A stretch of 64,000 nucleotides of DNA from Deltaproteobacteria bacterium (GTDB taxonomy: Bacteria > UBA10199 > DSSB01 > JACPFA01). Location of the stretch: positions 1 to 64,000 of the forward strand of contig JACPFA010000024.1 in the NCBI GenBank assembly GCA_016183235.1, read 5' to 3'. Position numbers and translations under genes: made by a program. Shown here piece by piece: positions 1 to 64,000 of this stretch. The notes beneath the pieces are model-generated. The model worked only from the letters and a program-made list of their open reading frames with translations, searched no databases and had not been told where the DNA came from. The first letter of the stretch is position 1. Every line of letters begins with the position of its first letter.

Positions 1-137
1 TAATTTAATACAAATTCAGACAAGACCCTTTCAACAGGCTGCAAGCTTAAAGCACAGCTCTGTTAAATTTTATCGGTTATTACCCATTCGTGGCATTTTG
101 CCCTAAAAATCGTTTTGAATAGAAAAGTTCCTTCGTC

Positions 138-167
138 ATGGATTCCTCTTGTTATGGATTCCTCTTG
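138..167. repeat. short tandem duplication
   Basis: The 14-base unit ATGGATTCCTCTTG occurs at 138-151 and again at 154-167 (period 16), just downstream of the small membrane protein gene. It looks like a local replication-slippage duplication. No function is visible. Confidence 0.6.
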
Positions 168-171
168 ATCC

Positions 172-372
172 TCAGGGCCAAAAAAGGAATGTGGTCAATA
201 AAGTACCTATAGCGAGCGCTAACCAAACATTTGGAATAAAATAGCCAAATGCCAATAGCGCCACGCCCAACAACATATGGCGGCCACTTTGTTGCTGGCG
301 CCCATAACGCCAAGCATAAAGGCCAACCATACTAAAAAAAATCCCACATAAAATAGAAGGAAGATCAAACAT
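172..372 (-). CDS. small two-helix membrane protein
   Basis: This 66-residue protein is almost entirely hydrophobic. It has one helix at about residues 6-22, a basic loop (RYGRQQQSGRH) and a second hydrophobic stretch at about 31-64. The layout resembles small conserved inner-membrane proteins of unknown role found in delta-type proteobacteria. A GGGGG run about 9 bases before the ATG could serve as ribosome binding site. The gene stands alone, divergent from the hydrolase gene at 461. I cannot give a function. The clean two-helix pattern and plausible RBS argue that it is a real gene. Confidence 0.6.
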   Translation of the reverse strand: MFDLPSILCGIFFSMVGLYAWRYGRQQQSGRHMLLGVALLAFGYFIPNVWLALAIGTLLTTFLFWP

Positions 373-460
373 TTTATTTCCCCCGCTTACAATGTATTTC
401 CAGTAGACTTTTTAAAGTACTTCCTGATACCACAAAGTCAACTCCTACCAACATAATGTT

Positions 461-1426
461 GTGTCAAAAATGAAAAGTTTTTTTACATCGTTACCCAAAA
501 AAGTAGATCGAATTCTTTGTGTCGTTAATGGAGTAATTGGAGACACCTTAGAAAAAAGCAAAACCCGGCTTGCAATAAAGATGAAGCTTTATATGGCAGG
601 TGGGCCACTTACTCTGAGCAAAAACTCCTTAAGTAAAATTACACCACCCGATACCGGTAAAATTTGCATCTTAGCTCATGGCAGCTGCGGTTCCGAAAAA
701 GGTTGGGGATTTAGTCATGACATGTCAACAAACTATGGGTCTCTCCTCCAAAAAGACTTTGGCTATGCTCCCTTCTTTCTGCGCTATAACTCGGGAATGC
801 ATATATCCACCAACGGCAGACATTTATCGAACCTATTAGAAAAATTCATGGGTTGTTATCCTGGGAAAATAGGTGAGATAGTACTCGTCGGACACAGCAT
901 GGGGGGGCTAGTTTTTCGCAGTGCGTGTTATTACGGACAAAAAGAAAAAAGAAGATGGATAAAGTTTATCAGAAAAATTTTTTATTTGGGCACGCCTCAT
1001 TTAGGTACCCATCTTGAAAAACTCGGGAAACTCACTACTGTTATCTTAAACCAAATTCCAAACCCCATTACAAAGGCGATTGTCATCTTAGGTGATTTAC
1101 GAAGTGCCGGCATTAAAGATCTGCGACATGGATATGTGATCGATGAAGACTGGCAGAAAAAAAATGCCGGCGACCTGTTTTATTGGCATCAAAACAAACC
1201 TCCTCTCCTAAAAAAGGTTGATCACTACTTAATCTGTGGGACCCTTTCAAAAGTTGCCAATTCAAAAATGGGGCGTTGGTTTGGTGATGGCCTAGTTCAT
1301 CTGGCAAGCGGTACGGGGATCCCCTTTTTGCAAGATCATTGTAAAATCATCCCAAGAATTTCCCACGAACATTTACAAAGAAGCGCACGAGTGTATGAGC
1401 AGATCCGAGAATGGTGTGGCAAATGA
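461..1426 (+). CDS. alpha/beta hydrolase (lipase/PGAP1-like)
   Basis: A 321-residue predicted serine hydrolase. The nucleophile elbow GHSMGG places the catalytic serine at residue 146. An early strand followed by HG (ILAHGSCGS, about 70-77) fits an oxyanion-hole region. The likely acid and base are in GDGLVH (about 277) and SHEHL (about 303). A TPHLGT segment after the nucleophile is typical of lipase and PGAP1-like esterases. No signal peptide is evident, so it is probably cytoplasmic or membrane-associated. The called start is GTG; an ATG at 470 in the same frame is equally possible and neither has a strong RBS. It overlaps the following membrane sulfatase by 16 bases, so the two are probably co-translated and may act on the same lipid-linked substrate (inference). 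Confidence 0.8.
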   Translation: MSKMKSFFTSLPKKVDRILCVVNGVIGDTLEKSKTRLAIKMKLYMAGGPLTLSKNSLSKITPPDTGKICILAHGSCGSEKGWGFSHDMSTNYGSLLQKDFGYAPFFLRYNSGMHISTNGRHLSNLLEKFMGCYPGKIGEIVLVGHSMGGLVFRSACYYGQKEKRRWIKFIRKIFYLGTPHLGTHLEKLGKLTTVILNQIPNPITKAIVILGDLRSAGIKDLRHGYVIDEDWQKKNAGDLFYWHQNKPPLLKKVDHYLICGTLSKVANSKMGRWFGDGLVHLASGTGIPFLQDHCKIIPRISHEHLQRSARVYEQIREWCGK

Positions 1427-3309
1427 AGTTACTTCATTTTTTTTCGAAAGAAGCTCCTCTTCTTTGGACTTTTCTTTTAACCGCAATTTTTTTTATTTTT
1501 TGTTTCAGGTATGAAATAAAATTAAGCCTTATCGACCTCGCCATTGCTTTCGTTTTAGCTTATGGGTTTTGGTCTTTGTTTTTAACCCTAAGCAAGACTC
1601 TCTTTAAATTTAGTAAAATCACCCTGTTATTATCATTTCCCATATTTATTTTTTTTCTAACGCTTTGGTTGGGCCAGTTTATTCATCATTTTTTGTTTGG
1701 TAAATTTATTACCATGGCTCAATTTGATATGATTAGGTTGAATTGGCCGATTATTGCGGAACAATTTGAAAAGATATTTCAGGAAGCCTATTTTTGGCGT
1801 GCCTTAAGTTCTGTATTGGTATTTTTACTTACTTTCATCATTCTACTCAATTATTCCCCAGAATTTTTTAAACGACCCTTAAGAGCAAGCCATGGCATTC
1901 GATATTTGGCAGAAGCCCTTTGGGTGGTTTGGCTAATTTTGGGATGGGGCAATAGCCTTGGCCCCTGGGGAAGCAACCCCACGTTAGCGGGCATAAGATT
2001 AACACAAGAGATTTTTGTTTCGCTAAAGCAAGCCCCGCAAGGCATTTTTGGATATGGGGAAAGCTATCAGGCCCCTCCTTGGGTGGTTAAACGTCAACAA
2101 ATTGAATTTTCTCAACCCATATCTCAAACTAATATTTCTGAGCGACCTAATATTTTATTGGTACTACTGGAATCTATACGTGCAGATCATCTTTCTAGCT
2201 ATGGGTACCAGCGTGAAACCTCTCCTTTTTTATCAAGCATTATTCAAAACGAAAATGTTTATCAATTTGATCATGCCTTGTCGAATGCATCGGGCAGTTA
2301 TTTTTCGTTAATTTCCTTAACCTCAGGGCTAGATTTTAGAGAAAAAATAGAAGACTTCGCAAAAGCCCCTTTAATTTGGGATTATTTAAAGTTGAGCGGA
2401 TATCACAATTTTATGATTACCCAATCGGTGGGGTATCCACGTTACCAATTAGATCAATATTTTCAAACCCCGGGTTTAGATTTTTACTTAGACGTAGGGC
2501 AAATTAAATTAAAAGAGTTCTATGAGGGCCGTTCACAGAGCAAAAACTCTTTTTCAAAAAGACTACTCAAACAATTTTATGAAGAAACCGGGGTGCAACG
2601 TGATGATCAATATACTTTTGAAATACTTGAGCAGAAATTAAGGCAAACAAACAGTCAATCTCCTTTTTTTGGAATCTGGGAATTGGAATGCACGCATATC
2701 CCCTACTGCTATCCTCCAGCCCATGCCTTGTTTCATCCTGCAAAAAATTATTTTTTGGGAGATACCGATCTTACCAGCCTAATCAACGACTATGATAATG
2801 CCCTTGCTTATACAGATCATATGCTGAAAAAATTATTTGATTTAATGCACACCCTGAACTTGGCCAATAACACTGTTGTTATTATTACAGCGGACCATGG
2901 TGAAGCCTTTCGAGACCATGGGCAATTATTTCATGGAGGCACTTTATATTTAGAAGAATTGCGGGTACCGCTGATCATCTATATTCCAAAGTCTGTCGAA
3001 CAGAAATTGGCTAAGCATTCTCAAGCAAATTTGCGGGAGAATACTCATGTGCCTGTTCAGTTAATTGATATTCTTCCAACTATTTTAGATTTAGGCAATT
3101 TAGGGAAAGGTGCAAAAGAAATTTTTGTTGGGCAGAGCCTGCTTGAGCCAATACCCCCTAATCGAAAGATTTATAGTGCCAATGGGACTTTGTTCCCCGG
3201 CAGAGAACATGAATTACCTAAACATTCTTGGGTCAATAGCGAAGGTCTCCAAGAAATTTATTATCATAACAGCAAAAAAACCGAGAGTTTTCATTTGCCG
3301 ATTCAGTGA
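1411..3309 (+). CDS. membrane-anchored sulfatase/phosphoglycerol-transferase-like protein
   Basis: A 632-residue protein with several N-terminal transmembrane helices (about residues 15-210), then an alkaline-phosphatase-fold domain of the sulfatase/EptA/LtaS type. The fold is marked by RPNILLVLLESIRADHLSSYG (about 245-264), which supplies the first metal ligand. A GSYFSLISLTSG stretch holds candidate nucleophiles. The late TADHGEAFRDHGQLFHGG motif supplies Asp/His metal ligands. Family members transfer phosphoethanolamine or phosphoglycerol to envelope glycolipids or remove sulfate esters; the substrate here cannot be told. The active site would face the periplasm. Its start lies inside the upstream hydrolase gene, so the two form a small operon. 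Confidence 0.8.
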   Translation: MVWQMKLLHFFSKEAPLLWTFLLTAIFFIFCFRYEIKLSLIDLAIAFVLAYGFWSLFLTLSKTLFKFSKITLLLSFPIFIFFLTLWLGQFIHHFLFGKFITMAQFDMIRLNWPIIAEQFEKIFQEAYFWRALSSVLVFLLTFIILLNYSPEFFKRPLRASHGIRYLAEALWVVWLILGWGNSLGPWGSNPTLAGIRLTQEIFVSLKQAPQGIFGYGESYQAPPWVVKRQQIEFSQPISQTNISERPNILLVLLESIRADHLSSYGYQRETSPFLSSIIQNENVYQFDHALSNASGSYFSLISLTSGLDFREKIEDFAKAPLIWDYLKLSGYHNFMITQSVGYPRYQLDQYFQTPGLDFYLDVGQIKLKEFYEGRSQSKNSFSKRLLKQFYEETGVQRDDQYTFEILEQKLRQTNSQSPFFGIWELECTHIPYCYPPAHALFHPAKNYFLGDTDLTSLINDYDNALAYTDHMLKKLFDLMHTLNLANNTVVIITADHGEAFRDHGQLFHGGTLYLEELRVPLIIYIPKSVEQKLAKHSQANLRENTHVPVQLIDILPTILDLGNLGKGAKEIFVGQSLLEPIPPNRKIYSANGTLFPGREHELPKHSWVNSEGLQEIYYHNSKKTESFHLPIQ

Positions 3310-3374
3310 CAATCTCCTTTTGTTTTCTTGCATTGCAATTTTAGGCCATAACCCGTAATAGCAAAACCCAAAAT

Positions 3375-5240
3375 ATGCTGCGTATTCAAGACCTCTGCAA
3401 ATCCTATGGTGGCCAAGTTCTTTTTGATAAGGCATCTCTCCAGCTCACACCGGGCGAACGCCTTGGGCTGATGGGGAGAAATGGCCATGGCAAATCTACC
3501 CTATTCCGGCTTATTCTGGGCGAAGAACAGGAAGATTCGGGGATCATTAGCAAACCCAAGCATTATCGTATGGGGCATTTGGCCCAGCATCTCCATTTTA
3601 CCCAACCCACCATTTTAGAAGAAGGCTGCCTTGGTTTAAGGCCCGAAGAAGAACATGATCATTATAAAGTCGAGCGCATCCTCTTTGGCCTTGGCTTTAC
3701 CGAAGCCGATCTACAAAAAGCCCCGGCTGAATTTTCAGGTGGCTTTCAAATTCGTTTGAATTTGGCAAAGGTGTTAGTTTCTAATCCTAATCTGCTTTTA
3801 TTAGATGAACCCACCAATTATTTAGATATCGTTTCTATTCGTTGGATTATTCAATTTCTTCGTTCGTGGGAAAATGAACTCATCATCATTTCCCATGACC
3901 GAGAATTTATGGACGCTGTCACAACTCACACCGCGCTCATTCACCGCCAAAAAATTAGACGGATTCAAGGCAATTCTAGGGCCCTTTATACATTGGTTGC
4001 ACAGGACGAAGAAACATATGAAAAAACCCGCCTCAACGAAGAAAAGCAGCGCAAACATGCCGAGGCCTTTATTAATCGATTCAAAGCTCAAGCTAATCGT
4101 GCGACGCTGGTTCAGTCACGCATTAGAATGCTTGAAAAAATGCCCAAGCTCGACAAATTATCTCAAATCCAAAATTTGGATTTTCAATTTCACTACGCCC
4201 CGTTCCAAGCTAAAATTTTAATGGAAGTATCTGATCTTACTTTTTCGTTTCAACCCGAAAATCCGCTCATCTCCAATTTCAATTTAACCATCCAGGCTCA
4301 CGATCGCATTGCCGTGATTGGGAAAAATGGTAAAGGCAAATCAACGCTACTTAACCTGTTGGCCCAAGAGCTTAGCCCACAAGCCGGCACCATCCGGCAT
4401 CATCCGAATATGCAGGTCGGTTATTTTGGGCAAACCAATATCATCCGGCTTAACCCCAAATTAACTGTAGAAACAGAAATTGCCCACGCTAATTCTAAAC
4501 TTGATCGCACCACCATTCGAAATATTTGTGGGCTAATGATGTTTAGCGGTGATCACGCTGAAAAAAAGATTTCTCATCTTTCCGGAGGAGAAAAAAGCCG
4601 CGTGTTGTTGGGAAAGATCTTGGCTGCGCCAGCTAACCTGCTCTTTTTAGATGAACCCACGAACCATTTAGATATGCAATCCATCGAAGCTTTGATGGAA
4701 AGCATCGAAAATTTTGAAGGCGCTGCGGTTATTGTCACTCATAGCGAAGAGATTTTAAGAAAGATTGCCACTAAACTCGTGGTCTTTCATCAAGGTAAAG
4801 TAAAACTTTTCTTAGGCACTTACGATGAATTTTTAGAAAAAGTTGGCTGGGACGAAACTCCGGACAAGGAATTCAAAACAACTGCTGCTATTTCAACAGA
4901 ATCTTTAGTTGCCTCTCCTCTCAATAAAAAAGCAGCCCGCAAAAAAAGAGCTGATATTATCACCAAACGCTCTTGCACTTTAGACCCGCTTAAAAAAGAA
5001 ATGGAAACTCTAGAAAAAGAAATCTGTGATTTGGAAGAAATGGTAGGGCTGGCCAATGCTGAACTGATCAAAGCCTCTCAAACCCAAAACCGTGAAGCAT
5101 TTATTGTTTTATCAAAAAAGCTCAAAGACTCCCAAAAACAAATCGATGAAAAATTTGATCGTTTAGAAAAAATATCGCAAAAACACCACGAACAAAGTCA
5201 CAAGTATGAAATGTTATTAAAAGAATGTTTGGAAGGATGA
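3375..5240 (+). CDS. ABC-F family ATPase (ribosome-associated type)
   Basis: A 621-residue protein with two nucleotide-binding domains and no membrane segments, as in ABC-F proteins that act on the ribosome. Domain one has Walker A GRNGHGKST, signature FSGGFQIRL and Walker B LLLLDEPTNYLD. Domain two has GKNGKGKST, LSGGEKSRV and LLFLDEPTNHLD. A charged linker separates them (about 220-265). A Lys/Glu-rich coiled-coil tail (about 525-621) resembles the C-terminal extension of Uup/YheS-type members. It is monocistronic in appearance, 65 bases after the sulfatase gene. Substrate class (translation factor or antibiotic protection) cannot be decided from sequence alone. Confidence 0.9.
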   Translation: MLRIQDLCKSYGGQVLFDKASLQLTPGERLGLMGRNGHGKSTLFRLILGEEQEDSGIISKPKHYRMGHLAQHLHFTQPTILEEGCLGLRPEEEHDHYKVERILFGLGFTEADLQKAPAEFSGGFQIRLNLAKVLVSNPNLLLLDEPTNYLDIVSIRWIIQFLRSWENELIIISHDREFMDAVTTHTALIHRQKIRRIQGNSRALYTLVAQDEETYEKTRLNEEKQRKHAEAFINRFKAQANRATLVQSRIRMLEKMPKLDKLSQIQNLDFQFHYAPFQAKILMEVSDLTFSFQPENPLISNFNLTIQAHDRIAVIGKNGKGKSTLLNLLAQELSPQAGTIRHHPNMQVGYFGQTNIIRLNPKLTVETEIAHANSKLDRTTIRNICGLMMFSGDHAEKKISHLSGGEKSRVLLGKILAAPANLLFLDEPTNHLDMQSIEALMESIENFEGAAVIVTHSEEILRKIATKLVVFHQGKVKLFLGTYDEFLEKVGWDETPDKEFKTTAAISTESLVASPLNKKAARKKRADIITKRSCTLDPLKKEMETLEKEICDLEEMVGLANAELIKASQTQNREAFIVLSKKLKDSQKQIDEKFDRLEKISQKHHEQSHKYEMLLKECLEG

Positions 5241-5315
5241 GCACGCCATGACCCACCTGGGTCGAAAATAACGAAAACTAGTGACTTCAAAATCAATTTA
5301 GGTTTAGTAGGATTT

Positions 5316-5759
5316 ATGGAAATTAATGGCATTGCCCATATTCAATTGACCGTAAGTAATTTTGAAAAAAGTTTGCCTTTTTATAAGGCATTACTTCAAT
5401 TTTTTGAAATGATTCCTATGTTCGAAACTGATGGTTTTTATTATTGCGTAGGTGGGCGCACCGGCATTGCCATTTCGCAAGCCTCTCCTGAACATAAAAA
5501 TGAAAATTTTGTGCAAACTCGATGTGGTTTACATCATGTGTGCATTCGATTAAAAAAACATGAAGACGTCGATGCATTGCATGATTTAGCCAAAAAGCTA
5601 AATGCCAAGATTATCCGCCCACCCACGGCTAACCCTGAGTGGGCCCCTGGTTATTATTCTCTATTATTCGAAGATCCGGATGGCATTCGTATTGAAGCTA
5701 ATTATGTACCTGGCAAAGGGAACCTTGATCCAAAGGTAACGTTACCCAAGGCTTGGTAA
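5316..5759 (+). CDS. VOC/glyoxalase-fold protein
   Basis: A 147-residue vicinal-oxygen-chelate protein with two beta-alpha-beta-beta-beta modules. The first begins IAHIQLTVSNFEKSLPFY, with the metal-ligand His near residue 8. The second begins GLHHVCIRLK and ends YYSLLFEDPDGIRIEANY, with the usual C-terminal acidic ligand. Such proteins are metal-dependent lyases, isomerases, dioxygenases or resistance proteins; the substrate is not identifiable here. A TAGGAT sequence just ahead of the ATG is a plausible RBS. It is followed after 12 bases by a small exported protein, possibly in one transcript. Confidence 0.85.
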   Translation: MEINGIAHIQLTVSNFEKSLPFYKALLQFFEMIPMFETDGFYYCVGGRTGIAISQASPEHKNENFVQTRCGLHHVCIRLKKHEDVDALHDLAKKLNAKIIRPPTANPEWAPGYYSLLFEDPDGIRIEANYVPGKGNLDPKVTLPKAW

Positions 5760-5771
5760 GGAGGAATCGTT

Positions 5772-6137
5772 ATGCAAACTAGGTTTATCTTACAAAAGCT
5801 TATCGTCATCATGAGTCTGTTCGCGTCGTGGAGTATAGGCGCAACCAATGAAGTGACCTTAAAAGGTAAACTATCTCCACTCGTGTCACAACATGCCTCC
5901 CAACCACCTAAAGGCAAGTGGATTGAAGAAGAGTTTGACTTGGATAATGGGGAACACGTTGTTATTTATACCCAAACAAAAATCTCCTGCCCAGGTAAGG
6001 TGCAACTTACAGGAAGCTGGTTTGAGTTTGTGGTTGAACCGGAAAAACGCGATGGCAAAATTGTAACTAAGACAACAGAGTCTTATACCGAACGCCACTT
6101 CAATGTTTCAAATTGGGAATGTGTTAAGATCAACTAA
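5772..6137 (+). CDS. small exported protein of unknown function
   Basis: A 121-residue protein with a signal peptide (basic start, hydrophobic core LIVIMSLFASWSIGA, cleavage near residue 24). A short beta-rich domain with two cysteines (ISCPGK and NWECVKIN) follows and may form a disulfide in the periplasm. A strong AAGGAGG ribosome binding site precedes the ATG, which supports the start. It lies 12 bases after the VOC gene. I do not recognise the family. Confidence 0.65.
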   Translation: MQTRFILQKLIVIMSLFASWSIGATNEVTLKGKLSPLVSQHASQPPKGKWIEEEFDLDNGEHVVIYTQTKISCPGKVQLTGSWFEFVVEPEKRDGKIVTKTTESYTERHFNVSNWECVKIN

Positions 6138-6164
6138 TCCTCGATGGTTAATCTAAGCTGGGTT

Positions 6165-7817
6165 TTACTTGATTAGAATAAGCTTGTTTGTCTTCTTTTC
6201 GTTTGGTTTCTTAATATCAAAGCTAGGTAGAAAGTAATTAGGAATTTTGTTGCTCAAAAAACGGGGATTGCTACTGTAAATGCCACTTTCTTCAGAGTGC
6301 AAAGTAAGAGAGAAATTCAATTTATTCATTTTACCCATGTCACAGTTTATTGTGTTGTTGCCTTTTTGCTCACAATAATCTTCTTGTTTTGTCATTCCAG
6401 TAATCCATACGTTCTCATTGTCGACTACATACACTAATTTGCTCCCATCGGCAGACCATTGAGATGTCGCCCAGTCATCACTTGTGAACAAATTTTGTGG
6501 TTCTTTGATGAACGTCTGTAGTGAACCGCCATAAGGCTCCATTAAGAACAACCAACCTTTATAGTCTTTTTTTTCTTCATTATTTGTCATATAATCCGAG
6601 TTCACGAGAATCCTCTCGCCATCCGGAGTCCAATGGGTGGCGTAACAATTGGCTGGGGCTCCAAAATTTGCCAAGGGGGCCAAGTCAAAAAATTGATACG
6701 CCAGGGAAGAGGTATAGTTGCTGGTCAAATGGTCAATAACTACCCCAGTTTTCGCATCGACTTCCCAACAAAGCCAATTATCTGATTCAAACAAAATATC
6801 ACCTACTATCATATTCGAACCCAAATTCATTGGAATAATTTGCTGCTTAATCTCTGTTTTGCTCCTAAAAATAATTGTTTTACCGTCAGGTGAAAATTCA
6901 GGACTTCGCTGCGGAGTGGGGTCCCAATCTCCAAGGGGAAGCTTATCAGAAGATAAAAGCTTCTTAGAAGAACCGCTGGGATCTTTGAGCTTTACTTTCC
7001 AAAGTGCTTCGTTTCCAGTGATTTGAGTTCCATCAAGTTGCTCGTGACAAGTTGAAACATAGACTATCTCTTCACTATCAGGTGAAAAAGAAAAATCGCT
7101 ATTCCCACAAGGGCCCTCATTCGTGAAATAACTTTCCTGAGCGTTCATTGTTAGGGCTTTAGCTTTATCATAACCATCTTCTTCCTCTGTGAGAAAGATA
7201 TTTAGCATGAATTCATTGACAACTGCTGGTGCTGGCACGGTCCCAGTCGTCCCCACTAATGAGTGATTGGATAGGTAAGCGATTTTTTTTCCGTTTGGCG
7301 ACCACGAGAGAGAATAAATGTGCTTGTTTGTTTTTAATTTTGTCAAAGGCTTAACCCCACTGCCATCTTGATTCATGATCCAAATATTAGTCGAAAATTT
7401 TAGTGTTGAGTCTGTTCCATCCAGATTGCGATCAGACACAAATAGAATTTTTTTACCATCCGGGGAAGGTTCTGGGGATTGAGAATGAGCAGAGGTCAAT
7501 TTCGTAAGAGGAGTATGCTGTTTGGTCTTGTTGGAATAAGACCATATATTTCTAACAGGACCCTTTGTTTCACTGCCGTCCAAAGCACGATTGGATTCGT
7601 ATATTACCACGAAATCTTCAGAAGACGATTCATCTATCTCTGGATCTTGTGGAGAGGATGTTGGAATAGGAGTAAATGTTGGAACCGGTGTAGAAATCGA
7701 TGGAGGTATGGACCACGCAAAATCTTCCTGGGGTGTATGACTACCACCACAAGCAGTGAGCAAACTTACTGAAAAGATTAAGTATATAAATCCAAACTGA
7801 AATTTGTTGGCTGACAT
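6165..7817 (-). CDS. PD40/TolB-like beta-propeller lipoprotein
   Basis: A 550-residue lipoprotein: signal peptide with lipobox LLTAC (Cys about 22), then a Pro/Thr/Ser-rich linker. The body carries repeated WD40-like PD40 signatures such as SPDGKKILFVSDRN, SPNGKKIAYLSNH, SPDSEEIVYVST, SPDGKTIIFRS, TPDGERILVNS and SADGSKLVYVVD. These are blades of a TolB-type beta-propeller, usually a protein-interaction scaffold at the outer membrane. RBS GAGGGG precedes the ATG. It lies downstream of the ComQ/ComX-like operon with a 127-base gap that holds a paired TGTATAC repeat. Confidence 0.8.
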   Translation of the reverse strand: MSANKFQFGFIYLIFSVSLLTACGGSHTPQEDFAWSIPPSISTPVPTFTPIPTSSPQDPEIDESSSEDFVVIYESNRALDGSETKGPVRNIWSYSNKTKQHTPLTKLTSAHSQSPEPSPDGKKILFVSDRNLDGTDSTLKFSTNIWIMNQDGSGVKPLTKLKTNKHIYSLSWSPNGKKIAYLSNHSLVGTTGTVPAPAVVNEFMLNIFLTEEEDGYDKAKALTMNAQESYFTNEGPCGNSDFSFSPDSEEIVYVSTCHEQLDGTQITGNEALWKVKLKDPSGSSKKLLSSDKLPLGDWDPTPQRSPEFSPDGKTIIFRSKTEIKQQIIPMNLGSNMIVGDILFESDNWLCWEVDAKTGVVIDHLTSNYTSSLAYQFFDLAPLANFGAPANCYATHWTPDGERILVNSDYMTNNEEKKDYKGWLFLMEPYGGSLQTFIKEPQNLFTSDDWATSQWSADGSKLVYVVDNENVWITGMTKQEDYCEQKGNNTINCDMGKMNKLNFSLTLHSEESGIYSSNPRFLSNKIPNYFLPSFDIKKPNEKKTNKLILIK

Positions 7818-7923
7818 GCATTTACCCCTCTTTAAAGTGTATGGGAACCATTCCCTACTCGCAAGGATTATCGATTAATGATAGATGCGGAGTCTTAAGA
7901 TAAGGACCAAAAGGGCATTTTTG

Positions 7924-7941
7924 TGTATACTTGTTGTATAC
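7924..7941. promoter_or_regulatory. paired TGTATAC direct repeat, possible operator
   Basis: TGTATAC occurs at 7924-7930 and 7935-7941, 11 bases apart, which puts both copies on the same DNA face. It sits in the gap between two leftward lipoprotein genes, about 107 bases before the start of the beta-propeller gene. The geometry is what response-regulator sites often show. The assignment is an inference. Confidence 0.35.
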
Positions 7942-7944
7942 AGC

Positions 7945-8568
7945 TTACACGTTGCATCCAATGAGAATTTCGGCTTCGGTTAAATTAGCAACAATGACGT
8001 CATCGAATGAACAGTTTAACCATACCACGCCATCCAGAGCTAGAGTAATGCTCAAGTCAATGGTTCCATCATTATTTTCAGCCAAAGACCCACTCATCAA
8101 ATGTACCCCTGTTGAAAAAGTCGCTTCAAACTGAAAACTTACATCGTTTCCAGAATTATCAAAGGTAAGAAATCCATCGCTTGAAAAAGTAACAGTGGCA
8201 TTTGTCTCGGAGGCAGAAAGATCCTGATCCCAACTATGGGTTACCAAGGTCCCCTGTTCGGATACCGTATAGGTGCCAGTTCCCGTATAAGTGCCATTGT
8301 CTGAAGTAACGGAACAATTACTAAGGGTAACTTGACTCCCCTGAACAGCCATTTCACCACCCCCAGGGCAAGTAATAGGGAAAGAAAGCGTCTTATTCGA
8401 TTCAACAACAGAGCCCAATGCCCCCCAAGCTGCGGCTGACCACGAAATAAAAGTCACGACATCGTCGGCTGCGGTTCGGGCCAGTTCTCCTGAGGGATTA
8501 CCAGAACCACATCGAATTATCGACAAGCTTAAAACTAAAAATGTAATAACGATTCTTTTTTGCTTCAC
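7945..8568 (-). CDS. lipoprotein of unknown function in the ComQX-like operon
   Basis: A 207-residue predicted lipoprotein starting with GTG. The signal sequence ends SIIRCGSG, giving a lipobox-like cysteine at about residue 20. The mature part is rich in Thr/Ser/Gly/Asn and alternates like a beta-sandwich (for example NGTYTGTGTYTVSEQG). It holds four further cysteines, which could form disulfides. It begins 14 bases after the ComX-like stop codon on the same strand, so it is probably the third gene of that operon. It is not a kinase and does not resemble ComP. A surface or accessory role for the peptide system is only a guess from position. Confidence 0.65.
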   Translation of the reverse strand: MKQKRIVITFLVLSLSIIRCGSGNPSGELARTAADDVVTFISWSAAAWGALGSVVESNKTLSFPITCPGGGEMAVQGSQVTLSNCSVTSDNGTYTGTGTYTVSEQGTLVTHSWDQDLSASETNATVTFSSDGFLTFDNSGNDVSFQFEATFSTGVHLMSGSLAENNDGTIDLSITLALDGVVWLNCSFDDVIVANLTEAEILIGCNV

Positions 8569-8582
8569 AAGATTTTACAAAA

Positions 8583-8777
8583 TTACATACCTAAAAGCAC
8601 AGCTGAACGCTTTTGCCATTGCCCTAACTTGATTTTATGAATGGCCTTACATTCTTCGGGAGTAAGTTTTAAATTGAGTTGATTGATAACCGCGACAGGA
8701 TCTTTCTTAAAGCTCTGATACAATGTTGAATCATTGTTGAGCACATCGAGCAATTGTTGGATTGCGTTGTGATTCAT
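8583..8777 (-). CDS. ComX-like prenylated-peptide precursor (candidate)
   Basis: A 64-residue peptide. The first 50 residues form an amphipathic leader (LLDVLNNDSTLYQSFKKDP, then LKLTPEECKAI). Its pattern, L-x-x-DP-x-x-V-x-x-x-L-x-L-T-x-E-E, is shared by ComX precursors and by several other RiPP leaders. The short tail GQWQKRSAVLLGM contains the only tryptophan (W54), the residue that ComQ prenylates in Bacillus ComX. The RBS AGGAG overlaps the last codons of the ComQ-like gene, whose stop is 4 bases before this ATG. That implies translational coupling and matches the comQ-comX gene order. Alternative reading: an unrelated RiPP leader. No ComP/ComA pair is adjacent. Confidence 0.55.
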   Translation of the reverse strand: MNHNAIQQLLDVLNNDSTLYQSFKKDPVAVINQLNLKLTPEECKAIHKIKLGQWQKRSAVLLGM

Positions 8778-8781
8778 GATT

Positions 8782-9735
8782 TTACTCCTGTAAAGAAATC
8801 TTATTAATTAACTTTTCCAAAGATCGTTGAACTTTGCGCCCAAACTTTAGCCCATTCAAAATTTGACGGGCCTTCTCGCAATAAAACTCAATGAATATGG
8901 CAGTATGTTCTATGCTGCCCGATGAAGTCAAATGCTTTTTGATTTTTGCACGCGCACCTTTAACGTGCCCAGCTCGTTCTAAGAGTTTTAAGAAAGCAGC
9001 CTGATTTTTTATTCTCACAAGATGTAGCGCAATGGGTAAAGTTAAGGAACTATGTTTTAAATCTTTGCTTTGCGGAGCCCAAAAAAGATCAAAGACATCC
9101 GAGGAAATTTGCAAGGCCGTACCAAGAAATTTACCAAAGTCAGCACACTTTTGTTCGATTATAGGTGAAACCGAAGCTATTTTAGCCGCCAAGCGACAGA
9201 AGAGGCTAAGTTCTTCTCCACTCTTCTTCAAAACCATAGCTTCGATAGCATTGGGGTGAATCGTGTATGGGTTTGCCAAGGATAAATCTTGAAATTGGCC
9301 AGCAGCCATGACCAAAAGAGAATCTGAAATGGTTTTGAGTAGGGCAAAGTTTTTGGAAACAGATGCCAATTCTCTTAATACTAAGTTGGGCAATGCGGTT
9401 AGCAACACCGCTGATGCTAGGCTTAATTGTGCAGGAGAATATGGGCTTTCACTCTTATATAAATCTTGATCGTGCAAATCATCTAAGAGATCGCAACCTA
9501 GAAACAATAGAGTTGTCAAAACCCCAAGCCAATGGCTCTGAGCTATAGAGTTATTAAGCCCCAACGATAAATGATAGGGGATGTCAACACAGGGTGCCCA
9601 GTTTTGAAACTGTCTACTCTTTTTTAAATTGATGAGCCTATTTTTTAAAATCGTGCGCAGCAAATCGGATGGAAGATATTGATCGAACAAACGGTCTGTT
9701 TTTTTAAAGATAAGGTTAATATTTTTACCTTGCAT
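8782..9735 (-). CDS. ComQ-like isoprenyl transferase
   Basis: A trans-prenyltransferase-fold protein, 317 residues from the preferred ATG at 9735. The first Asp-rich motif is DDLHD (residues 85-89). GQFQDL and KKSGEELSLF follow. The second Asp-rich motif is degenerate, SDVFD (212-216), preceded by LGTALQIS and followed by KDL and TLPIAL. A second motif without the leading Asp resembles ComQ (NDxxD) more than chain-elongating synthases (DDxxD). The neighbouring 64-residue peptide with a C-terminal Trp supports peptide prenylation. The start at 9735 has AAAGAGA upstream. Upstream in-frame ATGs at 9756 and 9828 are possible, but 9828 would overlap the divergent gene. A plain polyprenyl diphosphate synthase remains the alternative. 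Confidence 0.7.
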   Translation of the reverse strand: MQGKNINLIFKKTDRLFDQYLPSDLLRTILKNRLINLKKSRQFQNWAPCVDIPYHLSLGLNNSIAQSHWLGVLTTLLFLGCDLLDDLHDQDLYKSESPYSPAQLSLASAVLLTALPNLVLRELASVSKNFALLKTISDSLLVMAAGQFQDLSLANPYTIHPNAIEAMVLKKSGEELSLFCRLAAKIASVSPIIEQKCADFGKFLGTALQISSDVFDLFWAPQSKDLKHSSLTLPIALHLVRIKNQAAFLKLLERAGHVKGARAKIKKHLTSSGSIEHTAIFIEFYCEKARQILNGLKFGRKVQRSLEKLINKISLQE

Positions 9736-9781
9736 AGAAGATCTCTTTACTATCATTTGAAAATGCGCCAAAGCCCATTTT

Positions 9782-11020
9782 ATGAAAAAATTCTTAAGCC
9801 TATCGATTGTTTTCGCCACCCTTGGCATGAGCAGCTTTAATATTATTCCTCATGACTTTATGAATAAAAAGCCTGCGCCGGGAGAAACTTTTTTTGATGC
9901 TAAATTTGGTTATGCCATTACCCGTATCTCCAAACCCCCTAACTTCACCGGGCGTTGTTTGGTACCTGAATATTCGAAGCGCCAGGTTTTTAATGCCGAC
10001 GAATCTTGGTTGAGACTTCAAGATTGTGATGGTCGCACTTTAATTTATGATGCCAAGAACTATCAGTTTAAGAAAATTTTAAAAGATGAAATCACCGGGG
10101 CACAAGATATCTTTTGGCACCCTAGCCTCCCTCACCTCCTTTACTTTAACACCGAAGCTACTTTAAAAATTTATGATATTAACACCGATACCATCACCCC
10201 TGTCTTCACCTTTAAAAATCCTCAAGGAGCTCCTTACGTAACCGCTGACACTTTTGCCGAGGGGAATTTATCTAACGATGGGCGTTATTATGCTGTCATG
10301 GGTCGCATGGGTGATCATGATTTTAAAGAAATTTTGGTATTGGATATTTTCAGTAAAACCCTCGTAAGTCGCCGCAACCTACCCACCGGGATTGATTTTG
10401 TAGATTGGGTTTCTATTTCCCCGCTGGGTCATTATGTGGTGGTTGATTATGCAACGAGCGCGCGAGGGGTTGAGGTATATCCTCTTGATCTAACTAAATT
10501 ATTATGGACGAAGCCGCTCGGCACCGGGCATAGTGATTTAGGGTTAGATGCAGATGGTTCAACTGAAATTTTGGTGATGGATGTTTACGATCCGAACCTT
10601 AACAAGACCGTGATAAAAAAATTCCTGCTCCGGGATGGCCAAACAGCGGATCTTTTAAACTTGGGGCTATTTGACCTGCATATTTCTTGTCGCAATATCA
10701 AACGCCCTGGTTGGTGTTATATGAGCGTGTTTGACATGAATGATCAGCAATCAACCGATGCCACCCACTGGGATTTATTTGCCGACGAAATCTTTGCTTT
10801 AAAATTAGATGGCAGTGCCATAAAATCACCAAACGGCGTTGAACGCTTGGCCCATCATCACAGTCGCCGCTATGGGAATGAAGGTGTCTATGCCGCCGAA
10901 CCCCATGCCACGGTAAGTGCTAAGGGAGATCGCATCGTCTTTGGCAGTAATTGGCGTGAAAATATTTACCAAGAAACTTCGATTGACCCTTATGTTTTAG
11001 ATTTACGAAATAAAAGGTGA
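9782..11020 (+). CDS. exported beta-propeller-like protein
   Basis: A 412-residue protein with an N-terminal signal peptide (MKKFLSLSIVFATLGMSS). Its repeats resemble WD40/PD40 propeller blades, such as NADESWLRLQDCDGRTLIYD, SNDGRYYAVMGRMG, SPLGHYVVVDYA and a final SAKGDRIVFGSNW. Such proteins act as periplasmic or secreted scaffolds or, rarely, as lyases. No catalytic set is obvious. It is divergent from the ComQ-like gene with only 46 bases between starts. It is followed after 4 bases by the SecY paralogue, so these two are very likely one transcript. A role linked to the SecY-like protein is suggested by position only. Confidence 0.7.
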   Translation: MKKFLSLSIVFATLGMSSFNIIPHDFMNKKPAPGETFFDAKFGYAITRISKPPNFTGRCLVPEYSKRQVFNADESWLRLQDCDGRTLIYDAKNYQFKKILKDEITGAQDIFWHPSLPHLLYFNTEATLKIYDINTDTITPVFTFKNPQGAPYVTADTFAEGNLSNDGRYYAVMGRMGDHDFKEILVLDIFSKTLVSRRNLPTGIDFVDWVSISPLGHYVVVDYATSARGVEVYPLDLTKLLWTKPLGTGHSDLGLDADGSTEILVMDVYDPNLNKTVIKKFLLRDGQTADLLNLGLFDLHISCRNIKRPGWCYMSVFDMNDQQSTDATHWDLFADEIFALKLDGSAIKSPNGVERLAHHHSRRYGNEGVYAAEPHATVSAKGDRIVFGSNWRENIYQETSIDPYVLDLRNKR

Positions 11021-11024
11021 ACCC

Positions 11025-12482
11025 ATGACTCTTAATAACAAAATAGGTTGGAAAAGAGAGATATTTCCTGAATCTTTTTTAAGCCAGTTTAAATGGAGTT
11101 TCTCCAATAAGAAAATGCATCGCCGATGGCTTGCTACGATTGGTGTTTTATTCTTGTTAGGACTTCTTGATTATATTCCGCTGCCTTTCCTCAAGACAAA
11201 CTTGAATTCGTTGCTTATTTCGCAAAATATTTTTGAACTTTTCAAAACCAATGGAATGGTTCAATCAATTTTTTTGACATCTTTAGGATTGGCACCTTTC
11301 TATTCAGCCTGTATCTTGACGCAATTTGTTTTTTTCTTAACTAAGAAAAAAAGAACGTGCCTTTTTGAGGGAGGTGCTTCTCGAACAACCTTGCTGCAAT
11401 GGACACTTTTTTTTACGATTCTATTAGTTACCTTACAAGCTATTCTTTTAACGAAATCTTTGCAGGATAATGGTCTGCTGCAATTAGGGATGACCCCTTA
11501 TTTATTAGGCACGTTGTCTCTTATGATAGGCATTTTTTTACGACTCTTTGGAGCACTCATGGTTACACGCTATGGCATTGGCCATGGTTTTGGGCTTCTT
11601 TTCATATTAGATTTTATCCAAAAACTTATTGTTGATATGAGACCATTTTTTCAAATTGATCAGCTTTGGACTTTAATAAGTCTTATTCCATTGATACTAA
11701 TCATCTGGGTTTTATGGGTAATAACAACACTCAAAAAAGAAATAACCCTTTCTTCCCATGATTCTAAAAACAATATTTCTCTACCCTTCCGACTTTCTTG
11801 TTTAGGCAATGAACCTCTTTATTGGGCCATTGCTTTAATGTTTCTACCAGCGACTCTTTATCATTTTTTTTCCAGTCCTCTTTTGAATGAATTGGCTTCT
11901 ATGATATTGACAGGGTGGATGGGATCTTTTCTGGCACTCACTCTTATTTCTATCTTTGGATTTATTTACTTCACATTGCTTTTCAGACCAGATCGAATTA
12001 TTTCCCTTTTAAAAAAACATCAGTTTATACACAGCGAAGAAAATAATACGCTACTCAGAAGAGATTTAAATCAGCAAATGAAGCCAATCGTTTTGGTTAT
12101 TATACTAATTCTGTTTTTAACTGCTAATACCTACTTTTTGGTAACCTATTTGGGAATCCCTGCAACGTTGGCCCAATTTTTGGGAGTAAATTTGCTAATC
12201 ACCACAGGTGTGTTTTTTGATCTAAGAAAACGGTTGGCATTTTTTAAAGAACAAGAAACGACGGCTTTTCGAGAATGGGTGTTAGCTTATGTGGCTAGTG
12301 ATGAAATAGAGGCTCAAGTCAAAAAACAATTTTTATCTAATCAGGGTATTACCACCCTCATCGAACCTCTTTGCTACACATGGGGTATGCCCATAAGAAC
12401 CATCATCGATGAATACCGGATTTATGTTCCATTATCTCAATCGAACCAAACCCGATCGGCTCTTTTATCACCAAATTCGTGA
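11025..12482 (+). CDS. divergent SecY paralogue with DUF2007-like C-terminal tail
   Basis: A 485-residue polytopic membrane protein that aligns by eye along most of SecY. Matches are YIPLP (SecY IPIPG), SLGLAPFYSACILTQ (LGIMPYISASIIIQ), RYGIGHGFGLLFI (RGIGNGISIIIF), LFRPDRIISLLKKHQFI (NPRETADNLKKSGAF) and a final TM NLLITTGVFFDL. About ten helices are expected. After the last helix, residues 408-485 read WVLAYVASDEIEAQVKKQF, a GI-x-T turn and IYVPLS. This resembles DUF2007, a small signal-transducing fold. It is not the housekeeping SecY: it is outside a ribosomal operon and key loops diverge. It probably forms a specialised translocon with an unknown client; the adjacent propeller and peptide genes are candidates. 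Confidence 0.75.
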   Translation: MTLNNKIGWKREIFPESFLSQFKWSFSNKKMHRRWLATIGVLFLLGLLDYIPLPFLKTNLNSLLISQNIFELFKTNGMVQSIFLTSLGLAPFYSACILTQFVFFLTKKKRTCLFEGGASRTTLLQWTLFFTILLVTLQAILLTKSLQDNGLLQLGMTPYLLGTLSLMIGIFLRLFGALMVTRYGIGHGFGLLFILDFIQKLIVDMRPFFQIDQLWTLISLIPLILIIWVLWVITTLKKEITLSSHDSKNNISLPFRLSCLGNEPLYWAIALMFLPATLYHFFSSPLLNELASMILTGWMGSFLALTLISIFGFIYFTLLFRPDRIISLLKKHQFIHSEENNTLLRRDLNQQMKPIVLVIILILFLTANTYFLVTYLGIPATLAQFLGVNLLITTGVFFDLRKRLAFFKEQETTAFREWVLAYVASDEIEAQVKKQFLSNQGITTLIEPLCYTWGMPIRTIIDEYRIYVPLSQSNQTRSALLSPNS

Positions 12483-12574
12483 CACCTATGAAAATTTTGG
12501 GGTATTGCAAGGAATATGAAAAATCATATTGAGAAAATAGTTAAAGTAATTTACTCTAAGGCCAGGTGTTTAAA

Positions 12575-12820
12575 ATGAATCTAAAACAAGAACAAGTCTT
12601 TTTTGAAGGCCAGAAGGAAAAGCTTCTCCAACAACATGAAGGGCAGTTTGTTCTTATCAAAAATCAAAAAATTCATGGTTTCTTCACAACTGAGCAAGAA
12701 GCTTATGAAAAAGGAATTGAATTGTTTGGTGCCCAAGAGATGTTCATCAAACAAATCTTAAAAAAAGAACCAAAGCATTTTATTCCTGCTTTTTCCACCA
12801 CTCCTCATGCCCATTTATAA
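12575..12820 (+). CDS. small DUF5678-like protein
   Basis: An 81-residue cytoplasmic protein with the core pattern GQFVLIKNQKIHGFFTTEQEAYEKG, shortened here: residues about 22-46, then a FIKQIL end. This resembles the small family with a Gly-x-[FW]-V-[AL]-I opening and a later T-x-x-E-A segment (DUF5678-like), of unknown function. The preferred ATG at 12575 has AGG 8 bases upstream; a GTG at 12566 in the same frame is possible. It follows the SecY paralogue by 92 bases on the same strand. Confidence 0.6.
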   Translation: MNLKQEQVFFEGQKEKLLQQHEGQFVLIKNQKIHGFFTTEQEAYEKGIELFGAQEMFIKQILKKEPKHFIPAFSTTPHAHL

Positions 12821-12954
12821 TCATTTCTATCTGCTCGACAACAAATTTGATTCAAGATTACTCTTGGAAAAAGGCCCTATTGTAAATGGACCTGGTGGTT
12901 TTATTTCACTGGCATATTAATATTTTGGAGCTTCACAGTGGTTCCGGAGGAAAA

Positions 12955-13275
12955 ATGAAAATTAGTATTATTATTTATTCTAATGATTCTGAAACGGTTT
13001 GGAATGTCTTTCGCTTGGCCAACCTTGCCCTGCAACAAAAAGATGATGTGAAGGTTTTTTTGCTAGCCAAGGGGGTAGAAGCTGAATCACTCGATACAGA
13101 AAAATTTAAAATCCGTGAACTTATGCAAACTTTTCTTGAAAAAGGTGGGGCCATACTGGCCTGCACCACGTGCATCAAATTGCGTCAACAAGAAGCCTCT
13201 GAGTTATGCCCGCTTTCAACCATGCAAGACCTCTACGACTTGATCAAAAATTCGGACCGAGTGTTAACGTTTTAG
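12955..13275 (+). CDS. DsrE/DsrF-like sulfur-relay family protein
   Basis: A 106-residue protein with an alternating strand-helix fold. It opens MKISIIIYSNDSETVWNVFR, continues DDVKVFLLAKGVE and ends with a helix before RVLTF, as in the DsrE/YchN family. The segment ILACTTCIKLRQ carries a CxxC pair where DsrE relatives often hold the reactive cysteine. The start is fixed by a strong GGAGG RBS 5 bases before this ATG; the frame is open further upstream without an RBS. DsrE proteins carry or sense persulfide sulfur. The partner here is unknown and no dsr genes are nearby. Confidence 0.7.
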   Translation: MKISIIIYSNDSETVWNVFRLANLALQQKDDVKVFLLAKGVEAESLDTEKFKIRELMQTFLEKGGAILACTTCIKLRQQEASELCPLSTMQDLYDLIKNSDRVLTF

Positions 13276-13295
13276 CTGAGTATCGACTAAACGAT

Positions 13296-14045
13296 TTATT
13301 GAGTCGTAAGGGTGCCGGATTCGCTACCACTCATTGAAAAGGCCTGATTGCAAATTTCGGCACAACCTGAAACAGAGCGAGAATACGTGGCCGAGCCTTC
13401 TGAAATGGTAATGGTAGCCAAATCAGCAAGATTCAACACCACGTCACAAATCTTTGTGGCATCGGAACTATCTTTAAAATAAAATTGCAAGCCCTGCGAA
13501 CTGATCTCGGTATAAATTTGAAATACGCTATCTGAAACTTCGGAAATACTAGCAGAAGCACCCACGGTTCCATCGATGGTCATGTCTTGGGTAAAGCTCC
13601 CAGCGCCGGGGTAAAAAAGATCACAAGCAGCGGTTGCTGCCATGATGTTACTTGTCATATCAACCTTAAGGGTACAAACTCCACTACCATCACCATTGAA
13701 AGTGCTTCCATAGAGTTGCCCGTTAAAGCTAGTACCAGTAACACTGGGCAAACTTGCCTCGCTACAACTTGAAGTGGGGGTTGAAGTAATGGCCGACTCG
13801 AATGGAGGCTCCACCTGGTCGAACGAAACATTGCCTAAGGGTAAGCTTAGGCTTGAATTTCCGACTGAGAAAAGTTGCAACGCCACATTAGAAGAAGTGG
13901 TAGAAGTATTGGCAACATCGGTATCGGTAGGTTCATAATCGTTGACGCTACTATCGCCACCCCCTCCCCCACAACCCAAATAAATTCCAGAACTTAAAAG
14001 AATGGATAATAAAATTGAAAGGATGCCACCCCGTAAAACTCTCAT
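13296..14045 (-). CDS. lipoprotein of unknown function
   Basis: A 249-residue lipoprotein. The signal peptide ends at LGCGGGGGD, a typical lipobox followed by a glycine spacer. The mature protein is Ser/Thr/Gly-rich with a predicted all-beta pattern and several cysteines (SSCSEA, GVCTLK, AACDLF, KICDVV, GCAEICN), probably disulfide-bonded. RBS GAGGGGGG lies just before the ATG. It ends 20 bases from the convergent DsrE-like gene. In general style it resembles the lipoprotein at 7945, but I could not show clear homology. Confidence 0.65.
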   Translation of the reverse strand: MRVLRGGILSILLSILLSSGIYLGCGGGGGDSSVNDYEPTDTDVANTSTTSSNVALQLFSVGNSSLSLPLGNVSFDQVEPPFESAITSTPTSSCSEASLPSVTGTSFNGQLYGSTFNGDGSGVCTLKVDMTSNIMAATAACDLFYPGAGSFTQDMTIDGTVGASASISEVSDSVFQIYTEISSQGLQFYFKDSSDATKICDVVLNLADLATITISEGSATYSRSVSGCAEICNQAFSMSGSESGTLTTQ

Positions 14046-14111
14046 AAAACCCCCCTCTTAGTCGCCCCTTAATAGCCCTATTGTAAAGAGATTGTTTAAA
14101 TTTGGAAAGGT

Positions 14112-14858
14112 TTAATTTTTGGCCTTTCCCAAGAGCCTCAGGAGGCCATCCAAAATAGTCCAGGGGTGCGGGGGGCAACCGGGGATGTATAAATCGACGG
14201 GTAGTAACTTGTCAGCACCATTGTGCACGTGGGGGCTATTTTCAAACGGGCCACCTTGAATGGCACAGGCACCTACGGCAATGACGATCTTAGGCGCAGG
14301 GGTAGCTTCATAAGTTTTTTGCAAGGCCAGTTTCATATTTTCAGTTACCGGCCCGGTGATCACCAGGCCATCGGCATGGCGGGGCGAAGCTACGAATTGA
14401 ATTCCGAACCGCGATAAATCAAAGACCACGTTGTTTAAGGCTTGCAGTTCTAAATCGCAAGCGTTACAGCTCCCGGCGTTAACCACACGGAGTTTTAAAG
14501 AGCGCCCCAAGAGGGACCGAATTTCTTTACCCAAAGCCGTGGCTAATTTTATTCCGTCTCCTTTCAAAAGGAGATCTTCGCGATTTCGAACCGCCATGGG
14601 AATTTCTTGGGAATAACTTACGGCACCATCGGGGCAAGCCAAAACGCACTCTTGGCAAAAGAGGCAGCGGCCTAAATCTAGCGTGGGAGGGTTGAGGGTA
14701 ATGGCTGGGCATGCTGCCTCACAATCGTGACAGCCGTGACTACACTTTTCAGGATGAAAAACCGGCCGCCCCCGAAACCGCGCTGGCATGGTTATTTTTT
14801 TTGAAAAAGCAGCGGTTTGATAACCTTGTCGCCAACGATTTTTTAAAATGTCCCACAT
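14112..14858 (-). CDS. hyfI: Ehr/Hyf-like small subunit fused to a ferredoxin domain
   Basis: A 248-residue fusion. Residues about 30-85 hold two 4Fe-4S motifs, one C-x3-C-x2-C-x3-CP (CSHGCHDCEAACP) and one classical (CLFCQECVLACP). This corresponds to HyfH/NuoI. Residues about 115-245 are a NuoB/HyfI-type small subunit with GSCNACDLEL, GACAIQGGPF and GCPPHPW, the ligands of the proximal cluster. It is the last gene of the seven-gene operon, 11 bases after the large subunit. It would pass electrons between the ferredoxin clusters and the large subunit at the membrane. Confidence 0.85.
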   Translation of the reverse strand: MWDILKNRWRQGYQTAAFSKKITMPARFRGRPVFHPEKCSHGCHDCEAACPAITLNPPTLDLGRCLFCQECVLACPDGAVSYSQEIPMAVRNREDLLLKGDGIKLATALGKEIRSLLGRSLKLRVVNAGSCNACDLELQALNNVVFDLSRFGIQFVASPRHADGLVITGPVTENMKLALQKTYEATPAPKIVIAVGACAIQGGPFENSPHVHNGADKLLPVDLYIPGCPPHPWTILDGLLRLLGKAKN

Positions 14859-14869
14859 AATGATCTTTC

Positions 14870-16333
14870 TTAAAGGTCGTGGCCCGCATAAGATAAATTA
14901 AAACTCTTGTTGCAAAGGGGAAAATCTGAAATTTGGCCATCTCGCATGGCTAGACTTAAAGCCATCCAGTTGTGAAACGATGGATCCACAACTTTGTAGT
15001 GCACCAGCTCCCCTTGTTCATTGGTCAGGGCAAGATGAGCAATCTCACCTCGCCATCCTTCGATGAGGCTCACAGCGAACGCCGATGGCTTATAGCCCGT
15101 GCAGGGGCCAAAAATTTTCCCTGCAGGCAAGGCTTCCAGTTGTTCGAGAATAAATTCACAAGATCTTTTGCTTTCTAGCGATCGCACTCTGGCTCGAGCA
15201 TAAACATCACCTGAGACAAGCCGCACCGGGGGAAGGTGCCGAAAGCGATAAGCACCCGTAGGGTAATTATAACGAACATCCCGCATCAAATTGCTGGCCC
15301 TAGCCGCCGGCCCCACGAGGCCCAAAGCCTTTGCCGTGTCTTGCTGAACCACTCCAGTGTGTTCTAATCTTGCCAAAACGGAGGAGGCGGAAAAAAAGAG
15401 TGCGGCAACCTCTTTCATTTCATGTTCAGCCAGGCTGACTCGTTTTTTAAAATCGAGTATCATTTCTTTGGTAAGATCAAACAAAACCCCACCGGGCCTC
15501 AAAAAAGATCGCCCGAAGCGATTGCCGGTTAATTCCATTAGTAAATTTAAAAACTCACCCCGCAGCCGCCCAAAGTAAGCAGCACTAGGAAGAAAGCCAA
15601 CATCGGCAGACAGGGCGCTCAGATCTCCGGCATGATTGGCCAGCCTTTCTAATTCTAAGGCAATGGCTCGCAGCCCTTTGGCCCGCTGTGAAACTGAAAC
15701 CCCAGAAAGCCCTTCGATGGTATGGCAGTAACTCAAGCCATGGCCCATGACCGTATCCCCGGCAATCGATTCAGCCAGCACGGCACGCTTAAGCGGAGCG
15801 GCGACGACCAAAAGTTTTTCAACCCCACGTTGCTGATAACCCAATTGTATTTCTAAATGAAAAACTTTTTCGCCATGGCACTGAAATCGAAAATGCCCAG
15901 GCTCGATGATCCCTGCATGAACCGGCCCTACGGCTACTTCGTGGATTTCTTCACCTTCTACTTTATAAAAAGGAAAGTTTGTTTGTTGGCGAACGGGCTT
16001 TAACCAAGGGTGCCCGCTAGGAGTAATCCCATTTTCTTCCGCCAGCTCTCTTTCAAAAAGATGGGCCTCGGGGAGTTCAGGGGTTAGTGAAGCATAACTT
16101 TTATTTTCAAGATGTAACCCCGCGATCTGTAACTCACCTTTCGCATCGATGCCTAAAATTCCGTAGATTAAAACGTCGTTTTGTTTTGCAACACCCAAGA
16201 GCGAAACGATTCTTCCTTCACCCGATTTGCAAGTCTCTAAAATCCAATGCCGCCAATCCGCTTCGCTCAAGATGGGAATGTCGGCTTCTGAAACCGATAC
16301 GGAATTTTTGGTGGTAAGAAAATGAAAACTCAT
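14870..16333 (-). CDS. hyfG: Ehr-type large subunit (NuoC-NuoD/HyfG-like) lacking NiFe ligands
   Basis: A 487-residue protein with a NuoC-like N-terminal part (about 20-120) and a NuoD/HyfG-like body starting near EPGHFRFQCHGEKVFHLE. In true group 4 hydrogenases the L1 motif CGxC follows an ER/ES segment. Here it reads ESIAGDTVMGHGLSYCHT, without the paired cysteines. The C-terminal DPCxxC (L2) is replaced by NLSYAGHDL. So all four Ni ligands appear lost and it should not be a hydrogenase. This is the hallmark of Ehr (energy-converting-hydrogenase-related) complexes. It overlaps the upstream hyfF-like gene by 4 bases. Confidence 0.85.
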   Translation of the reverse strand: MSFHFLTTKNSVSVSEADIPILSEADWRHWILETCKSGEGRIVSLLGVAKQNDVLIYGILGIDAKGELQIAGLHLENKSYASLTPELPEAHLFERELAEENGITPSGHPWLKPVRQQTNFPFYKVEGEEIHEVAVGPVHAGIIEPGHFRFQCHGEKVFHLEIQLGYQQRGVEKLLVVAAPLKRAVLAESIAGDTVMGHGLSYCHTIEGLSGVSVSQRAKGLRAIALELERLANHAGDLSALSADVGFLPSAAYFGRLRGEFLNLLMELTGNRFGRSFLRPGGVLFDLTKEMILDFKKRVSLAEHEMKEVAALFFSASSVLARLEHTGVVQQDTAKALGLVGPAARASNLMRDVRYNYPTGAYRFRHLPPVRLVSGDVYARARVRSLESKRSCEFILEQLEALPAGKIFGPCTGYKPSAFAVSLIEGWRGEIAHLALTNEQGELVHYKVVDPSFHNWMALSLAMRDGQISDFPLCNKSFNLSYAGHDL

Positions 16334-17775
16334 AAACCCCCACCGATTAAATGCGCCGCGGCTTGCAAAAAAGAAATCATAGGGGCTGGCAGGTAAAGGC
16401 CAAAAACCAAGACCAAGAGGGCTAGCAAGATGGGCGGGAAAAAGATCAGTCGCGAAGAGGATTCATGACGAAAGGAAAGTTGTTGCCGCTCCCCTTGTAC
16501 CATTCGCAAAACAATCCTCGACATTGAAACAAAGATGATTCCCAAAAACAAAAGATAAAAAAAGCTCGACAGCCAATAACCTTGGTTAAGCCCGCCACGC
16601 AGGATTAAAAATTCACTAATGAAGGGGCTAAACGGCGGAGAGCCTGCAATGGCAAGGCCCCCAATTAAAAAAAGCCAACCCGATTCAGGCACGGTTTTCA
16701 AAAGGCCACGCACCTCGAAGGCATTTTTGGTGCGATAAGCAATCAAAATTTGTCCGGCGGTTAAAAATAGCAAACCCTTGGTAAGGGAATGATTGATCAC
16801 ATGCAAGAGCGTGCCAAACTGAACGCCCCACCCTACCCCCAAAGCCATGATCCCCATGTGTTCAACGCTCGAATAGGCGAGCATTCGTTTATAATCGCGT
16901 TGCCCGGTAATAAAAACCGCTGCGACAAAAAGCGAAATCAAGCCAAAGCAAACTAAAAGTTTTTGCGCAAAATCGCTCAACCCTGCTGCCATTAAAACTT
17001 GGTAAAAACGCAAAATCCCCAGAAAGGCGCAATTAAGCAAGGCCCCGGATAATAGTGCTGAAACTTGGGATGGAGCCTCGCTGTGGGCATCGGGCAGCCA
17101 GTTGTGAAGTGGGGCTAATCCCATTTTGGTGCCAAACCCAACCAAGATGAGAATGAATCCAATCCGCAACCAGCGATGATCTAATGAAGCGGCGTTGGCT
17201 ATGAAGGTTGAAAAAGAAAGATCGGTTACACTTCCCTTGCCAGAAGCAATCACAAAGAAAATCCCCAAGAGCGCAATGGCTATGCCCACCGAACACATGA
17301 GTAGGTACTTCCATGCCGCTTCTAGCGCCTGATGATGGCGATGATAATAAATGAGCGGTGCCGAGGCAATCGTTGTGCCCTCAATGGCAATCCAAAGCAC
17401 CCCGACTTGTGAAGCTAGCGTAGCCAGCGTCATAGCCGCTAGAAAAAAAAGCATGCAAGGCACATAGAGGTGGCTGACCCCTTCTTCGGTATATTTTTCA
17501 CGTTCATGCTGAAAATAACCAAGGCTATAAATAGCCACTAAGAAAAAAAGTAGACTGATGATAGTTAAAAAAAGTAGGCCCAACGCATCGATCTGAATAA
17601 ACCCTTGTAGCAAATTTTCGGTTGATCGAAGGTGAAGGGAAATAACGCCTCCGAAATGAAAAACCGCCCCTACGACAAGAAAAAACCGCCTTAGCCTTCG
17701 CTTCGCTTCTCCTCGAATGAAGAGCGTCAACAGTCCTAACAATATTGGCAAAGCCACCAGGGCAACGGGCATCAT
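16330..17775 (-). CDS. hyfF: HyfF/NuoN-like antiporter-type membrane subunit
   Basis: A 481-residue polytopic protein of the proton-translocating NuoL/M/N and Mrp antiporter family. Marks are WIAIEGTTIASAPLIYYHRH, GFGTKMGLAPLHNWLPDAHSE (shortened: KMGLAPLHNWLPDAH), MLAYSSVEHMGIM and HVINHSLTKGLLFL. These carry the conserved Glu, Lys and His residues of the ion path. It sits between hyfE-like and hyfG-like genes with no gap to the former and a 4-base overlap with the latter. Expected role: ion pumping driven by the soluble arm. Confidence 0.88.
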   Translation of the reverse strand: MMPVALVALPILLGLLTLFIRGEAKRRLRRFFLVVGAVFHFGGVISLHLRSTENLLQGFIQIDALGLLFLTIISLLFFLVAIYSLGYFQHEREKYTEEGVSHLYVPCMLFFLAAMTLATLASQVGVLWIAIEGTTIASAPLIYYHRHHQALEAAWKYLLMCSVGIAIALLGIFFVIASGKGSVTDLSFSTFIANAASLDHRWLRIGFILILVGFGTKMGLAPLHNWLPDAHSEAPSQVSALLSGALLNCAFLGILRFYQVLMAAGLSDFAQKLLVCFGLISLFVAAVFITGQRDYKRMLAYSSVEHMGIMALGVGWGVQFGTLLHVINHSLTKGLLFLTAGQILIAYRTKNAFEVRGLLKTVPESGWLFLIGGLAIAGSPPFSPFISEFLILRGGLNQGYWLSSFFYLLFLGIIFVSMSRIVLRMVQGERQQLSFRHESSSRLIFFPPILLALLVLVFGLYLPAPMISFLQAAAHLIGGGL

Positions 17776-18405
17776 TTAACTGTCCTTCAAAGAAGTTAGC
17801 AACGTCGTGTCGATATGATCAAAGGTTCGGTTGATGTGGTAGATCATGATCCCCATGACAAACACACCCACCAGGAGATCGAGCAAAACTCCCATTTCAA
17901 CAGTGATTGGAAATTCTTTAACCAGTGTCATTCCAAAAAGAAAAACCCCATTTTCTAAAACTAAAAAACCAATCACTTGAGTCACCGCCTTTTTGCGACT
18001 CACCAGCAGTAGAAACCCTAACAGCACCATGGATAGAGCCGCGGGAACAATCAGAGGGGTGTTAGCACCCGGCAGCCTAGAGAACACCCCTGAAAAAGCA
18101 ATCACCACCACGAGACCCCCGGCCAATAGCGATAAATGCAGGCTCACCGTGGGTTCTATTTCTTCGCGAATAGAAGCCTCGCGCATGGAGCGAAACAACA
18201 TAAAGGGAATTAATATAGCCTTGATGAGAAAAGTCCCTACGAATAATCCCAAGCTATGTGGGTCAACTAACGACCCACGAACCACCATGGGAAGTAGTGA
18301 AAGCAACGCCCCTTGCATCGCTGCTGCTCGAATACAAGAAGTAATTCTTCCCGAACCAAGAATAAAAAATGTGGAAAAGATGATCCCTATCAAAAGCCAT
18401 TCCAT
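17776..18405 (-). CDS. hyfE: HyfE-like membrane subunit
   Basis: A 209-residue very hydrophobic protein with about six transmembrane helices, corresponding to HyfE (the NuoK-related subunit of Hyf/Ehr complexes). QVIGFLVLENGVFLFGMTL near residue 145 contains the membrane glutamate conserved in this family. Its last codon directly abuts the start of the hyfF-like gene, and it starts 5 bases after the hyfC-like stop. It should form part of the ion-conducting arm. Confidence 0.85.
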   Translation of the reverse strand: MEWLLIGIIFSTFFILGSGRITSCIRAAAMQGALLSLLPMVVRGSLVDPHSLGLFVGTFLIKAILIPFMLFRSMREASIREEIEPTVSLHLSLLAGGLVVVIAFSGVFSRLPGANTPLIVPAALSMVLLGFLLLVSRKKAVTQVIGFLVLENGVFLFGMTLVKEFPITVEMGVLLDLLVGVFVMGIMIYHINRTFDHIDTTLLTSLKDS

Positions 18406-18410
18406 AAAAC

Positions 18411-19331
18411 TTAACCCTTTCCCATAAGAATGATGACCAGGGCAAAAGCGGTGGCCACAAAATTGGCAATCAATAGTTGTGGAATTTTAATAAGACGCAA
18501 ACGAGCGTTGGCCGACTCCACCACGCCAATCAAAATGGCCACGCCCGTCATTTTCAAAACTGAACTGCCAAGTGCTAGCCAAAAAGAAGTTTCAGTGGGA
18601 GGCCAGAAGAGAGAGGTCAGCAACGCTATAAATAAGAACAGTTTCATCGCCGCCCCGTGGAGGATGAGTCCTAAATCGGGGCCACTGTAATCTAAAATCA
18701 TCACTTCATGAATCATGGTAAGTTCTAAATGAGTGGTGGGATCATCAATCGGCATGCGTGAATTTTCAGTTAGCAAGATTAAGAAAAAAGCCCCGGCTAA
18801 AATTAAATAGGCTGGTGCCCAAAGGAAGTGATTTTTTGCCCACGCCAGCATACCACTTAATGAAGTCGAGTGCGTCATGGCGACTAACGAGACCACTATC
18901 AAGAAGAATGCGAGCTCGGTGAGGGCGGCAAAAGTGGCTTCGCGGGCAGCGCCCATGCCTTCAAAGCTTGAACCCACATCCATCGCTGCCAAGATGGTAA
19001 AAAATCGCCCCACTCCAAAAAGATAAGCCAAGAGAATGAAGTCGCCTTCAAAATGAATGGGGCTTGCCCCCACAACGGGCACCAACAGGCCACCCAAGAG
19101 AATGACAGAAAAAATAATCGGTGCTGCCATCCGAAGCACATAGGAAGCAGACCGGCTGTAGACCACGCCCTTGCTCCATAATTTATATAAGTCATAATAA
19201 ACTTGAAAAAGGGGTGGCCCCTTACGACCGGCAAAACAAGCCTTGGTTTTGGCAATCACCCCAAGAAAAAAAGGTGGCAAAAAAAGCAGCAGAAAAAAAT
19301 GAACGGCCCAGGTGTAAATTTTAAATTCCAA
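18411..19331 (-). CDS. hyfC: HyfC/NuoH-like membrane subunit
   Basis: A 306-residue NuoH/HycD/HyfC family protein with about eight helices. The family-specific segments are AKTKACFAGRKGPPLFQVYYD (shortened here to AGRKGPPLFQVYYDLYKLW) near the start and ENSRMPIDDPTTHLELTMIH at about 188-207. NuoH-type subunits anchor the hydrophilic arm and form the quinone-site entry in complex I. The gene overlaps the upstream hyfB-like gene by 11 bases, indicating tight translational coupling. Confidence 0.9.
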   Translation of the reverse strand: MEFKIYTWAVHFFLLLFLPPFFLGVIAKTKACFAGRKGPPLFQVYYDLYKLWSKGVVYSRSASYVLRMAAPIIFSVILLGGLLVPVVGASPIHFEGDFILLAYLFGVGRFFTILAAMDVGSSFEGMGAAREATFAALTELAFFLIVVSLVAMTHSTSLSGMLAWAKNHFLWAPAYLILAGAFFLILLTENSRMPIDDPTTHLELTMIHEVMILDYSGPDLGLILHGAAMKLFLFIALLTSLFWPPTETSFWLALGSSVLKMTGVAILIGVVESANARLRLIKIPQLLIANFVATAFALVIILMGKG

Positions 19332-21297
19332 ACCACACCTCCCAGAAAAATAGCAAAAGCAAAACCATAAAAATGAGCCCCAGGTGCCACTGAATTCTCG
19401 TTGGTTGCACCTTGCGCGTCATGGCAAATAGATTCGCAACGCTGGCAAAGAGAGGCCTAAACAAATTAGCTTCGGCACGATCTTCACTATATTCTGAAAA
19501 CTGCGCTGTGGCTGGGAAAAGCGCGGTTGGTTTTTTGATATTCCAATCGAGCTTGAGTAAGCCACGGAAAATAACCGCGAGTGATTCGGCAAAAGAAGAA
19601 GCTGAATATTGCATCCGTGGTGAGGGAGCACGGTAGCCACAATCCCAGGTGACACTTTGTTTTTCTCCAAGCTTAACAATGCGAAACCGATGCAGCAAAA
19701 TCAACCCGGCACAAAAGATGAGTAAAATAAAACCTAGGCTGCCGATGAATCGCAAAGAAAGAAATATATTAGCCGTTGGGTCTGGTAAAATAAACGCATG
19801 ATAGGGTTGAAGAGTCGCAATAATCCAAGGCCAAACGGCTTGTGGAAAAATCGCAATACTAAGGGAGATAGCAGCCAAGCCTATTAATGGAAACGTATGT
19901 GTCCAGGAAGATTTTTTCCTTTCATAGAGTGTTTGGTCACGTGGCTCACCTAAAAGCGCCACTCCGATCACTTTAGTAAAGGCAGCTAAAATAAGCCCAC
20001 CCGTCAATGCAATGCCAACAATCCCAGCAATCGATAGAAAGATTGAAAAACCAGTAAAACTTTGAATGCCGTGAAACAAGCCCTGATAAAGTAACCATTC
20101 GCTGATAAACCCATTCAAGGGTGGCAAACCAACGATCCCCAAAGCAGCAAAGATAAACAAGCCCCCGGTGGTGGGAATTATTTTAATCAGCCCACCCATA
20201 CGTTCTAAAATTCGGGTGTGGGTGACATGCACGATAATGCCGGCGCCTAAAAAAAGCCCTCCCTTCAGCAAGGCATGGTTCCACACATGCAAGAGGGCAC
20301 CCCCAAATCCTAGCAACGTTGTTATCGATTCTTGACGGGTGACTCCGATAAGGCCTAAACCTATGCCCATCACGATGATGCCAATATTTTCGACGCTCGA
20401 ATAGGCCAAAAGTTTTTTAAGATCCTTTTGAACCAGCGCATAGAGAGCCCCCAGCACAGACGACAAAATACCTAAGCCCAACAAAACTTCTCCCCACCAT
20501 AATGGAGGTGCACCTAAAAATGTTAAAGCCCGCAAGATTCCATAAATGCCGGTTTTGATCATCACCGCCGACATAAGAGCCGAGATATAACTCGGCGCTG
20601 CGGGGTGAGCATGGGGGAGCCAAACATGAAAAGGAAAAATACCGGCCTTGGTGCCAAAGCCAACGACAGCCAAGAGAAATAAAACACCCGCCAAGCGTGG
20701 AGACAATGCCCCGAAGCTAGCGAAATCGTAAAATGAAAAGGACCCCACTTGCTTAAAGAGCAAAACGAAAAAGGCCATCAGTAAAGCTGTAGCAAGATGC
20801 GTCGCAATAAGATAAATCCATCCGGCATGGCGTACCTCGCGGATTTCATGTTCGGAGGTTACCAGAAAAAAAGAAGCAAGCGACATGACCTCCCAACAAA
20901 TCAGAAAAAAGAAGCCATCGCGCGCCATCACCACAGCCGCCATAGCGAGAATGAGCAAAGGGAAAAAAGGCAAACTGCCAAACAAAGTGTTTTGGCCCTT
21001 AAGATAGCCTAAACTATAAAGGGCAATAACCCCTGAGAGCACAAAAATAGCGATTAGAAAAAATGCACTCAACGGGTCGACACCAAGAGAAATGTTCAAG
21101 CTGGGAATAGGTGCACCAAAGTTTTGCGCCAACGACCTTCCGCTCGCCAACACCTGAATCGATGGGATCAACCCAAGCACTGACCCCACGAAAACCCCGC
21201 CACAACAACACCGCCGCTTGGCATCTTGATTTTTCAATAAACTCACCAGAACGGCAGCCATGAAAAAACACCCAAAGGATGTTAGCAAAAAAATCAT
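19321..21297 (-). CDS. hyfB: HyfB/NuoL-like antiporter-type membrane subunit
   Basis: A 658-residue proton-translocating antiporter-like subunit. Conserved parts are CWEVMSLASFFLVTSEHE, GFGTKAGIFPFHVWLPHAHP, LLAYSSVENIGIIVMG, HVWNHALLKGGLFLGAG and GLPPLNGFISEWLLYQG. The C-terminal extension (about 530-658) contains WDCGYRAPSPRMQYSASSFAE, shortened to CGYRAPSPRMQYSASSF, which is usual for HyfB. It overlaps the regulator gene by 4 bases (ATGA), so the regulator is the first gene of the same transcript. Confidence 0.9.
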   Translation of the reverse strand: MIFLLTSFGCFFMAAVLVSLLKNQDAKRRCCCGGVFVGSVLGLIPSIQVLASGRSLAQNFGAPIPSLNISLGVDPLSAFFLIAIFVLSGVIALYSLGYLKGQNTLFGSLPFFPLLILAMAAVVMARDGFFFLICWEVMSLASFFLVTSEHEIREVRHAGWIYLIATHLATALLMAFFVLLFKQVGSFSFYDFASFGALSPRLAGVLFLLAVVGFGTKAGIFPFHVWLPHAHPAAPSYISALMSAVMIKTGIYGILRALTFLGAPPLWWGEVLLGLGILSSVLGALYALVQKDLKKLLAYSSVENIGIIVMGIGLGLIGVTRQESITTLLGFGGALLHVWNHALLKGGLFLGAGIIVHVTHTRILERMGGLIKIIPTTGGLFIFAALGIVGLPPLNGFISEWLLYQGLFHGIQSFTGFSIFLSIAGIVGIALTGGLILAAFTKVIGVALLGEPRDQTLYERKKSSWTHTFPLIGLAAISLSIAIFPQAVWPWIIATLQPYHAFILPDPTANIFLSLRFIGSLGFILLIFCAGLILLHRFRIVKLGEKQSVTWDCGYRAPSPRMQYSASSFAESLAVIFRGLLKLDWNIKKPTALFPATAQFSEYSEDRAEANLFRPLFASVANLFAMTRKVQPTRIQWHLGLIFMVLLLLFFWEVWFGI

Positions 21298-21977
21298 GAT
21301 TTCCCCTGCCCTTCTAGGCCTCGTTCAATCAAGCAGATTTTTTCTAGCAGTGGTTCTTTCGTTTCGCGCCGAATCAGCATGTCAACCAATAACGGATCAC
21401 GTAGCAGATAAGCAACCCTGGCTAATAATTGCAAATGACCGCTAATGGTGGTGGAGAGCAGTAGAAAAAAAGTGTGCACCGGTTTGCCATCGATGGCATC
21501 AAAATCAATAGGATTGGTTAGAAAGCAAATCGATAAAGAGGGTTTGGTGATGGGTAAAACAATGGGATCCCGCACGTGGGGAATGGCCATGCCTTCGCCC
21601 ACTCCGGTGGAGGCCAAAGTTTCACGGGCCAACAGCAGTTCAACTAATTCATTGGCTTTAAAAGATACTGGCAACTTAACCAATTGAGCTAAGGCAGCAA
21701 AGGCTTCGGCTTTGGTTTTGCCTGGAACTCCATAATAAATCCCCCCCTCTGAGAGCGCATTAACGAGCGACACTTCAGACAAAGCCTGCTTATCTTCCAA
21801 AATGTCTAAGGGGATTTTTAAACCGCTCGCTCGTGCCCATTCTAAGAGCATAGTACGGCTGATGCGGTACTGATCTTGAATCTTATGGGCGGCCAAGCCC
21901 TTTTCTTTAATCCAACGATAAACCGTTTTTTCAGATACCTGAAATAACCGAACTACATCGCGTACGGTTAGATCCAT
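21294..21977 (-). CDS. HTH-PTS EIIA fusion regulator heading the Ehr operon
   Basis: A 227-residue protein. Residues 3-50 are an excisionase/MerR-like helix-turn-helix (LTVRDVVRLFQVSEKTVYRW). Residues about 75-220 are a PTS EIIA domain of the nitrogen/fructose type with the phosphorylatable histidine in GVGEGMAIPHVRDP (H134). RBS GGAGA precedes the ATG. It shares a 4-base overlap with the hyfB-like gene. The combination suggests that a PTS phosphorelay signal of carbon or nitrogen state controls the Ehr complex, either as DNA-binding regulator or by protein contact. That link is inferred from operon position. Confidence 0.8.
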   Translation of the reverse strand: MDLTVRDVVRLFQVSEKTVYRWIKEKGLAAHKIQDQYRISRTMLLEWARASGLKIPLDILEDKQALSEVSLVNALSEGGIYYGVPGKTKAEAFAALAQLVKLPVSFKANELVELLLARETLASTGVGEGMAIPHVRDPIVLPITKPSLSICFLTNPIDFDAIDGKPVHTFFLLLSTTISGHLQLLARVAYLLRDPLLVDMLIRRETKEPLLEKICLIERGLEGQGKS

Positions 21978-22136
21978 AAATTCAATTCTCCAGAGAACAA
22001 TGGGCGCCTATTTACACTTTCTTGAATCGATCCGTCAAGAGGGTAGCAATGGAGCAAGTAAGGTTTTAGACAAAAAGTTTGTAGAAAAGTTAATTATAAA
22101 GTAGACAGTAAGCAATCAATTTCGCTGGCTTAACAG

Positions 22137-22649
22137 ATGAAACACAAATTTATTTATCTTATTTTATTATTTGTTTTGTTTGAATTGACGCAGTGCTTTT
22201 CTAACCCTTTCTCTAAAATCGGCGAGCCAAAGAAAACCTTTCATGGTATTTTGACAATTCCCAATATTGAACAACAAGAGATCATTATTGGGATTCTTAA
22301 AAAGAGGCTCAGCGCTAGCAAACTAAAACTATCTCGAATAACACCCTTAAGCCAAAACCAATTGGATGTTCAAATTTTAAATGTTACATCTTTAGAAAAT
22401 ATCCCGATGTTATTAACGGAGATAGGCCATCTTGATTTTTATTTGGAATTAGACCCTTCCCAAAAAATGGCCCTTACTCCCATTTTTAAAAAATTAAATT
22501 TAGATTCCTTCTTCATGAGCGACATGGGACAAAATAAACGCTTCAGCCTTAAAACCCAAGAGGCAAAATCTTTGTGCCAAACATTAAATTCCGAAGAGGC
22601 GATCACGCGGTATCCACTTCCCGTGTCTTTGAAACTTGACCTATATTAA
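22137..22649 (+). CDS. lipoprotein resembling the SecD P1 head
   Basis: A 170-residue predicted lipoprotein (signal ending FELTQCFSN). A domain reads IIIGILKKRLSASKLK, then QNQLDVQILNVTSLENI and IGHLDFYLE. This follows the order seen in the SecD periplasmic P1 region (repeat start LRxRV, then VxLPG, then a LEF strand). The match is weak and by eye only. No membrane channel part of SecD is present, so it would be a free-standing head domain. It is followed after 14 bases by a membrane protein gene. Confidence 0.45.
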   Translation: MKHKFIYLILLFVLFELTQCFSNPFSKIGEPKKTFHGILTIPNIEQQEIIIGILKKRLSASKLKLSRITPLSQNQLDVQILNVTSLENIPMLLTEIGHLDFYLELDPSQKMALTPIFKKLNLDSFFMSDMGQNKRFSLKTQEAKSLCQTLNSEEAITRYPLPVSLKLDLY

Positions 22650-22663
22650 TTTAAGGGTTTGCA

Positions 22664-23086
22664 ATGACAACATCTAAAATAAATGCGCTTCTCTTATTCC
22701 TTATCTTATTAGACATGACCCTCGCTTTCACCGCTTATTGTCTTCCACAATTTTGGTTTACCCTTTTTCATGGTACACCCTATGTGGATCCCCAGGGTTT
22801 GCTACGAAGGACTGCCGGCAATTGGCTCGCCTTTGCACTCCTGCAAATCCTCGCTTACCTTCGATGGAAAAACCAACCCTATTGGCTGGTTTTAGTCGCT
22901 GGAGTACGTCTTAGTGATATTTTTACCGATTGGTCGTATCTTTACTTTGCTCAAAACTTAACGTGTTTTGGCGGTTTTAGTCTTTTTATTGCATCACCTG
23001 CAAATTTATACTTTGGATGGTTTTTGCTGAAAGGTTCGAAAATCCTTGGAAGACCCACGGGAGAGAGAAGGAAGCAAGCGGGCTGA
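22664..23086 (+). CDS. four-helix membrane protein of unknown function
   Basis: A 140-residue inner-membrane protein with four likely helices (about 7-26, 48-65, 71-90, 104-125). Motifs that could be conserved are RRTAGNWLAFALLQ and VRLSDIFTDWSYL. Its 3' end overlaps the convergent P-type ATPase gene by 81 bases, and its basic tail (GRPTGERRKQAG) lies in that overlap. It is probably co-transcribed with the lipoprotein gene before it. No function recognised. Confidence 0.6.
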   Translation: MTTSKINALLLFLILLDMTLAFTAYCLPQFWFTLFHGTPYVDPQGLLRRTAGNWLAFALLQILAYLRWKNQPYWLVLVAGVRLSDIFTDWSYLYFAQNLTCFGGFSLFIASPANLYFGWFLLKGSKILGRPTGERRKQAG

Positions 23087-24886
23087 ATTGAGAATAAAAA
23101 CAAGCTCAGAACTCACGTGAATGAGGGCTGCAAGGATCGGGTTTAAAAAACCCAAGGCTGCCAAGACAACGCCCACGCCATCTACCAGCAAGGTGCCCAC
23201 AAAATTGGTCATAATAATTCGGTAACAGCGCTTCGCAATCTTCAACGTATCAACAAACTTAAGCAGATCATTGCCAAGTAAAATAACATGGGCACTCTCG
23301 CGCGCAATGTCGGCGCCCGAACCCATGGCAATGCCAACATTGGCCTGCATCAGAGCGGGTGCGTCGTTGATACCATCACCTAACATAGCTACCTTTTTTC
23401 CAACCTCCATACGAGACTTCACCCAATTCAATTTTTCCTCTGGCAAAAGTTCAGCACTCACTTCATCAACACCCAACTGCCTTGCAATACCTTCGGCAAT
23501 ATTCACTTGATCGCCCGTTAAAAGCGCCACTGCAAATCCCATGTGTTTCATTTGACTCACCGCGGTTGTGGCCTCAGGCCTTAACACGTCGGCCATGTGG
23601 ATGCCTCCCAGTAAGTGTCCACCTCGTGCCACCAACACCTCGGTTAGATGCCCTGGGGGAAAGGACAAACCCACAAGATCGACTCCATGGTCTACACATA
23701 ACGCCCGACTACCTACCAACACTTTCTGACCCTGTAACTCACACAGAATACCCTTCCCCGGAATGTAATGAAAACGCTCTGGCCTCTCATTTAACGTACC
23801 CGTCGTTTTGCCAACAATCGCTTTGGCCAATGGATGTTCAGAGAAATGCTCCACCATGGCAGCGGTTTGAAGAACCGTTTGTGAATCATACCCTGAGCAA
23901 GGCACAACATGGATCACCTCTGGCGCCCCAAGGGTCAAGGTACCCGTTTTGTCTAAGACAATGGTGTCCACTGCATTCAGCGCTTCCAAATAAATTCCGC
24001 CCTTAATAATGGCCCCTTGTCGCGCAGCCAGCCCAATCGCACCCAAGATGGCAAGCGGTGTACCCGCTGCAACGCCACAAGCCCCCATGACAATAATGAC
24101 CGAAATCGTGGCCCGAACATCGCGGGTTAAAAAGTAGGTCAGGGCTGCACACCCTAAGGCAAAGTAGACAAGATAGCTTGCCAATCGATCAGCTATTTTT
24201 TGAATAGGTGCACGAAGCTTCTCTGCACACTCCACGGCTTGAATGATTTTACCAAAGGCCGTGTCTTCGCCAATACCCGTGGCCTGCACCTCCAAAACCC
24301 CCGATTGATTCATGGTACCTGCAAATACCTTTGTGCCCGTTACCTTTTCAACAGGAAGTGATTCACCCGTAACCGTTGATTGATCTACAAAAGAATGTCC
24401 GCTCGTAACCACGCCATCTACCGGAATGCGCGAACCAGGTTTAATGACCACTCCATCGCCTATGAGGAGTTCAACCGCACGAATCTCGCTAATATGGCCG
24501 CCTCGAGCCACAACAGCCTGTTGAGGCAAATAATCAAGCAGCGACTGAATAGCTGCCCGCCCTTTTCCAACCGTTTTATGTTCCAGCACTTCAGCGATCA
24601 ACACGAAGAACACAATGACCAAGGCTGTTACAAATTCCCCAATACCCAAAGCTGCAACCAATGCTATGGTCATGGAAAGTTCCATGGTCATTTGTTTTTT
24701 CTTGAGGGAGGAAAAGGCTTCTTGGAAAATAGGATAACCACCCAGCAGAGTGGCCACAACCCCGACCAAACTAAACTGCGTGAAAGGCTCAAACCAATGA
24801 AACCAAACCGCTAAGATGGCAACACCCACCAATCCAATGCGAATCAACTCGGGCCATTCGGGATGAGAATGAAAGTCATCATGCAT
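23006..24886 (-). CDS. P1B-type metal-transporting ATPase with GAC in place of CPC
   Basis: A 626-residue heavy-metal P-type ATPase. It has the actuator motif TVTGESLPVEK, phosphorylation site DKTGTLT, SEHPLAKAIV (the P1B HP motif) and hinge GDGINDAPALMQ. The transmembrane metal motif normally reading CPC-x6-P is GACGVAAGTP here, so only the third position keeps cysteine. There is no HMA domain, but the N-terminus is His/Asp-rich (MHDDFHSHPE). Metal specificity cannot be assigned; Zn/Co/Ni or a minor subgroup are possible. It lies 8 bases upstream of nothing on its own strand except the thioredoxin gene start region, so its own promoter must overlap that gene's 3' end. Confidence 0.85.
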   Translation of the reverse strand: MHDDFHSHPEWPELIRIGLVGVAILAVWFHWFEPFTQFSLVGVVATLLGGYPIFQEAFSSLKKKQMTMELSMTIALVAALGIGEFVTALVIVFFVLIAEVLEHKTVGKGRAAIQSLLDYLPQQAVVARGGHISEIRAVELLIGDGVVIKPGSRIPVDGVVTSGHSFVDQSTVTGESLPVEKVTGTKVFAGTMNQSGVLEVQATGIGEDTAFGKIIQAVECAEKLRAPIQKIADRLASYLVYFALGCAALTYFLTRDVRATISVIIVMGACGVAAGTPLAILGAIGLAARQGAIIKGGIYLEALNAVDTIVLDKTGTLTLGAPEVIHVVPCSGYDSQTVLQTAAMVEHFSEHPLAKAIVGKTTGTLNERPERFHYIPGKGILCELQGQKVLVGSRALCVDHGVDLVGLSFPPGHLTEVLVARGGHLLGGIHMADVLRPEATTAVSQMKHMGFAVALLTGDQVNIAEGIARQLGVDEVSAELLPEEKLNWVKSRMEVGKKVAMLGDGINDAPALMQANVGIAMGSGADIARESAHVILLGNDLLKFVDTLKIAKRCYRIIMTNFVGTLLVDGVGVVLAALGFLNPILAALIHVSSELVFILNSARLLPSLSRGSSKDFRTFQQKPSKV

Positions 24887-24894
24887 AATTGAAA

Positions 24895-25455
24895 CTAGCG
24901 TAAAGTGGAAAGATATTGGCGCATCTCAGGGCCATCCCACTCAATGGCTCCTACAATTTTGCGAACCATATTTAAATTTTTGTCGATGATAATCGTTTCA
25001 GGCACTCGGATGATATTAAACTTTTCCTGCGAAATAACCATTTCTTTGTCCCAAACGATATGCACATTGGGGCCCTGTAACACCGCACTATAATCTTTTT
25101 CAAATTGGTTGAGAAATTTTTTTATTTCGTCGGTTGAAGTGTCATTGGAAATAGCCACCAGTTCTAAATCACCCCCAAATTCAAGGGCCAATTTCATTAA
25201 CGAAGGAAACTCTTGCAGACAAGGGCCACACCATGAGGCCCAAAAATTTAATAATATAATTTTGCCTTTTAGTTTTTCGAGTGAAAGCTGGCTATTATCT
25301 AATTGAGTAAAGGTTACGGTAGGGGCCGGGCGGTTCTGCCAATGCCACTTGGGAATTTGGGGTTCATGCGTATCTTCAACAATCACGCCGGTGTGGTAAA
25401 AACCCCAAACGACTACAATAACAAAAACTGAAAAGGTTATAATCCATTTCGCCAT
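24895..25455 (-). CDS. TlpA/ResA-like thiol-disulfide protein
   Basis: A 186-residue protein with one N-terminal membrane anchor (about 5-22) and a periplasmic thioredoxin fold. The active site is WASWCGPC (C76, C79). The later VPETIIID segment carries the cis-proline loop (RVPET). In Ccs systems such a protein keeps apocytochrome CxxCH thiols reduced before haem attachment. It overlaps the 3' end of ccsA by 19 bases, confirming that it belongs to this maturation operon. Confidence 0.88.
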   Translation of the reverse strand: MAKWIITFSVFVIVVVWGFYHTGVIVEDTHEPQIPKWHWQNRPAPTVTFTQLDNSQLSLEKLKGKIILLNFWASWCGPCLQEFPSLMKLALEFGGDLELVAISNDTSTDEIKKFLNQFEKDYSAVLQGPNVHIVWDKEMVISQEKFNIIRVPETIIIDKNLNMVRKIVGAIEWDGPEMRQYLSTLR

Positions 25456-27509
25456 GGTTTAACTCGACGTCGCTTATTTAAAAAATAAAAAACCAAACCG
25501 AAAAGTAACTCGCCGACACAAAAGAGTGCAAGGTTGGTGGCGATGTTTTGGGTAAAACCATAAGAATGCAAGCCAACATTTAAGAGGTTCACCCCAAACC
25601 AAGCGAGGGCAACAATAATATTGATGATCACCATCCCCAACGCAAACCCTAAGGCCTTGATCTGCCCTGAAATACGGCCGTGCAATAACCAAATGAGCCA
25701 AAGCACAATGAGTAAAGCCCCATTTTCTTTAGGGTCCCAGCCCCAAAAGCGGCCCCAGGATTGATCGGCCCAAATACCTCCTAAAATAGTACCAAACAAG
25801 GAAAAGAAAAGGGCGAACAAGGCGATACCCATCATGGCTTGGTAAAGTTCTTCTAAACGGCTTTCTTTGGTAGAAGGCAATAAACGGCGGATCAAATAAA
25901 CATGGCCCACCACGCCACCCACAAAAGAACAACCATAGCCGATCGAAATTGTCACCACGTGGGTGGCTAACCAAAAATTAGTATTGAGCACAGCCACCAA
26001 CATCCCCATGGTGTCGCCATCGCTCGCATAGGCATTGCCCAAGAAATGCAGCGTTGCCCCCACCACCGTTGCGATCAAAATGCCCAGCCCATTTTTACGT
26101 TTTGATTCGAGGATAATGCCAAACACACTCGCAATCAAACCCACAAACACGATCGATTCGTAAAGGTTGCTGACGGGTGGCCTAGCCATAATGATAATGC
26201 GCAACACCACGCCGGCCAGATGAAGCGCGCCACCTAGCAAGAGAACCATAAAAGCCAAGAACCTTGCCTTTTTCTCCCAAGCAATCCAGCTTAGGGTGAG
26301 CAAAAGAAACGCTAGAATATAAAAACTTAAACTTTTGGTAAAAAGATCGAGATGATTGTAACGAACCTCTAAATTTAAAATGGAAGCTGAAAAAACCCCT
26401 TCAGGGAAATTGAGGGTGTATTGCGAAATAGCCGCGGAGGCCTGTTTAATTTTTGTTGCATCTTGTTGTTTAACCGCATAGGCCAAGTCTTTCCAAAACC
26501 CTAAATACTTTGCGCTCTCAGGCGAACCCTGCCCTTGCAAAACCAAAGCCCAGGGAGAAAACCATTCTTCAGCATGGCCTTGCCATTGCGGTGGAAAGAT
26601 ACGAAAAATTTCTGACTGCCCACCCTGCCTTATTTGAAACATTTGAAAAGACAAGTGCGTCACTTCTTTTTCTTCGTCACTCACCGCAGCACCTTTTTTA
26701 GCCTTGATAGCCTCCATCTTTTTTTGCAAAAGTTGATCGACCCGCAGCATTTCCATGTAGTTGTAATCTTTTTCGGCTTCTAAACCCAATTCAGCGGCCA
26801 GCTTGGTCGAATGAATTTTAAATTGCGGAGTGATTAATGAAAATGAATTGCTCAAATCGTAATAATTCAAAACCTTAAAATACAATTGGGCCAATTGGTT
26901 TTGAGCCGGGGTGCGTTCTTCTTCGCTCTTGCGATGAATACTCGTAAGGGTGTCTTGAATTTTCGCCAAGGCATTTTTGACTTCTAAAAAAGAATATTTT
27001 TTGCTTTCCCGCCTGGGCAATTCAAGCGCTGCCAACACCTCAGGGTTTTTGATATCAAAGATTTCTCTTTGATAGGCCGATTCTTGGTCAAACAACACTT
27101 CCCCTAACCAATCGAGCGCCCTTAAATCTTTAAGGGAACTTTTGCCATAGAGCGGCAAGAGATTCACTCGCGCAAAGGTATCTAGGGGTTTAAGCCTGCC
27201 TTCATGCAACACGGGGATATTCCCCAACGGCAAATAAGACAAAGGCTCAGCCCTAGCTTGGGGAGATAAAAAAATTGCTAATATAAATGTCACCCCTAAG
27301 AAAATTTTTCTAAAGCGGGCTGAGGCTTGCAGGGGTTTGTCCCTGTCGCTTCGCTCAGGATAAACTCCGGCTTCCATATCCATGGATATGATGCCATGGA
27401 AGCCGAGACTTTGAGTGCGTCCGGCGGCCGTAACCGCCGGACGACACGGACCCCGGAAAGCCTCAGCCCGCTTCAGAAAAATTTTCTTAGGAGTCACCTT
27501 TATTCTCAT
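25437..27509 (-). CDS. ccsA: cytochrome c maturation protein CcsA (with inserted N-terminal element)
   Basis: A 690-residue CcsA/ResC. A periplasmic N-terminal half (about 85-390) is followed by about eight helices with the haem-handling WWD motif WADQSWGRFWGWDPKENGA (about 580-600) and conserved histidines. CcsA pairs with ResB to export and attach haem to CxxCH sites. The start ATG overlaps the resB stop by 4 bases. Oddity: residues about 7-72 are encoded by a 197-base inverted-repeat element, so the natural signal sequence (RKIFLGVTFILAIFLSPQARA) is pushed inward. Whether this longer N-terminus is tolerated, or translation restarts internally, is open. Confidence 0.88.
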   Translation of the reverse strand: MRIKVTPKKIFLKRAEAFRGPCRPAVTAAGRTQSLGFHGIISMDMEAGVYPERSDRDKPLQASARFRKIFLGVTFILAIFLSPQARAEPLSYLPLGNIPVLHEGRLKPLDTFARVNLLPLYGKSSLKDLRALDWLGEVLFDQESAYQREIFDIKNPEVLAALELPRRESKKYSFLEVKNALAKIQDTLTSIHRKSEEERTPAQNQLAQLYFKVLNYYDLSNSFSLITPQFKIHSTKLAAELGLEAEKDYNYMEMLRVDQLLQKKMEAIKAKKGAAVSDEEKEVTHLSFQMFQIRQGGQSEIFRIFPPQWQGHAEEWFSPWALVLQGQGSPESAKYLGFWKDLAYAVKQQDATKIKQASAAISQYTLNFPEGVFSASILNLEVRYNHLDLFTKSLSFYILAFLLLTLSWIAWEKKARFLAFMVLLLGGALHLAGVVLRIIIMARPPVSNLYESIVFVGLIASVFGIILESKRKNGLGILIATVVGATLHFLGNAYASDGDTMGMLVAVLNTNFWLATHVVTISIGYGCSFVGGVVGHVYLIRRLLPSTKESRLEELYQAMMGIALFALFFSLFGTILGGIWADQSWGRFWGWDPKENGALLIVLWLIWLLHGRISGQIKALGFALGMVIINIIVALAWFGVNLLNVGLHSYGFTQNIATNLALFCVGELLFGLVFYFLNKRRRVKPWRNGL
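27295..27491. repeat. palindromic element inside ccsA
   Basis: Two 33-base arms (27295-27327 and 27459-27491) are inverted copies with one mismatch; each carries AGCCTCAGCCCGCTT followed by AGAAAAATTTTCTTAGG. The 131-base loop holds two smaller dyads (GGCTTCCAT/ATGGAAGCC and TCCGGCGG/CCGCCGGA). The element lies within the first 72 codons of ccsA and keeps the reading frame open. Confidence 0.8.
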
Positions 27510-28651
27510 CGCGATTTTGCCTTAAAAATAAGTTTGGGAACTTGAATGAGCAAATGAACCAATAACCCAATGCACATGATCAAACTCGAAATATAAGGAA
27601 ATAGCCTGCCCACATTTTTCACCACCGCTAAAACCGTGGTTTCTTGCCCATCACCTTCAATAAAAGAAGCTTGAAAGAAGGTATAATTTTTATACCGCAA
27701 GGGCTGATTCATTTGAATCACACTGCGTTGCTGAATGCCTTCATCAATCAGTGTGACAACTGATTTGTAACTTCGCGCTTTATTGGTACCAGGGTAAATT
27801 TGTTTTTCAAAATCGATCAAATGAATGCGAAACGGCAAATAGGTTCTGGCCCTTCTGATTTCTAATTCATAAATTTTACCACCCACCCGCAGGGTTTGGG
27901 CAACCGGCATGAACTCTAGCAAGGCATAGGTCCCATTGGTTAAGGTATCAGCCCCATCGATTTTAAAAAATATCCCAGCACGGTTACGCTCGTCTTCTTT
28001 ATCTAAGGGAAGTGACGCCAGATCAAAATTTTTAGCAAAACCACGGTAAGACAAATCGGCTGGTTGATTGCGACGAATCGGGTCACAATTTTTGCAAAAA
28101 CTTAACACTTGGATTTTAAAAGGCAGTAGATCGGTTTTTAAAACCGAACCGGGTTTCAACCAACCTTGGGTAAAATTAGTTTCTTGGTCACTATCTTCGG
28201 GTGAAGTATCCCTCACCACCAATTCTACGTTATGATAATCTCTCACAAAGTTAGAAGTCGCCCCTTCTTGAATCACCATACTACCTTCGGTACTAAACCC
28301 TGCAGTAAGAAAAGCCCCCACCAGCAACAATAAAACCCCCAGATGGGTAATAATAATTCCCAAGTTTTCTTTCTTCCAAACACTTTTAAAGATTAAAAAG
28401 AAAACTAAATTAATAAAAATAATCCCTAACGTTGTATAACCACCCGGCAAGGGCGCCGGCCCAAACCATAAAATAAAAGAAGAAAAATATTGTTGTTGGG
28501 CTTGAAACAACCCAACATATCTTTGCGCAATAGTCCCTACCACCACCAAGACCATTAGCCAAAAGAGACAATAGAAAACAATTTCGGTTTGAGTTAAAAA
28601 TTCAGCGATGTTTTGAAGAATTTTTTTTAATTTGGAGCGACGAACGGTCAT
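27506..28651 (-). CDS. resB: ResB/Ccs1-like cytochrome c maturation protein
   Basis: A 381-residue ResB family protein. Helices are at about 15-35, 60-75 and 95-112, then a large periplasmic domain (about 118-340) and a last helix (about 345-370). The family segment LLLVGAFLTAGFSTEGSMVI is recognisable, as is QMNQPLRYKNYTFFQASF before the final helix. ResB binds haem with CcsA and presents apocytochrome. It is the second gene of the maturation operon and overlaps ccsA by 4 bases. Confidence 0.85.
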   Translation of the reverse strand: MTVRRSKLKKILQNIAEFLTQTEIVFYCLFWLMVLVVVGTIAQRYVGLFQAQQQYFSSFILWFGPAPLPGGYTTLGIIFINLVFFLIFKSVWKKENLGIIITHLGVLLLLVGAFLTAGFSTEGSMVIQEGATSNFVRDYHNVELVVRDTSPEDSDQETNFTQGWLKPGSVLKTDLLPFKIQVLSFCKNCDPIRRNQPADLSYRGFAKNFDLASLPLDKEDERNRAGIFFKIDGADTLTNGTYALLEFMPVAQTLRVGGKIYELEIRRARTYLPFRIHLIDFEKQIYPGTNKARSYKSVVTLIDEGIQQRSVIQMNQPLRYKNYTFFQASFIEGDGQETTVLAVVKNVGRLFPYISSLIMCIGLLVHLLIQVPKLIFKAKSR

Positions 28652-28666
28652 CTTTAATCAATACCT

Positions 28667-29281
28667 TTATCTTTTGGCAAGCGATTGGCAAAGACTCACA
28701 AACTTACTTTGATTATAAACAAGAGTTTCTTCAGGGCCTGCCATTTTTACAAAAACAACTTGATCGGCCATAGCAATCGAGGCCACAAAAATCGCAGCAC
28801 TGGGATTTGCATCGTTGATAATTTTAAACCAAGCAAAAGGCCCCAAGGCCCCCTTGGCTCGTTGGGTAACTTTTTCTAACTCCCCTTCATTCAAGGGGCC
28901 CAAACCCACTTGCTCACGCCACCGATTCACATTAGCGATCACCCCACCGGCCTGCCCTGCCAAGACCACAATTGAAACATCCGCAGCACTGTCTGGGTTC
29001 CCATCTTTTCCTGGTGCCATAAAACTGGCCAACCGTATGGACGAACTCGAGGGTTTTTCTTGCCAATCTTGAGGGGTTTTCCAATGCAAGGTGCCATGTC
29101 CTTGGGCTTGACCTTGACTAATGGTTAGCTCAGGTGAAGATTGACCATGAGGAGAAGACATCGAGGTAGGTGGTTGAACCTCTTTAGGAACCGAGTGAGT
29201 TTTGACCGATCGCCCATCTTGGCAAGCCGTTAATAAGCCCATAGCCACAGACAAGGCTAAACCACATAAGATTATTCGCAT
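28667..29281 (-). CDS. lipoprotein heading the cytochrome maturation operon
   Basis: A 204-residue lipoprotein with lipobox LLTACQDG (Cys about 20), a Ser/Gln-rich linker, and a domain starting LHWKTPQDWQEKPSSSSIRL with the later stretch VNRWREQVGLGPLN. This family of unknown function often appears as a small periplasmic or outer-membrane protein. RBS GGAAGGAT is well placed. It is 15 bases before resB, so it is the first gene of the operon. The gap to the divergent 13-haem cytochrome gene contains an FNR-like dyad that could serve both directions. Confidence 0.75.
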   Translation of the reverse strand: MRIILCGLALSVAMGLLTACQDGRSVKTHSVPKEVQPPTSMSSPHGQSSPELTISQGQAQGHGTLHWKTPQDWQEKPSSSSIRLASFMAPGKDGNPDSAADVSIVVLAGQAGGVIANVNRWREQVGLGPLNEGELEKVTQRAKGALGPFAWFKIINDANPSAAIFVASIAMADQVVFVKMAGPEETLVYNQSKFVSLCQSLAKR

Positions 29282-29401
29282 TTTTTGTAGATCCTTCCAT
29301 TTTTCTTAACAGGCTTTGTGGCCATATCATCCTCATTTTAGGAAGTAAAGACCTAGGATAAGAATTCCCCTACTGTCTCTGCAAAACATCATATCCTGAG
29401 A

Positions 29402-29413
29402 TGATTTGCATCA
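29402..29413. promoter_or_regulatory. FNR/CRP-like dyad, site 1
   Basis: TGATTTGCATCA (TGAT-N4-ATCA, perfect dyad with flanking A/T) lies in the divergent gap, 25 bases before the 13-haem cytochrome start and 120 bases before the maturation operon start. The close spacing to the rightward gene fits repression there or activation leftward. Same pattern as three further sites in this locus. Confidence 0.55.
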
Positions 29414-29438
29414 TTTGTTTTTTTTAGGGATCTGCAAC

Positions 29439-32348
29439 ATGCTTAATAGCGCCATGCTACCCAGAAGAGGGCGTTTGCCCTATTGTCAATTTTTGCCGTT
29501 TTTGTTTTTGTTGATCCTTTTTATAGGCCCTTATGGTTGTGGTAGCGGTTCTAATGAACCCGCGGATTCTGACCCAACCGGAACGGGTGAGACCGAACCC
29601 GAGGGTGGTTCAACCGGCGCCGAAACGGGCACTTCGGGTAAAAAACCCTGGACCTATCACCCTGAAAATTGGGCCGACAAAACCGCTCACCCGACTGCCT
29701 TTGCCTCTGATCCAGAATCTTGCAAAACCTGTCATGGCAATAACTACGACAAAGTCATGCAAGGTAAAAGCTGTTACACTTGCCACAACTTTCCCCATAA
29801 CAATGTGTGGAAAGATATTCATGGCCAACAACTTAAACCCGAAGCCATCCAAGATTGTCAGAAATGTCACGTATCTAGTAATAATGTGGCCCTTGAAGGC
29901 ACACCCCAATCTTGTAACAGTTGTCACGACAAACTGAGTTGCCTTGATTGTCACGATCAAGCTAAAGCCGGGCGTCGCAAGATTGTAGGCCCAGGCGGTG
30001 ATTTTTCTCTTGGCCAACATCATGCCAGTGGAGAGGTCAATCAAGAAACTTGCCTCACTTGTCATTATATGAACGACCACTGGTCAGGGGTGGTAAAACT
30101 TAAAGACCCCGATGCAGGCGTTGGCATGGTTTATAATTTCAACCCTCAAGACCCTGAAAGTGTTGAGGCTTTCTGTGTCAACTGCCATGACCAAGACGGT
30201 GCCACCGCCCACGGTGGATTAACCCCCTTTAACGATGGCAAAACGGTGCCTAACATTAAGGGTGTAGAAGGTAGCCTGTGGGCTGATTCCGCTCACAACC
30301 AAATTAATTATCAAGCCAATAGCAACAAACCCTTGTCGTGTTTAGGCGACGGCATCAAAACCGGGTGTCACAGCAATGGTCACGGCTCTGATATTGAAAA
30401 GATGTTGAGCGTGGCCGGGCCCATCAACAACTTGTGCGATCAATGCCACACTGATGAAAAAGTTTTGAACCAAGCCTTATCTGGAAATGAACTGGCCAAC
30501 AACATCCAACAGGCCTTTAGTTTAGAAGGCGATACGGCAAGCATGCACAATTTAGGGACCCAGTTTACCATCAACGCAGGGGACCCCAACGAGAAAACCT
30601 TTACCCTGCAATGTACCACCTGCCACAACCCACACGTGGTCACGGGGAAATATTGGGATGCCGAAGCCGGCAAATCTCCCATCACACGACCTGATTTAGC
30701 AAGCGATCCAACCGAAAATCCCCGCGCCATGGGCGACACCCTTTGGGGCGTGAGCAATGACCAAAAAATGAGTAGTTACGCAGGGGTAGCGCTCGCTTCA
30801 TCGTTCAATCAAGCGGGGAATTTTCAAGATGCCGCTGGCGGCCCTGGCAATCAGTTGCCCGACTATGTCACTTTTTGCACCGATTGCCACGCGGAGCCAG
30901 GTCCCTCACCTTTTGGGCTAAATGATGGCCCTGGATGGGACGATTCGAAAAAAAGTTGGGATAGCGACCCCCATGGGCGTTACCCAGCCAACTTACCTGC
31001 CTCTAAATGCCCTAACGACCCGGCCTGCGGTGATGCAACGGAGGGTTGGCCCAAAACGCCGTTGGGCAAGGGTTTTATGCAACGGCTGCTTCCACCCTAC
31101 GATCAAGGCAAAAGAATAGCCGGTTTTAATTACGTGCTCTCGTGCACCGATTGTCACGAGGCCCATGGCTCTGTTAATAAAAACTTGATTCGTTCCAACC
31201 TTAATGGCACCTCTACTCCAGATTCAAAATGGAATAACCTTTGCCTGACTTGCCATAAAGTAGACCAGTACATGATCAGCATGTCAGGAATTGGTCAGCA
31301 TTGTGAGAGCTGTCACGGTTACGGCCAAAACCCACCGCAGGCTTATATGCCGGGCTCCATCCATGGAATGGAGAAAAATAAAAATGGGGATATTAACAAC
31401 CCCAATAACACCACGCTGATTTTTAATTCTGAACTCGTCGCCTATTTGCGCTTTGATCGAGTTAATTCAAATAATCCGAATCTCAATCTCTATGCCTTGG
31501 AAGATTCAGGACATTACCATCAAAATGCCCGCGGCTTTGACCTCAATTCACCCACCGATGATAACACCACCCATGTGGATGTGAATTTTGGCCACCTCCA
31601 TGTTTTAAGCCAAATCACTCAGCAATGCGTGGCGCTGGGGGCTTTGGAAGATAAAAATGCCTATGGTTGCAGTGTTAACCTCGATGGTCAAAATGATTAT
31701 TTGGAATTAGGTGTAACTCATAGTGTTTGGCCACCCTCGGTGTTTGGGCCTCATCAATTTTTTGAAATGAAAAACAATGCCTCGGTGATGGCTTGGGTTT
31801 TTCCCAATGTTGCCCCGATTCAAAACTTTACCATCCTCTCCAATGCCAGTGAAGACCCTACTGTTAATTATAGCCTCTACCTAATCCCTGATGGAGAGGC
31901 GATGCGAGTTGTGTTTAAAGTAGCAGTTGGCAACAATACCTGGCGCGGGGCCTGCAGCAATGTCGCCATCCCGGCTAATGGCTGGTCGCACGTAGGTGCT
32001 ACCTTTGATGGCGACGCTGTCCAAAAAATAAAGATCTATATTAATGGGGTGCAAAGTACGGCTGCCGATCCTAATGTCTGTGGCTTGTTGCAACCCAACG
32101 CTCAAGAAACGCAAATCCAGGCTGGCCAAGATGAAGCCACCTGTGTGCCTTTTACCGTTGGGGCAAGCTCCAATGAACAACCCTGCATTCAAGAATGGCC
32201 ACCACCGCCTATGGGTGCCTTTAACTGGAACACCGGCAGTAATTTCTTTAATGGTAGGATCGACGAAGTCAAAGTTTACAATACAACCCAAGAAGATTTT
32301 CAAAGTTTAATGGCTCCGCCCTTGCCACCGCCTTGGTTCCCCAATTGA
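29439..32348 (+). CDS. 13-haem cytochrome c lipoprotein with LamG domain
   Basis: A 969-residue protein from the ATG at 29439, chosen for its AGGGA RBS 8 bases upstream. The signal peptide ends at GPYGCGSGS, probably a lipobox. The region to about residue 640 contains 13 CxxCH motifs (CKTCH, CYTCH, CQKCH, CNSCH, CLDCH, CLTCH, CVNCH, CDQCH, CTTCH, CTDCH twice, CLTCH, CESCH). A CLGDGIKTGCH segment could be a non-standard site. Residues about 665-965 form a LamG/concanavalin-like domain (YLRFD, NLDGQNDYLELG, NASVMAWVFP, GRIDEVKVYN). Expected at the cell surface, where the LamG part may bind glycans or minerals. First gene of the electron-transfer locus. Confidence 0.88.
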   Translation: MLNSAMLPRRGRLPYCQFLPFLFLLILFIGPYGCGSGSNEPADSDPTGTGETEPEGGSTGAETGTSGKKPWTYHPENWADKTAHPTAFASDPESCKTCHGNNYDKVMQGKSCYTCHNFPHNNVWKDIHGQQLKPEAIQDCQKCHVSSNNVALEGTPQSCNSCHDKLSCLDCHDQAKAGRRKIVGPGGDFSLGQHHASGEVNQETCLTCHYMNDHWSGVVKLKDPDAGVGMVYNFNPQDPESVEAFCVNCHDQDGATAHGGLTPFNDGKTVPNIKGVEGSLWADSAHNQINYQANSNKPLSCLGDGIKTGCHSNGHGSDIEKMLSVAGPINNLCDQCHTDEKVLNQALSGNELANNIQQAFSLEGDTASMHNLGTQFTINAGDPNEKTFTLQCTTCHNPHVVTGKYWDAEAGKSPITRPDLASDPTENPRAMGDTLWGVSNDQKMSSYAGVALASSFNQAGNFQDAAGGPGNQLPDYVTFCTDCHAEPGPSPFGLNDGPGWDDSKKSWDSDPHGRYPANLPASKCPNDPACGDATEGWPKTPLGKGFMQRLLPPYDQGKRIAGFNYVLSCTDCHEAHGSVNKNLIRSNLNGTSTPDSKWNNLCLTCHKVDQYMISMSGIGQHCESCHGYGQNPPQAYMPGSIHGMEKNKNGDINNPNNTTLIFNSELVAYLRFDRVNSNNPNLNLYALEDSGHYHQNARGFDLNSPTDDNTTHVDVNFGHLHVLSQITQQCVALGALEDKNAYGCSVNLDGQNDYLELGVTHSVWPPSVFGPHQFFEMKNNASVMAWVFPNVAPIQNFTILSNASEDPTVNYSLYLIPDGEAMRVVFKVAVGNNTWRGACSNVAIPANGWSHVGATFDGDAVQKIKIYINGVQSTAADPNVCGLLQPNAQETQIQAGQDEATCVPFTVGASSNEQPCIQEWPPPPMGAFNWNTGSNFFNGRIDEVKVYNTTQEDFQSLMAPPLPPPWFPN

Positions 32349-32360
32349 TATCATCATTGA

Positions 32361-32372
32361 TGATCTCAATCA
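32361..32372. promoter_or_regulatory. FNR/CRP-like dyad, site 2
   Basis: TGATCTCAATCA lies in the 124-base gap before the monohaem cytochrome gene. Its centre is 61.5 bases before the start point predicted from the TCTAAT box at 32416, the spacing of a class I activator site. Confidence 0.6.
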
Positions 32373-32393
32373 TATAAACACATGATTTGTTTG

Positions 32394-32421
32394 TTTGCCT
32401 TCTGGCTTCGTTGGATCTAAT
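32394..32421 (+). promoter_or_regulatory. predicted promoter of the monohaem cytochrome gene
   Basis: A -10-like TCTAAT at 32416-32421 (5 of 6 to TATAAT) has a poor -35 (TTTGCC, 32394-32399), as expected if an activator bound at 32361-32372 is needed. Confidence 0.45.
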
Positions 32422-32472
32422 GTGGGCACCGCTTAGTTAAGAATAATCTTATTTATCAAATGGAGGATTGCG

Positions 32473-32838
32473 ATGAGAAATCATAAATCAAAACCAGTCA
32501 TGCTCATGAGCCTACTGGCTTTGTTCTCTTTTTTACTCAGTAGTTCTGTTTATGCGGGTGCTAAAGACATTTTTGTTAAACAAAAATGCAATAAGTGCCA
32601 CGAATGGAAAGCTCAAGGGGTTGAGAAATTACCTGCTGAACCAGACGCCCCACCCCCCGACCCCAAGTTTAAACCTGACCTCTCCAAGTTGTCAGACAAA
32701 GTAACGGGCGACAAAAAAGAATACCTAAAAAAGTGGTTGAATAAAGAAGTTCAACGCGATGGCAAAGACCACAAGAAACGTTTTGCCGGCACTCCAGAAG
32801 AACTTGAAACGCTGGTGAGTGCACTAGCCGCACAATAA
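32473..32838 (+). CDS. monohaem cytochrome c
   Basis: A 121-residue exported cytochrome. The signal peptide ends LSSSVYAGA. The only haem site is CNKCH (about residues 36-40). The sequence after it is Pro/Lys-rich, with a conserved-looking FAGTPEELETLVSAL end typical of small class I-like cytochromes; a Met ligand is not obvious. A GGAGG RBS precedes the ATG. It is followed directly by an intrinsic terminator, so it can be made in excess over the downstream membrane genes. Likely a soluble periplasmic carrier between the NrfD modules and the multihaem proteins. Confidence 0.82.
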   Translation: MRNHKSKPVMLMSLLALFSFLLSSSVYAGAKDIFVKQKCNKCHEWKAQGVEKLPAEPDAPPPDPKFKPDLSKLSDKVTGDKKEYLKKWLNKEVQRDGKDHKKRFAGTPEELETLVSALAAQ

Positions 32839-32852
32839 GCGAAAATATTCAG

Positions 32853-32889
32853 AAGCTAGGCAGGATGATCAAGCCTGCCTAGCTTTTTT
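32853..32889 (+). terminator. intrinsic terminator after monohaem cytochrome
   Basis: A perfect 12-base stem AAGCTAGGCAGG / CCTGCCTAGCTT with a 9-base loop is followed by a T run. It sits 14 bases after the cytochrome stop and 19 bases before the nrfD-like start. Confidence 0.85.
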
Positions 32890-32908
32890 ATTTTGAGAAT
32901 CGTGGACC

Positions 32909-34165
32909 ATGCCCACCTATTTTTTGTTTTGGAAAGATTTAATCAAACAAGTCATCTTCGGCCCCAAACTTTATTATGCCTGGCTTGGGTTTTTATCGAT
33001 TTTCATTGTCATTGGGATTGCAGGCTATATTCAACAATTTCAGCATGGCCTTATTGTCACCAACATGACCGATCAAGTTTCTTGGGGTGCCTACATCGCC
33101 AATTTTACCTACATCGTAGGTTTGGCCGCAGCCGCCGTCATGCTGGTCATCCCAGCTCATATTTATAAATTTAAATGCATCAAAGAAATCGTGCTGATTG
33201 GTGAGCTCTTGGCCGTTGCCTCCATTATTATGGCCATGTTGTTTGTAATGGTTGATATGGGCCGACCCGATCGCCTTTGGCACCTCATCCCCGGTTTAGG
33301 CCGGATGAACTGGCCCATGTCGATGCTCGCTTGGGACGTCTTGGTGCTCAATGGATATTTGCTTTTGAATTTGCATATTCCCGGCTACGAACTTTACAAA
33401 GACTATAAAGGTGAACCTCCTTCAGAGGCTTATCACAAACCTTTTATTTTCATTTCTATTTTCTGGGCCATTAGTATTCATACCGTCACCGCGTTCTTAT
33501 ACCAAGGCTTAGGGGGTAGACCGCATTGGAACTCCGCGGTGATTGCCCCACGATTTTTGGCCTCTGCCTTTGCCGTAGGTCCCTGTTTTATTCTTTTGAC
33601 CTTACAAGTCGTCGAAAAATTTAGCCGCTTTCACGTGGAAAAAGAGGCTTATCATATTTTAAAAAGAATTATCGCGGTGGCGATGATCATCAATTTGTTC
33701 TTACTCATGTCTGAAGTCTTCAAAGAATTCTACACCGATTCAGGGCATAGCGCTTCGGCCAAATATTTATTTTTGGGGCTGCACGAAAACCACTTACTAG
33801 TTCCTTTCATTTGGACGGCTATTGGTTTGAATATTTTTTCCACCCTAACTTTCGCGATCCAAAAATTAGGGAGGAACCAAATCATCATTAATGTTGCCGC
33901 CGTGGCGGCCATTGTGGGGGTTTGGATCGAAAAGGGAATGGGGTTGATTGTCCCTGCCTTTATTCCTTCTCCCTTGGGCGATGTTGTGGAATACACCCCA
34001 TCTCTGGTCGAAATTCAGGTGTGTGCCGGCATTTGGGCCATTGGGCTTTTCCTGCTGACGATTTTTCTTAAAGCCGCCATCCCCATTCACACCGGCGAAT
34101 TAAGATTGCAACGCGAAGAATCCTACCCCGGAGAATTCTCAGATAAGCCCTGGGAAAGACTCTGA
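32909..34165 (+). CDS. nrfD: NrfD-like quinone-interacting membrane subunit (first copy)
   Basis: A 418-residue polytopic protein with about ten helices, of the NrfD/PsrC family. It matches the second copy at 35901 along its length (both have GYIQQ, HGLIVTN, DQVSWGAYI, VVDMGRPDRLWHL, GLGGRPHWN and IWIEKGMGLIVP or VWIEKGMGLIVP). NrfD proteins take electrons from or give them to quinone and pass them to a periplasmic ferredoxin. It begins right after the terminator with no space for its own strong promoter, so expression probably depends on read-through. Confidence 0.87.
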   Translation: MPTYFLFWKDLIKQVIFGPKLYYAWLGFLSIFIVIGIAGYIQQFQHGLIVTNMTDQVSWGAYIANFTYIVGLAAAAVMLVIPAHIYKFKCIKEIVLIGELLAVASIIMAMLFVMVDMGRPDRLWHLIPGLGRMNWPMSMLAWDVLVLNGYLLLNLHIPGYELYKDYKGEPPSEAYHKPFIFISIFWAISIHTVTAFLYQGLGGRPHWNSAVIAPRFLASAFAVGPCFILLTLQVVEKFSRFHVEKEAYHILKRIIAVAMIINLFLLMSEVFKEFYTDSGHSASAKYLFLGLHENHLLVPFIWTAIGLNIFSTLTFAIQKLGRNQIIINVAAVAAIVGVWIEKGMGLIVPAFIPSPLGDVVEYTPSLVEIQVCAGIWAIGLFLLTIFLKAAIPIHTGELRLQREESYPGEFSDKPWERL

Positions 34166-34173
34166 AAATTGGC

Positions 34174-34185
34174 TGATCTTAATCA
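34174..34185. promoter_or_regulatory. FNR/CRP-like dyad, site 3
   Basis: TGATCTTAATCA lies in the 81-base gap before the tetrahaem cytochrome gene, centred 67 bases before its ATG. Confidence 0.55.
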
Positions 34186-34246
34186 TATGAGTGGCTGAGC
34201 ATACCCATTGAGCTAAAACCCCATTGAGCTTAATTTAAAAGAAGCT

Positions 34247-34849
34247 ATGAAACTCAACTATCGAAAACTAACGGGCTTGGCCATGGGCTTAGCTTTTATA
34301 GTTTCAACCTACCAACCGCTGTGGGCCGAGCCCCCAACCCCTGAATCAACCGAAAGCGCCCCTGAAAGTCTTCCGAGTTTTCCCGTCATCCCACGCATCC
34401 CTAAACTTAACATGTACCCTTGCACCGACTGTCATATGGGAGACAAAGATTACAACAATCAAGAAAGAGAATTAAAAGAAGAACACATTGAAATGGCCGC
34501 CCATTTCAAAAATGGCGATAAAGACCAACGTTGGTGTCACACCTGTCATCACGAAAAAGACTATCTTCATTTAACCGCACAAAACGGCCAGATCGTAACT
34601 TTTAACGAAGCTTATGTGGTTTGTGGCCAATGCCATGGCACAATTTTACGCGACTGGAAAAAGAACATCCATGGAAGAAGGGTTGGTAAATGGGTTAGCC
34701 CGGCCGAGGCCCAGGCCACTAGCTGTACCGAATGCCACAATTCTCACGGGCCCAAATTTAAAGCCTTAAAACCTATGCCACCCCCTGTACTGCCGAGAGG
34801 GAAAAAGGCCCCGAAGGAACATAAGGTAGAACATCAAGCAGGGCATTAG
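34247..34849 (+). CDS. tetrahaem cytochrome c
   Basis: A 200-residue exported protein: signal peptide to about residue 27 (PLWAEPP), a Pro/Glu-rich spacer, then four CxxCH motifs (CTDCH, CHTCH, CGQCH, CTECH). Extra histidines nearby (CHHEKD, HNSHG) could be the distal ligands. The tail is Pro/Lys-rich. It resembles the small cytochromes paired with NrfD/ferredoxin modules in Cbc-type menaquinol oxidoreductases. It is 8 bases before the ferredoxin gene, so the two are one unit. Confidence 0.85.
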   Translation: MKLNYRKLTGLAMGLAFIVSTYQPLWAEPPTPESTESAPESLPSFPVIPRIPKLNMYPCTDCHMGDKDYNNQERELKEEHIEMAAHFKNGDKDQRWCHTCHHEKDYLHLTAQNGQIVTFNEAYVVCGQCHGTILRDWKKNIHGRRVGKWVSPAEAQATSCTECHNSHGPKFKALKPMPPPVLPRGKKAPKEHKVEHQAGH

Positions 34850-34857
34850 GAGCTTTT

Positions 34858-35799
34858 ATGATGGATGAAAAAAAAGAAAATAGAAGTTCAGAGCTTTTAG
34901 CAAGGGCCCTAAATCAAGAAGTGCCAAGACGTTCTTTTCTTAAAGGTCTTGCCGTAGGAACGGCCCTGGCAACGGTTGCCCCCAGCAAAACAGCAGAGGC
35001 CTTTTCGCTAAGTGATTTTTTCAAAAAACATTATAAAGAATTATCGCCCCAAGAAAAAACCGCCATGCTGGCTCGCATCGAGGCCGAAACCAAAAAACGT
35101 TACGGCGTGGATGTAAAAGTTGAAGACCCTCCACCGATGAATGGCGTTGAGTTTGTTTATTGCCTCAATCTTTCTAAATGTATCGGTTGCCGAAAATGTG
35201 TGTATGCCTGCGTTAAAGAAAACAACCAATCCCGGGATCCGCAAATTCAATATATTAAGGTGCTGGAAATGCCCAAGGGCTCACTCGATGTGCATGAAGG
35301 CAACATGTATTACGATCATGCAGAAGTCCCGCAAAAAGACAAATTTTATATGCCTGTGCAGTGCCACCAATGTAAGCATCCGCCCTGCGTCAAGGTGTGC
35401 CCGGTAGAAGCCACCTGGAAAGAACCCGACGGCATTGTGGTGATCGACTACGATTGGTGCATTGGTTGCCGTTATTGTGAGGCCGCTTGCCCCTACGAGG
35501 CTCGCCGGTTCAATTTTACGGATCCCAAAATTCCACCCGAAGAAATCAACCCCAATCAAGGTTATCTATCAAACCGTATTAGGCCACGCGGTGTCATGGA
35601 AAAATGCACCTTCTGCCTACACCGCACCCGCAAAGGCTTATACCCAGCTTGTTTGGAGGTATGCCCCACCGGTTCTCGAAAATTTGGAAATATCTTAGAC
35701 CCCAACAGCGAAGTGCGAGCGGTGATTCAACACAAAAGAATTTTTGTTTTAAAAGAAGAATTAAACACCATGCCACGATTCTTATACTTCTTTGATTAA
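34858..35799 (+). CDS. Tat-exported 4x[4Fe-4S] ferredoxin (HybA/NrfC/PsrB type)
   Basis: A 313-residue periplasmic electron-transfer protein. The Tat signal is RRSFLKGLAVG (about 26-36). Four cysteine groups follow: CIGCRKCVYAC, CHQCKHPPCVKVCP, CIGCRYCEAACP and CTFCLHRTRKGLYPACLEVC, shortened in the last case. This is the classical 16-cysteine arrangement. It would link the NrfD subunits to cytochromes. It lies between the two NrfD copies; the second is separated by a palindromic repeat at 35804. Confidence 0.9.
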   Translation: MMDEKKENRSSELLARALNQEVPRRSFLKGLAVGTALATVAPSKTAEAFSLSDFFKKHYKELSPQEKTAMLARIEAETKKRYGVDVKVEDPPPMNGVEFVYCLNLSKCIGCRKCVYACVKENNQSRDPQIQYIKVLEMPKGSLDVHEGNMYYDHAEVPQKDKFYMPVQCHQCKHPPCVKVCPVEATWKEPDGIVVIDYDWCIGCRYCEAACPYEARRFNFTDPKIPPEEINPNQGYLSNRIRPRGVMEKCTFCLHRTRKGLYPACLEVCPTGSRKFGNILDPNSEVRAVIQHKRIFVLKEELNTMPRFLYFFD

Positions 35800-35803
35800 T
35801 GAA

Positions 35804-35881
35804 TGGATGCCGGGTCCCCGGATCAAAGTCCAGGGCAGGCTTGCCCGGCATGACGTCATCCCGGGCCTGACCCGGGATCCA
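35804..35881. repeat. intergenic palindromic repeat (78 bases)
   Basis: Two hairpins in tandem: GATGCCGGG/CCCGGCATGAC and GTCATCCCGGG/CCCGGGATCCA. The ends are inverted copies with one mismatch (TGGATGCCGGG, CCCGGGATCCA). It resembles GC-rich intergenic REP-like repeats. Located between the ferredoxin and second NrfD genes. Confidence 0.75.
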
Positions 35882-35900
35882 TATATGACTAGGAAATCTT

Positions 35901-37118
35901 ATGCGTACCTATCTTATTTTTTGGAAAGCCATGCTTCGCCAGTCTGTCGTGGGTTCTAGGGGTTATTATATTTGGCTGCTGATTTTGCTCTTTTTTATTG
36001 CCCTGGGTGTTGTTGGCTATATCCAACAATTGCGGCATGGTCTTATTGTCACAAATTTAAGTGATCAGGTCTCATGGGGCGCCTATATCTCTAACTTTGC
36101 TTTTGTGGTTGGCATAGCCGCCGCTGCGGTCATGTTGGTCATTCCGGCTTATGTTTACAAATTAAAATCGGTTAAAAAAATTGTGTTGGTGGGTGAGCTC
36201 TTGGCGGTGGCAGCTATTATTGTGGCCCTCTTATTTGTCGTTGTTGATATGGGCCGCCCCGATCGCCTCTGGCACCTCCTCCCCATTTGGGGTCGGGTGA
36301 ACTGGCCACAATCGATGTTGGGCTGGGATGTCATCGTGCTCAACGGCTATTTACTTTTAAATTTTCACATCCCCGCCTACGAACTTTACAAAAAATATAC
36401 AGGCCATCCCCCTTCCGATCTTTATTACAAACCGTTTATTGTCATTTCCATTTTCTGGGCGGTGTTTTTACTTTTGGTCGAGGCCTTTTTGTACGTAGGT
36501 TTGGGAGGAAGGCCTCACTGGAACGCAGCGATCCTCGCACCCCGATTTTTTACGGCGGCTTTTTCAGTAGGGCCTGCCTTTATTATTTTAACTTTGCAGC
36601 TGCTTGATAAATACACCCATTTAGATGTGGAACAAGAAGTTTATCTTGTGCTTAAAAGAATCGTCGCCGTGGCCCTACTTTTCCACCTCATTTTGCTCGT
36701 AGCAGAAGTTTTCAAAGAATTTTATACCGATTCAACCCACGGCGAATCAGCTCGTTATCTTTATTTTGGTTTACATGGCTACCATGGGCTTGTTCCCTTC
36801 ATCTGGACTGCCATTGCTTTAAATGTTTTTGCCACCTTAAGTTTTGCCATCCCCAAATTCAGTCGCAACATGGTACTTATTAACATCGCTGCGGTAGCGG
36901 CCTTCATTGGTATTTGGATTGAAAAAGGCATGGGGCTTATTGTGCCTGGTTTTATTCCCACTCCCTTAGGCGACATTGTTGAATACTTCCCTTCATGGAT
37001 TGAACTACAAATTTGTGTTGGCATTTGGGCCACGGGGCTATTACTCTTCACCCTCTTCCTCAAAGCTGCCATCCCCATTGAAACAGGGGCATTGCGATTG
37101 AAAAACTTAAAAAGCTAA
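35901..37118 (+). CDS. nrfD: NrfD-like quinone-interacting membrane subunit (second copy)
   Basis: A 405-residue polytopic NrfD/PsrC family protein, clearly paralogous to the first copy. It has the same order of GYIQQLRHGLIVTN, DQVSWGAYISNF, VVVDMGRPDRLWHLLP and FIPTPLGDIVEYFP. Differences cluster in the loops and in the helix around residue 190, where it has FLLLVEAFL. With one ferredoxin gene between the two copies, the pair may form a heterodimeric membrane part, as ActC/ActF do in alternative complex III, or two alternative modules. It follows the repeat element by 19 bases. Confidence 0.87.
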   Translation: MRTYLIFWKAMLRQSVVGSRGYYIWLLILLFFIALGVVGYIQQLRHGLIVTNLSDQVSWGAYISNFAFVVGIAAAAVMLVIPAYVYKLKSVKKIVLVGELLAVAAIIVALLFVVVDMGRPDRLWHLLPIWGRVNWPQSMLGWDVIVLNGYLLLNFHIPAYELYKKYTGHPPSDLYYKPFIVISIFWAVFLLLVEAFLYVGLGGRPHWNAAILAPRFFTAAFSVGPAFIILTLQLLDKYTHLDVEQEVYLVLKRIVAVALLFHLILLVAEVFKEFYTDSTHGESARYLYFGLHGYHGLVPFIWTAIALNVFATLSFAIPKFSRNMVLINIAAVAAFIGIWIEKGMGLIVPGFIPTPLGDIVEYFPSWIELQICVGIWATGLLLFTLFLKAAIPIETGALRLKNLKS

Positions 37119-37123
37119 ACACC

Positions 37124-37135
37124 TGATGAAGATCA
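37124..37135. promoter_or_regulatory. FNR/CRP-like dyad, site 4
   Basis: TGATGAAGATCA lies in the 115-base gap before the porin gene. A -10-like GAGAAT at 37162-37167 places the start point about 43 bases from its centre, close to class II activator spacing. Confidence 0.58.
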
Positions 37136-37233
37136 TGAGTTTTTATTGTTTAAATCATTTAGAGAATTTTTAGTTGTGTGGTATTGAATAAGTGTAGTTA
37201 CTCAAGTCAATCCCAAAATGCAAAGAAAGAAGC

Positions 37234-38589
37234 ATGCGTTTGTTGATAAAGCTTAAAAACTTTCTCTCTCGTAGCCTTGCCCTTCTCCTCTTGATAAGCG
37301 TGGTCAGTTTGGCTAAGGCCGAAGAAAAAAAGAAACATCTCGTTTCCGGTTCTCTCACCAATAAGTACAAATTTCGAGCCACCAACGGTTTTTCCGATAA
37401 TGACTTAGAATCTATCTTAACTTTAAATGTTGGCAACCCTCGCGCCAATCGCTTCTCTTTCTCCGCCCAAGGTGGTGGTATTTTTGATCTCGATGGTAAA
37501 AAAACCGATTCTTATTTTTCGGATATCTACAATAGCTTTCCCGATGCGGCCGTTGGCCGGCTTTATTACGCCTATCTTAATATCAACAAACTTGGCCCCA
37601 TCGATCATGTGCGGGTTGGCCGCCAGCGTTTGTTTCTGTTAGAATCTCATTATTTCGATGGCCTCTCCATTGAAACGGTTCCCTTGGCGGGTTTTGTACT
37701 CACCGTCTTTGGCGGTACCCCCGTTCACCTCTATGAAAATCAAATCGGCATGGATTGGGGTGATTGGATGGCCGGTGCCTCTTTACAATGGAACCCCATT
37801 AGCAAACTGCGCCTGCGTTTTGATTACACCCATTTAAAAGATCAAACCTCTGGCTTTCGCGTGAGTCAAGGTGATTTAGAAGATGATCTGTTTGGAATCT
37901 CGTTTTGGGCCAACCTTACCAAAAACATCGAACTCTATGGCCGTTTTACCTCTTTCTCTGATGAAGTCCGCGATGCTGAAGCCGCTCTGAACTTTCAATT
38001 CCCCGAGCAAGACTTAACCGTTCGCCTCAATTATTTTAGACTGCTCAAAGGCTACGACATTCGCGTTACCGATTGGGACGCCTTTGGCATTGCCGGTTCC
38101 TATGTCCCCTACAATCAAGCTGGCCTAAGTGTCACCAAGGGCTTGGGGGAAAAGTTTAGCGTCGATGGCGGGTTTGTGCTGCGCAAGCTCGACAACAATC
38201 AAACCGCTTCTGCCTTTAACCACGGCTACCTCAGGGGCTTTGTGTCACTCGGCAGTCAAGACTTTCTTGCCAAAGGTCTTGAAATGAACGCCACCTTTGA
38301 TTATTACCACGGCATCGATAACACCTTGAAAAACGACTACTACGGTGGCTCTTTCGGCATTAGCCAACAACTTTTGAAAAAACGTTTGAAGCTGGGCGCT
38401 GGCACGGCCTTTTATCTCTATCGCTACAATCTCTTGACTGGCAACGAATCTGACAATGTGCAAACCTATTTTGCCAATGTCGAAGCCAAGATCTTGAAAA
38501 ATCTCAAGGCCAAGGCCGCTTACGAATTTGAAGACAATGACTTTGATAACTTTCACGAAATGAAGTTGAGTTTAACATGGGATTTCTAA
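37234..38589 (+). CDS. outer-membrane beta-barrel porin of a porin-cytochrome conduit
   Basis: A 451-residue protein with a signal peptide (LLISVVSLAKAEE). The body is strand-rich with alternating aromatic residues, for example RLRFDYTHLKD, LYGRFTSF and VRLNYFRLLKGYD, and it ends with the C-terminal aromatic pattern SLTWDF of outer-membrane proteins. It overlaps the 9-haem cytochrome gene by 13 bases. The porin plus periplasmic cytochrome plus outer-membrane cytochrome order matches porin-cytochrome conduits (MtrCAB, Geobacter Omb/Oma/Omc) for electron export. No sequence identity to those was tested. Confidence 0.8.
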   Translation: MRLLIKLKNFLSRSLALLLLISVVSLAKAEEKKKHLVSGSLTNKYKFRATNGFSDNDLESILTLNVGNPRANRFSFSAQGGGIFDLDGKKTDSYFSDIYNSFPDAAVGRLYYAYLNINKLGPIDHVRVGRQRLFLLESHYFDGLSIETVPLAGFVLTVFGGTPVHLYENQIGMDWGDWMAGASLQWNPISKLRLRFDYTHLKDQTSGFRVSQGDLEDDLFGISFWANLTKNIELYGRFTSFSDEVRDAEAALNFQFPEQDLTVRLNYFRLLKGYDIRVTDWDAFGIAGSYVPYNQAGLSVTKGLGEKFSVDGGFVLRKLDNNQTASAFNHGYLRGFVSLGSQDFLAKGLEMNATFDYYHGIDNTLKNDYYGGSFGISQQLLKKRLKLGAGTAFYLYRYNLLTGNESDNVQTYFANVEAKILKNLKAKAAYEFEDNDFDNFHEMKLSLTWDF

Positions 38590-39293
38590 AACTTAGAGTC
38601 ATCTTACTACTTTTAATCTCGGTCACTTTTTTGATGGCCAATAAGAATTGTAAGCGTTCTATCACCTGGGGTGACACCAATAAAAATTTCGTTTCTAAAT
38701 GGGAAGACGAACATAAAGACGTTAATTCCAACACCTATTGCGGTGAATGCCACGATGATGCTCGTTCTTGGAAAAAATCCCCTAATGTGCATGACAGCCA
38801 CGGCATTGCTTGGGAGCGCGAACACGGTAAATTCTCGCAGGCCAAATATGGCTTTCAACAACAAAATGTCTGTTCGCTCTGCCATACCGATTCTTCTTGC
38901 ACCTCCTGTCATATGCAAGAACCACCGCAAAACCACACCATGTTCTGGAAACAACGCGGCCATGGCTTGGCAGTCGGCCTCGATCGCAACAAATGCGCCA
39001 CCTGCCACTACAGTGCCGATTTTTGTGAACGTTGCCACTCAGAAACCGAACCCAGGGATCACAATGCCCTTTGGGGTTCTAGGCAAAACAATCACTGCTT
39101 GAGCTGCCATGTGCCCGTGTCTTCTTCTGGCGCTCAAAAATGTGCCGTCTGTCATCAAAGCACGCCCTCGCATAGCTCGGCGCCAGCTCAACCTAACAAT
39201 GCTATTCATGTGTCTGGGGTTAATTGCCGCACGTGTCATAACCCAGCACCTCACGCTGATAATGGAGACTCTTGTGAAACCTGTCATCAATAA
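38577..39293 (+). CDS. 9-haem periplasmic cytochrome c
   Basis: A 238-residue protein with a signal peptide to about residue 21 (ISVTFLMANKN). Nine CxxCH motifs are visible: CGECH, CSLCH, CTSCH, CATCH, CERCH, CLSCH, CAVCH, CRTCH, CETCH. That is one haem per about 24 residues, a density suited to a wire-like protein. Start overlaps the porin stop by 13 bases, so the two are co-translated. Its expected place is plugged into the barrel from the periplasmic side. Confidence 0.88.
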   Translation: MGFLKLRVILLLLISVTFLMANKNCKRSITWGDTNKNFVSKWEDEHKDVNSNTYCGECHDDARSWKKSPNVHDSHGIAWEREHGKFSQAKYGFQQQNVCSLCHTDSSCTSCHMQEPPQNHTMFWKQRGHGLAVGLDRNKCATCHYSADFCERCHSETEPRDHNALWGSRQNNHCLSCHVPVSSSGAQKCAVCHQSTPSHSSAPAQPNNAIHVSGVNCRTCHNPAPHADNGDSCETCHQ

Positions 39294-39309
39294 CTTAAAG
39301 GGGAAAACC

Positions 39310-41334
39310 ATGAACGGTGGAACCTTCAATCTAAAAAGAATATCCGGCCTATTTATAACTTATGTATTTGTGGTGTTTCTAGCGGGTTGCGGCACAACCG
39401 CCACCACCCCACAAACCACCGGCATCTTGGGTACCGCAGAAAATACCGTGGGTGATCCAGTTGTGGGCGCTCTGGTTTGTTTGATCCCAGCGAGCGCAAT
39501 CAGCGAAATTGGCCTCGACATCGACGAATTTTCTCCAACGGCCACGGATGACGAACCCTTAGAAGACTTATCAAGCAATTGCACCACAGGCACCTATCAA
39601 ACCGCTACCACCGATTCGAACGGTGATTACAGCTTTGCTACGATCACAGAGGGAACTTATTTTATTTATTTAAAGCCCGCTGATACTGATACTGGGCATC
39701 TCCCAGGCGGTAGCCTCTGCCGAACCTCACGCTATTTAAGCAATACCGCGCTTGATCTTGATATTGAAGTATCCACCGTGCCTTCTTCTTCCGCAACTTA
39801 CGTTGGTTCTACCACCTGTCTTTCCTGCCACACCAACAAAGAAACCGTTAAACACACGGGGCATCAATTGGGCCTACGCAATCCCGGAGAAGATGGCGGA
39901 AACCAAGATAAAAGCACCTTTGAAACCGCTACGGGTATTACTAATTTCGATGCAGCTTTAGATAGATTTGAAGACGACACCATAGTCTATTTTTATGATT
40001 ACGATAGCACGCGTGGCTTTGACAAATTTAAAACCTCAGAGACCGATCCGGGCACCACTTGTACCTTGGGTGACTCCTCCGATACCACGGGTGTTTTCTT
40101 TACGGTCCGACTTTTTAAAGACGGCTCCACGTACAAGATGACCTTAACGAATGTGTGTAATCCTTCTGACACCAATTCTCCTGCCACTTATGATGTCGAT
40201 TTCAGCTATGGTGGGGGTGTTTATAAACAACGTTATTTTACCTTACTCACGGTGGGTGATAGCAATAATATTAGTGGTAGTAGTGGTTACCACGTCCTTC
40301 CCCTCCAATACCATCAAGAAGGCAGTGATTCTTATGGGCCACGCACTCGCAAGATTTGGCGTGATTACAATGCCTATTCCGGCTGGTATACTTTTAGCAC
40401 TCAACTTTTGAGAACCCCTGCCAATTCTAAATCCTTTGACAACAACTGTGCGGGTTGTCATTTCACCGGTTATACTTTGACCGGCAATAGCACGGATGGC
40501 TACATGGCAACGGCTGTCGCTGACACCAACGGTCATATGTGGTACGGCACTAAACAAGAAATCAACACCGGTTGCGAGGTTTGCCATGGCCCGGGTTCTG
40601 AACATGTGGCTGCAGGTGGTTCGATTGTCTCCCCAGGCTTTCTTACCCCCGAACGTGAAGTCATGATTTGTAATCGTTGTCATACCCGGCCCAAGGGCGT
40701 TGCGGGTACCGATGTGCCTGATGATGCAAGTGGTGGGCTTATGCTTCCCGGTCACACGCGGAGCGAATTTTTTTCGACCTACACCAACGGTCAATATGAT
40801 ACAAACTTAGGGAGTGATTTGTTGACCGATCGTGATCAACACTCCAACTCACATCATCAGCAAGGCACTGACTTTGTACGATCAACCCATTATAAGAATC
40901 GAACTCAATTACTTACCTGTTCGAGCTGTCATGATATGCATGGCACCGATTATGCCCGTGGCTTAATTGCTTCCCAAGATGACAATTCCATCTGCGCAAG
41001 TTGCCACAGCGATAAAACTTCTGACCTCACCGGCCACACCGGTGACGTGCTAGGGGTTTCAACCGATATGGGTGCCAGGTGTATCGATTGCCACATGAAT
41101 AAATACGCCAAGTCAGGGTCGGGTCGCCCGGGTAATGGCAATACCACCGGGCTCAGCGCTGGGTATTGGGAAAATGATATTACTTCCCACTTGTTTAAGG
41201 TGCCGTTAAAAAGTGTATCGAAGTCAGATGGAACTTTTCTCTTGCTCGGGGTAGCCCCCCTTAATGCGCCTCTGCCCATTCCCTTTACCGATAGTTGCGG
41301 CAGCTGCCACGACAGCGACCTTTCTGATAATTAA
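39310..41334 (+). CDS. 8-haem outer-membrane cytochrome c lipoprotein
   Basis: A 674-residue protein from the ATG at 39310, which has an AAAGGGG RBS and is followed by a lipoprotein signal (FVVFLAGCGTTATT). An in-frame opening from 39109 lies within the previous gene and is not used. Residues about 30-130 look like a carboxypeptidase-regulatory-like beta domain (TTDSNGDYSFATITEGTYFI). Eight CxxCH motifs follow: CLSCH, CAGCH, CEVCH, CNRCH, CSSCH, CASCH, CIDCH, CGSCH. GCEVCHGPGSEHV is typical of the cytochrome c554/OmcB-like group. Probable terminal surface cytochrome of the conduit. Confidence 0.87.
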   Translation: MNGGTFNLKRISGLFITYVFVVFLAGCGTTATTPQTTGILGTAENTVGDPVVGALVCLIPASAISEIGLDIDEFSPTATDDEPLEDLSSNCTTGTYQTATTDSNGDYSFATITEGTYFIYLKPADTDTGHLPGGSLCRTSRYLSNTALDLDIEVSTVPSSSATYVGSTTCLSCHTNKETVKHTGHQLGLRNPGEDGGNQDKSTFETATGITNFDAALDRFEDDTIVYFYDYDSTRGFDKFKTSETDPGTTCTLGDSSDTTGVFFTVRLFKDGSTYKMTLTNVCNPSDTNSPATYDVDFSYGGGVYKQRYFTLLTVGDSNNISGSSGYHVLPLQYHQEGSDSYGPRTRKIWRDYNAYSGWYTFSTQLLRTPANSKSFDNNCAGCHFTGYTLTGNSTDGYMATAVADTNGHMWYGTKQEINTGCEVCHGPGSEHVAAGGSIVSPGFLTPEREVMICNRCHTRPKGVAGTDVPDDASGGLMLPGHTRSEFFSTYTNGQYDTNLGSDLLTDRDQHSNSHHQQGTDFVRSTHYKNRTQLLTCSSCHDMHGTDYARGLIASQDDNSICASCHSDKTSDLTGHTGDVLGVSTDMGARCIDCHMNKYAKSGSGRPGNGNTTGLSAGYWENDITSHLFKVPLKSVSKSDGTFLLLGVAPLNAPLPIPFTDSCGSCHDSDLSDN

Positions 41335-41349
41335 TGGTAGCTAAATCGA

Positions 41350-42690
41350 TTAAACAAACTTCTCCCACTGTGCCGTAAGATAGTGCGGCAAATTGAGCAG
41401 ATGGATTGAGCGTGTGGAGGGATCATGCGGTAATTTTGCCACTGCGTTTTTATTCAACGACAGGTGATGTTCACCAATTTTGACGATCCTTTTTGCATCT
41501 GGTTCCATAATCGCAAAGCTATACAATGATTTATTGTCACCGCGGTTGACCTTCACATCAAATCCAACCAAAAAAGGTGCCCTTAATACAAACTCCACCT
41601 CTGCACGGTTTGGCGATTTCCAATAATAAAGATCATCCCGTGTGGTCTGCAAGGCAATCAGTTCATTACCCACAAAGGTTTCATACATAATGGCTAAATA
41701 TTTATCGGGAATCTGCTGCGTTAATAGATGGGAACCGTTGAGCAAGTAATTCACCATACCACAGTCAAACAACAGGTATTTCGACAGGTCTCTACTTTCA
41801 TCATCGTAAAGCCTTATTTTATGCACGACCCTTGCCCCCACGGTCTTATTCACCAACCGCTTGGCTTCGCCACGACTCACGTGTTGCACCTGGAGTTGAC
41901 TATATTTCAAAGTATTCATCGATAACAATGCTAGTTTCCGGAGCACATCTTCATATTCATAAATTTTAGCCTTTTCTCCTAAAATGGTTTTAACATTTTC
42001 TTCGATGGTCAAGGCCAAATCTTTAATGAGCGTTGGGATATCGACTTCTTTATTTTCTAAATAGGTATCGACGATCTTGGGCAAACCGCCTATTTTGACA
42101 TAAATATTAAAATATTTTTTGAGTTCTTGATGAAAATAATCAGATTGACGATCGATGGTGATGTCACGATAATAATCAAAGAAAGTTTTATTAGACAAGT
42201 TTGCTAAAAATTCTCCAAAAGTGATCGGATATAAATCAAAATATTTTTTTCGGCCTGTCGCCGCATTTTTCACCTGAATGTTTTCAAGGTTAGACCCTGT
42301 AAAAACAAATTTAAATTCATCGGTCAGTTCGGCTAAATACTGAACTGCCTCCATGATCGCCGGGTAGTGATCCACCTCGTCGATAAATACATACACAGGT
42401 TGCCCTTGCACCTGTTTGCCACTTAAATAACGCCGTAAATTTTCAACCAATTGCACCCCGGTAGGATCCACAAAATTACGACCTAAATATTCACGGCCCT
42501 CAATGGTTATTTGTTGAGGATAGAGTAAATTGATCAAAACATGAGGCGTCTCTTTCAAACTTTGCAGCACATTAAGCACAAAGGCCGTTTTACCCACCTG
42601 CCTTGCCCCACAAACAATCATAACCTGATGAGATAAATTCAATAAACCATTGATAAATTTAAGTTTTTTATCAAACCGTTCAATCCACAT
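41350..42690 (-). CDS. AAA ATPase with DUF4143-type C-terminus
   Basis: A 446-residue orphan ATPase. Walker A is CGARQVGKTAF (about 27-37), Walker B VYVFIDEVDHYP, and sensor FVFTGSNLE. The C-terminal half (about 210-446) has LLFDCGMVNYLL and YYWKSPNRAEVEFVL, the nuclease-like-fold DUF4143 signature seen in widely transferred ATPases. RBS AGGG precedes the ATG, behind a very AT-rich stretch (42705-42760). Single gene, convergent with the cytochrome locus. It probably arrived by transfer; no partner is present. Function unknown. Confidence 0.85.
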   Translation of the reverse strand: MWIERFDKKLKFINGLLNLSHQVMIVCGARQVGKTAFVLNVLQSLKETPHVLINLLYPQQITIEGREYLGRNFVDPTGVQLVENLRRYLSGKQVQGQPVYVFIDEVDHYPAIMEAVQYLAELTDEFKFVFTGSNLENIQVKNAATGRKKYFDLYPITFGEFLANLSNKTFFDYYRDITIDRQSDYFHQELKKYFNIYVKIGGLPKIVDTYLENKEVDIPTLIKDLALTIEENVKTILGEKAKIYEYEDVLRKLALLSMNTLKYSQLQVQHVSRGEAKRLVNKTVGARVVHKIRLYDDESRDLSKYLLFDCGMVNYLLNGSHLLTQQIPDKYLAIMYETFVGNELIALQTTRDDLYYWKSPNRAEVEFVLRAPFLVGFDVKVNRGDNKSLYSFAIMEPDAKRIVKIGEHHLSLNKNAVAKLPHDPSTRSIHLLNLPHYLTAQWEKFV

Positions 42691-42881
42691 GCCCTAATAA
42701 TTACATTTCTAATATTAAAAATAAACAAATATATTTAAAAAGTAATATTAATTATTATGGCACCATACTCTGACCCAAGGCCAAAAACTCTTTTGTGGCC
42801 TAGTCGCCTTTGTCGCTATCGTGCTATCCTCCTCAAAAACTCTCGTATTCTTAAGCTTTAACCTTCATGAGGTAAATAGCG

Positions 42882-44627
42882 ATGCGATACGGAATGATTG
42901 GAAATTGCAAAACAGCGGCGTTAGTTCATGAAAGCGGCAAGATTGAATGGTGTTGCCTCCCTAATTTCGACAGCCCTTCTGTTTTTGCCAGCTTATTAGA
43001 CCCACAAGGTGGGCACTTTCAAGTAGGGCAGGCTCGGCCGAGTACGGTTCAACAAAGCTACCTTCCCCAAACGAATATTCTACAAACCGAATTTATCGAT
43101 GGCGACAATGCCTTTGCCGTGATTGATTTCATGCCGCGCTATCGCGAAGGCGAAGTGTATCGCCACCCCATCGAAATCCACCGCCTGCTAAAACCCTTAC
43201 GTGGTCATCCGATCGTGCAAATTCTCTTTCACCCTGCCCTCAATTATGCCCAAGGCGAAACTCAAATCCAACTTTATCCTCATGTGATTAGCGCCACCCA
43301 CGACGTAGAAGATATTTATCTTTATTCTAGCCTCCCGTTAGAAGGCGTGTTGGCAGGCGCTCATATTCCTTTGACCCGCGACGAATTTCTGCTTCTCACC
43401 TACCATGAAAAAATGGAACTCCCGACTTTAGGTTATACTTACGAAATGTTCGAAAAAACCAAAACCTATTGGGAAGGCTGGTCGCAACACTGCCGTCTCC
43501 CAACCCTTGCACAAGACGCGGTCTTACGATCGGCCTTAGCCCTTAAATTAATGACCTTCCAGGAAACCGGCGCCATTATTGCAGCTCCCACTACCTCGCT
43601 GCCAGAAATATTAGGTGAAGAACGTAATTGGGATTATCGTTATTGTTGGTTGCGTGATTCTTCTTTAATGTTAGAGGCCTTAAAAAGCATCGGCCACTTC
43701 GAAGAAGCTAGGGCCTTTATCCATTTTCTTTTAGAAATCTTAGAAAGTAAAAAAACCAAGATTCAAATTGTGTATGGAATTAACGGCCGCACCCACCTAG
43801 AAGAAAAAACGCTGCTTCACTTAAGTGGTTATAAAAATTCAAAACCAGTTCGCATTGGCAATTATGCTTGCAACACCCAACAAAATGATATTTATGGTGA
43901 GGTCTTAAACACCATCTATCTTTATTTTTTTCATTACCAATTTGAAAAAATCACAGACGACGTTTGGTCATTGGTAAAATTTTTAGTCAATACGATTGGT
44001 CAAAAATGGTGTGCCGAAGATGCAGGGATTTGGGAATATCGTTTTCACCAGGCCCATTTTACTTTTTCCAAAGTACTGGCTTGGGTCGCCTTAGATCGGG
44101 GGAGTCGCATTGCAGAAAAGTTAGGTCGCCCCCACACGGCTAAAAATTGGCAAATTGTAGCTGAAAAAATTAAAGTGGATATTCTCAGGCACGGCTGGAA
44201 CCCAGCAATCCAAGCCTTTACCCAAAGTTATGGCTCTGCCGACCTTGATGTTGGAGTTTTACTGATGCACCGTTATGGATTTTTAACAGCTGATGACCCC
44301 CAGTGGATTTCCACTGTTAAACAATGCGAACGATTTTTATTGAAAGATGGTTTTGGGTTTCGCTACACGGCAAGCGATGATTTTGGCCCTCCCCGCAGTT
44401 CCTTTATCATGGCCACTTTCTGGATCATCAAAGCCCTTTACAGCATCGGGGAACAAACAAAGGCCCTTGCCCTTTTTGAAAAGGCCCTGGCCCAGACCAA
44501 TCACTTGGGGCTACTCTCAGAAGACATTGACCCAAAAACCAGCGAGCTATTGGGAAACTTTCCTCAAGCGTTTTCACACATGGCGCTCATCAACACCGCA
44601 CATTTACTCGATAAGAGGACGCTATGA
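42882..44627 (+). CDS. glycoside hydrolase family 15 protein (glucoamylase/trehalase-like)
   Basis: A 581-residue GH15 protein. An N-terminal beta domain (about 1-190, starting MIGNCKTAALV and IEWCCLPNFDSPSVFASLL, shortened to WCCLPNFDSPSVFASLL) precedes an alpha/alpha barrel with ERNWDYRYCWLRDSSLMLEA (about 246-265). The later glutamate region is near CAEDAGIWEYR. GH15 enzymes cleave alpha-1,4 or alpha-1,1 glucosides. Its 4-base overlap with the trehalose-6-phosphate synthase/phosphatase gene favours trehalase or a trehalose-linked role, but glucoamylase cannot be excluded. No signal peptide. Confidence 0.88.
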   Translation: MRYGMIGNCKTAALVHESGKIEWCCLPNFDSPSVFASLLDPQGGHFQVGQARPSTVQQSYLPQTNILQTEFIDGDNAFAVIDFMPRYREGEVYRHPIEIHRLLKPLRGHPIVQILFHPALNYAQGETQIQLYPHVISATHDVEDIYLYSSLPLEGVLAGAHIPLTRDEFLLLTYHEKMELPTLGYTYEMFEKTKTYWEGWSQHCRLPTLAQDAVLRSALALKLMTFQETGAIIAAPTTSLPEILGEERNWDYRYCWLRDSSLMLEALKSIGHFEEARAFIHFLLEILESKKTKIQIVYGINGRTHLEEKTLLHLSGYKNSKPVRIGNYACNTQQNDIYGEVLNTIYLYFFHYQFEKITDDVWSLVKFLVNTIGQKWCAEDAGIWEYRFHQAHFTFSKVLAWVALDRGSRIAEKLGRPHTAKNWQIVAEKIKVDILRHGWNPAIQAFTQSYGSADLDVGVLLMHRYGFLTADDPQWISTVKQCERFLLKDGFGFRYTASDDFGPPRSSFIMATFWIIKALYSIGEQTKALALFEKALAQTNHLGLLSEDIDPKTSELLGNFPQAFSHMALINTAHLLDKRTL

Positions 44628-46825
44628 GGCTTTTAGTTGTATCTAATCGCTTACCCATCACCGCTCAAGAAAAAGACGGTGAATTTAGATTTCATAAAAG
44701 TGTGGGGGGCTTAGCAACGGGGTTGAGTTCTTTTTTGAAAACACTGCCAGCTCAATCTAATGAAATTAATGACTATCTATGGATAGGCTGGCCAGGGTTA
44801 TGGGTTGAACCCGCCCAACAAGAAAATTTTCGTCAACAAATGTTGGCCAAGGCTAAAAGCTACCCCGTTTTTTTAACCGATGAATCCTTAGACAAATTTT
44901 ACCATGGCTTTTGCAACAAAACCCTGTGGCCGCTGTTTCATTTTTTTACTAATTATACCGGGTTAGAACAAAAGCATTGGGAAGAATACAAACGCGTCAA
45001 CCAACAATATTGCAAAACTCTATTAGACATCCTTAAACCCGATGACATCGTTTGGATTCACGATTATCAGTTGATGTTGTTACCTCAACTGATTCGCAAA
45101 GCGAGGCCTGAAATTACGATTGGTTTTTTTCTTCATATTCCCTTTCCCCCCTTTGAAATTTTTCGTTTTCTTCCAATCCAGTGGCGGCAAACCCTTTTGT
45201 CAGGCTTATTAGGTGCCGATTTGCTTGGCTTTCACACCCACGACTATACGCAAGCTTTTTTAAGATGTGTTTTGAGAATCTTGGGGCCAGAGCACAACAT
45301 GGGGCAAATTATTTTTGACAATCGCGTGGTGAAAGCCGACACCTTTCCCATGGGGATTGATTTTGAAGCCTTTCATAACGCGGTTTCGAGTGTTGAAGTT
45401 CTCGCTGAAGAAGAAAAACTAAAAACCTCTTTTCAAAACTTAAAGGTTGTTCTTTCGGTCGATCGGCTGGATTATACCAAGGGCATTCTCAATCGCCTCC
45501 AAGGCTATGAACTTTTTCTGGAAAAAAACCAACCTTGGCTGAAAAAAGTTGTATTGGTTTTAGTACTGGTTCCCTCACGAGTTCGAGTCGACCATTATCA
45601 AAAAATGAAACGCCAAATCGATGAATATATCGGAAAAATCAACGGCCGCTTTGGCAGCCTCGACTGGACACCTATTATTTATCAATATCGAACCTTAACT
45701 TCTTCCCCCCTGATCGCTCTGTATCATTCCAGCGACGTAGCCCTGGTCACGCCACTCCGAGACGGCATGAACCTCATTGCCAAAGAATACCTGGCCTGCC
45801 GCACCGATGGCACAGGCGTGCTGATCCTAAGCGAAATGGCGGGTGCCTCTCAAGAGTTGGGAGAAGCCTTGATTATTAATCCCAACTCGAAAGAAGAAAT
45901 TGCGGAGGCCCTTAAAGCCGCACTCGAAATGCCCGCCTCCGAACAAATCCACCGTAACCGCGTTATGCAAGCACGGCTCAAACAATACAATATTATCCGT
46001 TGGGCCCACGATTTTATGCACGAATTATTTGAAACCAAAACGCTTGAGAAAAAATTTCGTACTAAGTTGATGGTACCCGCGTTACAACAGGAGTTAGTCA
46101 AAAAATTTCAAGGGGCTAAGCATCGTCTGCTCTTGCTCGACTACGATGGCACCCTGGTTTCGTTTAACCCTAGCCCAGAATTAGCCATACCCAGCGAAAC
46201 CTTGCTCACACTACTCCAAAGGCTCAGCGATCATCCATCAACCGATCTAGTTATTGTTAGTGGGCGCAATAAAAGTATTTTACAAAAATGGTTTCAAAAT
46301 GCAGGAATTCACTTGGTGGCCGAACATGGCGCCTGGATCCGAAACCAAAATACCGATTGGAAAACCATCAAACCCTTAAGGGATGATTGGAAACCTCAAA
46401 TCCTATCTATTTTGAGAACATGTTCCGACCGACTGCCAGGTTCTTTTGTCGAAGAAAAAGAATATTCGGTCGTTTGGCATTATCGCAAAGCCGACCCCGA
46501 ACTCGCCTCACTCCGTAAAAAAGAACTTATGGATGATTTAGTCAACTTTACCGCCACCATTGAAGTGCAAGTCGTGCCTGGCAATAAAATTGTCGAAGTC
46601 CGCAATGCAGGGTTATCAAAAGGCTTGGCAGCCATGGAATTTATTTCACGCCATCCATTTGATTTTGTATTGGCAATCGGTGACGACCAAACCGACGAAG
46701 ATCTTTTTCACGCCCTTCCCGAAAGCGCTTATTCCATCCGCGTTGGCATCAGCAATTCCTTCGCCAAATTTAATCTCCCCTCTCATCACGAAGTATTGCA
46801 GCTATTGGAGTCCTTGACTTGTTGA
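44624..46825 (+). CDS. otsAB: bifunctional trehalose-6-phosphate synthase/phosphatase
   Basis: A 733-residue fusion. Residues 1-470 are GT20 OtsA with [49 protein letters not shown] and [11 protein letters not shown]. These bind UDP-glucose and glucose-6-phosphate. Residues about 500-733 are an HAD phosphatase, OtsB, with [13 protein letters not shown] (catalytic DxD), VIVSGRN and [11 protein letters not shown]. Together they make trehalose in two steps, usually as an osmoprotectant. Start overlaps the GH15 stop (ATGA). Confidence 0.93.
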
Positions 46826-46849
46826 GGCCACAAGCTCTTTTGTCGACCC

Positions 46850-47030
46850 ATCGCGGAAGCGGCGGGGCCCCCATGCGGGCTAGCCGGCATGGAAAGCCGA
46901 GGCCCATGTCATCCCTGCGAAGGCAGGGACCCATGATGGTGAACGCGGAAGGCTTCCGTGCCCGCTGGCTCCATGAAGGTCGCCGCTGGAGCGCCGGGTC
47001 GAGGAGAGGGCTTGCGGCCTCATTGCGTTA
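46850..47030. repeat. GC-rich repeat region
   Basis: The 328-base gap between otsAB and the next gene has a GC-rich block unlike its surroundings. It contains small dyads, including CATCCCTGCGAAGGCAGGGA at 46910-46929 (stem TCCCTGC/GCAGGGA). This resembles dispersed intergenic repeats. The remainder up to 47153 is ordinary AT-richer DNA. I see no gene in the gap. Confidence 0.55.
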
Positions 47031-47153
47031 ATGACTTATTTGCAATATATAAGTGCACTATCTGGTCTATCAGAAAACATTTTACACAACCGCTGGCGAA
47101 ATATCTCACTTCTATTCTATTCATCCAATCTTGCCTTGTGATAAACAAGAACC

Positions 47154-49022
47154 ATGCATCTTCACTCTCTTCGACTCACGTTTGGTTTACTTTTAGTCTG
47201 CTTCGCAACCGCTTGCAGTGGCACTCCCGTGTCGTTACAGCAAGCCCCTCCTGAACAAGAGACACCTCTCTTGGCCCTACCAACTCCTGAAACGCAACTG
47301 TCCATATCAACACCAACCGGTTGTGGCGGTTTTTCATTTGATAATGCCCCCATTGATATTGGAGCGGGGCTACCCAGTGGTTATGAACCCAGCGGGGTGG
47401 ATTGGCACGAGAGGCTAGGCAAACTTTTCTTAGTAGGAGATGGCGGTACGGTTTCGACGATGAATCAAGATGGCACCGCGATCACCAACTGGTCAGTGCC
47501 AGGTGATCTAGAAGGCATCACGATTCCCGACCCACAAACTAATTTTGTCTACCTTGGGGTTGAACATCCTGATGGTATTTTGGAGTTTAATATTTCTACT
47601 GGAACAACCCCCAGGCGTTTTGACTTGACCCCTTGGATGCAAGGCGCCAACAATCAGGGATTAGAGGCGTTAACTTTTGTTACAGACTCTAACAACCCTG
47701 AAGGCGGCTTATTTTATGCGGGTCATCAAGGTGAAGGTAAAGTTTACGTTTTTCAGTTACCCATTAAGTCGAGCACCACTTCAACCACCGTCACTTTCAT
47801 TCGCTCATTCACCCCGGTGCCAGGGCGCGGCGATCTTGCCGATATGGACTACGACCCAGTTACGAATTTAATTTACGCAATTTTCGATGGTGCTAACAAA
47901 CTTACTGCCATGAATCCAGCCGGTACCGTGGTAGAAGAATGGAATCTCCCCCACGACGACCAAGAGGGATTTGCCAGAAATAGTTCTTGTGATTTTGTGG
48001 TTGCTCAAGACACCGGCAAGAAAGTCTGGTTTTATCAGGGTTCGCCGCCACCTATTGTTATTAATACGCTCATCTTAAACAAACTCAGCGATCGTGTAGC
48101 TCAAGTGCAAAACGACGATGGCAGCTTTGATTGGCAACAGCCAGCAAGCGATCCCCTAACGCCTACCCTCACTGGTTTCCAAAATGTAACCGGTGTTACG
48201 GCTTTGGGTTTTTTTGGTGCCATGGAATTGCTGGAAAATTCAACCTGGCAAAGCAACCTTGACCTAACCGCAGACTATTTTGAAACTCGCCTCGATCTTT
48301 TATTGGCCAACCCCACTGATCTCAACGCCAGCCTTTCTTGCCCCAATTGGACTTTTTTATCTTGGTATTTGCAAAAAACTCCTGATACGGCCCTTGAAGA
48401 CAAAACCATTACTGGCTTCAACGCCCTCCTCAATGCCCGCGATACAACTTATGGCGATGACCCTTCAATTCGAGTGGACGGGCTTTTCAACCGAATCATT
48501 CTAGGTCGTGCTAGCATCCCGGGCATTATTCCTTGGGACTTAAGCCTTTGCGTCGAAGCGCTCGAGGCTATGGCGCAAATCAGTGCCGATTTCGAAACCG
48601 ACTATGAGGTAAGCTTAGACCTCATGGTTAATCAACTCAACTCCAGTTTCGAACCCGCTTATCATGCCAATCCCCAACTCCAATACGCCGACACCTCCCT
48701 TGCCTTGCCACTTTACATCTTGGCCAAAAGCCCTGCTTCCAATCTTTACGCTGCCACCATTAATAACTTATCGTCACAGCTCATGGCCCTCATCGACTCT
48801 GCAGGCCTGATTAGCAATGGTTCTCCCAATGATGGCCCGCTCCAAGCCACCGCCTATGGCCTGCTCGCCCTCAAACAAATGGGAAATGCCCAGGCACAAA
48901 AAGTGCAAACCTACCTTGAATCACAAGTCGACGGTGATGGAATTATTAAAGACCCTGCCAACAACATAGAAACCTACGAAGTCGAAGGCGAGGTCTTACG
49001 TGCCTTGGCCTTTGTGCGTTAG
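47154..49022 (+). CDS. lipoprotein with SdiA-regulated-like propeller and alpha-toroid domain
   Basis: A 622-residue lipoprotein (signal ending LVCFATACSGTP). Residues about 65-295 resemble the SdiA-regulated/YjiK propeller (PSGVDWHERLGKLFLVGDGG, VPGDLEGITIP, GLEALTFV, DLADMDYDP). Residues about 300-622 are all-helical with repeated pairs, such as GVTALGFFGAMELL and ATAYGLLALKQMG, like a terpenoid-cyclase or prenyltransferase alpha/alpha toroid, here probably a binding scaffold. There is no clear SD. A GATAAA with upstream TGT (extended -10) ends 8 bases before the ATG, so the message may be leaderless. Confidence 0.68.
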   Translation: MHLHSLRLTFGLLLVCFATACSGTPVSLQQAPPEQETPLLALPTPETQLSISTPTGCGGFSFDNAPIDIGAGLPSGYEPSGVDWHERLGKLFLVGDGGTVSTMNQDGTAITNWSVPGDLEGITIPDPQTNFVYLGVEHPDGILEFNISTGTTPRRFDLTPWMQGANNQGLEALTFVTDSNNPEGGLFYAGHQGEGKVYVFQLPIKSSTTSTTVTFIRSFTPVPGRGDLADMDYDPVTNLIYAIFDGANKLTAMNPAGTVVEEWNLPHDDQEGFARNSSCDFVVAQDTGKKVWFYQGSPPPIVINTLILNKLSDRVAQVQNDDGSFDWQQPASDPLTPTLTGFQNVTGVTALGFFGAMELLENSTWQSNLDLTADYFETRLDLLLANPTDLNASLSCPNWTFLSWYLQKTPDTALEDKTITGFNALLNARDTTYGDDPSIRVDGLFNRIILGRASIPGIIPWDLSLCVEALEAMAQISADFETDYEVSLDLMVNQLNSSFEPAYHANPQLQYADTSLALPLYILAKSPASNLYAATINNLSSQLMALIDSAGLISNGSPNDGPLQATAYGLLALKQMGNAQAQKVQTYLESQVDGDGIIKDPANNIETYEVEGEVLRALAFVR

Positions 49023-49042
49023 CTCAAATGGCGCTATTACCC

Positions 49043-49072
49043 TTGACAAATTTCTTAAATCCTCAGCATGAT
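49043..49072 (+). promoter_or_regulatory. possible sigma70-type promoter before the kinase-like gene
   Basis: A perfect -35 TTGACA (49043-49048) is followed after 18 bases by CATGAT (49067-49072, 4 of 6). The box ends 8 bases before the predicted TTG start codon. Confidence 0.35.
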
Positions 49073-49080
49073 GCCCTCGA

Positions 49081-50088
49081 TTGAACACCCAACTCACCCA
49101 TTTTTTAGGCGATTATCTCTTCCAAGTGAACCAGGGGATTTTGTCTTTTTTAGAGCAGGTCGAACGGCATGAGTTTGTAGGCTCGCTTGAAAAACAGTTT
49201 AAAGGTTGCCAAGAACAACTCCAACGCTTGGGCAATCAAGTCGCCTCTCTACCTCAAGAAGTTAGCCATCTTAAGGGCGTTAAGCGTCTAAAAACCGCGA
49301 TTGAAAATTGCAACACGCATTTGAAATCGGCTTATGCCTTTTTGTCTCTGCCCACTCTGCTTGAGCTTGAAAATCACCACTGGGTCACCCTACGCTCTTA
49401 CCTCCAGGGTTTACAAAAAGAAGCTTCTGTTTTTAAAAAGTTTCTCGAACGCAATAAAACTTTGGCCAGCCGCACTGAGCTGCAATGGGGTCGAAAAACT
49501 TTTCATGTGGCCAGCGGCCTCTTTGGGATTTGGCTTTATGGTTATTCAGGGTTAAGCCCCATGGTTGCCATTACGGTTTTGTCGATTTGTTTAAGCATTG
49601 CCATCACTACAGAATTTGCCCGTCACTTTTCACCATCTTTTAACGATTGGCTGTGCCATTCTTTGTCAGGGATCATGCGCGAAAGAGAAAGGGTCAAGAT
49701 CAGTTCGGCTACTTGGTTCATGGGTTCGATCTTGGTGATATTTTTATGCTTCCCCCGTGAAGTCGCTATCCTTAGTTTATTTTATGTAACGATTGGTGAT
49801 ACGGTTGCCGGCATTGTGGGCAGCCGTTGGGGGCGCTATCGACTCAGCAAACATGTCTCGATTGAAGGAACCACCGCCGCCTGGCTCACCTGCTCCCTAG
49901 GAACCGCATTCCTTGCCCGCTTTGCGCTGCACCCCTTTCATTTGGAAGGACTGTCGCTCTTTTTCTTTGCCCTCTTAGGCGGGCTCACCGCCGCCATTAC
50001 CGAGCTCTCTTTTAAAAAACTCGATGACAATCTAGTCATGCCGCTGCTTTCCGCCCCTATTCTTTGGTTATTAATGGCGGTTTTTTAA
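49081..50088 (+). CDS. dolichol-kinase/VTE5-like membrane protein with N-terminal coiled coil
   Basis: A 335-residue protein. Residues 1-130 are helical and charged (QLQRLGNQVASLPQEVSHLK), probably a coiled coil. Residues about 135-335 hold about six helices with RKTFHVASGLFGIWLYGYSG, GDTVAGIVGSRWGRYRL and HVSIEGTTAAWLTCSLG. This is the pattern of CTP-dependent lipid kinases (SEC59, DGK1, phytol/farnesol kinases). The substrate would be a polyprenol, diacylglycerol or isoprenoid alcohol. The start is TTG because a stop lies four codons upstream and no ATG is available. It ends 3 bases from the convergent Wzi-like gene. Confidence 0.7.
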   Translation: MNTQLTHFLGDYLFQVNQGILSFLEQVERHEFVGSLEKQFKGCQEQLQRLGNQVASLPQEVSHLKGVKRLKTAIENCNTHLKSAYAFLSLPTLLELENHHWVTLRSYLQGLQKEASVFKKFLERNKTLASRTELQWGRKTFHVASGLFGIWLYGYSGLSPMVAITVLSICLSIAITTEFARHFSPSFNDWLCHSLSGIMRERERVKISSATWFMGSILVIFLCFPREVAILSLFYVTIGDTVAGIVGSRWGRYRLSKHVSIEGTTAAWLTCSLGTAFLARFALHPFHLEGLSLFFFALLGGLTAAITELSFKKLDDNLVMPLLSAPILWLLMAVF

Positions 50089-50091
50089 AAG

Positions 50092-51714
50092 TTAGAATTG
50101 ATAATCCATCGATACAGAGCTGACAAAATGATGGGCATCTTCTTTAAAAACATAATTTATATTATGCACCCACTCATAGCCTGCTTGTAGCGTCAATCGA
50201 AGTGGAAGCTTTTCCATATGATGCTGCCATTGTGTTTGAAAACGTAGCCGCACCTCTTCAGGAAAATTCTGAACACGAATAAATTCTCCGTAAAGAGATC
50301 TTGGGCCACTATAAAAATCTTGGCTACGAATTTCGAAAGCAGTTTTAAAGTTAATTAAATTTTTAGAATCAACATCCCAATTAAAATCAACATACCCCCC
50401 ATGCCCATCAGAGCCAAGGGGGTCGGCCAACAAATAGCCATTTAAGGCCCAGCCAGATGAAAATTGATGATGTCGATAGTGCCGAATGCCAGTGCGATGG
50501 TATTCTAAACGCAAATCCATATTCCCTGATTTACCAAGCCGCGGAAAGAAAATTCCCCCTAAATATCCTGCATCTTCTAATAAAAAAGTTTTGACCCCGC
50601 CCGGGGTATCTTCAAAGATAGCCTCAAGATAAACCTCCATTCCTAAAGCTTTAGGAATTCGAAACCGAACGTCAAATCCCCCTAACTTATTATCGATTTG
50701 ATCCTGGTTACCGCTAACCAATTGTTTAAGCGGCAGAACGTTTCCGATGCGATCCCAGATGGAACCAGTAGGAGAACCATCGCCTCCTGAAATATCTAAA
50801 TTACTCATACCTATTTCAAACCACGAATTGGGTTGAAAGCTGAATTTAAAACCAGCCAGGTAAGAGTGGGGAAAAACTTGCTCAGGGCCCAAATCGGCAT
50901 AGAAAAAAGTGTATTTATTATTTCCTATGTGTTTCAGAAAACCAGGCCAACGGAATAATTTGTCGTTAGAAATTTTAATCATATCAAGGCCACGGGCGTT
51001 ATTGCCTAATAAAAGAGAACTATCATTCCCTTGCCCCCAAAAAAGGTGGTCACGCCCTACTTCTATTTCAAAATTGAAGAGGTTGATTTTTGAATAAAGA
51101 TGATGAATTTGGGCTTCATGACGAGAGCCTTTGGTTTCACGGAAAGCCAATTGAAACCTAGGTTGAATTTTTAACCCAAAATATCGGCTGAGTGATAACT
51201 CGTGTTCACTTTCAAGAGAAAAATTTTGCCCCGTCACCCAATGTCGCCCTTCATCATGTTGCAAAAAAGAATTATAAACAGCGCCAGTAATACCTAATGG
51301 AGTATTGGGAATCGTTTGATCAGGCGCATTGCTGCTCAGCTGTTTAAAATGGAGTTGATCGATCCACTTAACTCTTAATAATGGAGTTTCTTTAGGGTTC
51401 GATAAGATTTTCAACTCTTGTTGATATTGTTTTTCAAGGTCAGCAAAAATATTCTTTAAATAATTATTCTCAGAAAGTTTGGGATGTTGCGTAAAATTTT
51501 TCTTTGCTTCAGCAACAAGTCTTGCCATTTCTATTCTTGAATAAGGGCGCTGCCCAACAATAACGTTCTTAATTAAACCAAACCCAATGAGTTTATCAAT
51601 TTTACGGTAGTCGGGATCTGACAAATTGACGTTAGTTGAAACTTGGGCCAATGCAGGAGTGCTGAATATGAGCCAAATCGCAAAACTCACCAGAAAGTTT
51701 TTAGATTTCCACAT
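50092..51714 (-). CDS. Wzi-like capsule assembly outer-membrane protein
   Basis: A 540-residue outer-membrane protein with a signal peptide (SFAIWLIFSTPALA). It has an N-terminal helical plug region (about 30-120, IEMARLVAEAKKNF) and then a large strand-rich barrel ending SVSMDYQF. The segment RDHLFWGQGNDSSLLLGNN, with the LFWGQG motif, is typical of the capsule assembly protein Wzi family, which binds polysaccharide at the cell surface. It follows the flippase-like membrane protein gene by 8 bases on the same strand. Confidence 0.8.
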   Translation of the reverse strand: MWKSKNFLVSFAIWLIFSTPALAQVSTNVNLSDPDYRKIDKLIGFGLIKNVIVGQRPYSRIEMARLVAEAKKNFTQHPKLSENNYLKNIFADLEKQYQQELKILSNPKETPLLRVKWIDQLHFKQLSSNAPDQTIPNTPLGITGAVYNSFLQHDEGRHWVTGQNFSLESEHELSLSRYFGLKIQPRFQLAFRETKGSRHEAQIHHLYSKINLFNFEIEVGRDHLFWGQGNDSSLLLGNNARGLDMIKISNDKLFRWPGFLKHIGNNKYTFFYADLGPEQVFPHSYLAGFKFSFQPNSWFEIGMSNLDISGGDGSPTGSIWDRIGNVLPLKQLVSGNQDQIDNKLGGFDVRFRIPKALGMEVYLEAIFEDTPGGVKTFLLEDAGYLGGIFFPRLGKSGNMDLRLEYHRTGIRHYRHHQFSSGWALNGYLLADPLGSDGHGGYVDFNWDVDSKNLINFKTAFEIRSQDFYSGPRSLYGEFIRVQNFPEEVRLRFQTQWQHHMEKLPLRLTLQAGYEWVHNINYVFKEDAHHFVSSVSMDYQF

Positions 51715-51722
51715 AAAAAACT

Positions 51723-52715
51723 TTAATAAGCCGTTTGTACGGAAAGGTCACGGTTTATATCTAATTGTTTGATAGGTACCCCCATCAACAAACTGCATAC
51801 ATAACCTGTGATAACCGCAGGCAACGTGTGGACAGCATGGAGAATCAACCCTAAACCAAGGGCCTCTGAAGTGGTCAGGCCCAAATATTGATAGATTAAT
51901 AAGGCGCTGCCTTCAAAAATCCCCACTCGGCCAGGAGTAAGCGGCAACGCAATCGCAATCCCCAAAACCGCCACTACAAAAAACGCTTGGACTAAGGTAA
52001 AATTCAAACCAAAACTTTGATGAACACAATAAACCGCCAACACTTCTAAAAACTTCATGCTCGCCGCCAAACTAAAACTCGCTAACGATTTTTTCCAATC
52101 GCGCAGCACATGTAAGTTCGCCGCCCATTTGTTAACAAATTTTAAAAAATAACTTACCCAGGGGCGATGGGCGTACTCAGCCCATTTCGACCTTTTCAAA
52201 AATAGTGCACTGAGCAACAAAACTACATAAGCCAGGAAAATGGCCCCTAAAAATCCGTCCATACTTTTTTTCAACCAAATAGGGAGTGGCATGGTGAACG
52301 TTACAACTAAAAAAAGAAACACTTTCCCAAAACCTTCTGCCATTTGCTCCATGGTTAACATAGACAGGGCAACCGTCTTGCCAATTTTTTCTTTCTTCCC
52401 CAATAGATAAATTAACAAAGCGTGCCCTCCCCAAAAAGGCACTAAATTAATCACCATGGAAAAAACGGCAACAATTTGAAACATTTTGGGGTAGAGAACT
52501 TGCCCAAACCGAGGCAAGAGCAGTTTTAATTGAACAGAAGCAACAAAAAGGATGCCAAAAGAACAAAGCGCCCCTACCATGATCCAACCCAGCTCGGCCC
52601 GCCCCAAAGCCACCCTTAATTCATGAATATTAACCTGGCTTAAACACGCATAAAAAATGAGCCCTGTTATGAACAGGGCAAAACCAACTTTGAGCAGCCT
52701 TCTCATTGAAATCAT
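51723..52715 (-). CDS. lysylphosphatidylglycerol-synthase-TM/flippase-like membrane protein
   Basis: A 330-residue polytopic protein of the UPF0104/YbhN/LPG-synthase transmembrane family. Features are TGLIFYACLSQVN near the start, LVPFWGGHALLIYLL, MLTMEQMAEGFGKV and GIAIALPLTPGRVGIFEGSA, the best conserved segment. The start at 52715 has TAGGGG 7 bases upstream; the frame remains open to 52769. Family members are lipid flippases or regulators. Next to a Wzi-like barrel it may act in surface polysaccharide or lipid traffic (inference). Confidence 0.8.
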   Translation of the reverse strand: MISMRRLLKVGFALFITGLIFYACLSQVNIHELRVALGRAELGWIMVGALCSFGILFVASVQLKLLLPRFGQVLYPKMFQIVAVFSMVINLVPFWGGHALLIYLLGKKEKIGKTVALSMLTMEQMAEGFGKVFLFLVVTFTMPLPIWLKKSMDGFLGAIFLAYVVLLLSALFLKRSKWAEYAHRPWVSYFLKFVNKWAANLHVLRDWKKSLASFSLAASMKFLEVLAVYCVHQSFGLNFTLVQAFFVVAVLGIAIALPLTPGRVGIFEGSALLIYQYLGLTTSEALGLGLILHAVHTLPAVITGYVCSLLMGVPIKQLDINRDLSVQTAY

Positions 52716-52816
52716 TGAACGACCCCTAAAATAGAAGCCCCTTAAAATCAACTGGTAATCCATGAACATTTCATGTTAAGAGCTGCCAAATTTTGCCACG
52801 CGTGTAGGTGTAATGG

Positions 52817-53392
52817 ATGAACCTTATCTTGAGCATTTTGCGTCAATTTGACAAAGCCATCTCGCAGCTTGAAAAGGCTATACTTTATGTCAGCCTTATC
52901 ACCATGCTCCTCCTTTCGTCATTTTTAGTATTATTAAGAAATTTTGCCTGGCTGAAATCGGCCGTCTTAAAACTTTCAACCTTAACCGGTATCCCGCTCG
53001 ACCCCAGTGGTTGGGGTGATTTATTAGTGCGTCATTTAGTTTTATTTTTGCTTTTCTTTGGGGCCAGCCTTGCCACCCGCGACAAACAACACCTACAAAT
53101 GGATCTTTCGCACAAAATCATTCCTGAAAAATGGCGCCCACTCACCGGGCTTATTATTAATGCCTTTTGCATTTGTATTACTTATTTTCTGATGATCGCA
53201 GCCTACACCTTTATGAAAAACGAACGCCTAGATGCAACCATCTTATTTAACAACGTCCCCACTTGGTATTTTATTGCTATCATGCCCATTGGTTTTGGGC
53301 TTATTGGTTTGAGGTTTTGTATTAACTTCATTGAAAACATTTTTACCCTTACAGGTCAGCCTGCCAATTCAATCACCAAGGGCCACAAATGA
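52817..53392 (+). CDS. dctQ: TRAP transporter small permease DctQ
   Basis: A 191-residue four-helix protein. Features include ILRQFDKAISQLEKAILYVSL, shortened to FDKAISQLEKAILY, at the N-terminus and GASLATRDKQHLQMDL (about 92-107), the family hallmark where substrate-independent contact with DctM occurs. It overlaps dctM by 4 bases. No periplasmic binding protein DctP is seen in the window, so it is either elsewhere or unusual. Solute unknown, usually an organic acid. Confidence 0.88.
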   Translation: MNLILSILRQFDKAISQLEKAILYVSLITMLLLSSFLVLLRNFAWLKSAVLKLSTLTGIPLDPSGWGDLLVRHLVLFLLFFGASLATRDKQHLQMDLSHKIIPEKWRPLTGLIINAFCICITYFLMIAAYTFMKNERLDATILFNNVPTWYFIAIMPIGFGLIGLRFCINFIENIFTLTGQPANSITKGHK

Positions 53393-54660
53393 GTATCACC
53401 ACATTATTATCGACCCTCGCTTTGTTAGGCACCCCACTCTTCATACTCTTTGGAGCCATCACCCTTTATCTCAACCATCAAGAAGGTATCAATATTTCAG
53501 CCATCATGATTGAATTTTATCGCATGGCCTCGATGCCCACCTTGAGCGCCATCCCCCTGTTTACCTTTGCAGGCACCCTATTGGCCGAAAGTAAGGCCCC
53601 CAAACGGCTCGTTGATGTAGCCCAATCTTTGGTGGGTTTTCTCCCTGGTGGCTTACCGATTGTTACGATTGTCGTCTGCGCCTTTTTCACTGCCTTTACC
53701 GGGGCCAGTGGCGTAACGATTATTGCTTTAGGCGGCCTTTTATACCCCGCCTTGGTAAAAGAAAAATATAATGAACGCTTTTCGATTGGTCTAGTCACCT
53801 CATGTGGCAGCATTGGTTTATTGTTAGCCCCCAGCCTACCGCTTATTCTTTATGGCCTCATTGGGCAGGTGAGCGTTGACAAACTCTTTGCCGCCGGGCT
53901 GCTCCCTTCTGTATTATTGGTGTCGGTATTAGCTATTTATAGCACCTTCGTTGGGGTTCGGGGTAAAGTTGATCGCATTCCCTTCCGTTGGAAAAACATT
54001 GTTAAATCGATTGCCATCGCCAAATGGGAATTGCCTTTGCCGTTTATTGTGGTGGGCGGAATTTATGGTGGGATTATTACAGCCAGCGAAGCCGCTGCGA
54101 TCACCGCTCTTTATGTTTTCATTGTCGAAGTCTTTATTCAAAAAGACTTGACCCTAAAAACAGATGTCCCCCGCGTGATTGTTGAATCGATGACCATGGT
54201 GGGAAGTATTTTAGTCATCTTAGGGGTGGCTATGGGGCTAACCAATTATCTTATCGATGTTGATATTCCCACCCGAATTTTTGAATGGGTCAAGCCGCTC
54301 ATTACCAGCCAGGCCATGTTTTTATTGTTGCTTAATATCTTTTTATTGATCGTGGGTTGCCTAATGGACATTTTTTCAGCCATCATTGTGGTCGTGCCCA
54401 TCATTACCCCCATTGCTTTAAAATATGGAGTTGACCCCGTTCATTTGGGAATTATTTTTCTAACCAACCTTGAAGTTGGCTACTTACACCCACCCTTAGG
54501 CCTTAATTTATTTATTGCGTCGTTCCGATTCAAACGTTCTCTTTACGAACTTTACTGGGCGACCTTACCCTTTTTGATTTTAGTGGTGCTTTGTTTGCTG
54601 ATTATTACTTATGTGCCAGGGCTTAGCTTGTGGCTCGTTGAACTGTTGAAAATAAAGTAA
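53389..54660 (+). CDS. dctM: TRAP transporter large permease DctM
   Basis: A 423-residue polytopic permease of the DctM/IT superfamily. Marks are SAIPLFTFAGTLLAESK, FFTAFTGASGVTIIALGG, TSCGSIGLLLAPSLPLILYG, ITASEAAAITALYVF and FLTNLEVGYLHPPLGLNLFI. It forms the sodium-driven channel with DctQ. Its last 52 bases overlap the convergent small gene at 54609. Confidence 0.92.
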   Translation: MSITTLLSTLALLGTPLFILFGAITLYLNHQEGINISAIMIEFYRMASMPTLSAIPLFTFAGTLLAESKAPKRLVDVAQSLVGFLPGGLPIVTIVVCAFFTAFTGASGVTIIALGGLLYPALVKEKYNERFSIGLVTSCGSIGLLLAPSLPLILYGLIGQVSVDKLFAAGLLPSVLLVSVLAIYSTFVGVRGKVDRIPFRWKNIVKSIAIAKWELPLPFIVVGGIYGGIITASEAAAITALYVFIVEVFIQKDLTLKTDVPRVIVESMTMVGSILVILGVAMGLTNYLIDVDIPTRIFEWVKPLITSQAMFLLLLNIFLLIVGCLMDIFSAIIVVVPIITPIALKYGVDPVHLGIIFLTNLEVGYLHPPLGLNLFIASFRFKRSLYELYWATLPFLILVVLCLLIITYVPGLSLWLVELLKIK

Positions 54661-54884
54661 TAGCGGTCAAATTCCAAGGTCTTCATTTTGGCTTGGTTAC
54701 CAGACAGCTTGGTCAACACCCAGCCATCTTTTTCTTCTCGATAACTATCGATAACCCCATCGCCATCTTCATCAAGGTAGGATTGAATCATCAAAGTCCC
54801 GGTGGCTGAATTTTTGTGAAACACCTCTAAACTCTGAAACCCTTCCGATAACTGCACATATTGAATTTCTAATTGATCGAACAT
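54609..54884 (-). CDS. small protein with DxDxDG loop
   Basis: A 91-residue protein from the ATG at 54884, chosen because AGGAG precedes it. The frame opens further upstream, inside a repeat, without an RBS. It contains LDEDGDGVIDSYRE, a calcium-binding-like loop, and ends FDRYYFIFNSSTSHKLSPGT. No signal peptide. The 3' part is antisense to the end of dctM. Function unknown. Confidence 0.55.
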   Translation of the reverse strand: MFDQLEIQYVQLSEGFQSLEVFHKNSATGTLMIQSYLDEDGDGVIDSYREEKDGWVLTKLSGNQAKMKTLEFDRYYFIFNSSTSHKLSPGT

Positions 54885-54901
54885 AATGGGCTCCTTTTTT
54901 G

Positions 54902-55041
54902 CTCTGTCATTGCGAGGTGATGCAAGGGTCCTTCGCAAAGCCTCAGGATAAACTCAGCAATCCCACCGCTTAGGCAGAAGAGATTGCTTCACCCTGCTGG
55001 GTTCGCAATGACAGAGGGACCCTGGCCTCGCAATGACAGAG
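54902..55041. mobile_element. MITE-like element with 16-base terminal inverted repeats
   Basis: Perfect 16-base ends CTCTGTCATTGCGAGG (54902-54917) and CCTCGCAATGACAGAG (55026-55041) enclose 108 bases with no ORF. An additional inner copy CGCAATGACAGAG lies at 55004-55016. It fills most of the gap between the small gene at 54609 and rplS. Transposase would have to act in trans. Confidence 0.7.
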
Positions 55042-55170
55042 TGCTGCAAGATAAATGCCTGATCTTATAAAAAATTGTTAAAAATTGACCTTTAGAATCA
55101 ACAAGTTAGACACCCTCTCTTTGAGGAGAACTTGGGGGCTTAAGGATTTTTAATTAAAGTATACTTTTTC

Positions 55171-55578
55171 TTAATTTTGCTTTTCTTCGACCGGGGGCGT
55201 TGGTGCGGGTGTCACGAGAACTGCGGCTTCTCCCAATACCTCAGCAACACGGATTCTGGCTTTTTTACCAAAGAGCTCACGAAGGTAATACAATTTGGCG
55301 CGCCGAACTTTACCTTGAGAAACAATTTCAATCCGTTCGATATTAGGTGAATAAAGAGGAAAGATCCGTTCGACCCCCACTCCAAAAGACATTTTTCTAA
55401 CCGTAAACGTAGAACGCAACCCATCATTGTGCCGGCCAATCACCGCCCCTTCAAAGGCTTGGATACGTTGTTTGTCGCCTTCTTTAATTTTACAATAAAC
55501 TTTTAAGGTGTCTCCCGAACGAAAGGATGGGATATCTTTTCTTAATTCGGTTGCCTCTACCGCTTGAATGGAATTCAT
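55171..55578 (-). CDS. rplS: 50S ribosomal protein L19
   Basis: A 135-residue L19. Diagnostic segments are [20 protein letters not shown], shortened to [49 protein letters not shown] and [21 protein letters not shown]. It has a C-terminal extension ([18 protein letters not shown]) beyond the usual 115-120 residues. Last gene of the rpsP-rimM-trmD operon, 21 bases after the methyltransferase gene. Confidence 0.96.
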
Positions 55579-55599
55579 AAAAACCTGCCTTTTTAAAAC

Positions 55600-56163
55600 T
55601 TACCGACCGCATAAACGATCGAGCACAATTGCAACCGCCGCTCGTACCGAGAGGTGGTTATATTCAGGCTCACCGAGAGGAACAAGCCTAGCTTTTGTTT
55701 GGGCTAACACTTCTTCTGCCAAACCCCATCCAGTTCCAAACAAAAGCACATGGGGAACTTTTGACTGGTGCCACTCCTCTTTCAATTGCTCATAAGACAT
55801 CGCTTCCGCATGAGGCTTAGCGCTCGTACCAATGAGGCGGGGTGCTATACCAACTTCCGATTCTATTGTCAAACGCACCTTGTCTAAGCTGGAAGATAGG
55901 GCAATAATCTCAATGGCTTCCTTCCGGGTGGGATTATAGGCCGCCCCTACGCCCGAGGTCCAATGTGCGATGATGGTTCGAGCCAGCCACAATTGGCTGG
56001 GCACAGGGTTCACCACCCAATAACGTTTGACCCCATAAGTTTTGGCCGTTCGAGCAATGTCGTGGAGATCAAAGGTGGTAATCGAAGTCTTGATGATCGA
56101 ACCGTCTTTCCCATAAACCGGGTGATGAATCAGCGCAATCTCTAAGGGATTTTCTAGGTTCAT
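55600..56163 (-). CDS. SPOUT-fold RNA methyltransferase (TrmD-associated)
   Basis: A 187-residue protein of the SAM-dependent RNA methyltransferase group found between trmD and rplS in delta-type bacteria. Features are IALIHHPVYGKDG at the start, DIARTAKTYGVKRYWVVNP, LIGTSAKPH and VLLFGTGWGLAEEVL, then LSVRAAVAIVLDRL. The GTGWGL loop fits the SAM-binding knot. Its RNA target is unknown. It overlaps trmD by 4 bases. Confidence 0.82.
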   Translation of the reverse strand: MNLENPLEIALIHHPVYGKDGSIIKTSITTFDLHDIARTAKTYGVKRYWVVNPVPSQLWLARTIIAHWTSGVGAAYNPTRKEAIEIIALSSSLDKVRLTIESEVGIAPRLIGTSAKPHAEAMSYEQLKEEWHQSKVPHVLLFGTGWGLAEEVLAQTKARLVPLGEPEYNHLSVRAAVAIVLDRLCGR

Positions 56164-56903
56164 AACTTTGCTTTAATCTCTTGCAACAATTTTTGTTCTT
56201 CGGTGGTTAACGATCGATTGGATAATAGATCGGGGCGTTTTTGCAGGGTACGTCGTAACGAATCTTTCAGGCGCCATTTTCGAATGGCATCGTGATTGCC
56301 CGATAATAACACTTGTGGCACCTCCATGCCGTGAAAAACTTCGGGCCTGGTATAATGGGCGTATTCTAATAAACCGTTCACATGCGATTCTTCGATTAAA
56401 CTTTCGCTTTTACCCACCACTCCAGGAACCAAACGAGCCAAGGCCTCCACAACCATCGCGGCCGGCAACTCTCCCCCCATCAGCACAAAATCACCAATCG
56501 AAATTTCCAAATCGACATGAGTTTGAATCACCCGTTCATCCACCCCCTCATAACGCCCACAGATCAGTAAAAATTGATCATACTCATTGGCTAAAGAGAC
56601 GGCCAACTCTTGATTAAAGAGCTTGCCCTGAGGGCTTAAATAAAGGGTGATGCCTTTATGATAATGCGCCTTAAGCGTTTCAATCGCTTTAAAAAGCGGC
56701 TCGGGTTTTAAAACCATACCTTCGCCACCCCCAAAAGGGGCGTCATCTACCCGGCGATGTTTATCGTCGGTGAATTGTCGTAAGTCGTGAAGATGAACCT
56801 CAATCAAGCCCCGCTCCGAGGCCTTGCCTAATAAGCTCGAAGCAAAATAGCTGTCGAGGCTTTTGGGAAAGATGGTCAATAGGTCATAACGTTTTAAATT
56901 CAT
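56160..56903 (-). CDS. trmD: tRNA (guanine-N1)-methyltransferase TrmD
   Basis: A 247-residue TrmD, methylating G37 of tRNA. Motifs: YDLLTIFPKSLDSYF at the start, LRQFTDDKHRRVDDAPFGGG, shortened to DDKHRRVDDAPFGGGEGMV, YLSPQGKLFNQ, LICGRYEGVDERV, EISIGDFVLMGGELPAM without its central Ala, and LEYAHYTRPEVF. The start at 56903 matches the family length and overlaps the rimM stop (ATGA). The frame is open upstream to 57047 within rimM but that part is not TrmD. Confidence 0.96.
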   Translation of the reverse strand: MNLKRYDLLTIFPKSLDSYFASSLLGKASERGLIEVHLHDLRQFTDDKHRRVDDAPFGGGEGMVLKPEPLFKAIETLKAHYHKGITLYLSPQGKLFNQELAVSLANEYDQFLLICGRYEGVDERVIQTHVDLEISIGDFVLMGGELPAAMVVEALARLVPGVVGKSESLIEESHVNGLLEYAHYTRPEVFHGMEVPQVLLSGNHDAIRKWRLKDSLRRTLQKRPDLLSNRSLTTEEQKLLQEIKAKL

Positions 56904-57436
56904 GCTAATAAATCTTTTAATAAGTCGTCTGCCACAATTAGTTTGTTTTCTGACAAGGCTATTTTTACAAAATACTCCTGACGAAACGGAATAAAAACCG
57001 CCACAGCACCCTTGACTTCCAGCATATCTCCCGCCCCAAAATTGCAAACTTGAGTCACCTCTCCCAAAAGTTTTCCCTTGGAGTCAAACACCTCAATTCC
57101 AACCAAATCGCTACAATAAATTTCCCCCTTAGTTAGTTTTGGTAATTGATCCCGGGTTAAAAGTAAGTAAGCACCATGAAAAACTTTGGCGGCTTCGGGA
57201 GTTGACACCCCAGCTAATTTAAGCCGCCACGTTTTGCCATGAGATTTTAGAAATTCAATTTTAGCAAATTGTTCGGGTTGGGTAGCATTAGATTCAAAAC
57301 TAATCCCAACCGAAACCCCAGTGAGTGCAACCGAAAACTCAGGGTTAAAAAACTGACACGTGGTCTCACCACGGAGACCCCAAGGTTTTCCGATCCGACC
57401 CAATACCAACCACGAATTTTCTACTAAGGAGGTCAT
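56900..57436 (-). CDS. rimM: ribosome maturation factor RimM
   Basis: A 178-residue RimM for 16S rRNA processing. The N-terminal barrel begins LGRIGKPWGLRGETTCQFF. The PRC-barrel half contains YCSDLVGIEVFDSKGKLLGE and FIPFRQEYFVKI. It follows rpsP by 6 bases. The KH-domain gene (khpA) often found between them is absent. Confidence 0.92.
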   Translation of the reverse strand: MTSLVENSWLVLGRIGKPWGLRGETTCQFFNPEFSVALTGVSVGISFESNATQPEQFAKIEFLKSHGKTWRLKLAGVSTPEAAKVFHGAYLLLTRDQLPKLTKGEIYCSDLVGIEVFDSKGKLLGEVTQVCNFGAGDMLEVKGAVAVFIPFRQEYFVKIALSENKLIVADDLLKDLLA

Positions 57437-57442
57437 AGCCCG

Positions 57443-57694
57443 CTATACGGCGGCTACTTTTTGGGTTTCTTTAATGAGATGTTTGACAATTAAGGTGGGA
57501 ACCGCACCGGTTTTGAGCCAATGGGTTAATCGATCTTGTTTGAAGTTGGCCCGAGGTTTTTCTTTAAAAGGATCGTAGGTGCCAATAACTTCGATAAATT
57601 TACCATTACGAGGGGATTCGCTATGGGCAATCACAATACGATAAAAGGGATTCTTTTTTGCACCATGTCTGGCTAAACGAATTTTAGTGGCCAT
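57443..57694 (-). CDS. rpsP: 30S ribosomal protein S16
   Basis: An 83-residue S16 of normal length: KIRLARHGAKKNPFYRIV, RNGKFIEVIGTYDPF, DRLTHWLKTGAVPTLIV. RBS AAGGAG is well placed. It is the first gene of the leftward operon and has its own predicted promoter at 57738-57766. Confidence 0.96.
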   Translation of the reverse strand: MATKIRLARHGAKKNPFYRIVIAHSESPRNGKFIEVIGTYDPFKEKPRANFKQDRLTHWLKTGAVPTLIVKHLIKETQKVAAV

Positions 57695-57737
57695 GAATTT
57701 TTTACTCCTTAAAGAAACACCTAATCAAGCGGATCTG

Positions 57738-57766
57738 CTTAAACCAAGAAATACCCTGCGAGTCAA
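57738..57766 (-). promoter_or_regulatory. predicted promoter of the rpsP operon
   Basis: On the minus strand TTGACT (57761-57766), a 17-base spacer and TTTAAG (57738-57743), with a start point about 35 bases before the rpsP ATG. Confidence 0.5.
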
Positions 57767-57800
57767 GGGGTTTAAGAGTATTTGGAAGTGGAGATAAGGC

Positions 57801-59072
57801 TTATCGATTTTGATTGACGACAATAGAATCGCCCACTTGAATTTGGTCATCAAAGACCGGTAAATTCCTAAGGGCCGTAGTCAAGGTTTCTAAATCATTA
57901 CCCACCAAATCGGGTAGATGCAAACCAGGGTTTCGCTGCATGACAAAATCACTGCCCACAACAAAAAGATTACCTAATCCACTTAAATCATGAAGGACTG
58001 TATTATTCACGATCGACAAATCCCCCCTCCTACCTGGTGGATCCGCTTGAACTACAAAACTACCAATTCGGGCTAAATTCATCAATCCACTGATCCTAAG
58101 TAATCTAGGATTGTCTTCTATTCCGAGTGAAGAGCTCAAAGATCCTACACGGTTAAAACCAGAAATAGTCTCTAGGCTTGGATTGTTTGCTATATAAAGA
58201 TCACCATAAATAGCATCAACAACCCCCAACCGTAAAAGATGATTGAATCCTGAAATCGTCATTAAACGATTGTTCCTATAAATTTCAACGAACCATCCGG
58301 CTTGGCGAAAAGAAACAAAGCCATTGATATGAGTCAGTTGCGGGTTGAGTGCAACACTAACACCTCGTTCGGTTTCTAATAAATAATTTAAATCTTCTAT
58401 GTCGCGAAGTTGAGCATTACTCTCAATACGAAGTTCTTTTACTAAGCTTAACTTACCTAAACCTTGCAAGGTTTCAAGACGATCATTCTGTAAAATTCTT
58501 AAAACACCCGTAACCTGAGTCACGTTGGCAAAGGCCCTAAGATCTACCAATTGAGACTGCTCAATTTTAACATCGCCCACAATGGCACAAATGGCAGGTG
58601 TAATAAGATTTAAATTTTGCGCGGTAATGGTAAAGCGCACCCCAAACCCACCTCGTAACACCCCATGCAAATGATCAGCACAGTAAGGGTAACGATCGTC
58701 CGCATCGAGCCTCCCATCCCCATCATCATCGCCATCGCGATTATCCCCTACTCCATCGCCATCGGTATCACGCCATTCAGTACCATCTTGAGGAAAGGGG
58801 TCTTGGGCATTGAGCATACCATCGCCGTCACGATCGGGATTTTCGGGAGGTGGAACGGGTGGTGGTGGTGGTAGCGTCGGCGTCGGCGTCGGCGTCGGTG
58901 TTGGTGTTGGTGTCGGTGTTGGACTGGAATTGGGAGGGCTAGGTACTGGCGAAGGATTACTTAGTGGATTATTAGGCGGATTATTAGGATTGTTATTACC
59001 TTGCCCACCACTACAGGCAAACAAAGCCGCCAATAAAATCACACTCAAAATTAACCTTTGGAGATATCCCAT
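57801..59072 (-). CDS. lipoprotein with type-3 thrombospondin repeats and L-domain-like repeats
   Basis: A 423-residue surface lipoprotein. Signal ending LAALFACSGG, then a Pro/Asn-rich spacer with a (TP)n run. Next are calcium-binding thrombospondin type 3 repeats (DRDGDGMLNAQDPFP, DTDGDGVGDNRDGDDDGDGR). From about 180 come repeated leucine-rich motifs such as LETLQGLGKLSLVKELRI and NPSLETISGFNRVGSL, resembling receptor L-domain repeats. It is inserted between ffh and rpsP, unlike the common order. The ATG at 59072 is preferred because a TATAAT box covers the ATG at 59084. Confidence 0.72.
   Translation of the reverse strand: MGYLQRLILSVILLAALFACSGGQGNNNPNNPPNNPLSNPSPVPSPPNSSPTPTPTPTPTPTPTPTLPPPPPVPPPENPDRDGDGMLNAQDPFPQDGTEWRDTDGDGVGDNRDGDDDGDGRLDADDRYPYCADHLHGVLRGGFGVRFTITAQNLNLITPAICAIVGDVKIEQSQLVDLRAFANVTQVTGVLRILQNDRLETLQGLGKLSLVKELRIESNAQLRDIEDLNYLLETERGVSVALNPQLTHINGFVSFRQAGWFVEIYRNNRLMTISGFNHLLRLGVVDAIYGDLYIANNPSLETISGFNRVGSLSSSLGIEDNPRLLRISGLMNLARIGSFVVQADPPGRRGDLSIVNNTVLHDLSGLGNLFVVGSDFVMQRNPGLHLPDLVGNDLETLTTALRNLPVFDDQIQVGDSIVVNQNR
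58873..58921. repeat. hexanucleotide microsatellite (Thr-Pro run)
   Basis: A run of GGCGTC/GGTGTT/GGTGTC units encodes the Thr-Pro linker of the lipoprotein. The period is six, so copy changes keep the frame. Confidence 0.75.
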
Positions 59073-59082
59073 ACCCACTGGC

Positions 59083-59111
59083 ATTATAATAAATAAATCA
59101 ACCCCTTTGCA
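59083..59111 (-). promoter_or_regulatory. predicted promoter of the lipoprotein gene
   Basis: On the minus strand TTGCAA (59106-59111), a 17-base spacer and a perfect TATAAT (59083-59088), overlapping the 3' end of ffh. It predicts a message starting within about 4 bases of the ATG at 59072. Confidence 0.5.
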
Positions 59112-60432
59112 ATAGATCTTTAATCCCCCGCATCATCCCCATTTTGCGCATTTTCCCCATCATTTCGCGCATTTGTTCGTATTCTTTAATTAAACGGTTC
59201 ACATCGGAAACTTGGGTGCCGCTCCCTAAGGCAACCCTTTTGCGCCGACTGCCATTAAACAATTTGATAAAGCGGCGCTCTTTGGGGGTCATGCTCAAAA
59301 TAATGGCTTCTTTCTTTTTGAGTTCTTTTTGCATTTCCTCGGGGTCAACCTTGTCTTTTAGTTTTCCAAGACCTGGCACCATCCCCATAATTTTGCCCAA
59401 AGGGCCCAATTTTTTGATTTGCTTTAATTGAGCTAAAAAATCTTCGAGGTTGAAATCAGCCTGCAAGAATTTGCGGCTCATGGTTTCGGCTTCTTGAACA
59501 TCAACCTCAGCTTGAACCTTTTCAATTAAGGTGAGCATATCCCCCATGCCCAAAATGCGATTGGCAATACGATCAGGATAAAAAGGTTCTAAGTCTTCGA
59601 TCTTCTCACCAACCCCCGCAAAATAAATGGGCTGCCCGGTTACATAACGAGCCGATAAGGCCGCACCCCCCCTGGCATCGCCATCCAGCTTCGATAAAAT
59701 AAGCCCGCTTAATCCCAATCGAGCATGAAAGGCCCCCGCAATATTCACCGCTTCTTGACCGGTCATGGCATCCACCACCAATAGAATATGCTGTGGATTA
59801 ATCTTAGCCTTAATTTTTTCTAGCTCCTTCATCATAGGTTCATCCATCTGTAGGCGCCCTGCCGTATCGATGATCACAGTATCGTAGCCTTTATCAGTCG
59901 CTTCGCGCAGTGCCAATTGGGCCACTTTCACCGGATCTTGCTTGGGATCAGTAGGATAAATGGAAACCGAAATTCGCTCGCTTAAGGTTTTAAGTTGGGC
60001 AATGGCCGCTGGCCGATAAATATCGGCTGGCACTAAATAAGGCAGACGGTGTCGCTGTTTTTTAAGATGCAAGGCAAGCTTCGCAGCCGTGGTGGTTTTG
60101 CCACTGCCCTGCAACCCAACTAACATCACGACTACCGGGGGTTTGAAAGATAAATTTAGGCTCGCGGTTTCCCCCATCATACGAACTAATTCTTCATGAA
60201 AAATTTTAATGAATTGTTGGTGAGGGCTAAGACTTTTTTGAACGGCCTCCCCCAGCGCTTTAACCTTTACCCCTTCGCAAAACTCTTTGACCACCTTAAA
60301 ATTAACATCTGCCTCTAAAAGATTAAGCCGAATTTGCCGCAAAGCCTCTTCAATATTGGATGTGTTTAAGGTCGCTTTTCCTTTGAGTTTATCAACAATC
60401 GAGTTGAATTTTTGCGTCAGTTGGTCAAACAT
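59098..60432 (-). CDS. ffh: signal recognition particle protein Ffh
   Basis: A 444-residue Ffh GTPase for co-translational membrane targeting. N domain MFDQLTQKFNSIVDKLKG, G1 GLQGSGKTTTAAKLA, IIDTAGRLQMDE, SKLDGDARGGAAL, and a Met-rich M domain (MREMMGKMRKMGMMRGIK) that binds signal peptides and 4.5S RNA. The start codon lies 3 bases after the T run of a terminator-like hairpin and has no SD. Confidence 0.96.
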   Translation of the reverse strand: MFDQLTQKFNSIVDKLKGKATLNTSNIEEALRQIRLNLLEADVNFKVVKEFCEGVKVKALGEAVQKSLSPHQQFIKIFHEELVRMMGETASLNLSFKPPVVVMLVGLQGSGKTTTAAKLALHLKKQRHRLPYLVPADIYRPAAIAQLKTLSERISVSIYPTDPKQDPVKVAQLALREATDKGYDTVIIDTAGRLQMDEPMMKELEKIKAKINPQHILLVVDAMTGQEAVNIAGAFHARLGLSGLILSKLDGDARGGAALSARYVTGQPIYFAGVGEKIEDLEPFYPDRIANRILGMGDMLTLIEKVQAEVDVQEAETMSRKFLQADFNLEDFLAQLKQIKKLGPLGKIMGMVPGLGKLKDKVDPEEMQKELKKKEAIILSMTPKERRFIKLFNGSRRKRVALGSGTQVSDVNRLIKEYEQMREMMGKMRKMGMMRGIKDLLQRG

Positions 60433-60435
60433 ATG

Positions 60436-60467
60436 AAAAAAAAGGCGCCCCGATTAAGAAGCGCCTT
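60436..60467 (-). terminator. terminator/attenuator hairpin immediately upstream of ffh
   Basis: On the minus strand, stem AAGGCGC / GCGCCTT with a 12-base loop and a run of T. It is 26 bases after the DUF4019 gene stop and ends 3 bases before the ffh start codon. Confidence 0.7.
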
Positions 60468-60492
60468 CATCAACTTCTTCTAGAGTTTAAAC

Positions 60493-60927
60493 TTACTTAA
60501 TAAGATAGCCCGCCACTTTCCACTTTCCATCTTTATCTAAAACAGGGGTAATGGTTTCAAGTGCTGCAGCCTTATTGGCAAAGACGGTTTCATATTGAAT
60601 CACGACATATTCACCATCGGGCGCACCTGGCATTGACTTAGAAAAGGTGGCTGTTTTAAGCTTGCGGCTTTTAAGCTCACCCAAGGGCCCACGAGCAGCC
60701 TGTAGGCTTTTCTGCCACTGTTCCTTGGTAATAACGGATTGCAATAAAGACGAGGCGCTATCCCAGGTTTCATCGGTTTTATTGGCGTCGACCAGTGTCA
60801 ACCAACCTTCAGCCACAGCTTGAGCGGCCTTAACCTTTTGATCTTGATTGACTACATCTTCCCCCCATGCAGGAGAAAGAGCCACGAAAAATAAAAAAAG
60901 CGTTATCGCTCCAAAAAAATGCTTCAT
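60493..60927 (-). CDS. DUF4019 periplasmic protein
   Basis: A 144-residue exported protein, signal peptide ending LSPAWGED. The domain starts AAQAVAEGWLTLVDANKTDE and ends DKDGKWKVAGYLIK, with TKEQWQKSLQAARGPLG between them: the DUF4019 pattern of unknown function. GAGGAG serves as RBS. It lies directly upstream of ffh, separated by a terminator-like hairpin. Confidence 0.82.
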   Translation of the reverse strand: MKHFFGAITLFLFFVALSPAWGEDVVNQDQKVKAAQAVAEGWLTLVDANKTDETWDSASSLLQSVITKEQWQKSLQAARGPLGELKSRKLKTATFSKSMPGAPDGEYVVIQYETVFANKAAALETITPVLDKDGKWKVAGYLIK

Positions 60928-60987
60928 AAAAGTACACTCCTCACTTTAAAGATTAGGGGAGAGATCTTACCGTAAGGCAGGGAACAG

Positions 60988-61899
60988 TCAAGGAAATTGA
61001 TAGAATTGCCGGGTGATTTCAGTCATCGCATGTTCATGCTTGCTAAAGATCACCCTGCCTCGCCTTAACACCAACTGATCATCGCAGAACCATTTCACCG
61101 CTTGGGTGAGCGCCTTTGTTTCTAACTTTCGTCCACGCTCTTGAATAGAAATAGGGTCTTCTTTACCACGGCGCAAACGAAAGGCCTCCTGGCAAATGAT
61201 GGGCCCTTCATCAAGATCGGTGGTCACAAAATGGGCAGTAACCCCAGCAAAATCGACCCCCTTGTTATAGGCCTGTTCATAAGACCTAGGCCCTGGAAAC
61301 GCCGGCAATAGCGAAGGATGAATATTGATAATCTTGCCTTCATAACGAAAGACAAATTCAGGAGAAAGGATTTGCATGTAACGGGCAAGCACGATCAGGT
61401 CAATATCTAAGGGTTGGAGCAATTTTAAAATTTCTTCTTCATGCCATTTCTTTTTTTCGGAAGGAATGTAGCGAAAGGGAAGCGAATATTTCTTTATGAA
61501 AGATTCAAGGCCCGGTTGATTCCCCACCACCATTTTAATTTCAGCGTTAATTTTGCCGGCTTTGATTTGTTTAAGAATATCTTGCAAACAATGCGATTCT
61601 TTGGTGACTAAAATTGCAAGATTCTTTTTTTCCCGTGAAGATTCTTCTTTAACACTAGACTCCATCCCAATTTTTTGAGCCACGCCCGCTAGCGCTTGAC
61701 AAAACTTTTGTAGGCTCGCGCGATAATCAGAAAGATCTACCAGCATGTTCATGACCAAATAACCTTCTAGATTGCGTTGGTCGATGTCTTCGATATTGCC
61801 CCCTGCCTGAAAAACAAACTGCGTAACAGTAGCAATGATGCCCTTCTTATCAGGCCCCGCAATACGAATCCGAACACGTTTAGGACGCTTTTTAGCCAT
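60988..61899 (-). CDS. purU: formyltetrahydrofolate deformylase PurU
   Basis: A 303-residue PurU, releasing formate from 10-formyltetrahydrofolate. An N-terminal ACT domain (RIRIAGPDKKGIIATVTQFV, about 9-90) precedes the formyltransferase fold with YMQILSPEFV, IINIHPSLLPAFPGPRSYE (the NxHPSLLPxFxG core), GVTAHFVTTDLDEGPII and a C-terminal REITRQ-like end. No SD: a strong promoter ends 8 bases before the ATG, which predicts a leaderless message. No later start would keep the ACT domain. Confidence 0.9.
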   Translation of the reverse strand: MAKKRPKRVRIRIAGPDKKGIIATVTQFVFQAGGNIEDIDQRNLEGYLVMNMLVDLSDYRASLQKFCQALAGVAQKIGMESSVKEESSREKKNLAILVTKESHCLQDILKQIKAGKINAEIKMVVGNQPGLESFIKKYSLPFRYIPSEKKKWHEEEILKLLQPLDIDLIVLARYMQILSPEFVFRYEGKIINIHPSLLPAFPGPRSYEQAYNKGVDFAGVTAHFVTTDLDEGPIICQEAFRLRRGKEDPISIQERGRKLETKALTQAVKWFCDDQLVLRRGRVIFSKHEHAMTEITRQFYQFP

Positions 61900-61907
61900 A
61901 GACTTTG

Positions 61908-61936
61908 ATTATACTAACAAGTCCATGGTGTGTCTA
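61908..61936 (-). promoter_or_regulatory. predicted strong promoter of purU
   Basis: On the minus strand TAGACA (61931-61936), 17-base spacer, perfect TATAAT (61908-61913). Only 8 bases separate the -10 box from the ATG. Confidence 0.6.
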
Positions 61937-61979
61937 ACATTTTGCTTCGGCTTTTGGCCTGCGACTGCGTCAGATTTCA

Positions 61980-62024
61980 CGAAAAGTCCTCGACGTACCT
62001 ATGGGTACGCCTCCGGGCTTTTCG
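61980..62024. repeat. intergenic palindrome
   Basis: CGAAAAG and CTTTTCG bracket a near-perfect central dyad GTACCTATGGGTAC (61995-62008). It occupies the gap between purU and the next gene on the same strand. It resembles dispersed intergenic repeats; T runs of a terminator are missing. Confidence 0.6.
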
Positions 62025-62085
62025 CTCATCTTCCTTGTCTCGGCTCAAAATCCTCGCAATCTGTTACAGCGTTTTGTCAAACGTC

Positions 62086-63447
62086 CTAGCGAATAGCAGG
62101 ATCAGTCAAATTTAAATTTAAAGCAGCGGCAGACTTGCCTAGTTCAAACAAATTTTTTGGCGTGGGCCTACCTTTAAAATCAGTGAATTTTAAAAGCGCA
62201 ATTTGTTGCAATTGAAAGGTACTGGGGTCGTCGACGTTTAATGCTTTTAATTGCTGCACCCGTTGTTTTTCAAACACATAAACTGTATAAATAGCCTGCA
62301 TGACGGGGTCGCCTACTACTGCCGCGATCTGGCCCGCTGTGCTTTGCTCTTCGGGTGTTAAGTCCTCTTGGGCTTCAAGTTTACGGTTGATGTCTGCAAG
62401 GCTCGTTTTGAGCTCAGGATTTGCATCCAAATTTTCTAGCGCAGCAATCCATTCTCCAAATTTTTCTAAAATTCCTTTCCCAATGGGGAGAGGATGAGTC
62501 TGAATAATCTCAGCCAAGGCTGTCATGTCGGCTTCGGTTAATACAGCACCATCGGTGGCTTGCAGTTCCTGAGATAAGGGGTAATTCTCCGCTGCAATGG
62601 CTTGCATTAAACCTTCGAACAAGACTTGTCGGTCAGAGTCATCAGATGGCTCGCTTTCAAACTTAGCAACCGCAGCCTCCGCAGCCTGGAGAGCTGCCGC
62701 TAATTCCACTTTCACCTGTGGGTATTGTTTGCGAAATTCTTCGAGCCATTTGGAGATATCTGCTAACACTGCATCGGAAAGGTGCTGTTGATTTTCAGTC
62801 AAGAATTGTTCGATCATCCCTTGTTTTGCCAAGGCTTGAAGCAATAAACCTTCTGGGCTCTCAAACCTTCGTTGAATATCTTCTAGCCTCCCGCCCTCGG
62901 CCTCAGTAAACCCCTCAGCGGTTCCCTCTTCATTAGGAGTCATGGCCTTCTCTTGTAGGGCCTGCGCTTCTGTTCCCAATCCTTCAAATTCAGCGTTCAG
63001 ACCCTTCAACTTCTCTTGAAAAGAAGGCGCCTCTGCTTCATTGGTGGGGATTTTTATCCCAGCTAGTTTAGCTAATTCCTCGATTTCGGTTTTGCGTTCT
63101 CCTGCCCAAGCTTGAATGACTTCAGCCCACGGCCCCTTGGCTTCTTTAAGTTGCTGCTCCGTTAAAATTTGGCTTAATAAGTTGGACGTTATACTCAGTT
63201 GCTGTATCAAGTTAGCACCCATTGCCTCTAGCCTGATTTTCTCAGTGTCACAAAATAGACCCAGCAACCCCTTTGGGTTAAATAGAACCCCACCATCTAC
63301 TTTTTCTGTCTTATAAAAATCATTTTTTGCCAATTCAACCAGCTTTTGAGTACAAAGTTTTGCTGGTTTAACAAAGGTATTTTCTAAACCATCCACGATG
63401 GCATGATAAGTATGTGTTAGGAATTGAATAGGATTAGGTGGTGCCAT
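62086..63447 (-). CDS. helical protein of unknown function
   Basis: A 453-residue protein from the ATG at 63447, chosen for its AGGGAG RBS; the frame is open to 63507 without one. It has no signal peptide or membrane helix. It is rich in Glu/Ala/Gln/Leu, with predicted coiled-coil-like stretches (LAAALQAAEAAVAKFES, DINRKLEAQEDLTPEEQ). It is encoded just downstream of an ABC-2 permease gene. No family recognised; a structural or chaperone-like helical bundle is possible. Confidence 0.6.
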   Translation of the reverse strand: MAPPNPIQFLTHTYHAIVDGLENTFVKPAKLCTQKLVELAKNDFYKTEKVDGGVLFNPKGLLGLFCDTEKIRLEAMGANLIQQLSITSNLLSQILTEQQLKEAKGPWAEVIQAWAGERKTEIEELAKLAGIKIPTNEAEAPSFQEKLKGLNAEFEGLGTEAQALQEKAMTPNEEGTAEGFTEAEGGRLEDIQRRFESPEGLLLQALAKQGMIEQFLTENQQHLSDAVLADISKWLEEFRKQYPQVKVELAAALQAAEAAVAKFESEPSDDSDRQVLFEGLMQAIAAENYPLSQELQATDGAVLTEADMTALAEIIQTHPLPIGKGILEKFGEWIAALENLDANPELKTSLADINRKLEAQEDLTPEEQSTAGQIAAVVGDPVMQAIYTVYVFEKQRVQQLKALNVDDPSTFQLQQIALLKFTDFKGRPTPKNLFELGKSAAALNLNLTDPAIR

Positions 63448-63535
63448 ATCTCTCCCTAGATATATAGGCCTAACCCTAACTTTGTTGTTATCGATCACAC
63501 TAAACATTAGTTGCGAATAAATTGGCTGCTTTGGA

Positions 63536-64000
63536 CTAACGAATGAGCCTTGCAGAAACTTTTCGGATCGCCAAGGGACCGATGATGAGAATGGCTACCA
63601 CTATGTATAACAGCGCCCCGAGGTGGTGAATTTGGAACACCCCATGGAATAAAGAGCGGGTGATTTGAGTGGCAGGCGTCAAGGGCAAGATCCATGCTAA
63701 CTTTTGAGCCCATAAGGGCAATTGCTCAAGAGGAAAAAAAGTTCCAGAAAACAAAAACATGGGTGAAATAAATAATGTAAAATAGTAACTAAAAAAATCG
63801 TAAGAACCGGCAAACCCCGTAAACAACATTCCCAGCGAGGCAAACATTAATCCTGTTAAAAATAAGATGGGGAATAAACCTATTACCTGCCAATGTTTGA
63901 CCAACCCAAAGGCCCACAATACCAAAAAAATAAAAAACCCATTGAACAAAGCCTTGGTGGCTGCCCATAAGATTTCACCTGCCACCACCTCTTGCATCGA
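63536..64000 (-). CDS. ABC-2 type transporter permease, partial
   Basis: The C-terminal 154 or so residues of a permease running off the window end. About five helices, with LTGLMFASLGMLFTGFAGSY and FSGTFFPLEQLPLWAQKLAW followed by LPLTPATQITRSLFHGV, the NodJ/ABC-2 signature (FFPLxxLP). This family exports polysaccharide, drugs or lipids with a separate ATPase, not visible here. The true start lies beyond position 64000. Confidence 0.85.
   Translation of the reverse strand, partial: SMQEVVAGEILWAATKALFNGFFIFLVLWAFGLVKHWQVIGLFPILFLTGLMFASLGMLFTGFAGSYDFFSYYFTLFISPMFLFSGTFFPLEQLPLWAQKLAWILPLTPATQITRSLFHGVFQIHHLGALLYIVVAILIIGPLAIRKVSARLIR

Follow-up and report, generated by a model that had tools for sequence, protein, structure and literature searches.

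In Paenibacillus alvei, the NHLP precursor PalX is modified at its C-terminal Trp by PalQ, an enzyme resembling trans-isoprenyl diphosphate synthases (trans-IDS), which rejects residues other than Trp (PMC10853753). According to a review, Trp is the target of all characterised trans-IDS-like peptide prenyltransferases (PMC13290415). ChrPC, summarised there from Hubrich et al. 2024, likewise modifies a ribosomal peptide through a trans-IDS-like prenyltransferase domain; in the review's account, this domain forms a fusion with a terpene cyclase, and its target is an internal Trp. In Bacillus and relatives, comQ is followed by comX in a translationally close arrangement. NHLP-clan peptides also include the small protein Os1348 from Pseudomonas sp. 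Os17, which belongs to the NCBIfam family NF038399 and whose cluster is described with an acetyltransferase and a peptidase, a prenyltransferase not being mentioned (PMC7726476).

The locus analysed here lies in a 64,000-nucleotide stretch of a deltaproteobacterial contig (the window), and the first-pass annotation had described it as a ComQ/ComX-like pair outside Firmicutes. The enzyme–peptide pair is real and conserved outside Firmicutes, but this is less new than it appeared, because PalQ/PalX and ChrPC have already been published. By analogy, PalQ/PalX rather than ComQX is the best match. It shares a trans-IDS-like prenyltransferase adjoining an NHLP-type precursor, the isoprenoid-synthase fold and an intact first Asp-rich motif. 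However, PalX ends in the modified Trp, whereas the tails here are -LLGM or variable; PalQ, as far as its published description goes, has both Asp residues of the second Asp-rich motif (SARM), whereas the first is lost here; and the PalQ cluster includes a histidine kinase, whereas the partners here are a lipoprotein or a cNMP-PqqD-M50 protein (PMC10853753). The locus shares gene order and coupling with ComQ/ComX, but its enzyme occupies a separate branch, its peptide is unrelated to ComX, its Trp is not conserved and ComP/ComA are missing. Unlike in ChrPC, no cyclase is present. Since PalQ/PalX exemplifies an NHLP precursor paired with a trans-IDS-like enzyme, the general kind of system is already known. 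New are the branch itself, its hosts (uncultured groundwater Deltaproteobacteria and Elusimicrobia), the -GM tails, the cNMP-PqqD-M50 partner and the fact that the window's subgroup has no conserved Trp.

Locus layout and enzyme class

On the minus strand, the enzyme gene is followed after a 4-nt gap by a 64-aa peptide gene and, 14 nt further on, by a gene for a 207-aa lipoprotein. The features, read from the sequence and its ORFs, are as follows.

8782..9735, minus strand: putative peptide prenyltransferase of the ComQ/PalQ type, resembling trans-isoprenyl synthases; 317 aa when read from the ATG at 9735 (PF00348, motif losses, AF2 fold)
9469..9492, minus strand: first Asp-rich motif DLLDDLHD (D113-D120, 348-aa numbering); D113, D116, D117 and D120 invariant in 15 homologues
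9088..9111, minus strand: degenerate second Asp motif QISSDVFD (Q240-D247); S/T replaces the first Asp in all homologues
8785..8789, minus strand: AGGAG, the ribosome-binding site for the peptide gene, within the enzyme's final codons (CAG GAG TAA)
8784-8782, minus strand: enzyme stop TAA
8583..8777, minus strand: 64-aa NHLP/Os1348-clan precursor-like peptide (sole NF038399 match in the genome; profile jackknife E 1e-8)
8777-8775, minus strand: peptide ATG
8616..8618, minus strand: codon of the single Trp (W54) of the peptide, not conserved in the window's subgroup
8586..8597, minus strand: codons of the peptide's C-terminal LLGM, a tail common to 5/5 group-A peptides
7945..8568, minus strand: predicted lipoprotein, 207 aa, third gene of the group-A cassette (the window and L040-L043), with linked homologues in L040-L043

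Much of the first-pass description is borne out by this reading: the prenyltransferase-fold gene with its SDVFD motif, the peptide directly downstream with a ribosome-binding site in the final enzyme codons, the single Trp at position 54 and the comQ-comX-like gene order and coupling. Not included in that description were the lipoprotein, the peptide's assignment to the NHLP clan and its conserved -LLGM end. The longest enzyme ORF encodes 348 aa from an ATG at 9828, but 9735 is the likelier start because the longer form overlaps a divergent gene at 9782 and its first ~30 residues are modelled poorly by AF2. The lipoprotein homologues in L040-L043 are found with BLASTP E-values of 6e-33 to 9e-53. 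A Pfam scan assigned the lipoprotein to no family. A search of a defence-system library gave no match.

The enzyme matches PF00348 (polyprenyl_synt) with an E-value of 4e-14. It retains the fold and the first Asp-rich motif of canonical polyprenyl and farnesyl diphosphate synthases (IspA, IspB), but in an alignment with these and with ComQ it lacks the IPP-binding motifs GGKRxRP and RRG and has S/TDxxD in place of the canonical DDxxD, the first SARM Asp being gone. These losses are shared with ComQ, as are the GQ motif and an identical 6-residue deletion after the SARM. A side-by-side alignment with four ComQ sequences reveals the same ComQ-type pattern in the enzyme: an intact first motif, a degenerate second motif and lost IPP-binding motifs. 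The alignment with ComQ, represented by database plasmid records L093-L097 with the Acaryochloris enzyme L098 also used, is full length (290 columns, E 8e-21). In a maximum-likelihood tree that includes IspA/IspB-type synthases, ComQ and the new clade split from the canonical enzymes with a support of 91. Within this group, the new clade joins an orphan Priestia enzyme (support 99), ComQ joins the Acaryochloris enzyme (support 98), and the window enzyme lies outside the ComQ clade on a separate branch, a placement in which long-branch effects are possible. The AF2 model (pLDDT 88.8) has the all-alpha trans-IDS fold; its PDB fold matches are canonical synthases, and the Foldseek matches include Ord1, a free-Trp farnesyltransferase. 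The window genome carries two other synthases, both canonical. Alignment and tree together support the view that the enzyme is ComQ-like in kind and outside the ordinary polyprenyl synthases, as the first-pass annotation had supposed.

Plasmid sequences yielded a few relatives. A tblastn search with the window enzyme returned weak matches to polyprenyl synthases (23-29% identity), and a search with the L087 homologue returned one orphan ComQ-like enzyme without an NHLP peptide nearby, encoded by an unannotated gene on a Priestia megaterium megaplasmid (L116:5830-6837) and sister to the new clade. The Acaryochloris enzyme, which groups with ComQ, is encoded on a plasmid of this cyanobacterium (L098:2833-3780) and has no adjoining small peptide annotated. 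Record L095 (CP031730.1), a plasmid under the name Stenotrophomonas rhizophila, carries a cassette of ComQ, ComX and a kinase and is near-identical to the Lysinibacillus plasmid L096; the record is probably mislabelled or contaminated. No relatives in viral contigs were confirmed.

Two homologous enzymes have unusual ends. The L042 enzyme (L042:21-1100) terminates in RPMLFGM and the L043 enzyme (L043:8883-9896) in QPKLFGA, both resembling the ends of their partner peptides. Such an end could be a docking tag shared with the peptide, a pseudosubstrate or a site of self-modification. We looked for the tail in the active site of an AF2 model of the L042 enzyme and found it disordered (pLDDT ~30).

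The peptide family, its distribution and partner genes

The best matches of the window peptide are NF038399 (Os1348 family of the NHLP clan, E 9e-6) and TIGR04509. When NF038399 was run against the whole window genome, the peptide was the only match (E 7.5e-5), at 24-26 bits against a curated cut-off of 40. Eight peptides in five other genomes exceed that cut-off, and the family is continuous; 23 of the 27 homologous peptides match NF038399 (best 5e-19) and 21 match the Pfam family Frankia_peptide. A profile of sister-group peptides from other genomes, built without any group-A peptide, identified the window peptide as the sole significant hit among 1092 window ORFs (E 1.1e-8; next E 1.9). Because this profile and NF038399 each single it out, the peptide is a real gene and no chance ORF. 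Across all 46 genomes of the class, NF038399 matched in seven, and every match was an enzyme-linked peptide. The ComX family PF05952 was not matched in a Pfam scan, and HHalign against five ComX peptides gave a probability of 1.1%. By these profile comparisons, the peptide is not ComX but most likely a member of the NHLP/Os1348 clan, a clan of RiPP leaders; the ComX likeness proposed earlier is not supported.

Enzyme and peptide travel together. The enzyme profile matched 11 of the 46 class genomes, and three Elusimicrobia genomes among the 341 searched in the phylum; the peptide profile matched exactly the same 11 class genomes. The three Elusimicrobia genomes likewise have both enzyme and peptide. 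The probability of such 11/11 co-occurrence by bare coincidence is 7e-11, a figure to be read with the relatedness of the genomes in mind. In the loci read, the peptide adjoins the enzyme or sits within about 1 kb of it (in L090, the distance reaches about 2 kb). The search for the pair in related genomes suggested by the first-pass annotation thus found it. Several loci encode tandem peptides (four each in G018 (L045) and L088, three each in L087 and L089), and such copies with variable tails fit precursor diversification.

The cassettes fall into two groups on which tree and neighbouring genes agree; L048, with a truncated-looking enzyme and an RGM peptide, was left outside both. The lipoprotein gene is linked in group A. 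In group B, a gene with one or two cNMP-binding domains, a PqqD-like domain (its match just under the Pfam threshold) and an M50 protease is linked in 8/9 enzyme loci, the L087 copy being counted from L054, another record of that locus. The M50 membrane protease of the sister subgroup carries a fused RRE-like domain. Such peptide-linked fusions include L044:6978-8861, L046:10511-12517 and L092:7732-9075; in L092, the gene adjoins a peptide on a contig without the enzyme. MacB/FtsX-type ABC genes adjoin L044, L047, L049 and L089, and similar genes lie beside L088. The window operon has no M50/RRE gene and no dedicated exporter, and a search of the window genome for a homologue of the full cNMP-PqqD-M50 protein gave only cNMP-like partial matches.

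Proposed function and the question of the acceptor

Our best reading, to which we give a probability of roughly two in three, is that the locus represents a new branch of RiPP-type peptide-prenylation cassettes. Starting from the established pairing, enzyme class, leader family and partner genes, the proposed mechanism would run as follows. The peptide would be a precursor whose NHLP/Os1348-clan leader is folded and whose C-terminal tail is short and hydrophobic. The enzyme presumably derives from a trans-isoprenyl diphosphate synthase and has lost the binding of IPP as its second substrate. Its first Asp motif, which is intact, would bind an allylic diphosphate, and the enzyme would move the prenyl group onto the peptide, which may dock through its leader. 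In group B, the membrane M50 protease could bind the leader through its PqqD-like (RRE) domain and cut the membrane-anchored product, which the adjoining MacB/LolCDE-type transporters could export; in group A, the lipoprotein would take the third position instead.

Points against the cassette reading are the missing M50/RRE gene and dedicated exporter of the window operon, the sub-threshold PqqD match and the acceptor. The window's subgroup mostly lacks the residue used by all characterised enzymes of this kind: only one of the five group-A peptides has a Trp in its last 20 residues, and the closest relative, L041, has none there. Loss of the Trp beside homologues was among the outcomes that the first-pass annotation had itself named as refuting its reading. 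By comparison, an internal Trp is kept in 21/22 group-B/L048 peptides, 15-19 residues from the end. Given these counts, Trp prenylation is poorly supported for the window and possible in group B. None of the 27 peptides ends in Trp.

The tails differ accordingly between groups. All five group-A peptides end in [LF][LF]GM, and in the five group-A genomes they are the only convincing ORFs with this end. We rejected [LF][LF]GM as a general C-terminal tag; other pattern matches in these genomes sit on short or doubtful frames. Group-B peptides have a helical LSDEEL..R.SK segment followed by 1-5 variable residues, including GM, IP, Y, WLA, FFS, LP, M, GA, VA, LFV and AFG. We take this segment to resemble the end of NHLP/Nif11 leaders. 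The peptides as a whole share no conserved nucleophilic side chain, and the tails IP, LP, VA, GA, LFV and AFG have none.

Judging from these sequences, the acceptor in this branch is possibly not Trp. We tentatively suggest, well short of even odds, that the trans-IDS-like enzyme might prenylate the peptide at another site, for example the C-terminal end of the ...[LF][LF]GM tail. If true, this would break the Trp-only rule for characterised enzymes of the fold and provide a bacterial counterpart to the prenylation of proteins at their C-terminus, which in the sister group would be combined with M50/RRE processing at the membrane. Both a new acceptor residue and the processing of a prenylated peptide by bacteria could be tested directly on this branch.

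It is also possible, if doubtful, that the internal Trp, in the context [I/V/M/F][D/N]W, is prenylated in group B only, group A being modified elsewhere or having lost the modification. The near-complete retention of this Trp and the Trp specificity of the characterised enzymes agree with this. However, one L087 tandem copy has Leu in its place (VDL), the Trp, which comes before the conserved helix-like segment of the leader, may have a structural role, and group A is left unexplained.

An unlikely alternative is that a small isoprenoid is the product or the cyclisation substrate of the enzyme, while the peptide serves as regulator, chaperone or scaffold rather than acceptor. This would suit tails without a conserved nucleophile and the docking-tag look of the L042 and L043 enzyme ends, but the peptide belongs to a RiPP-type leader family, tandem copies with hypervariable ends suit substrates better, and group B has a linked RRE-like protease.

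We regard as improbable a true ComQX-type quorum-sensing pair, in which Trp54 would be prenylated and the modified peptide excised and secreted as a pheromone. The coupled gene order, the ComQ-like enzyme motifs, the position of the window Trp close to the C-terminus and the internal Trp of the sister group would all fit, but the peptide has an NHLP leader instead of ComX homology, four of five peptides in the window's subgroup have no Trp near the C-terminus, and no histidine kinase or response regulator was present among the neighbouring genes scanned; the Pfam scan of window genes gave no ComP or ComA, in line with the first-pass annotation. Finally, an ordinary polyprenyl diphosphate synthase beside an unrelated small ORF, which the Pfam and PDB fold matches might suggest, is already contradicted by the two canonical synthases of the genome, the lost IPP-binding motifs and the perfect co-occurrence with the peptide, and has next to no chance of being right.

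Apart from the cassette hypothesis, the window contains two other features worth recording. At 11025-12482 on the plus strand, it encodes a second SecY-family protein, which is highly divergent (PF00344, 78 bits versus 378 bits for the genome's main SecY, on C40). Ahead of it is a 412-aa protein whose N-terminus is signal-like; beside the related cassettes, no homologue was seen. At 29406-41331 lies a cluster of multihaem cytochrome and NrfD genes, with MtrC-like similarity that is suggestive of extracellular electron transfer.

Follow-up and report, generated by a model that had tools for sequence, protein, structure and literature searches.

The element at the start of ccsA

The window, that is, the whole stretch of 64,000 nucleotides that was analysed, carries on its minus strand the gene ccsA (25437..27509), whose 690 codons encode a cytochrome c assembly protein (open reading frame list and Pfam) with the Cytochrom_C_asm domain at residues 446-648 (Pfam). 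The gene follows a ResB-family gene (27506..28651, minus strand), the stop codon of which overlaps the ccsA start in an ATGA, and precedes a thioredoxin-like gene. The ccsA frame stays open through a palindromic element (27297..27491, minus strand), delimited as the unit common to the full-length copies, 79-92% identical, that were recovered by genome search. On the coding strand, the 5' arm (27450..27503, minus strand) extends with a quasi-palindromic outer part into ccsA codons 3-7 and the 3' arm (27283..27336, minus strand) extends into the codons of the signal sequence; by inverted-repeat comparison, these arms measure 54 nt and are 89% complementary.

The inner arm comprises 34 nt with a single mismatch, the best arms in shuffled or surrounding sequence reaching 11-15 nt, and the folding z-score of the element is -14.6. 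The 197-base inverted repeat announced in the preliminary description is thus present, far beyond chance. Compared with the limits given there (27295-27491), the palindrome is about 8-12 nt longer on each side, and it extends imperfectly (15/18 nt) into host codons on both sides. A covariance model built from 38 copies (R2) matched the window at 27318-27468 (111.6 bits, E 5e-32). As had been stated, the element sits within the first codons of ccsA and keeps the frame: it occupies codons 7-72 of the 690-codon open reading frame, 25437-27509 on the minus strand. The peptides predicted from this frame include AEAFR, TQSLGFHGIISMDMEAGVYPER and SDRDKPLQASAR.

The comparison of N-termini proposed earlier found no long N-terminus in the best relatives of CcsA, those of G023, G018 and a named Oligoflexia MAG (51-53% identity), all of which start with the signal peptide itself. 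Judging from the sequence, an insert-free CcsA would begin MRIKVTPKK-IFLGVTFILAIFLSPQARA, an ordinary signal peptide. Comparison with the rebuilt junction put the extension encoded ahead of the signal sequence at about 60 residues and not the 65 or so first estimated.

A repeat family with a three-way-junction core

About 18 copies, 79-92% identical and mostly with unrelated flanks, occur in the genome that contains the window (G000; 2.61 Mb in 51 contigs); the search for further copies suggested in the preliminary description thus returned about 17. Many intergenic copies of this genome (L002, L003, L005, L006, L008, L009 and L011) share an extra common flank, CATATCTCTTCAAATATTTG...AAGTCTTTTCGAGG, so that the element there is part of a larger composite repeat.

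Most of the family escaped a nucleotide search of the relatives in which the ccsA copy was the only query, and covariance models were needed. The model R1, prompted by two related copies of G009 with quite different arms and the same core, detected the family in 10/46 genomes of the class; R2 detected it in 15/46, among them G033 only weakly (27 bits, E 2e-4), a doubtful case. Seven copies were found in G223, which belongs to another phylum and is the sole genome compared from its class. A match in G172 (28 bits) looks like chance and was left out of the counts. The covariance model search of the class genomes and G223 gave a family total of about 95 copies. The class searched probably represents all of its phylum among the genomes compared, no genome of the same phylum and another class having appeared. 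Rfam 15, searched at permissive thresholds with 15 loci, gave no covariance-model match on the element, and the plasmid and phage collections gave no match to it either. The initial finding was correct and understated: the family is uncatalogued, phylum-wide and gene-invading.

We observed a common fold in the copies (alignments and consensus folds). In the window, the conserved core GGGGTC ... GACAAACCCC (27332..27454, minus strand) closes a three-way junction; it is of the long form, with 123 nt, as against 99 nt in the short form. Above the GGGGT/ACCCC closing stem stand hairpin 1 (27415..27447, minus strand), with a variable stem and a conserved loop of the TTACGG type, TTACGG itself in ccsA, and hairpin 2 (27369..27404, minus strand), also with a variable stem, which lies under a GTC/GAC step and has a conserved unpaired TC/TCC and a conserved apical ATATCCATnGAT-type loop. 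Where the short form has TCC, the long form, which is that of ccsA, is 24 nt longer, and this difference is divisible by three; comparison of the two forms, and occurrence of the motif elsewhere in this and other genomes, indicated that the extra hairpin (27342..27368, minus strand) is probably a nested second repeat (GGAGTTTATCCTGAGCGAAGCGACAGG). The central 23-24 nt of this nested repeat also match two genomes of other phyla (G182 and G112).

Junction and loops are conserved across copies; the stems are variable yet paired. In the 38-copy alignment, 91.2% of cells pair and 40/42 pairs have changed on both sides; covariation scores 0.76, compared with 0.19 for shuffled alignments and 0.15 for the best of the slid versions. 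This alignment was fitted to the model, and the pairing and covariation figures are therefore biased upwards.

In-frame copies within genes

Most copies are intergenic and lie in both orientations relative to genes. About 15 copies were observed in frame within genes, either just ahead of signal, prepilin or membrane segments, or in linkers. Besides ccsA in G000, they occur in gspI, gspJ, gspK, bamA and the mutL linker of G009, in gspK of G016 (one confirmed and one probable copy), in the genes for a periplasmic-binding-type lipoprotein and an outer-membrane protein of G018, in the mutL linker of G020, in ComEA-like and FecR-like genes of G045, and in the der linker and a carotenoid-biosynthesis-like membrane protein gene of G036. 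Pfam confirmed the host domains for ccsA, mutL, bamA, gspJ and the lipoprotein; gspI, gspK, ComEA, FecR-like, der, the G018 outer-membrane protein and the G036 membrane protein were named by sequence motif, without a Pfam match. The first gspK element of G016 was recognised by eye and by folding only and is not reported by R2. The genic cases were recognised by their open frame, so gene-breaking insertions are under-counted.

In G020, MutL has 347 residues before the element and 200 after it, with the ATPase and C-terminal domains intact, and the mutL linkers of two species of one genus carry different family members. The genic copies use both strands and all three codon phases, which indicates that no single encoded peptide is selected. 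The corresponding sites in relatives often carry other repeats, so that these sites are permissive for insertions in general. In relatives (L221, L223, L225 and L289), repeats of the GGTCCATGGTCC type fill the gspK N-terminus and, in G030, the mutL linker, the same positions being hot spots for unrelated repeats. The der gene with the linker element (G036, L211:1200-2000) is frameshifted upstream, in the first GTPase domain, which reflects either a draft error or a decaying gene; we kept this case in the count despite the frameshift.

Mirrored arms and the spread of the family

The arms of the element show concerted evolution. When the eight copies of G025 were compared pairwise, 217 arm positions differed in both arms and 14 in one only, and L182 and L183, which have identical 91-nt cores, showed three arm differences, all of them mirrored. 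Arm-to-arm mismatches over 91 copies were 34 G-T versus 58 A-C, beside 2741 Watson-Crick pairs (17 versus 27 in the first 57 copies). Helices selected at the RNA level normally pass through G-U pairs and tolerate them. Given the mirrored changes and the lack of a G-U excess, pairing is maintained at the DNA level, most likely via template-switch correction, which can extend gradually into the host DNA alongside. A published route for creating and correcting perfect stems is template switching in replication (PMC8794818; see also there on G-U pairs in helices), and we infer that, in this family, hairpin template switching at replication copies one arm onto the other and can push the palindrome outwards into the host.

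In the outer 30 nt beyond the model, 75/88 copies carried inverted repeats above the 95% level of between-genome controls, and these outer repeats differ from site to site. The gspK palindrome of G009 takes in the TTTAAAA of the gspJ/gspK junction, which is native or nearly so according to G016, G030 and G035. We read the outer arms as the palindrome creeping outwards, although the inverted copy could also have been made in a single step at insertion.

In our view, the insert in ccsA is probably a single copy from a family of non-autonomous, RPE-like palindromic repeats, which spreads through the genomes of the phylum. Such a family would survive between genes, just before signal or membrane segments and in interdomain linkers. 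The insertion point would be near codon 10 of ccsA; because the element's length is divisible by three and it contains no in-frame stop, reading of ccsA would still begin at the original start, coupled through ATGA, and run across the element to the signal sequence, and some 60 residues would be added to the cytoplasmic N-terminus of CcsA. Translation of the mRNA through the ccsA element is inferred, in the absence of expression data, as is the enzyme or replication process that would move the element in trans.

The mobile palindromic element likened to Rickettsia palindromic elements in the preliminary description is supported by copies elsewhere, by insert-free relatives and by the presence of the same family in frame at about 14 other gene positions. 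RPEs and their Wolbachia equivalents are palindromic repeats of 100-200 bp, present in many copies, both intergenic and in frame in unrelated conserved genes that remain open (PMC2229807, PMC10969869, PMC3767692). Our family resembles them in being palindromic, about 100-150 bp long (here a core of 99-123 nt plus arms) and repeated many times over, and in being inserted in frame in unrelated open genes (here ccsA, gspI/J/K, bamA, mutL and others). It differs in several respects: RPEs encode a conserved peptide in one frame (PMC10969869), whereas this family, using all phases and strands, does not; the host is of another group and clusters with no rickettsia here, and no sequence link was shown; the three-way-junction core is unreported for RPEs in the literature cited; and the stems vary between copies yet stay mirrored. 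By this comparison, the family works like RPEs, and the likeness is functional, homology not being shown. Coding palindromes in nematomorph mitochondria also have arms that evolve in concert, for which template switching was proposed (PMC6649704), but theirs arise in native coding sequence, whereas the arms in our family are carried by a mobile core that has conserved loops of its own.

An alternative that remains possible, although we regard it as rather unlikely, is that a transposase with a preference for palindromes already present as targets mobilises a MITE or hairpin element in trans; the outer arms would then be old target hairpins. The outer arms are indeed locus-specific inverted repeats, and the genome of the window contains one intact Y1_Tnp gene. 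This alternative would require native near-perfect palindromes of 15-30 bp in coding starts many times over, and the Y1_Tnp gene has a different flanking palindrome. As the source of all arms, pre-existing target palindromes were rejected on account of G041, in which a variable stem is enclosed by conserved motifs. Known MITEs (Correia/NEMIS, ERIC and RU; PMC2229807) are likewise small, non-autonomous-looking and stem-loop forming, with known in-frame fusions, and terminal inverted repeats are present in our family too; in those MITEs, however, the terminal repeats are conserved and TA-ended target duplications are usual (PMC2229807), whereas the outer arms are locus-specific here and no direct duplication was seen.

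REP/RAYT systems are comparable in their hairpin repeats and in the presence of a Y1_Tnp gene in the genome, but our element is larger and no copy adjoins the Y1_Tnp gene. RAYT was rejected as the mover, the sole intact Y1_Tnp gene of the genome being flanked by another palindrome: this RAYT-like gene (contig C16, L143:1456-1953) has on both sides a different small palindrome ending CTCGCAATGACA, which is likely its REP-type partner. In G020, the repeat type ending CTCGCAATGACA also precedes the BamA signal sequence, in frame.

No mobilising enzyme was found in the genome of the window, where only Y1_Tnp was sought. No target-site duplication was found: the flanks are inverted and not direct repeats, and a palindromic junction hides short direct ones. 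No clean empty site was found at base resolution, the junction sites in relatives often carrying other repeats. We can propose only tentatively, and without expecting it to hold, that the element, when it moves, does so in the form of a folded DNA hairpin or through template switching in replication, copying adjoining host sequence inverted. If this were true, each copy would be the centre of a new site-specific perfect palindrome, and a mobile element would have a new route to spread and to edit coding sequence.

The element could also lie upstream of the true ccsA start, with no fusion protein and a frame open by chance. It would fit that intergenic copies predominate, that several frames of the element are open and that the signal peptide follows shortly after it; but no good start codon exists between element and signal sequence, where the only GTG lacks a spaced Shine-Dalgarno, ATG occurring solely inside the element. 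Since the upstream ATG has the ATGA coupling to resB, and since 347 + 200 MutL residues flank the element in the mutL linker case, we find a downstream start improbable.

No more credible, and if anything less so, is a functional structured RNA family whose copies are transcribed and whose helices are kept by selection on RNA. Conserved loops, asymmetric internal loops kept unpaired, a UNCG-like loop and massive covariation would fit such a family, and the conserved unpaired loops show that a constraint on sequence exists beyond arm correction. Nevertheless, on neither strand does G-U outnumber A-C several-fold, copies whose cores are identical differ by mirrored changes at multiple sites, copies lie in both orientations relative to genes, and there is no Rfam match. 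Functional RNA was rejected as the cause of the covariation because the wobble test argues against it. An assembly artefact, conceivable in a draft of 51 contigs, can be set aside, because long contigs contain many copies whose flanks are unique and because the family recurs in independently assembled genomes.

New here are the family and its host range, the fold that the copies have in common and the way in which the arms evolve, mirrored and poor in wobble pairs. Protein-coding palindromes have so far been described mainly in Rickettsia and Wolbachia, and the phenomenon proves more general now that genomes of another phylum show a second family, seemingly unrelated and in frame in about 15 cases. 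The positions that recur, before signal sequences and in linkers, show where proteins tolerate new sequence. Mirrored arms without wobble excess provide a natural test case for template-switch evolution, with the caution that strong covariation is by itself no proof of a functional RNA.

Elsewhere in the window, two 300-nt stretches (32971-33270 and 35963-36262) are 73% identical; the first lies within an NrfD-type gene that adjoins a large multihaem cytochrome with a LamG domain (29406-32348).

Follow-up and report, generated by a model that had tools for sequence, protein, structure and literature searches.

The electron-transfer locus and its four dyads

The window, by which we mean the whole stretch of 64,000 nucleotides analysed here, contains a run of cytochrome and membrane-subunit genes on the plus strand and, divergent from it, a minus-strand operon for cytochrome maturation. 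Gene calls came from a home-made script, and gene starts and ends are therefore approximate. The genes are as follows:

23006..29281, minus strand: divergent operon of lipoprotein, ResB-like protein, cytochrome c assembly protein, thioredoxin-like protein and P-type ATPase (the first and the last two named by inspection)
29439..32348, plus strand: lipoprotein with 13 CxxCH motifs (multihaem cytochrome)
32473..32838, plus strand: monohaem cytochrome c
32909..34165, plus strand: NrfD/DsrP-like membrane subunit (NCBIfam DsrP, 409 bits; cut-off 350)
34247..34849, plus strand: 4-haem cytochrome
34858..35799, plus strand: DsrO-like iron-sulphur subunit (NCBIfam DsrO, 168 bits, under the cut-off of 200)
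35901..37118, plus strand: second NrfD/DsrP-like membrane subunit (NCBIfam DsrP, 382 bits; cut-off 350)
37234..38589, plus strand: predicted outer-membrane barrel
38577..39293, plus strand: 9-haem cytochrome
39109..41334, plus strand: 8-haem cytochrome (called start overlaps the preceding gene)

Judged by these predicted products, the locus (29439-41334) looks like a route for electrons from quinone to the outside. It shares DsrP-like and DsrO-like subunits with the DsrMKJOP and Qrc type of NrfD complexes (NCBIfam) but, unlike them, combines a pair of DsrP-like subunits with multihaem lipoproteins and a predicted barrel in a single cluster. The barrel was recognized by inspection of the sequence and is given as a prediction, because Pfam and NCBIfam searches with this protein returned no match. 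Since the start called for the 8-haem cytochrome gene overlaps the gene upstream, the true start probably lies later. Elsewhere in the window, positions 14112-21977 hold a membrane-subunit cluster that by inspection resembles a group 4 hydrogenase or complex I relative, with a dyad of the kind described next (18381) near a gene start.

The sequence-only reading had drawn attention to four exact TGAT-N4-ATCA dyads in the gaps of this locus, and all four were found again, at 29402, 32361, 34174 and 37124 (ranks below refer to the matrix described with protein A):

Site 1, 29402..29413: ATGATTTGCATCAT; divergent gap between the cytochrome-maturation operon (minus strand) and the 13-haem lipoprotein gene (plus strand); matrix rank 2
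Site 2, 32361..32372: ATGATCTCAATCAT; centre 106.5 bases 5' of the monohaem cytochrome gene; matrix rank 10
Site 3, 34174..34185: CTGATCTTAATCAT; centre 67.5 bases 5' of the 4-haem cytochrome gene; matrix rank 4
Site 4, 37124..37135: CTGATGAAGATCAT; centre 104.5 bases 5' of the predicted-barrel gene, which has no Pfam match; matrix rank 8

Sites 2, 3 and 4 lie between genes and begin 13, 9 and 6 bases, respectively, after the preceding stop codon. Site 1 is intergenic too, given the likelier ATG start at 29439; it was scored as genic because the gene caller chose TTG at 29406 instead, and it is entered as such in the 475-kb spacer counts given below. It is the sole dyad in the divergent gap (29282-29438), with its centre 31.5 bases from the plus-strand start and 126.5 from the minus-strand start. 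Two dyads beyond these four, at 11692 and 18381, bring the window total to six. Site 2 is overlapped by a second perfect inverted repeat, ATCATCA-T-TGATGAT (window 32351-32365).

Distribution of the motif within the genome and in relatives

The four dyads are not chance occurrences. Dinucleotide shuffles of the whole window held 1.22 dyads on average and reached six in 1 of 100 cases, and in the 5.93 kb of DNA called intergenic a first-order Markov model expects 0.11 dyads whereas four were observed (a count that takes in the dyad at 11692 and leaves out site 1). A larger sample, 475 kb of the 2.61-Mb genome with the window included, was searched for TGAT and ATCA arms at spacers of 0 to 12 bases. 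Between genes, the four-base spacer occurred 13 times, compared with 0 to 3 times for each of the other twelve spacers (16 when summed); within genes, it occurred 18 times and was not the most frequent, the others ranging from 5 to 27. With the window removed, the sample held eight intergenic N4 dyads against a Markov mean of 0.83, a number matched in none of 300 simulations.

Genome-wide there are 109 N4 sites and 50 with a five-base spacer. The ratio of these two numbers was tried as a sign of the regulator and rejected, since values close to 2 occur in many genomes that lack it, probably as an effect of codon phase; it tracks possession of protein A (described below) weakly (medians 1.98 and 1.56, p 0.03). 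Because genomes without the regulator often have a similar ratio, the number of intergenic sites is the more reliable test.

Loci homologous to this one, with DsrO, DsrP and 4-haem cytochrome genes, were compared in four genomes of the same class but of other families (G010, G012, G014 and G029), which hold six such loci. A dyad precedes a cytochrome or NrfD operon in all six. Counted strictly, they contain six intergenic N4 dyads versus three for all other spacers together, and two further dyads lie at operon starts, hidden by over-long gene calls. A maturation operon at the corresponding place was seen in none of the six. In the same genome as the window, a scan of the gap of a paralogous locus on contig C47 yielded no convincing dyad (the top matrix score was 6.5), and 80 named loci from other phyla, with three intergenic N4 dyads versus 0 to 4 at other spacers, lend no support as a set. 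Two of these three are a lead: they come from a Nitrospirae MAG (MnB_6, locus L100) with a related NrfD gene, have the full ATGAT-N4-ATCAT form (L100:2847 and L100:5227) and lie between or before multihaem genes.

The sequence-only reading had named two observations that would speak against it, namely a motif equally common inside genes and a lack of conservation in relatives. Neither was made: in the 475-kb sample the four-base spacer is enriched between genes with nothing comparable within them, and dyads occur in all six same-class loci and also around orthologues of protein A. The same evidence bears on two other origins of the dyads. Chance matching in AT-rich gaps draws on the fact that eight fixed bases are expected about once per 50 kb here, and that the sample's 31 matches include 18 in called genes, at background density. 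For the set, however, chance is refuted by the preference for one spacer, the excess between genes, the conservation in relatives and the matrix ranks, and we regard it as very improbable; weaker single sites elsewhere may be chance matches. The short distance of sites 2 to 4 from the preceding stops (6 to 13 bases) would also suit RNA hairpins or parts of terminators at gene ends. However, the 32-base stretches around the four sites fold no better than shuffles (z of -1.19, -0.21, 0.52 and -0.83), the arm letters are invariant and show no compensating variation, and the sites of relatives occur in divergent gaps too, so that hairpins seem to us hardly credible.

Protein A, protein B and a variant FNR box

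A check for FNR/CRP homologues, proposed with the original observation, found two proteins with a Crp-type HTH in the genome:

Protein A: contig C18, 6576-7304, minus strand; PF00027 (86.8 bits) and PF13545 (71.8 bits), both above cut-off
Protein B: contig C42, 82159-82908; Crp-type HTH, FNR-like

Protein A combines a cNMP-binding-type domain with a Crp-type HTH and is therefore a member of the CRP/FNR superfamily. Its best NCBIfam match is FnrL (106 bits, cut-off 300), and the Fnr model gives 90.9 bits (cut-off 228); because both scores fall below the curated cut-offs, A is filed as FNR-like and not as FNR. For A and B alike, the NCBIfam CRP model scores below the Fnr and FnrL models. Among the 60 genomes searched, 29 (this one included) have A or an orthologue (E below 1e-60). 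A small HTH-less cNMP-domain protein (C18:6061-6396) adjoins A, likewise in many genomes, and is possibly a partner or modulator.

The surroundings of the A gene are rich in dyads. Intergenic sites in the thirty loci of A and its relatives number 25 at N4 and 4 at the other twelve spacers together. For comparison, 25 loci of other iron-sulphur proteins, which contain less intergenic DNA, hold 2 N4 sites and 2 others, and eight loci of non-A CRP-like proteins hold 2 intergenic N4 sites and 1 other. Between A and its cNMP-domain neighbour in this genome lies a one-mismatch site (C18:6455) that is perfect in several relatives. A matrix was built from 24 A-locus sites of relatives, excluding the site from this genome (in L193). 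When it was applied to all positions of the sample, the four sites of the locus ranked 2, 4, 8 and 10; scores of 12 or more fell on 11 intergenic and 5 genic positions, intergenic DNA making up 11.5%.

Protein A is the likeliest candidate for the regulator of the dyads. The suggestion of a single FNR/CRP-family regulator is thereby borne out as far as the family is concerned, with an FNR-like protein linked to the site; that there is a single one is likely, yet B is a second FNR-like protein in the same genome. The sites could instead be read by another CRP/FNR protein, for example by B or by A and B in competition, and the signal could be other than oxygen. B keeps the E..IR helix (TPETVIR), a CxxC and the C122 equivalent, and FNR is its top match in a PDB sequence search. 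Moreover, no close A orthologue is present in G014 and G029 (best matches 37% and 29% identity), although both have sites in their loci, and other CRP/FNR proteins may therefore read the same box. However, B lacks the third N-terminal cysteine, its best matches in other relatives are A orthologues, and no N4 site lies beside its gene, whereas the neighbourhood of A is full of them. We consider a reader other than A unlikely, if still to be reckoned with.

The A orthologues have a distinctive set of residues. The equivalent of Cys-122 is present in 29 of 29, and an automatic count gave three N-terminal cysteines in a CX2CX8C arrangement for 26, to which inspection added the remaining three; A thus has the four cysteines of the FNR type, with x8 instead of x5 spacing. 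Equivalents of Glu-209 and Arg-213 are likewise invariant (29/29), but the Ser-212 position is occupied by Ile in 28 orthologues and Val in one, so the helix of A reads E..IR and not the E..SR (Glu-209, Ser-212, Arg-213) of FNR recognition. This set of 29 excludes L201_4 and L206_0, which are extra proteins in A loci, and does not include L222 (39% identity). The same E..IR helix was seen in CRP/FNR-like proteins that are fused behind an apparent response-regulator receiver domain (L253 and L257, from G014:C26 and G010:C31).

The base preceding TGAT is A in 33, C in 16 and T in 1 of the 50 half-sites of A loci. It is A in 21 and C in 3 of the 24 half-sites of cytochrome loci, and the 26 half-sites of other candidates in this genome have 15 A, 8 C, 2 T and 1 G. 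The inner TGATNNNNATCA of the canonical FNR box TTGATNNNNATCAA is present and its outer T is rare, and the putative binding box of A can be given as MTGAT-N4-ATCAK (where M is A or C and K is T or G). In E. coli, CRP binds TGTGA-N6-TCACA through a helix that also has Glu and Arg. A and CRP share the superfamily and these two helix residues, but A has FNR-type cysteines and a different half-site.

In E. coli FNR, Glu-209, Ser-212 and Arg-213 provide the main contacts to TTGATNNNNATCAA (PMC4505428). Likeness to FNR of the E. coli type extends to the TGAT/ATCA arms, the four-base spacer, the helix Glu and Arg, the four cysteines, and targets in nitrate and fumarate/succinate respiration. The differences are an outer T and Ser-212 in FNR as against A or C and Ile/Val here, and a third cysteine that by alignment follows x5 in FNR but x8, three residues further on, in A. 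The third cysteine is also displaced, by two residues, in FnrN/FnrL of alphaproteobacteria, where PMC7713065 describes the shift as seemingly exclusive to alphaproteobacteria and E, S and R as kept; A resembles these proteins in the displacement itself but differs in its extent (three residues) and in the loss of Ser. The missing helix serine and the missing outer T coincide, and from this coincidence we infer that one may account for the other. The Ser-to-Ile helix change together with the outer box base would provide a clean test of a specificity change in the FNR family. Literature searches gave no match for ATGATNNNNATCAT or on the helix residues and no paper combining FNR, TTGATNNNNATCAA and extracellular electron transfer; TGATNNNNATCA occurs in published papers. 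What is new here is the variant box, the helix and cysteine spacing that match it, and their link with cytochrome loci throughout the class.

Candidate targets and proposed control of the locus

To our knowledge, little is known of how uncultured bacteria control extracellular-type electron transfer loci; for this one, the sequence allows a regulator, a box and candidate targets to be connected. Activator spacings had been claimed for site 2 (61.5 bases) and site 4 (about 43), but a consensus scan cannot tell the start points behind them from chance, with 18 sigma-70 promoter-like sites versus 18.3 in shuffles. A profile of -10-like hexamers around 25 sites, with position shuffles as the control, likewise had no offset that stands out (best z 2.28, 95% limit 3.17). 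Site 1 is too close to the plus-strand start (31.5 bases) for a usual activator there; its target may therefore be the divergent maturation operon, or it may mediate repression. It is better placed for the maturation operon, which it may control, than for activating the plus-strand gene.

The contexts of 85 of the 109 genome-wide sites (60 plus 25 new) were examined, and 29 of these sites were called intergenic (20/60 and 9/25). Eleven of the 29, and site 1 in addition, adjoin genes of respiration or central carbon metabolism, a share that is not an enrichment test because the contexts taken from beyond the 475-kb sample had been selected for containing a site; unbiased proportions come from that sample only. 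Three of the eleven are in the locus and two precede the narG operon. The others lie one each near a 2-oxoacid:acceptor oxidoreductase, citrate synthase, aconitase, a ferredoxin-NADP reductase-like protein, a transhydrogenase (289 bases away) and a succinate dehydrogenase/fumarate reductase (sdh/frd). The remaining 18 have neighbours without an evident respiratory role. A genome scan for sites before respiratory genes had been proposed; narG, sdh/frd, citrate synthase and aconitase genes are among those preceded by one, and sites upstream of anaerobic respiration genes (narG, sdh/frd and others) are what is expected of an FNR regulon.

Taken together, the spacer-4 enrichment between genes, the conservation before homologous operons, the class-wide adjacency to the A gene and the conserved cysteines and helix form the computed basis for a proposal. 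We think it probable that an FNR-like CRP/FNR member, most likely A, binds the dyads and that the locus would be activated through it in anoxia. A would carry an iron-sulphur cluster, held by the N-terminal C-x2-C-x8-C and the central cysteine, would sense oxygen or redox state through it, and would bind the MTGAT-N4-ATCAK box as a dimer. Its targets under anoxia would be the multihaem-cytochrome/NrfD locus, nitrate reductase and parts of the citric acid cycle, all presumably activated rather than repressed. Counting against this proposal are the Fnr and FnrL scores below cut-off, the sites in G014 and G029, the weak tracking of A by the N4/N5 ratio, the result for the C47 locus, the -10 profile and the 18 intergenic sites beside other genes. 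With less assurance, we lean towards a broader reading in which A represents a re-specified FNR found across the class, marked by serine loss, an A or C in place of the outer T of the box and wider cysteine spacing, and governing outward electron transfer by multihaem cytochromes.

One further dyad, at C41:4797 (L264), lies 46 bases before genes for a small secreted protein and an MbnB/TglH/ChrH-type RiPP enzyme.
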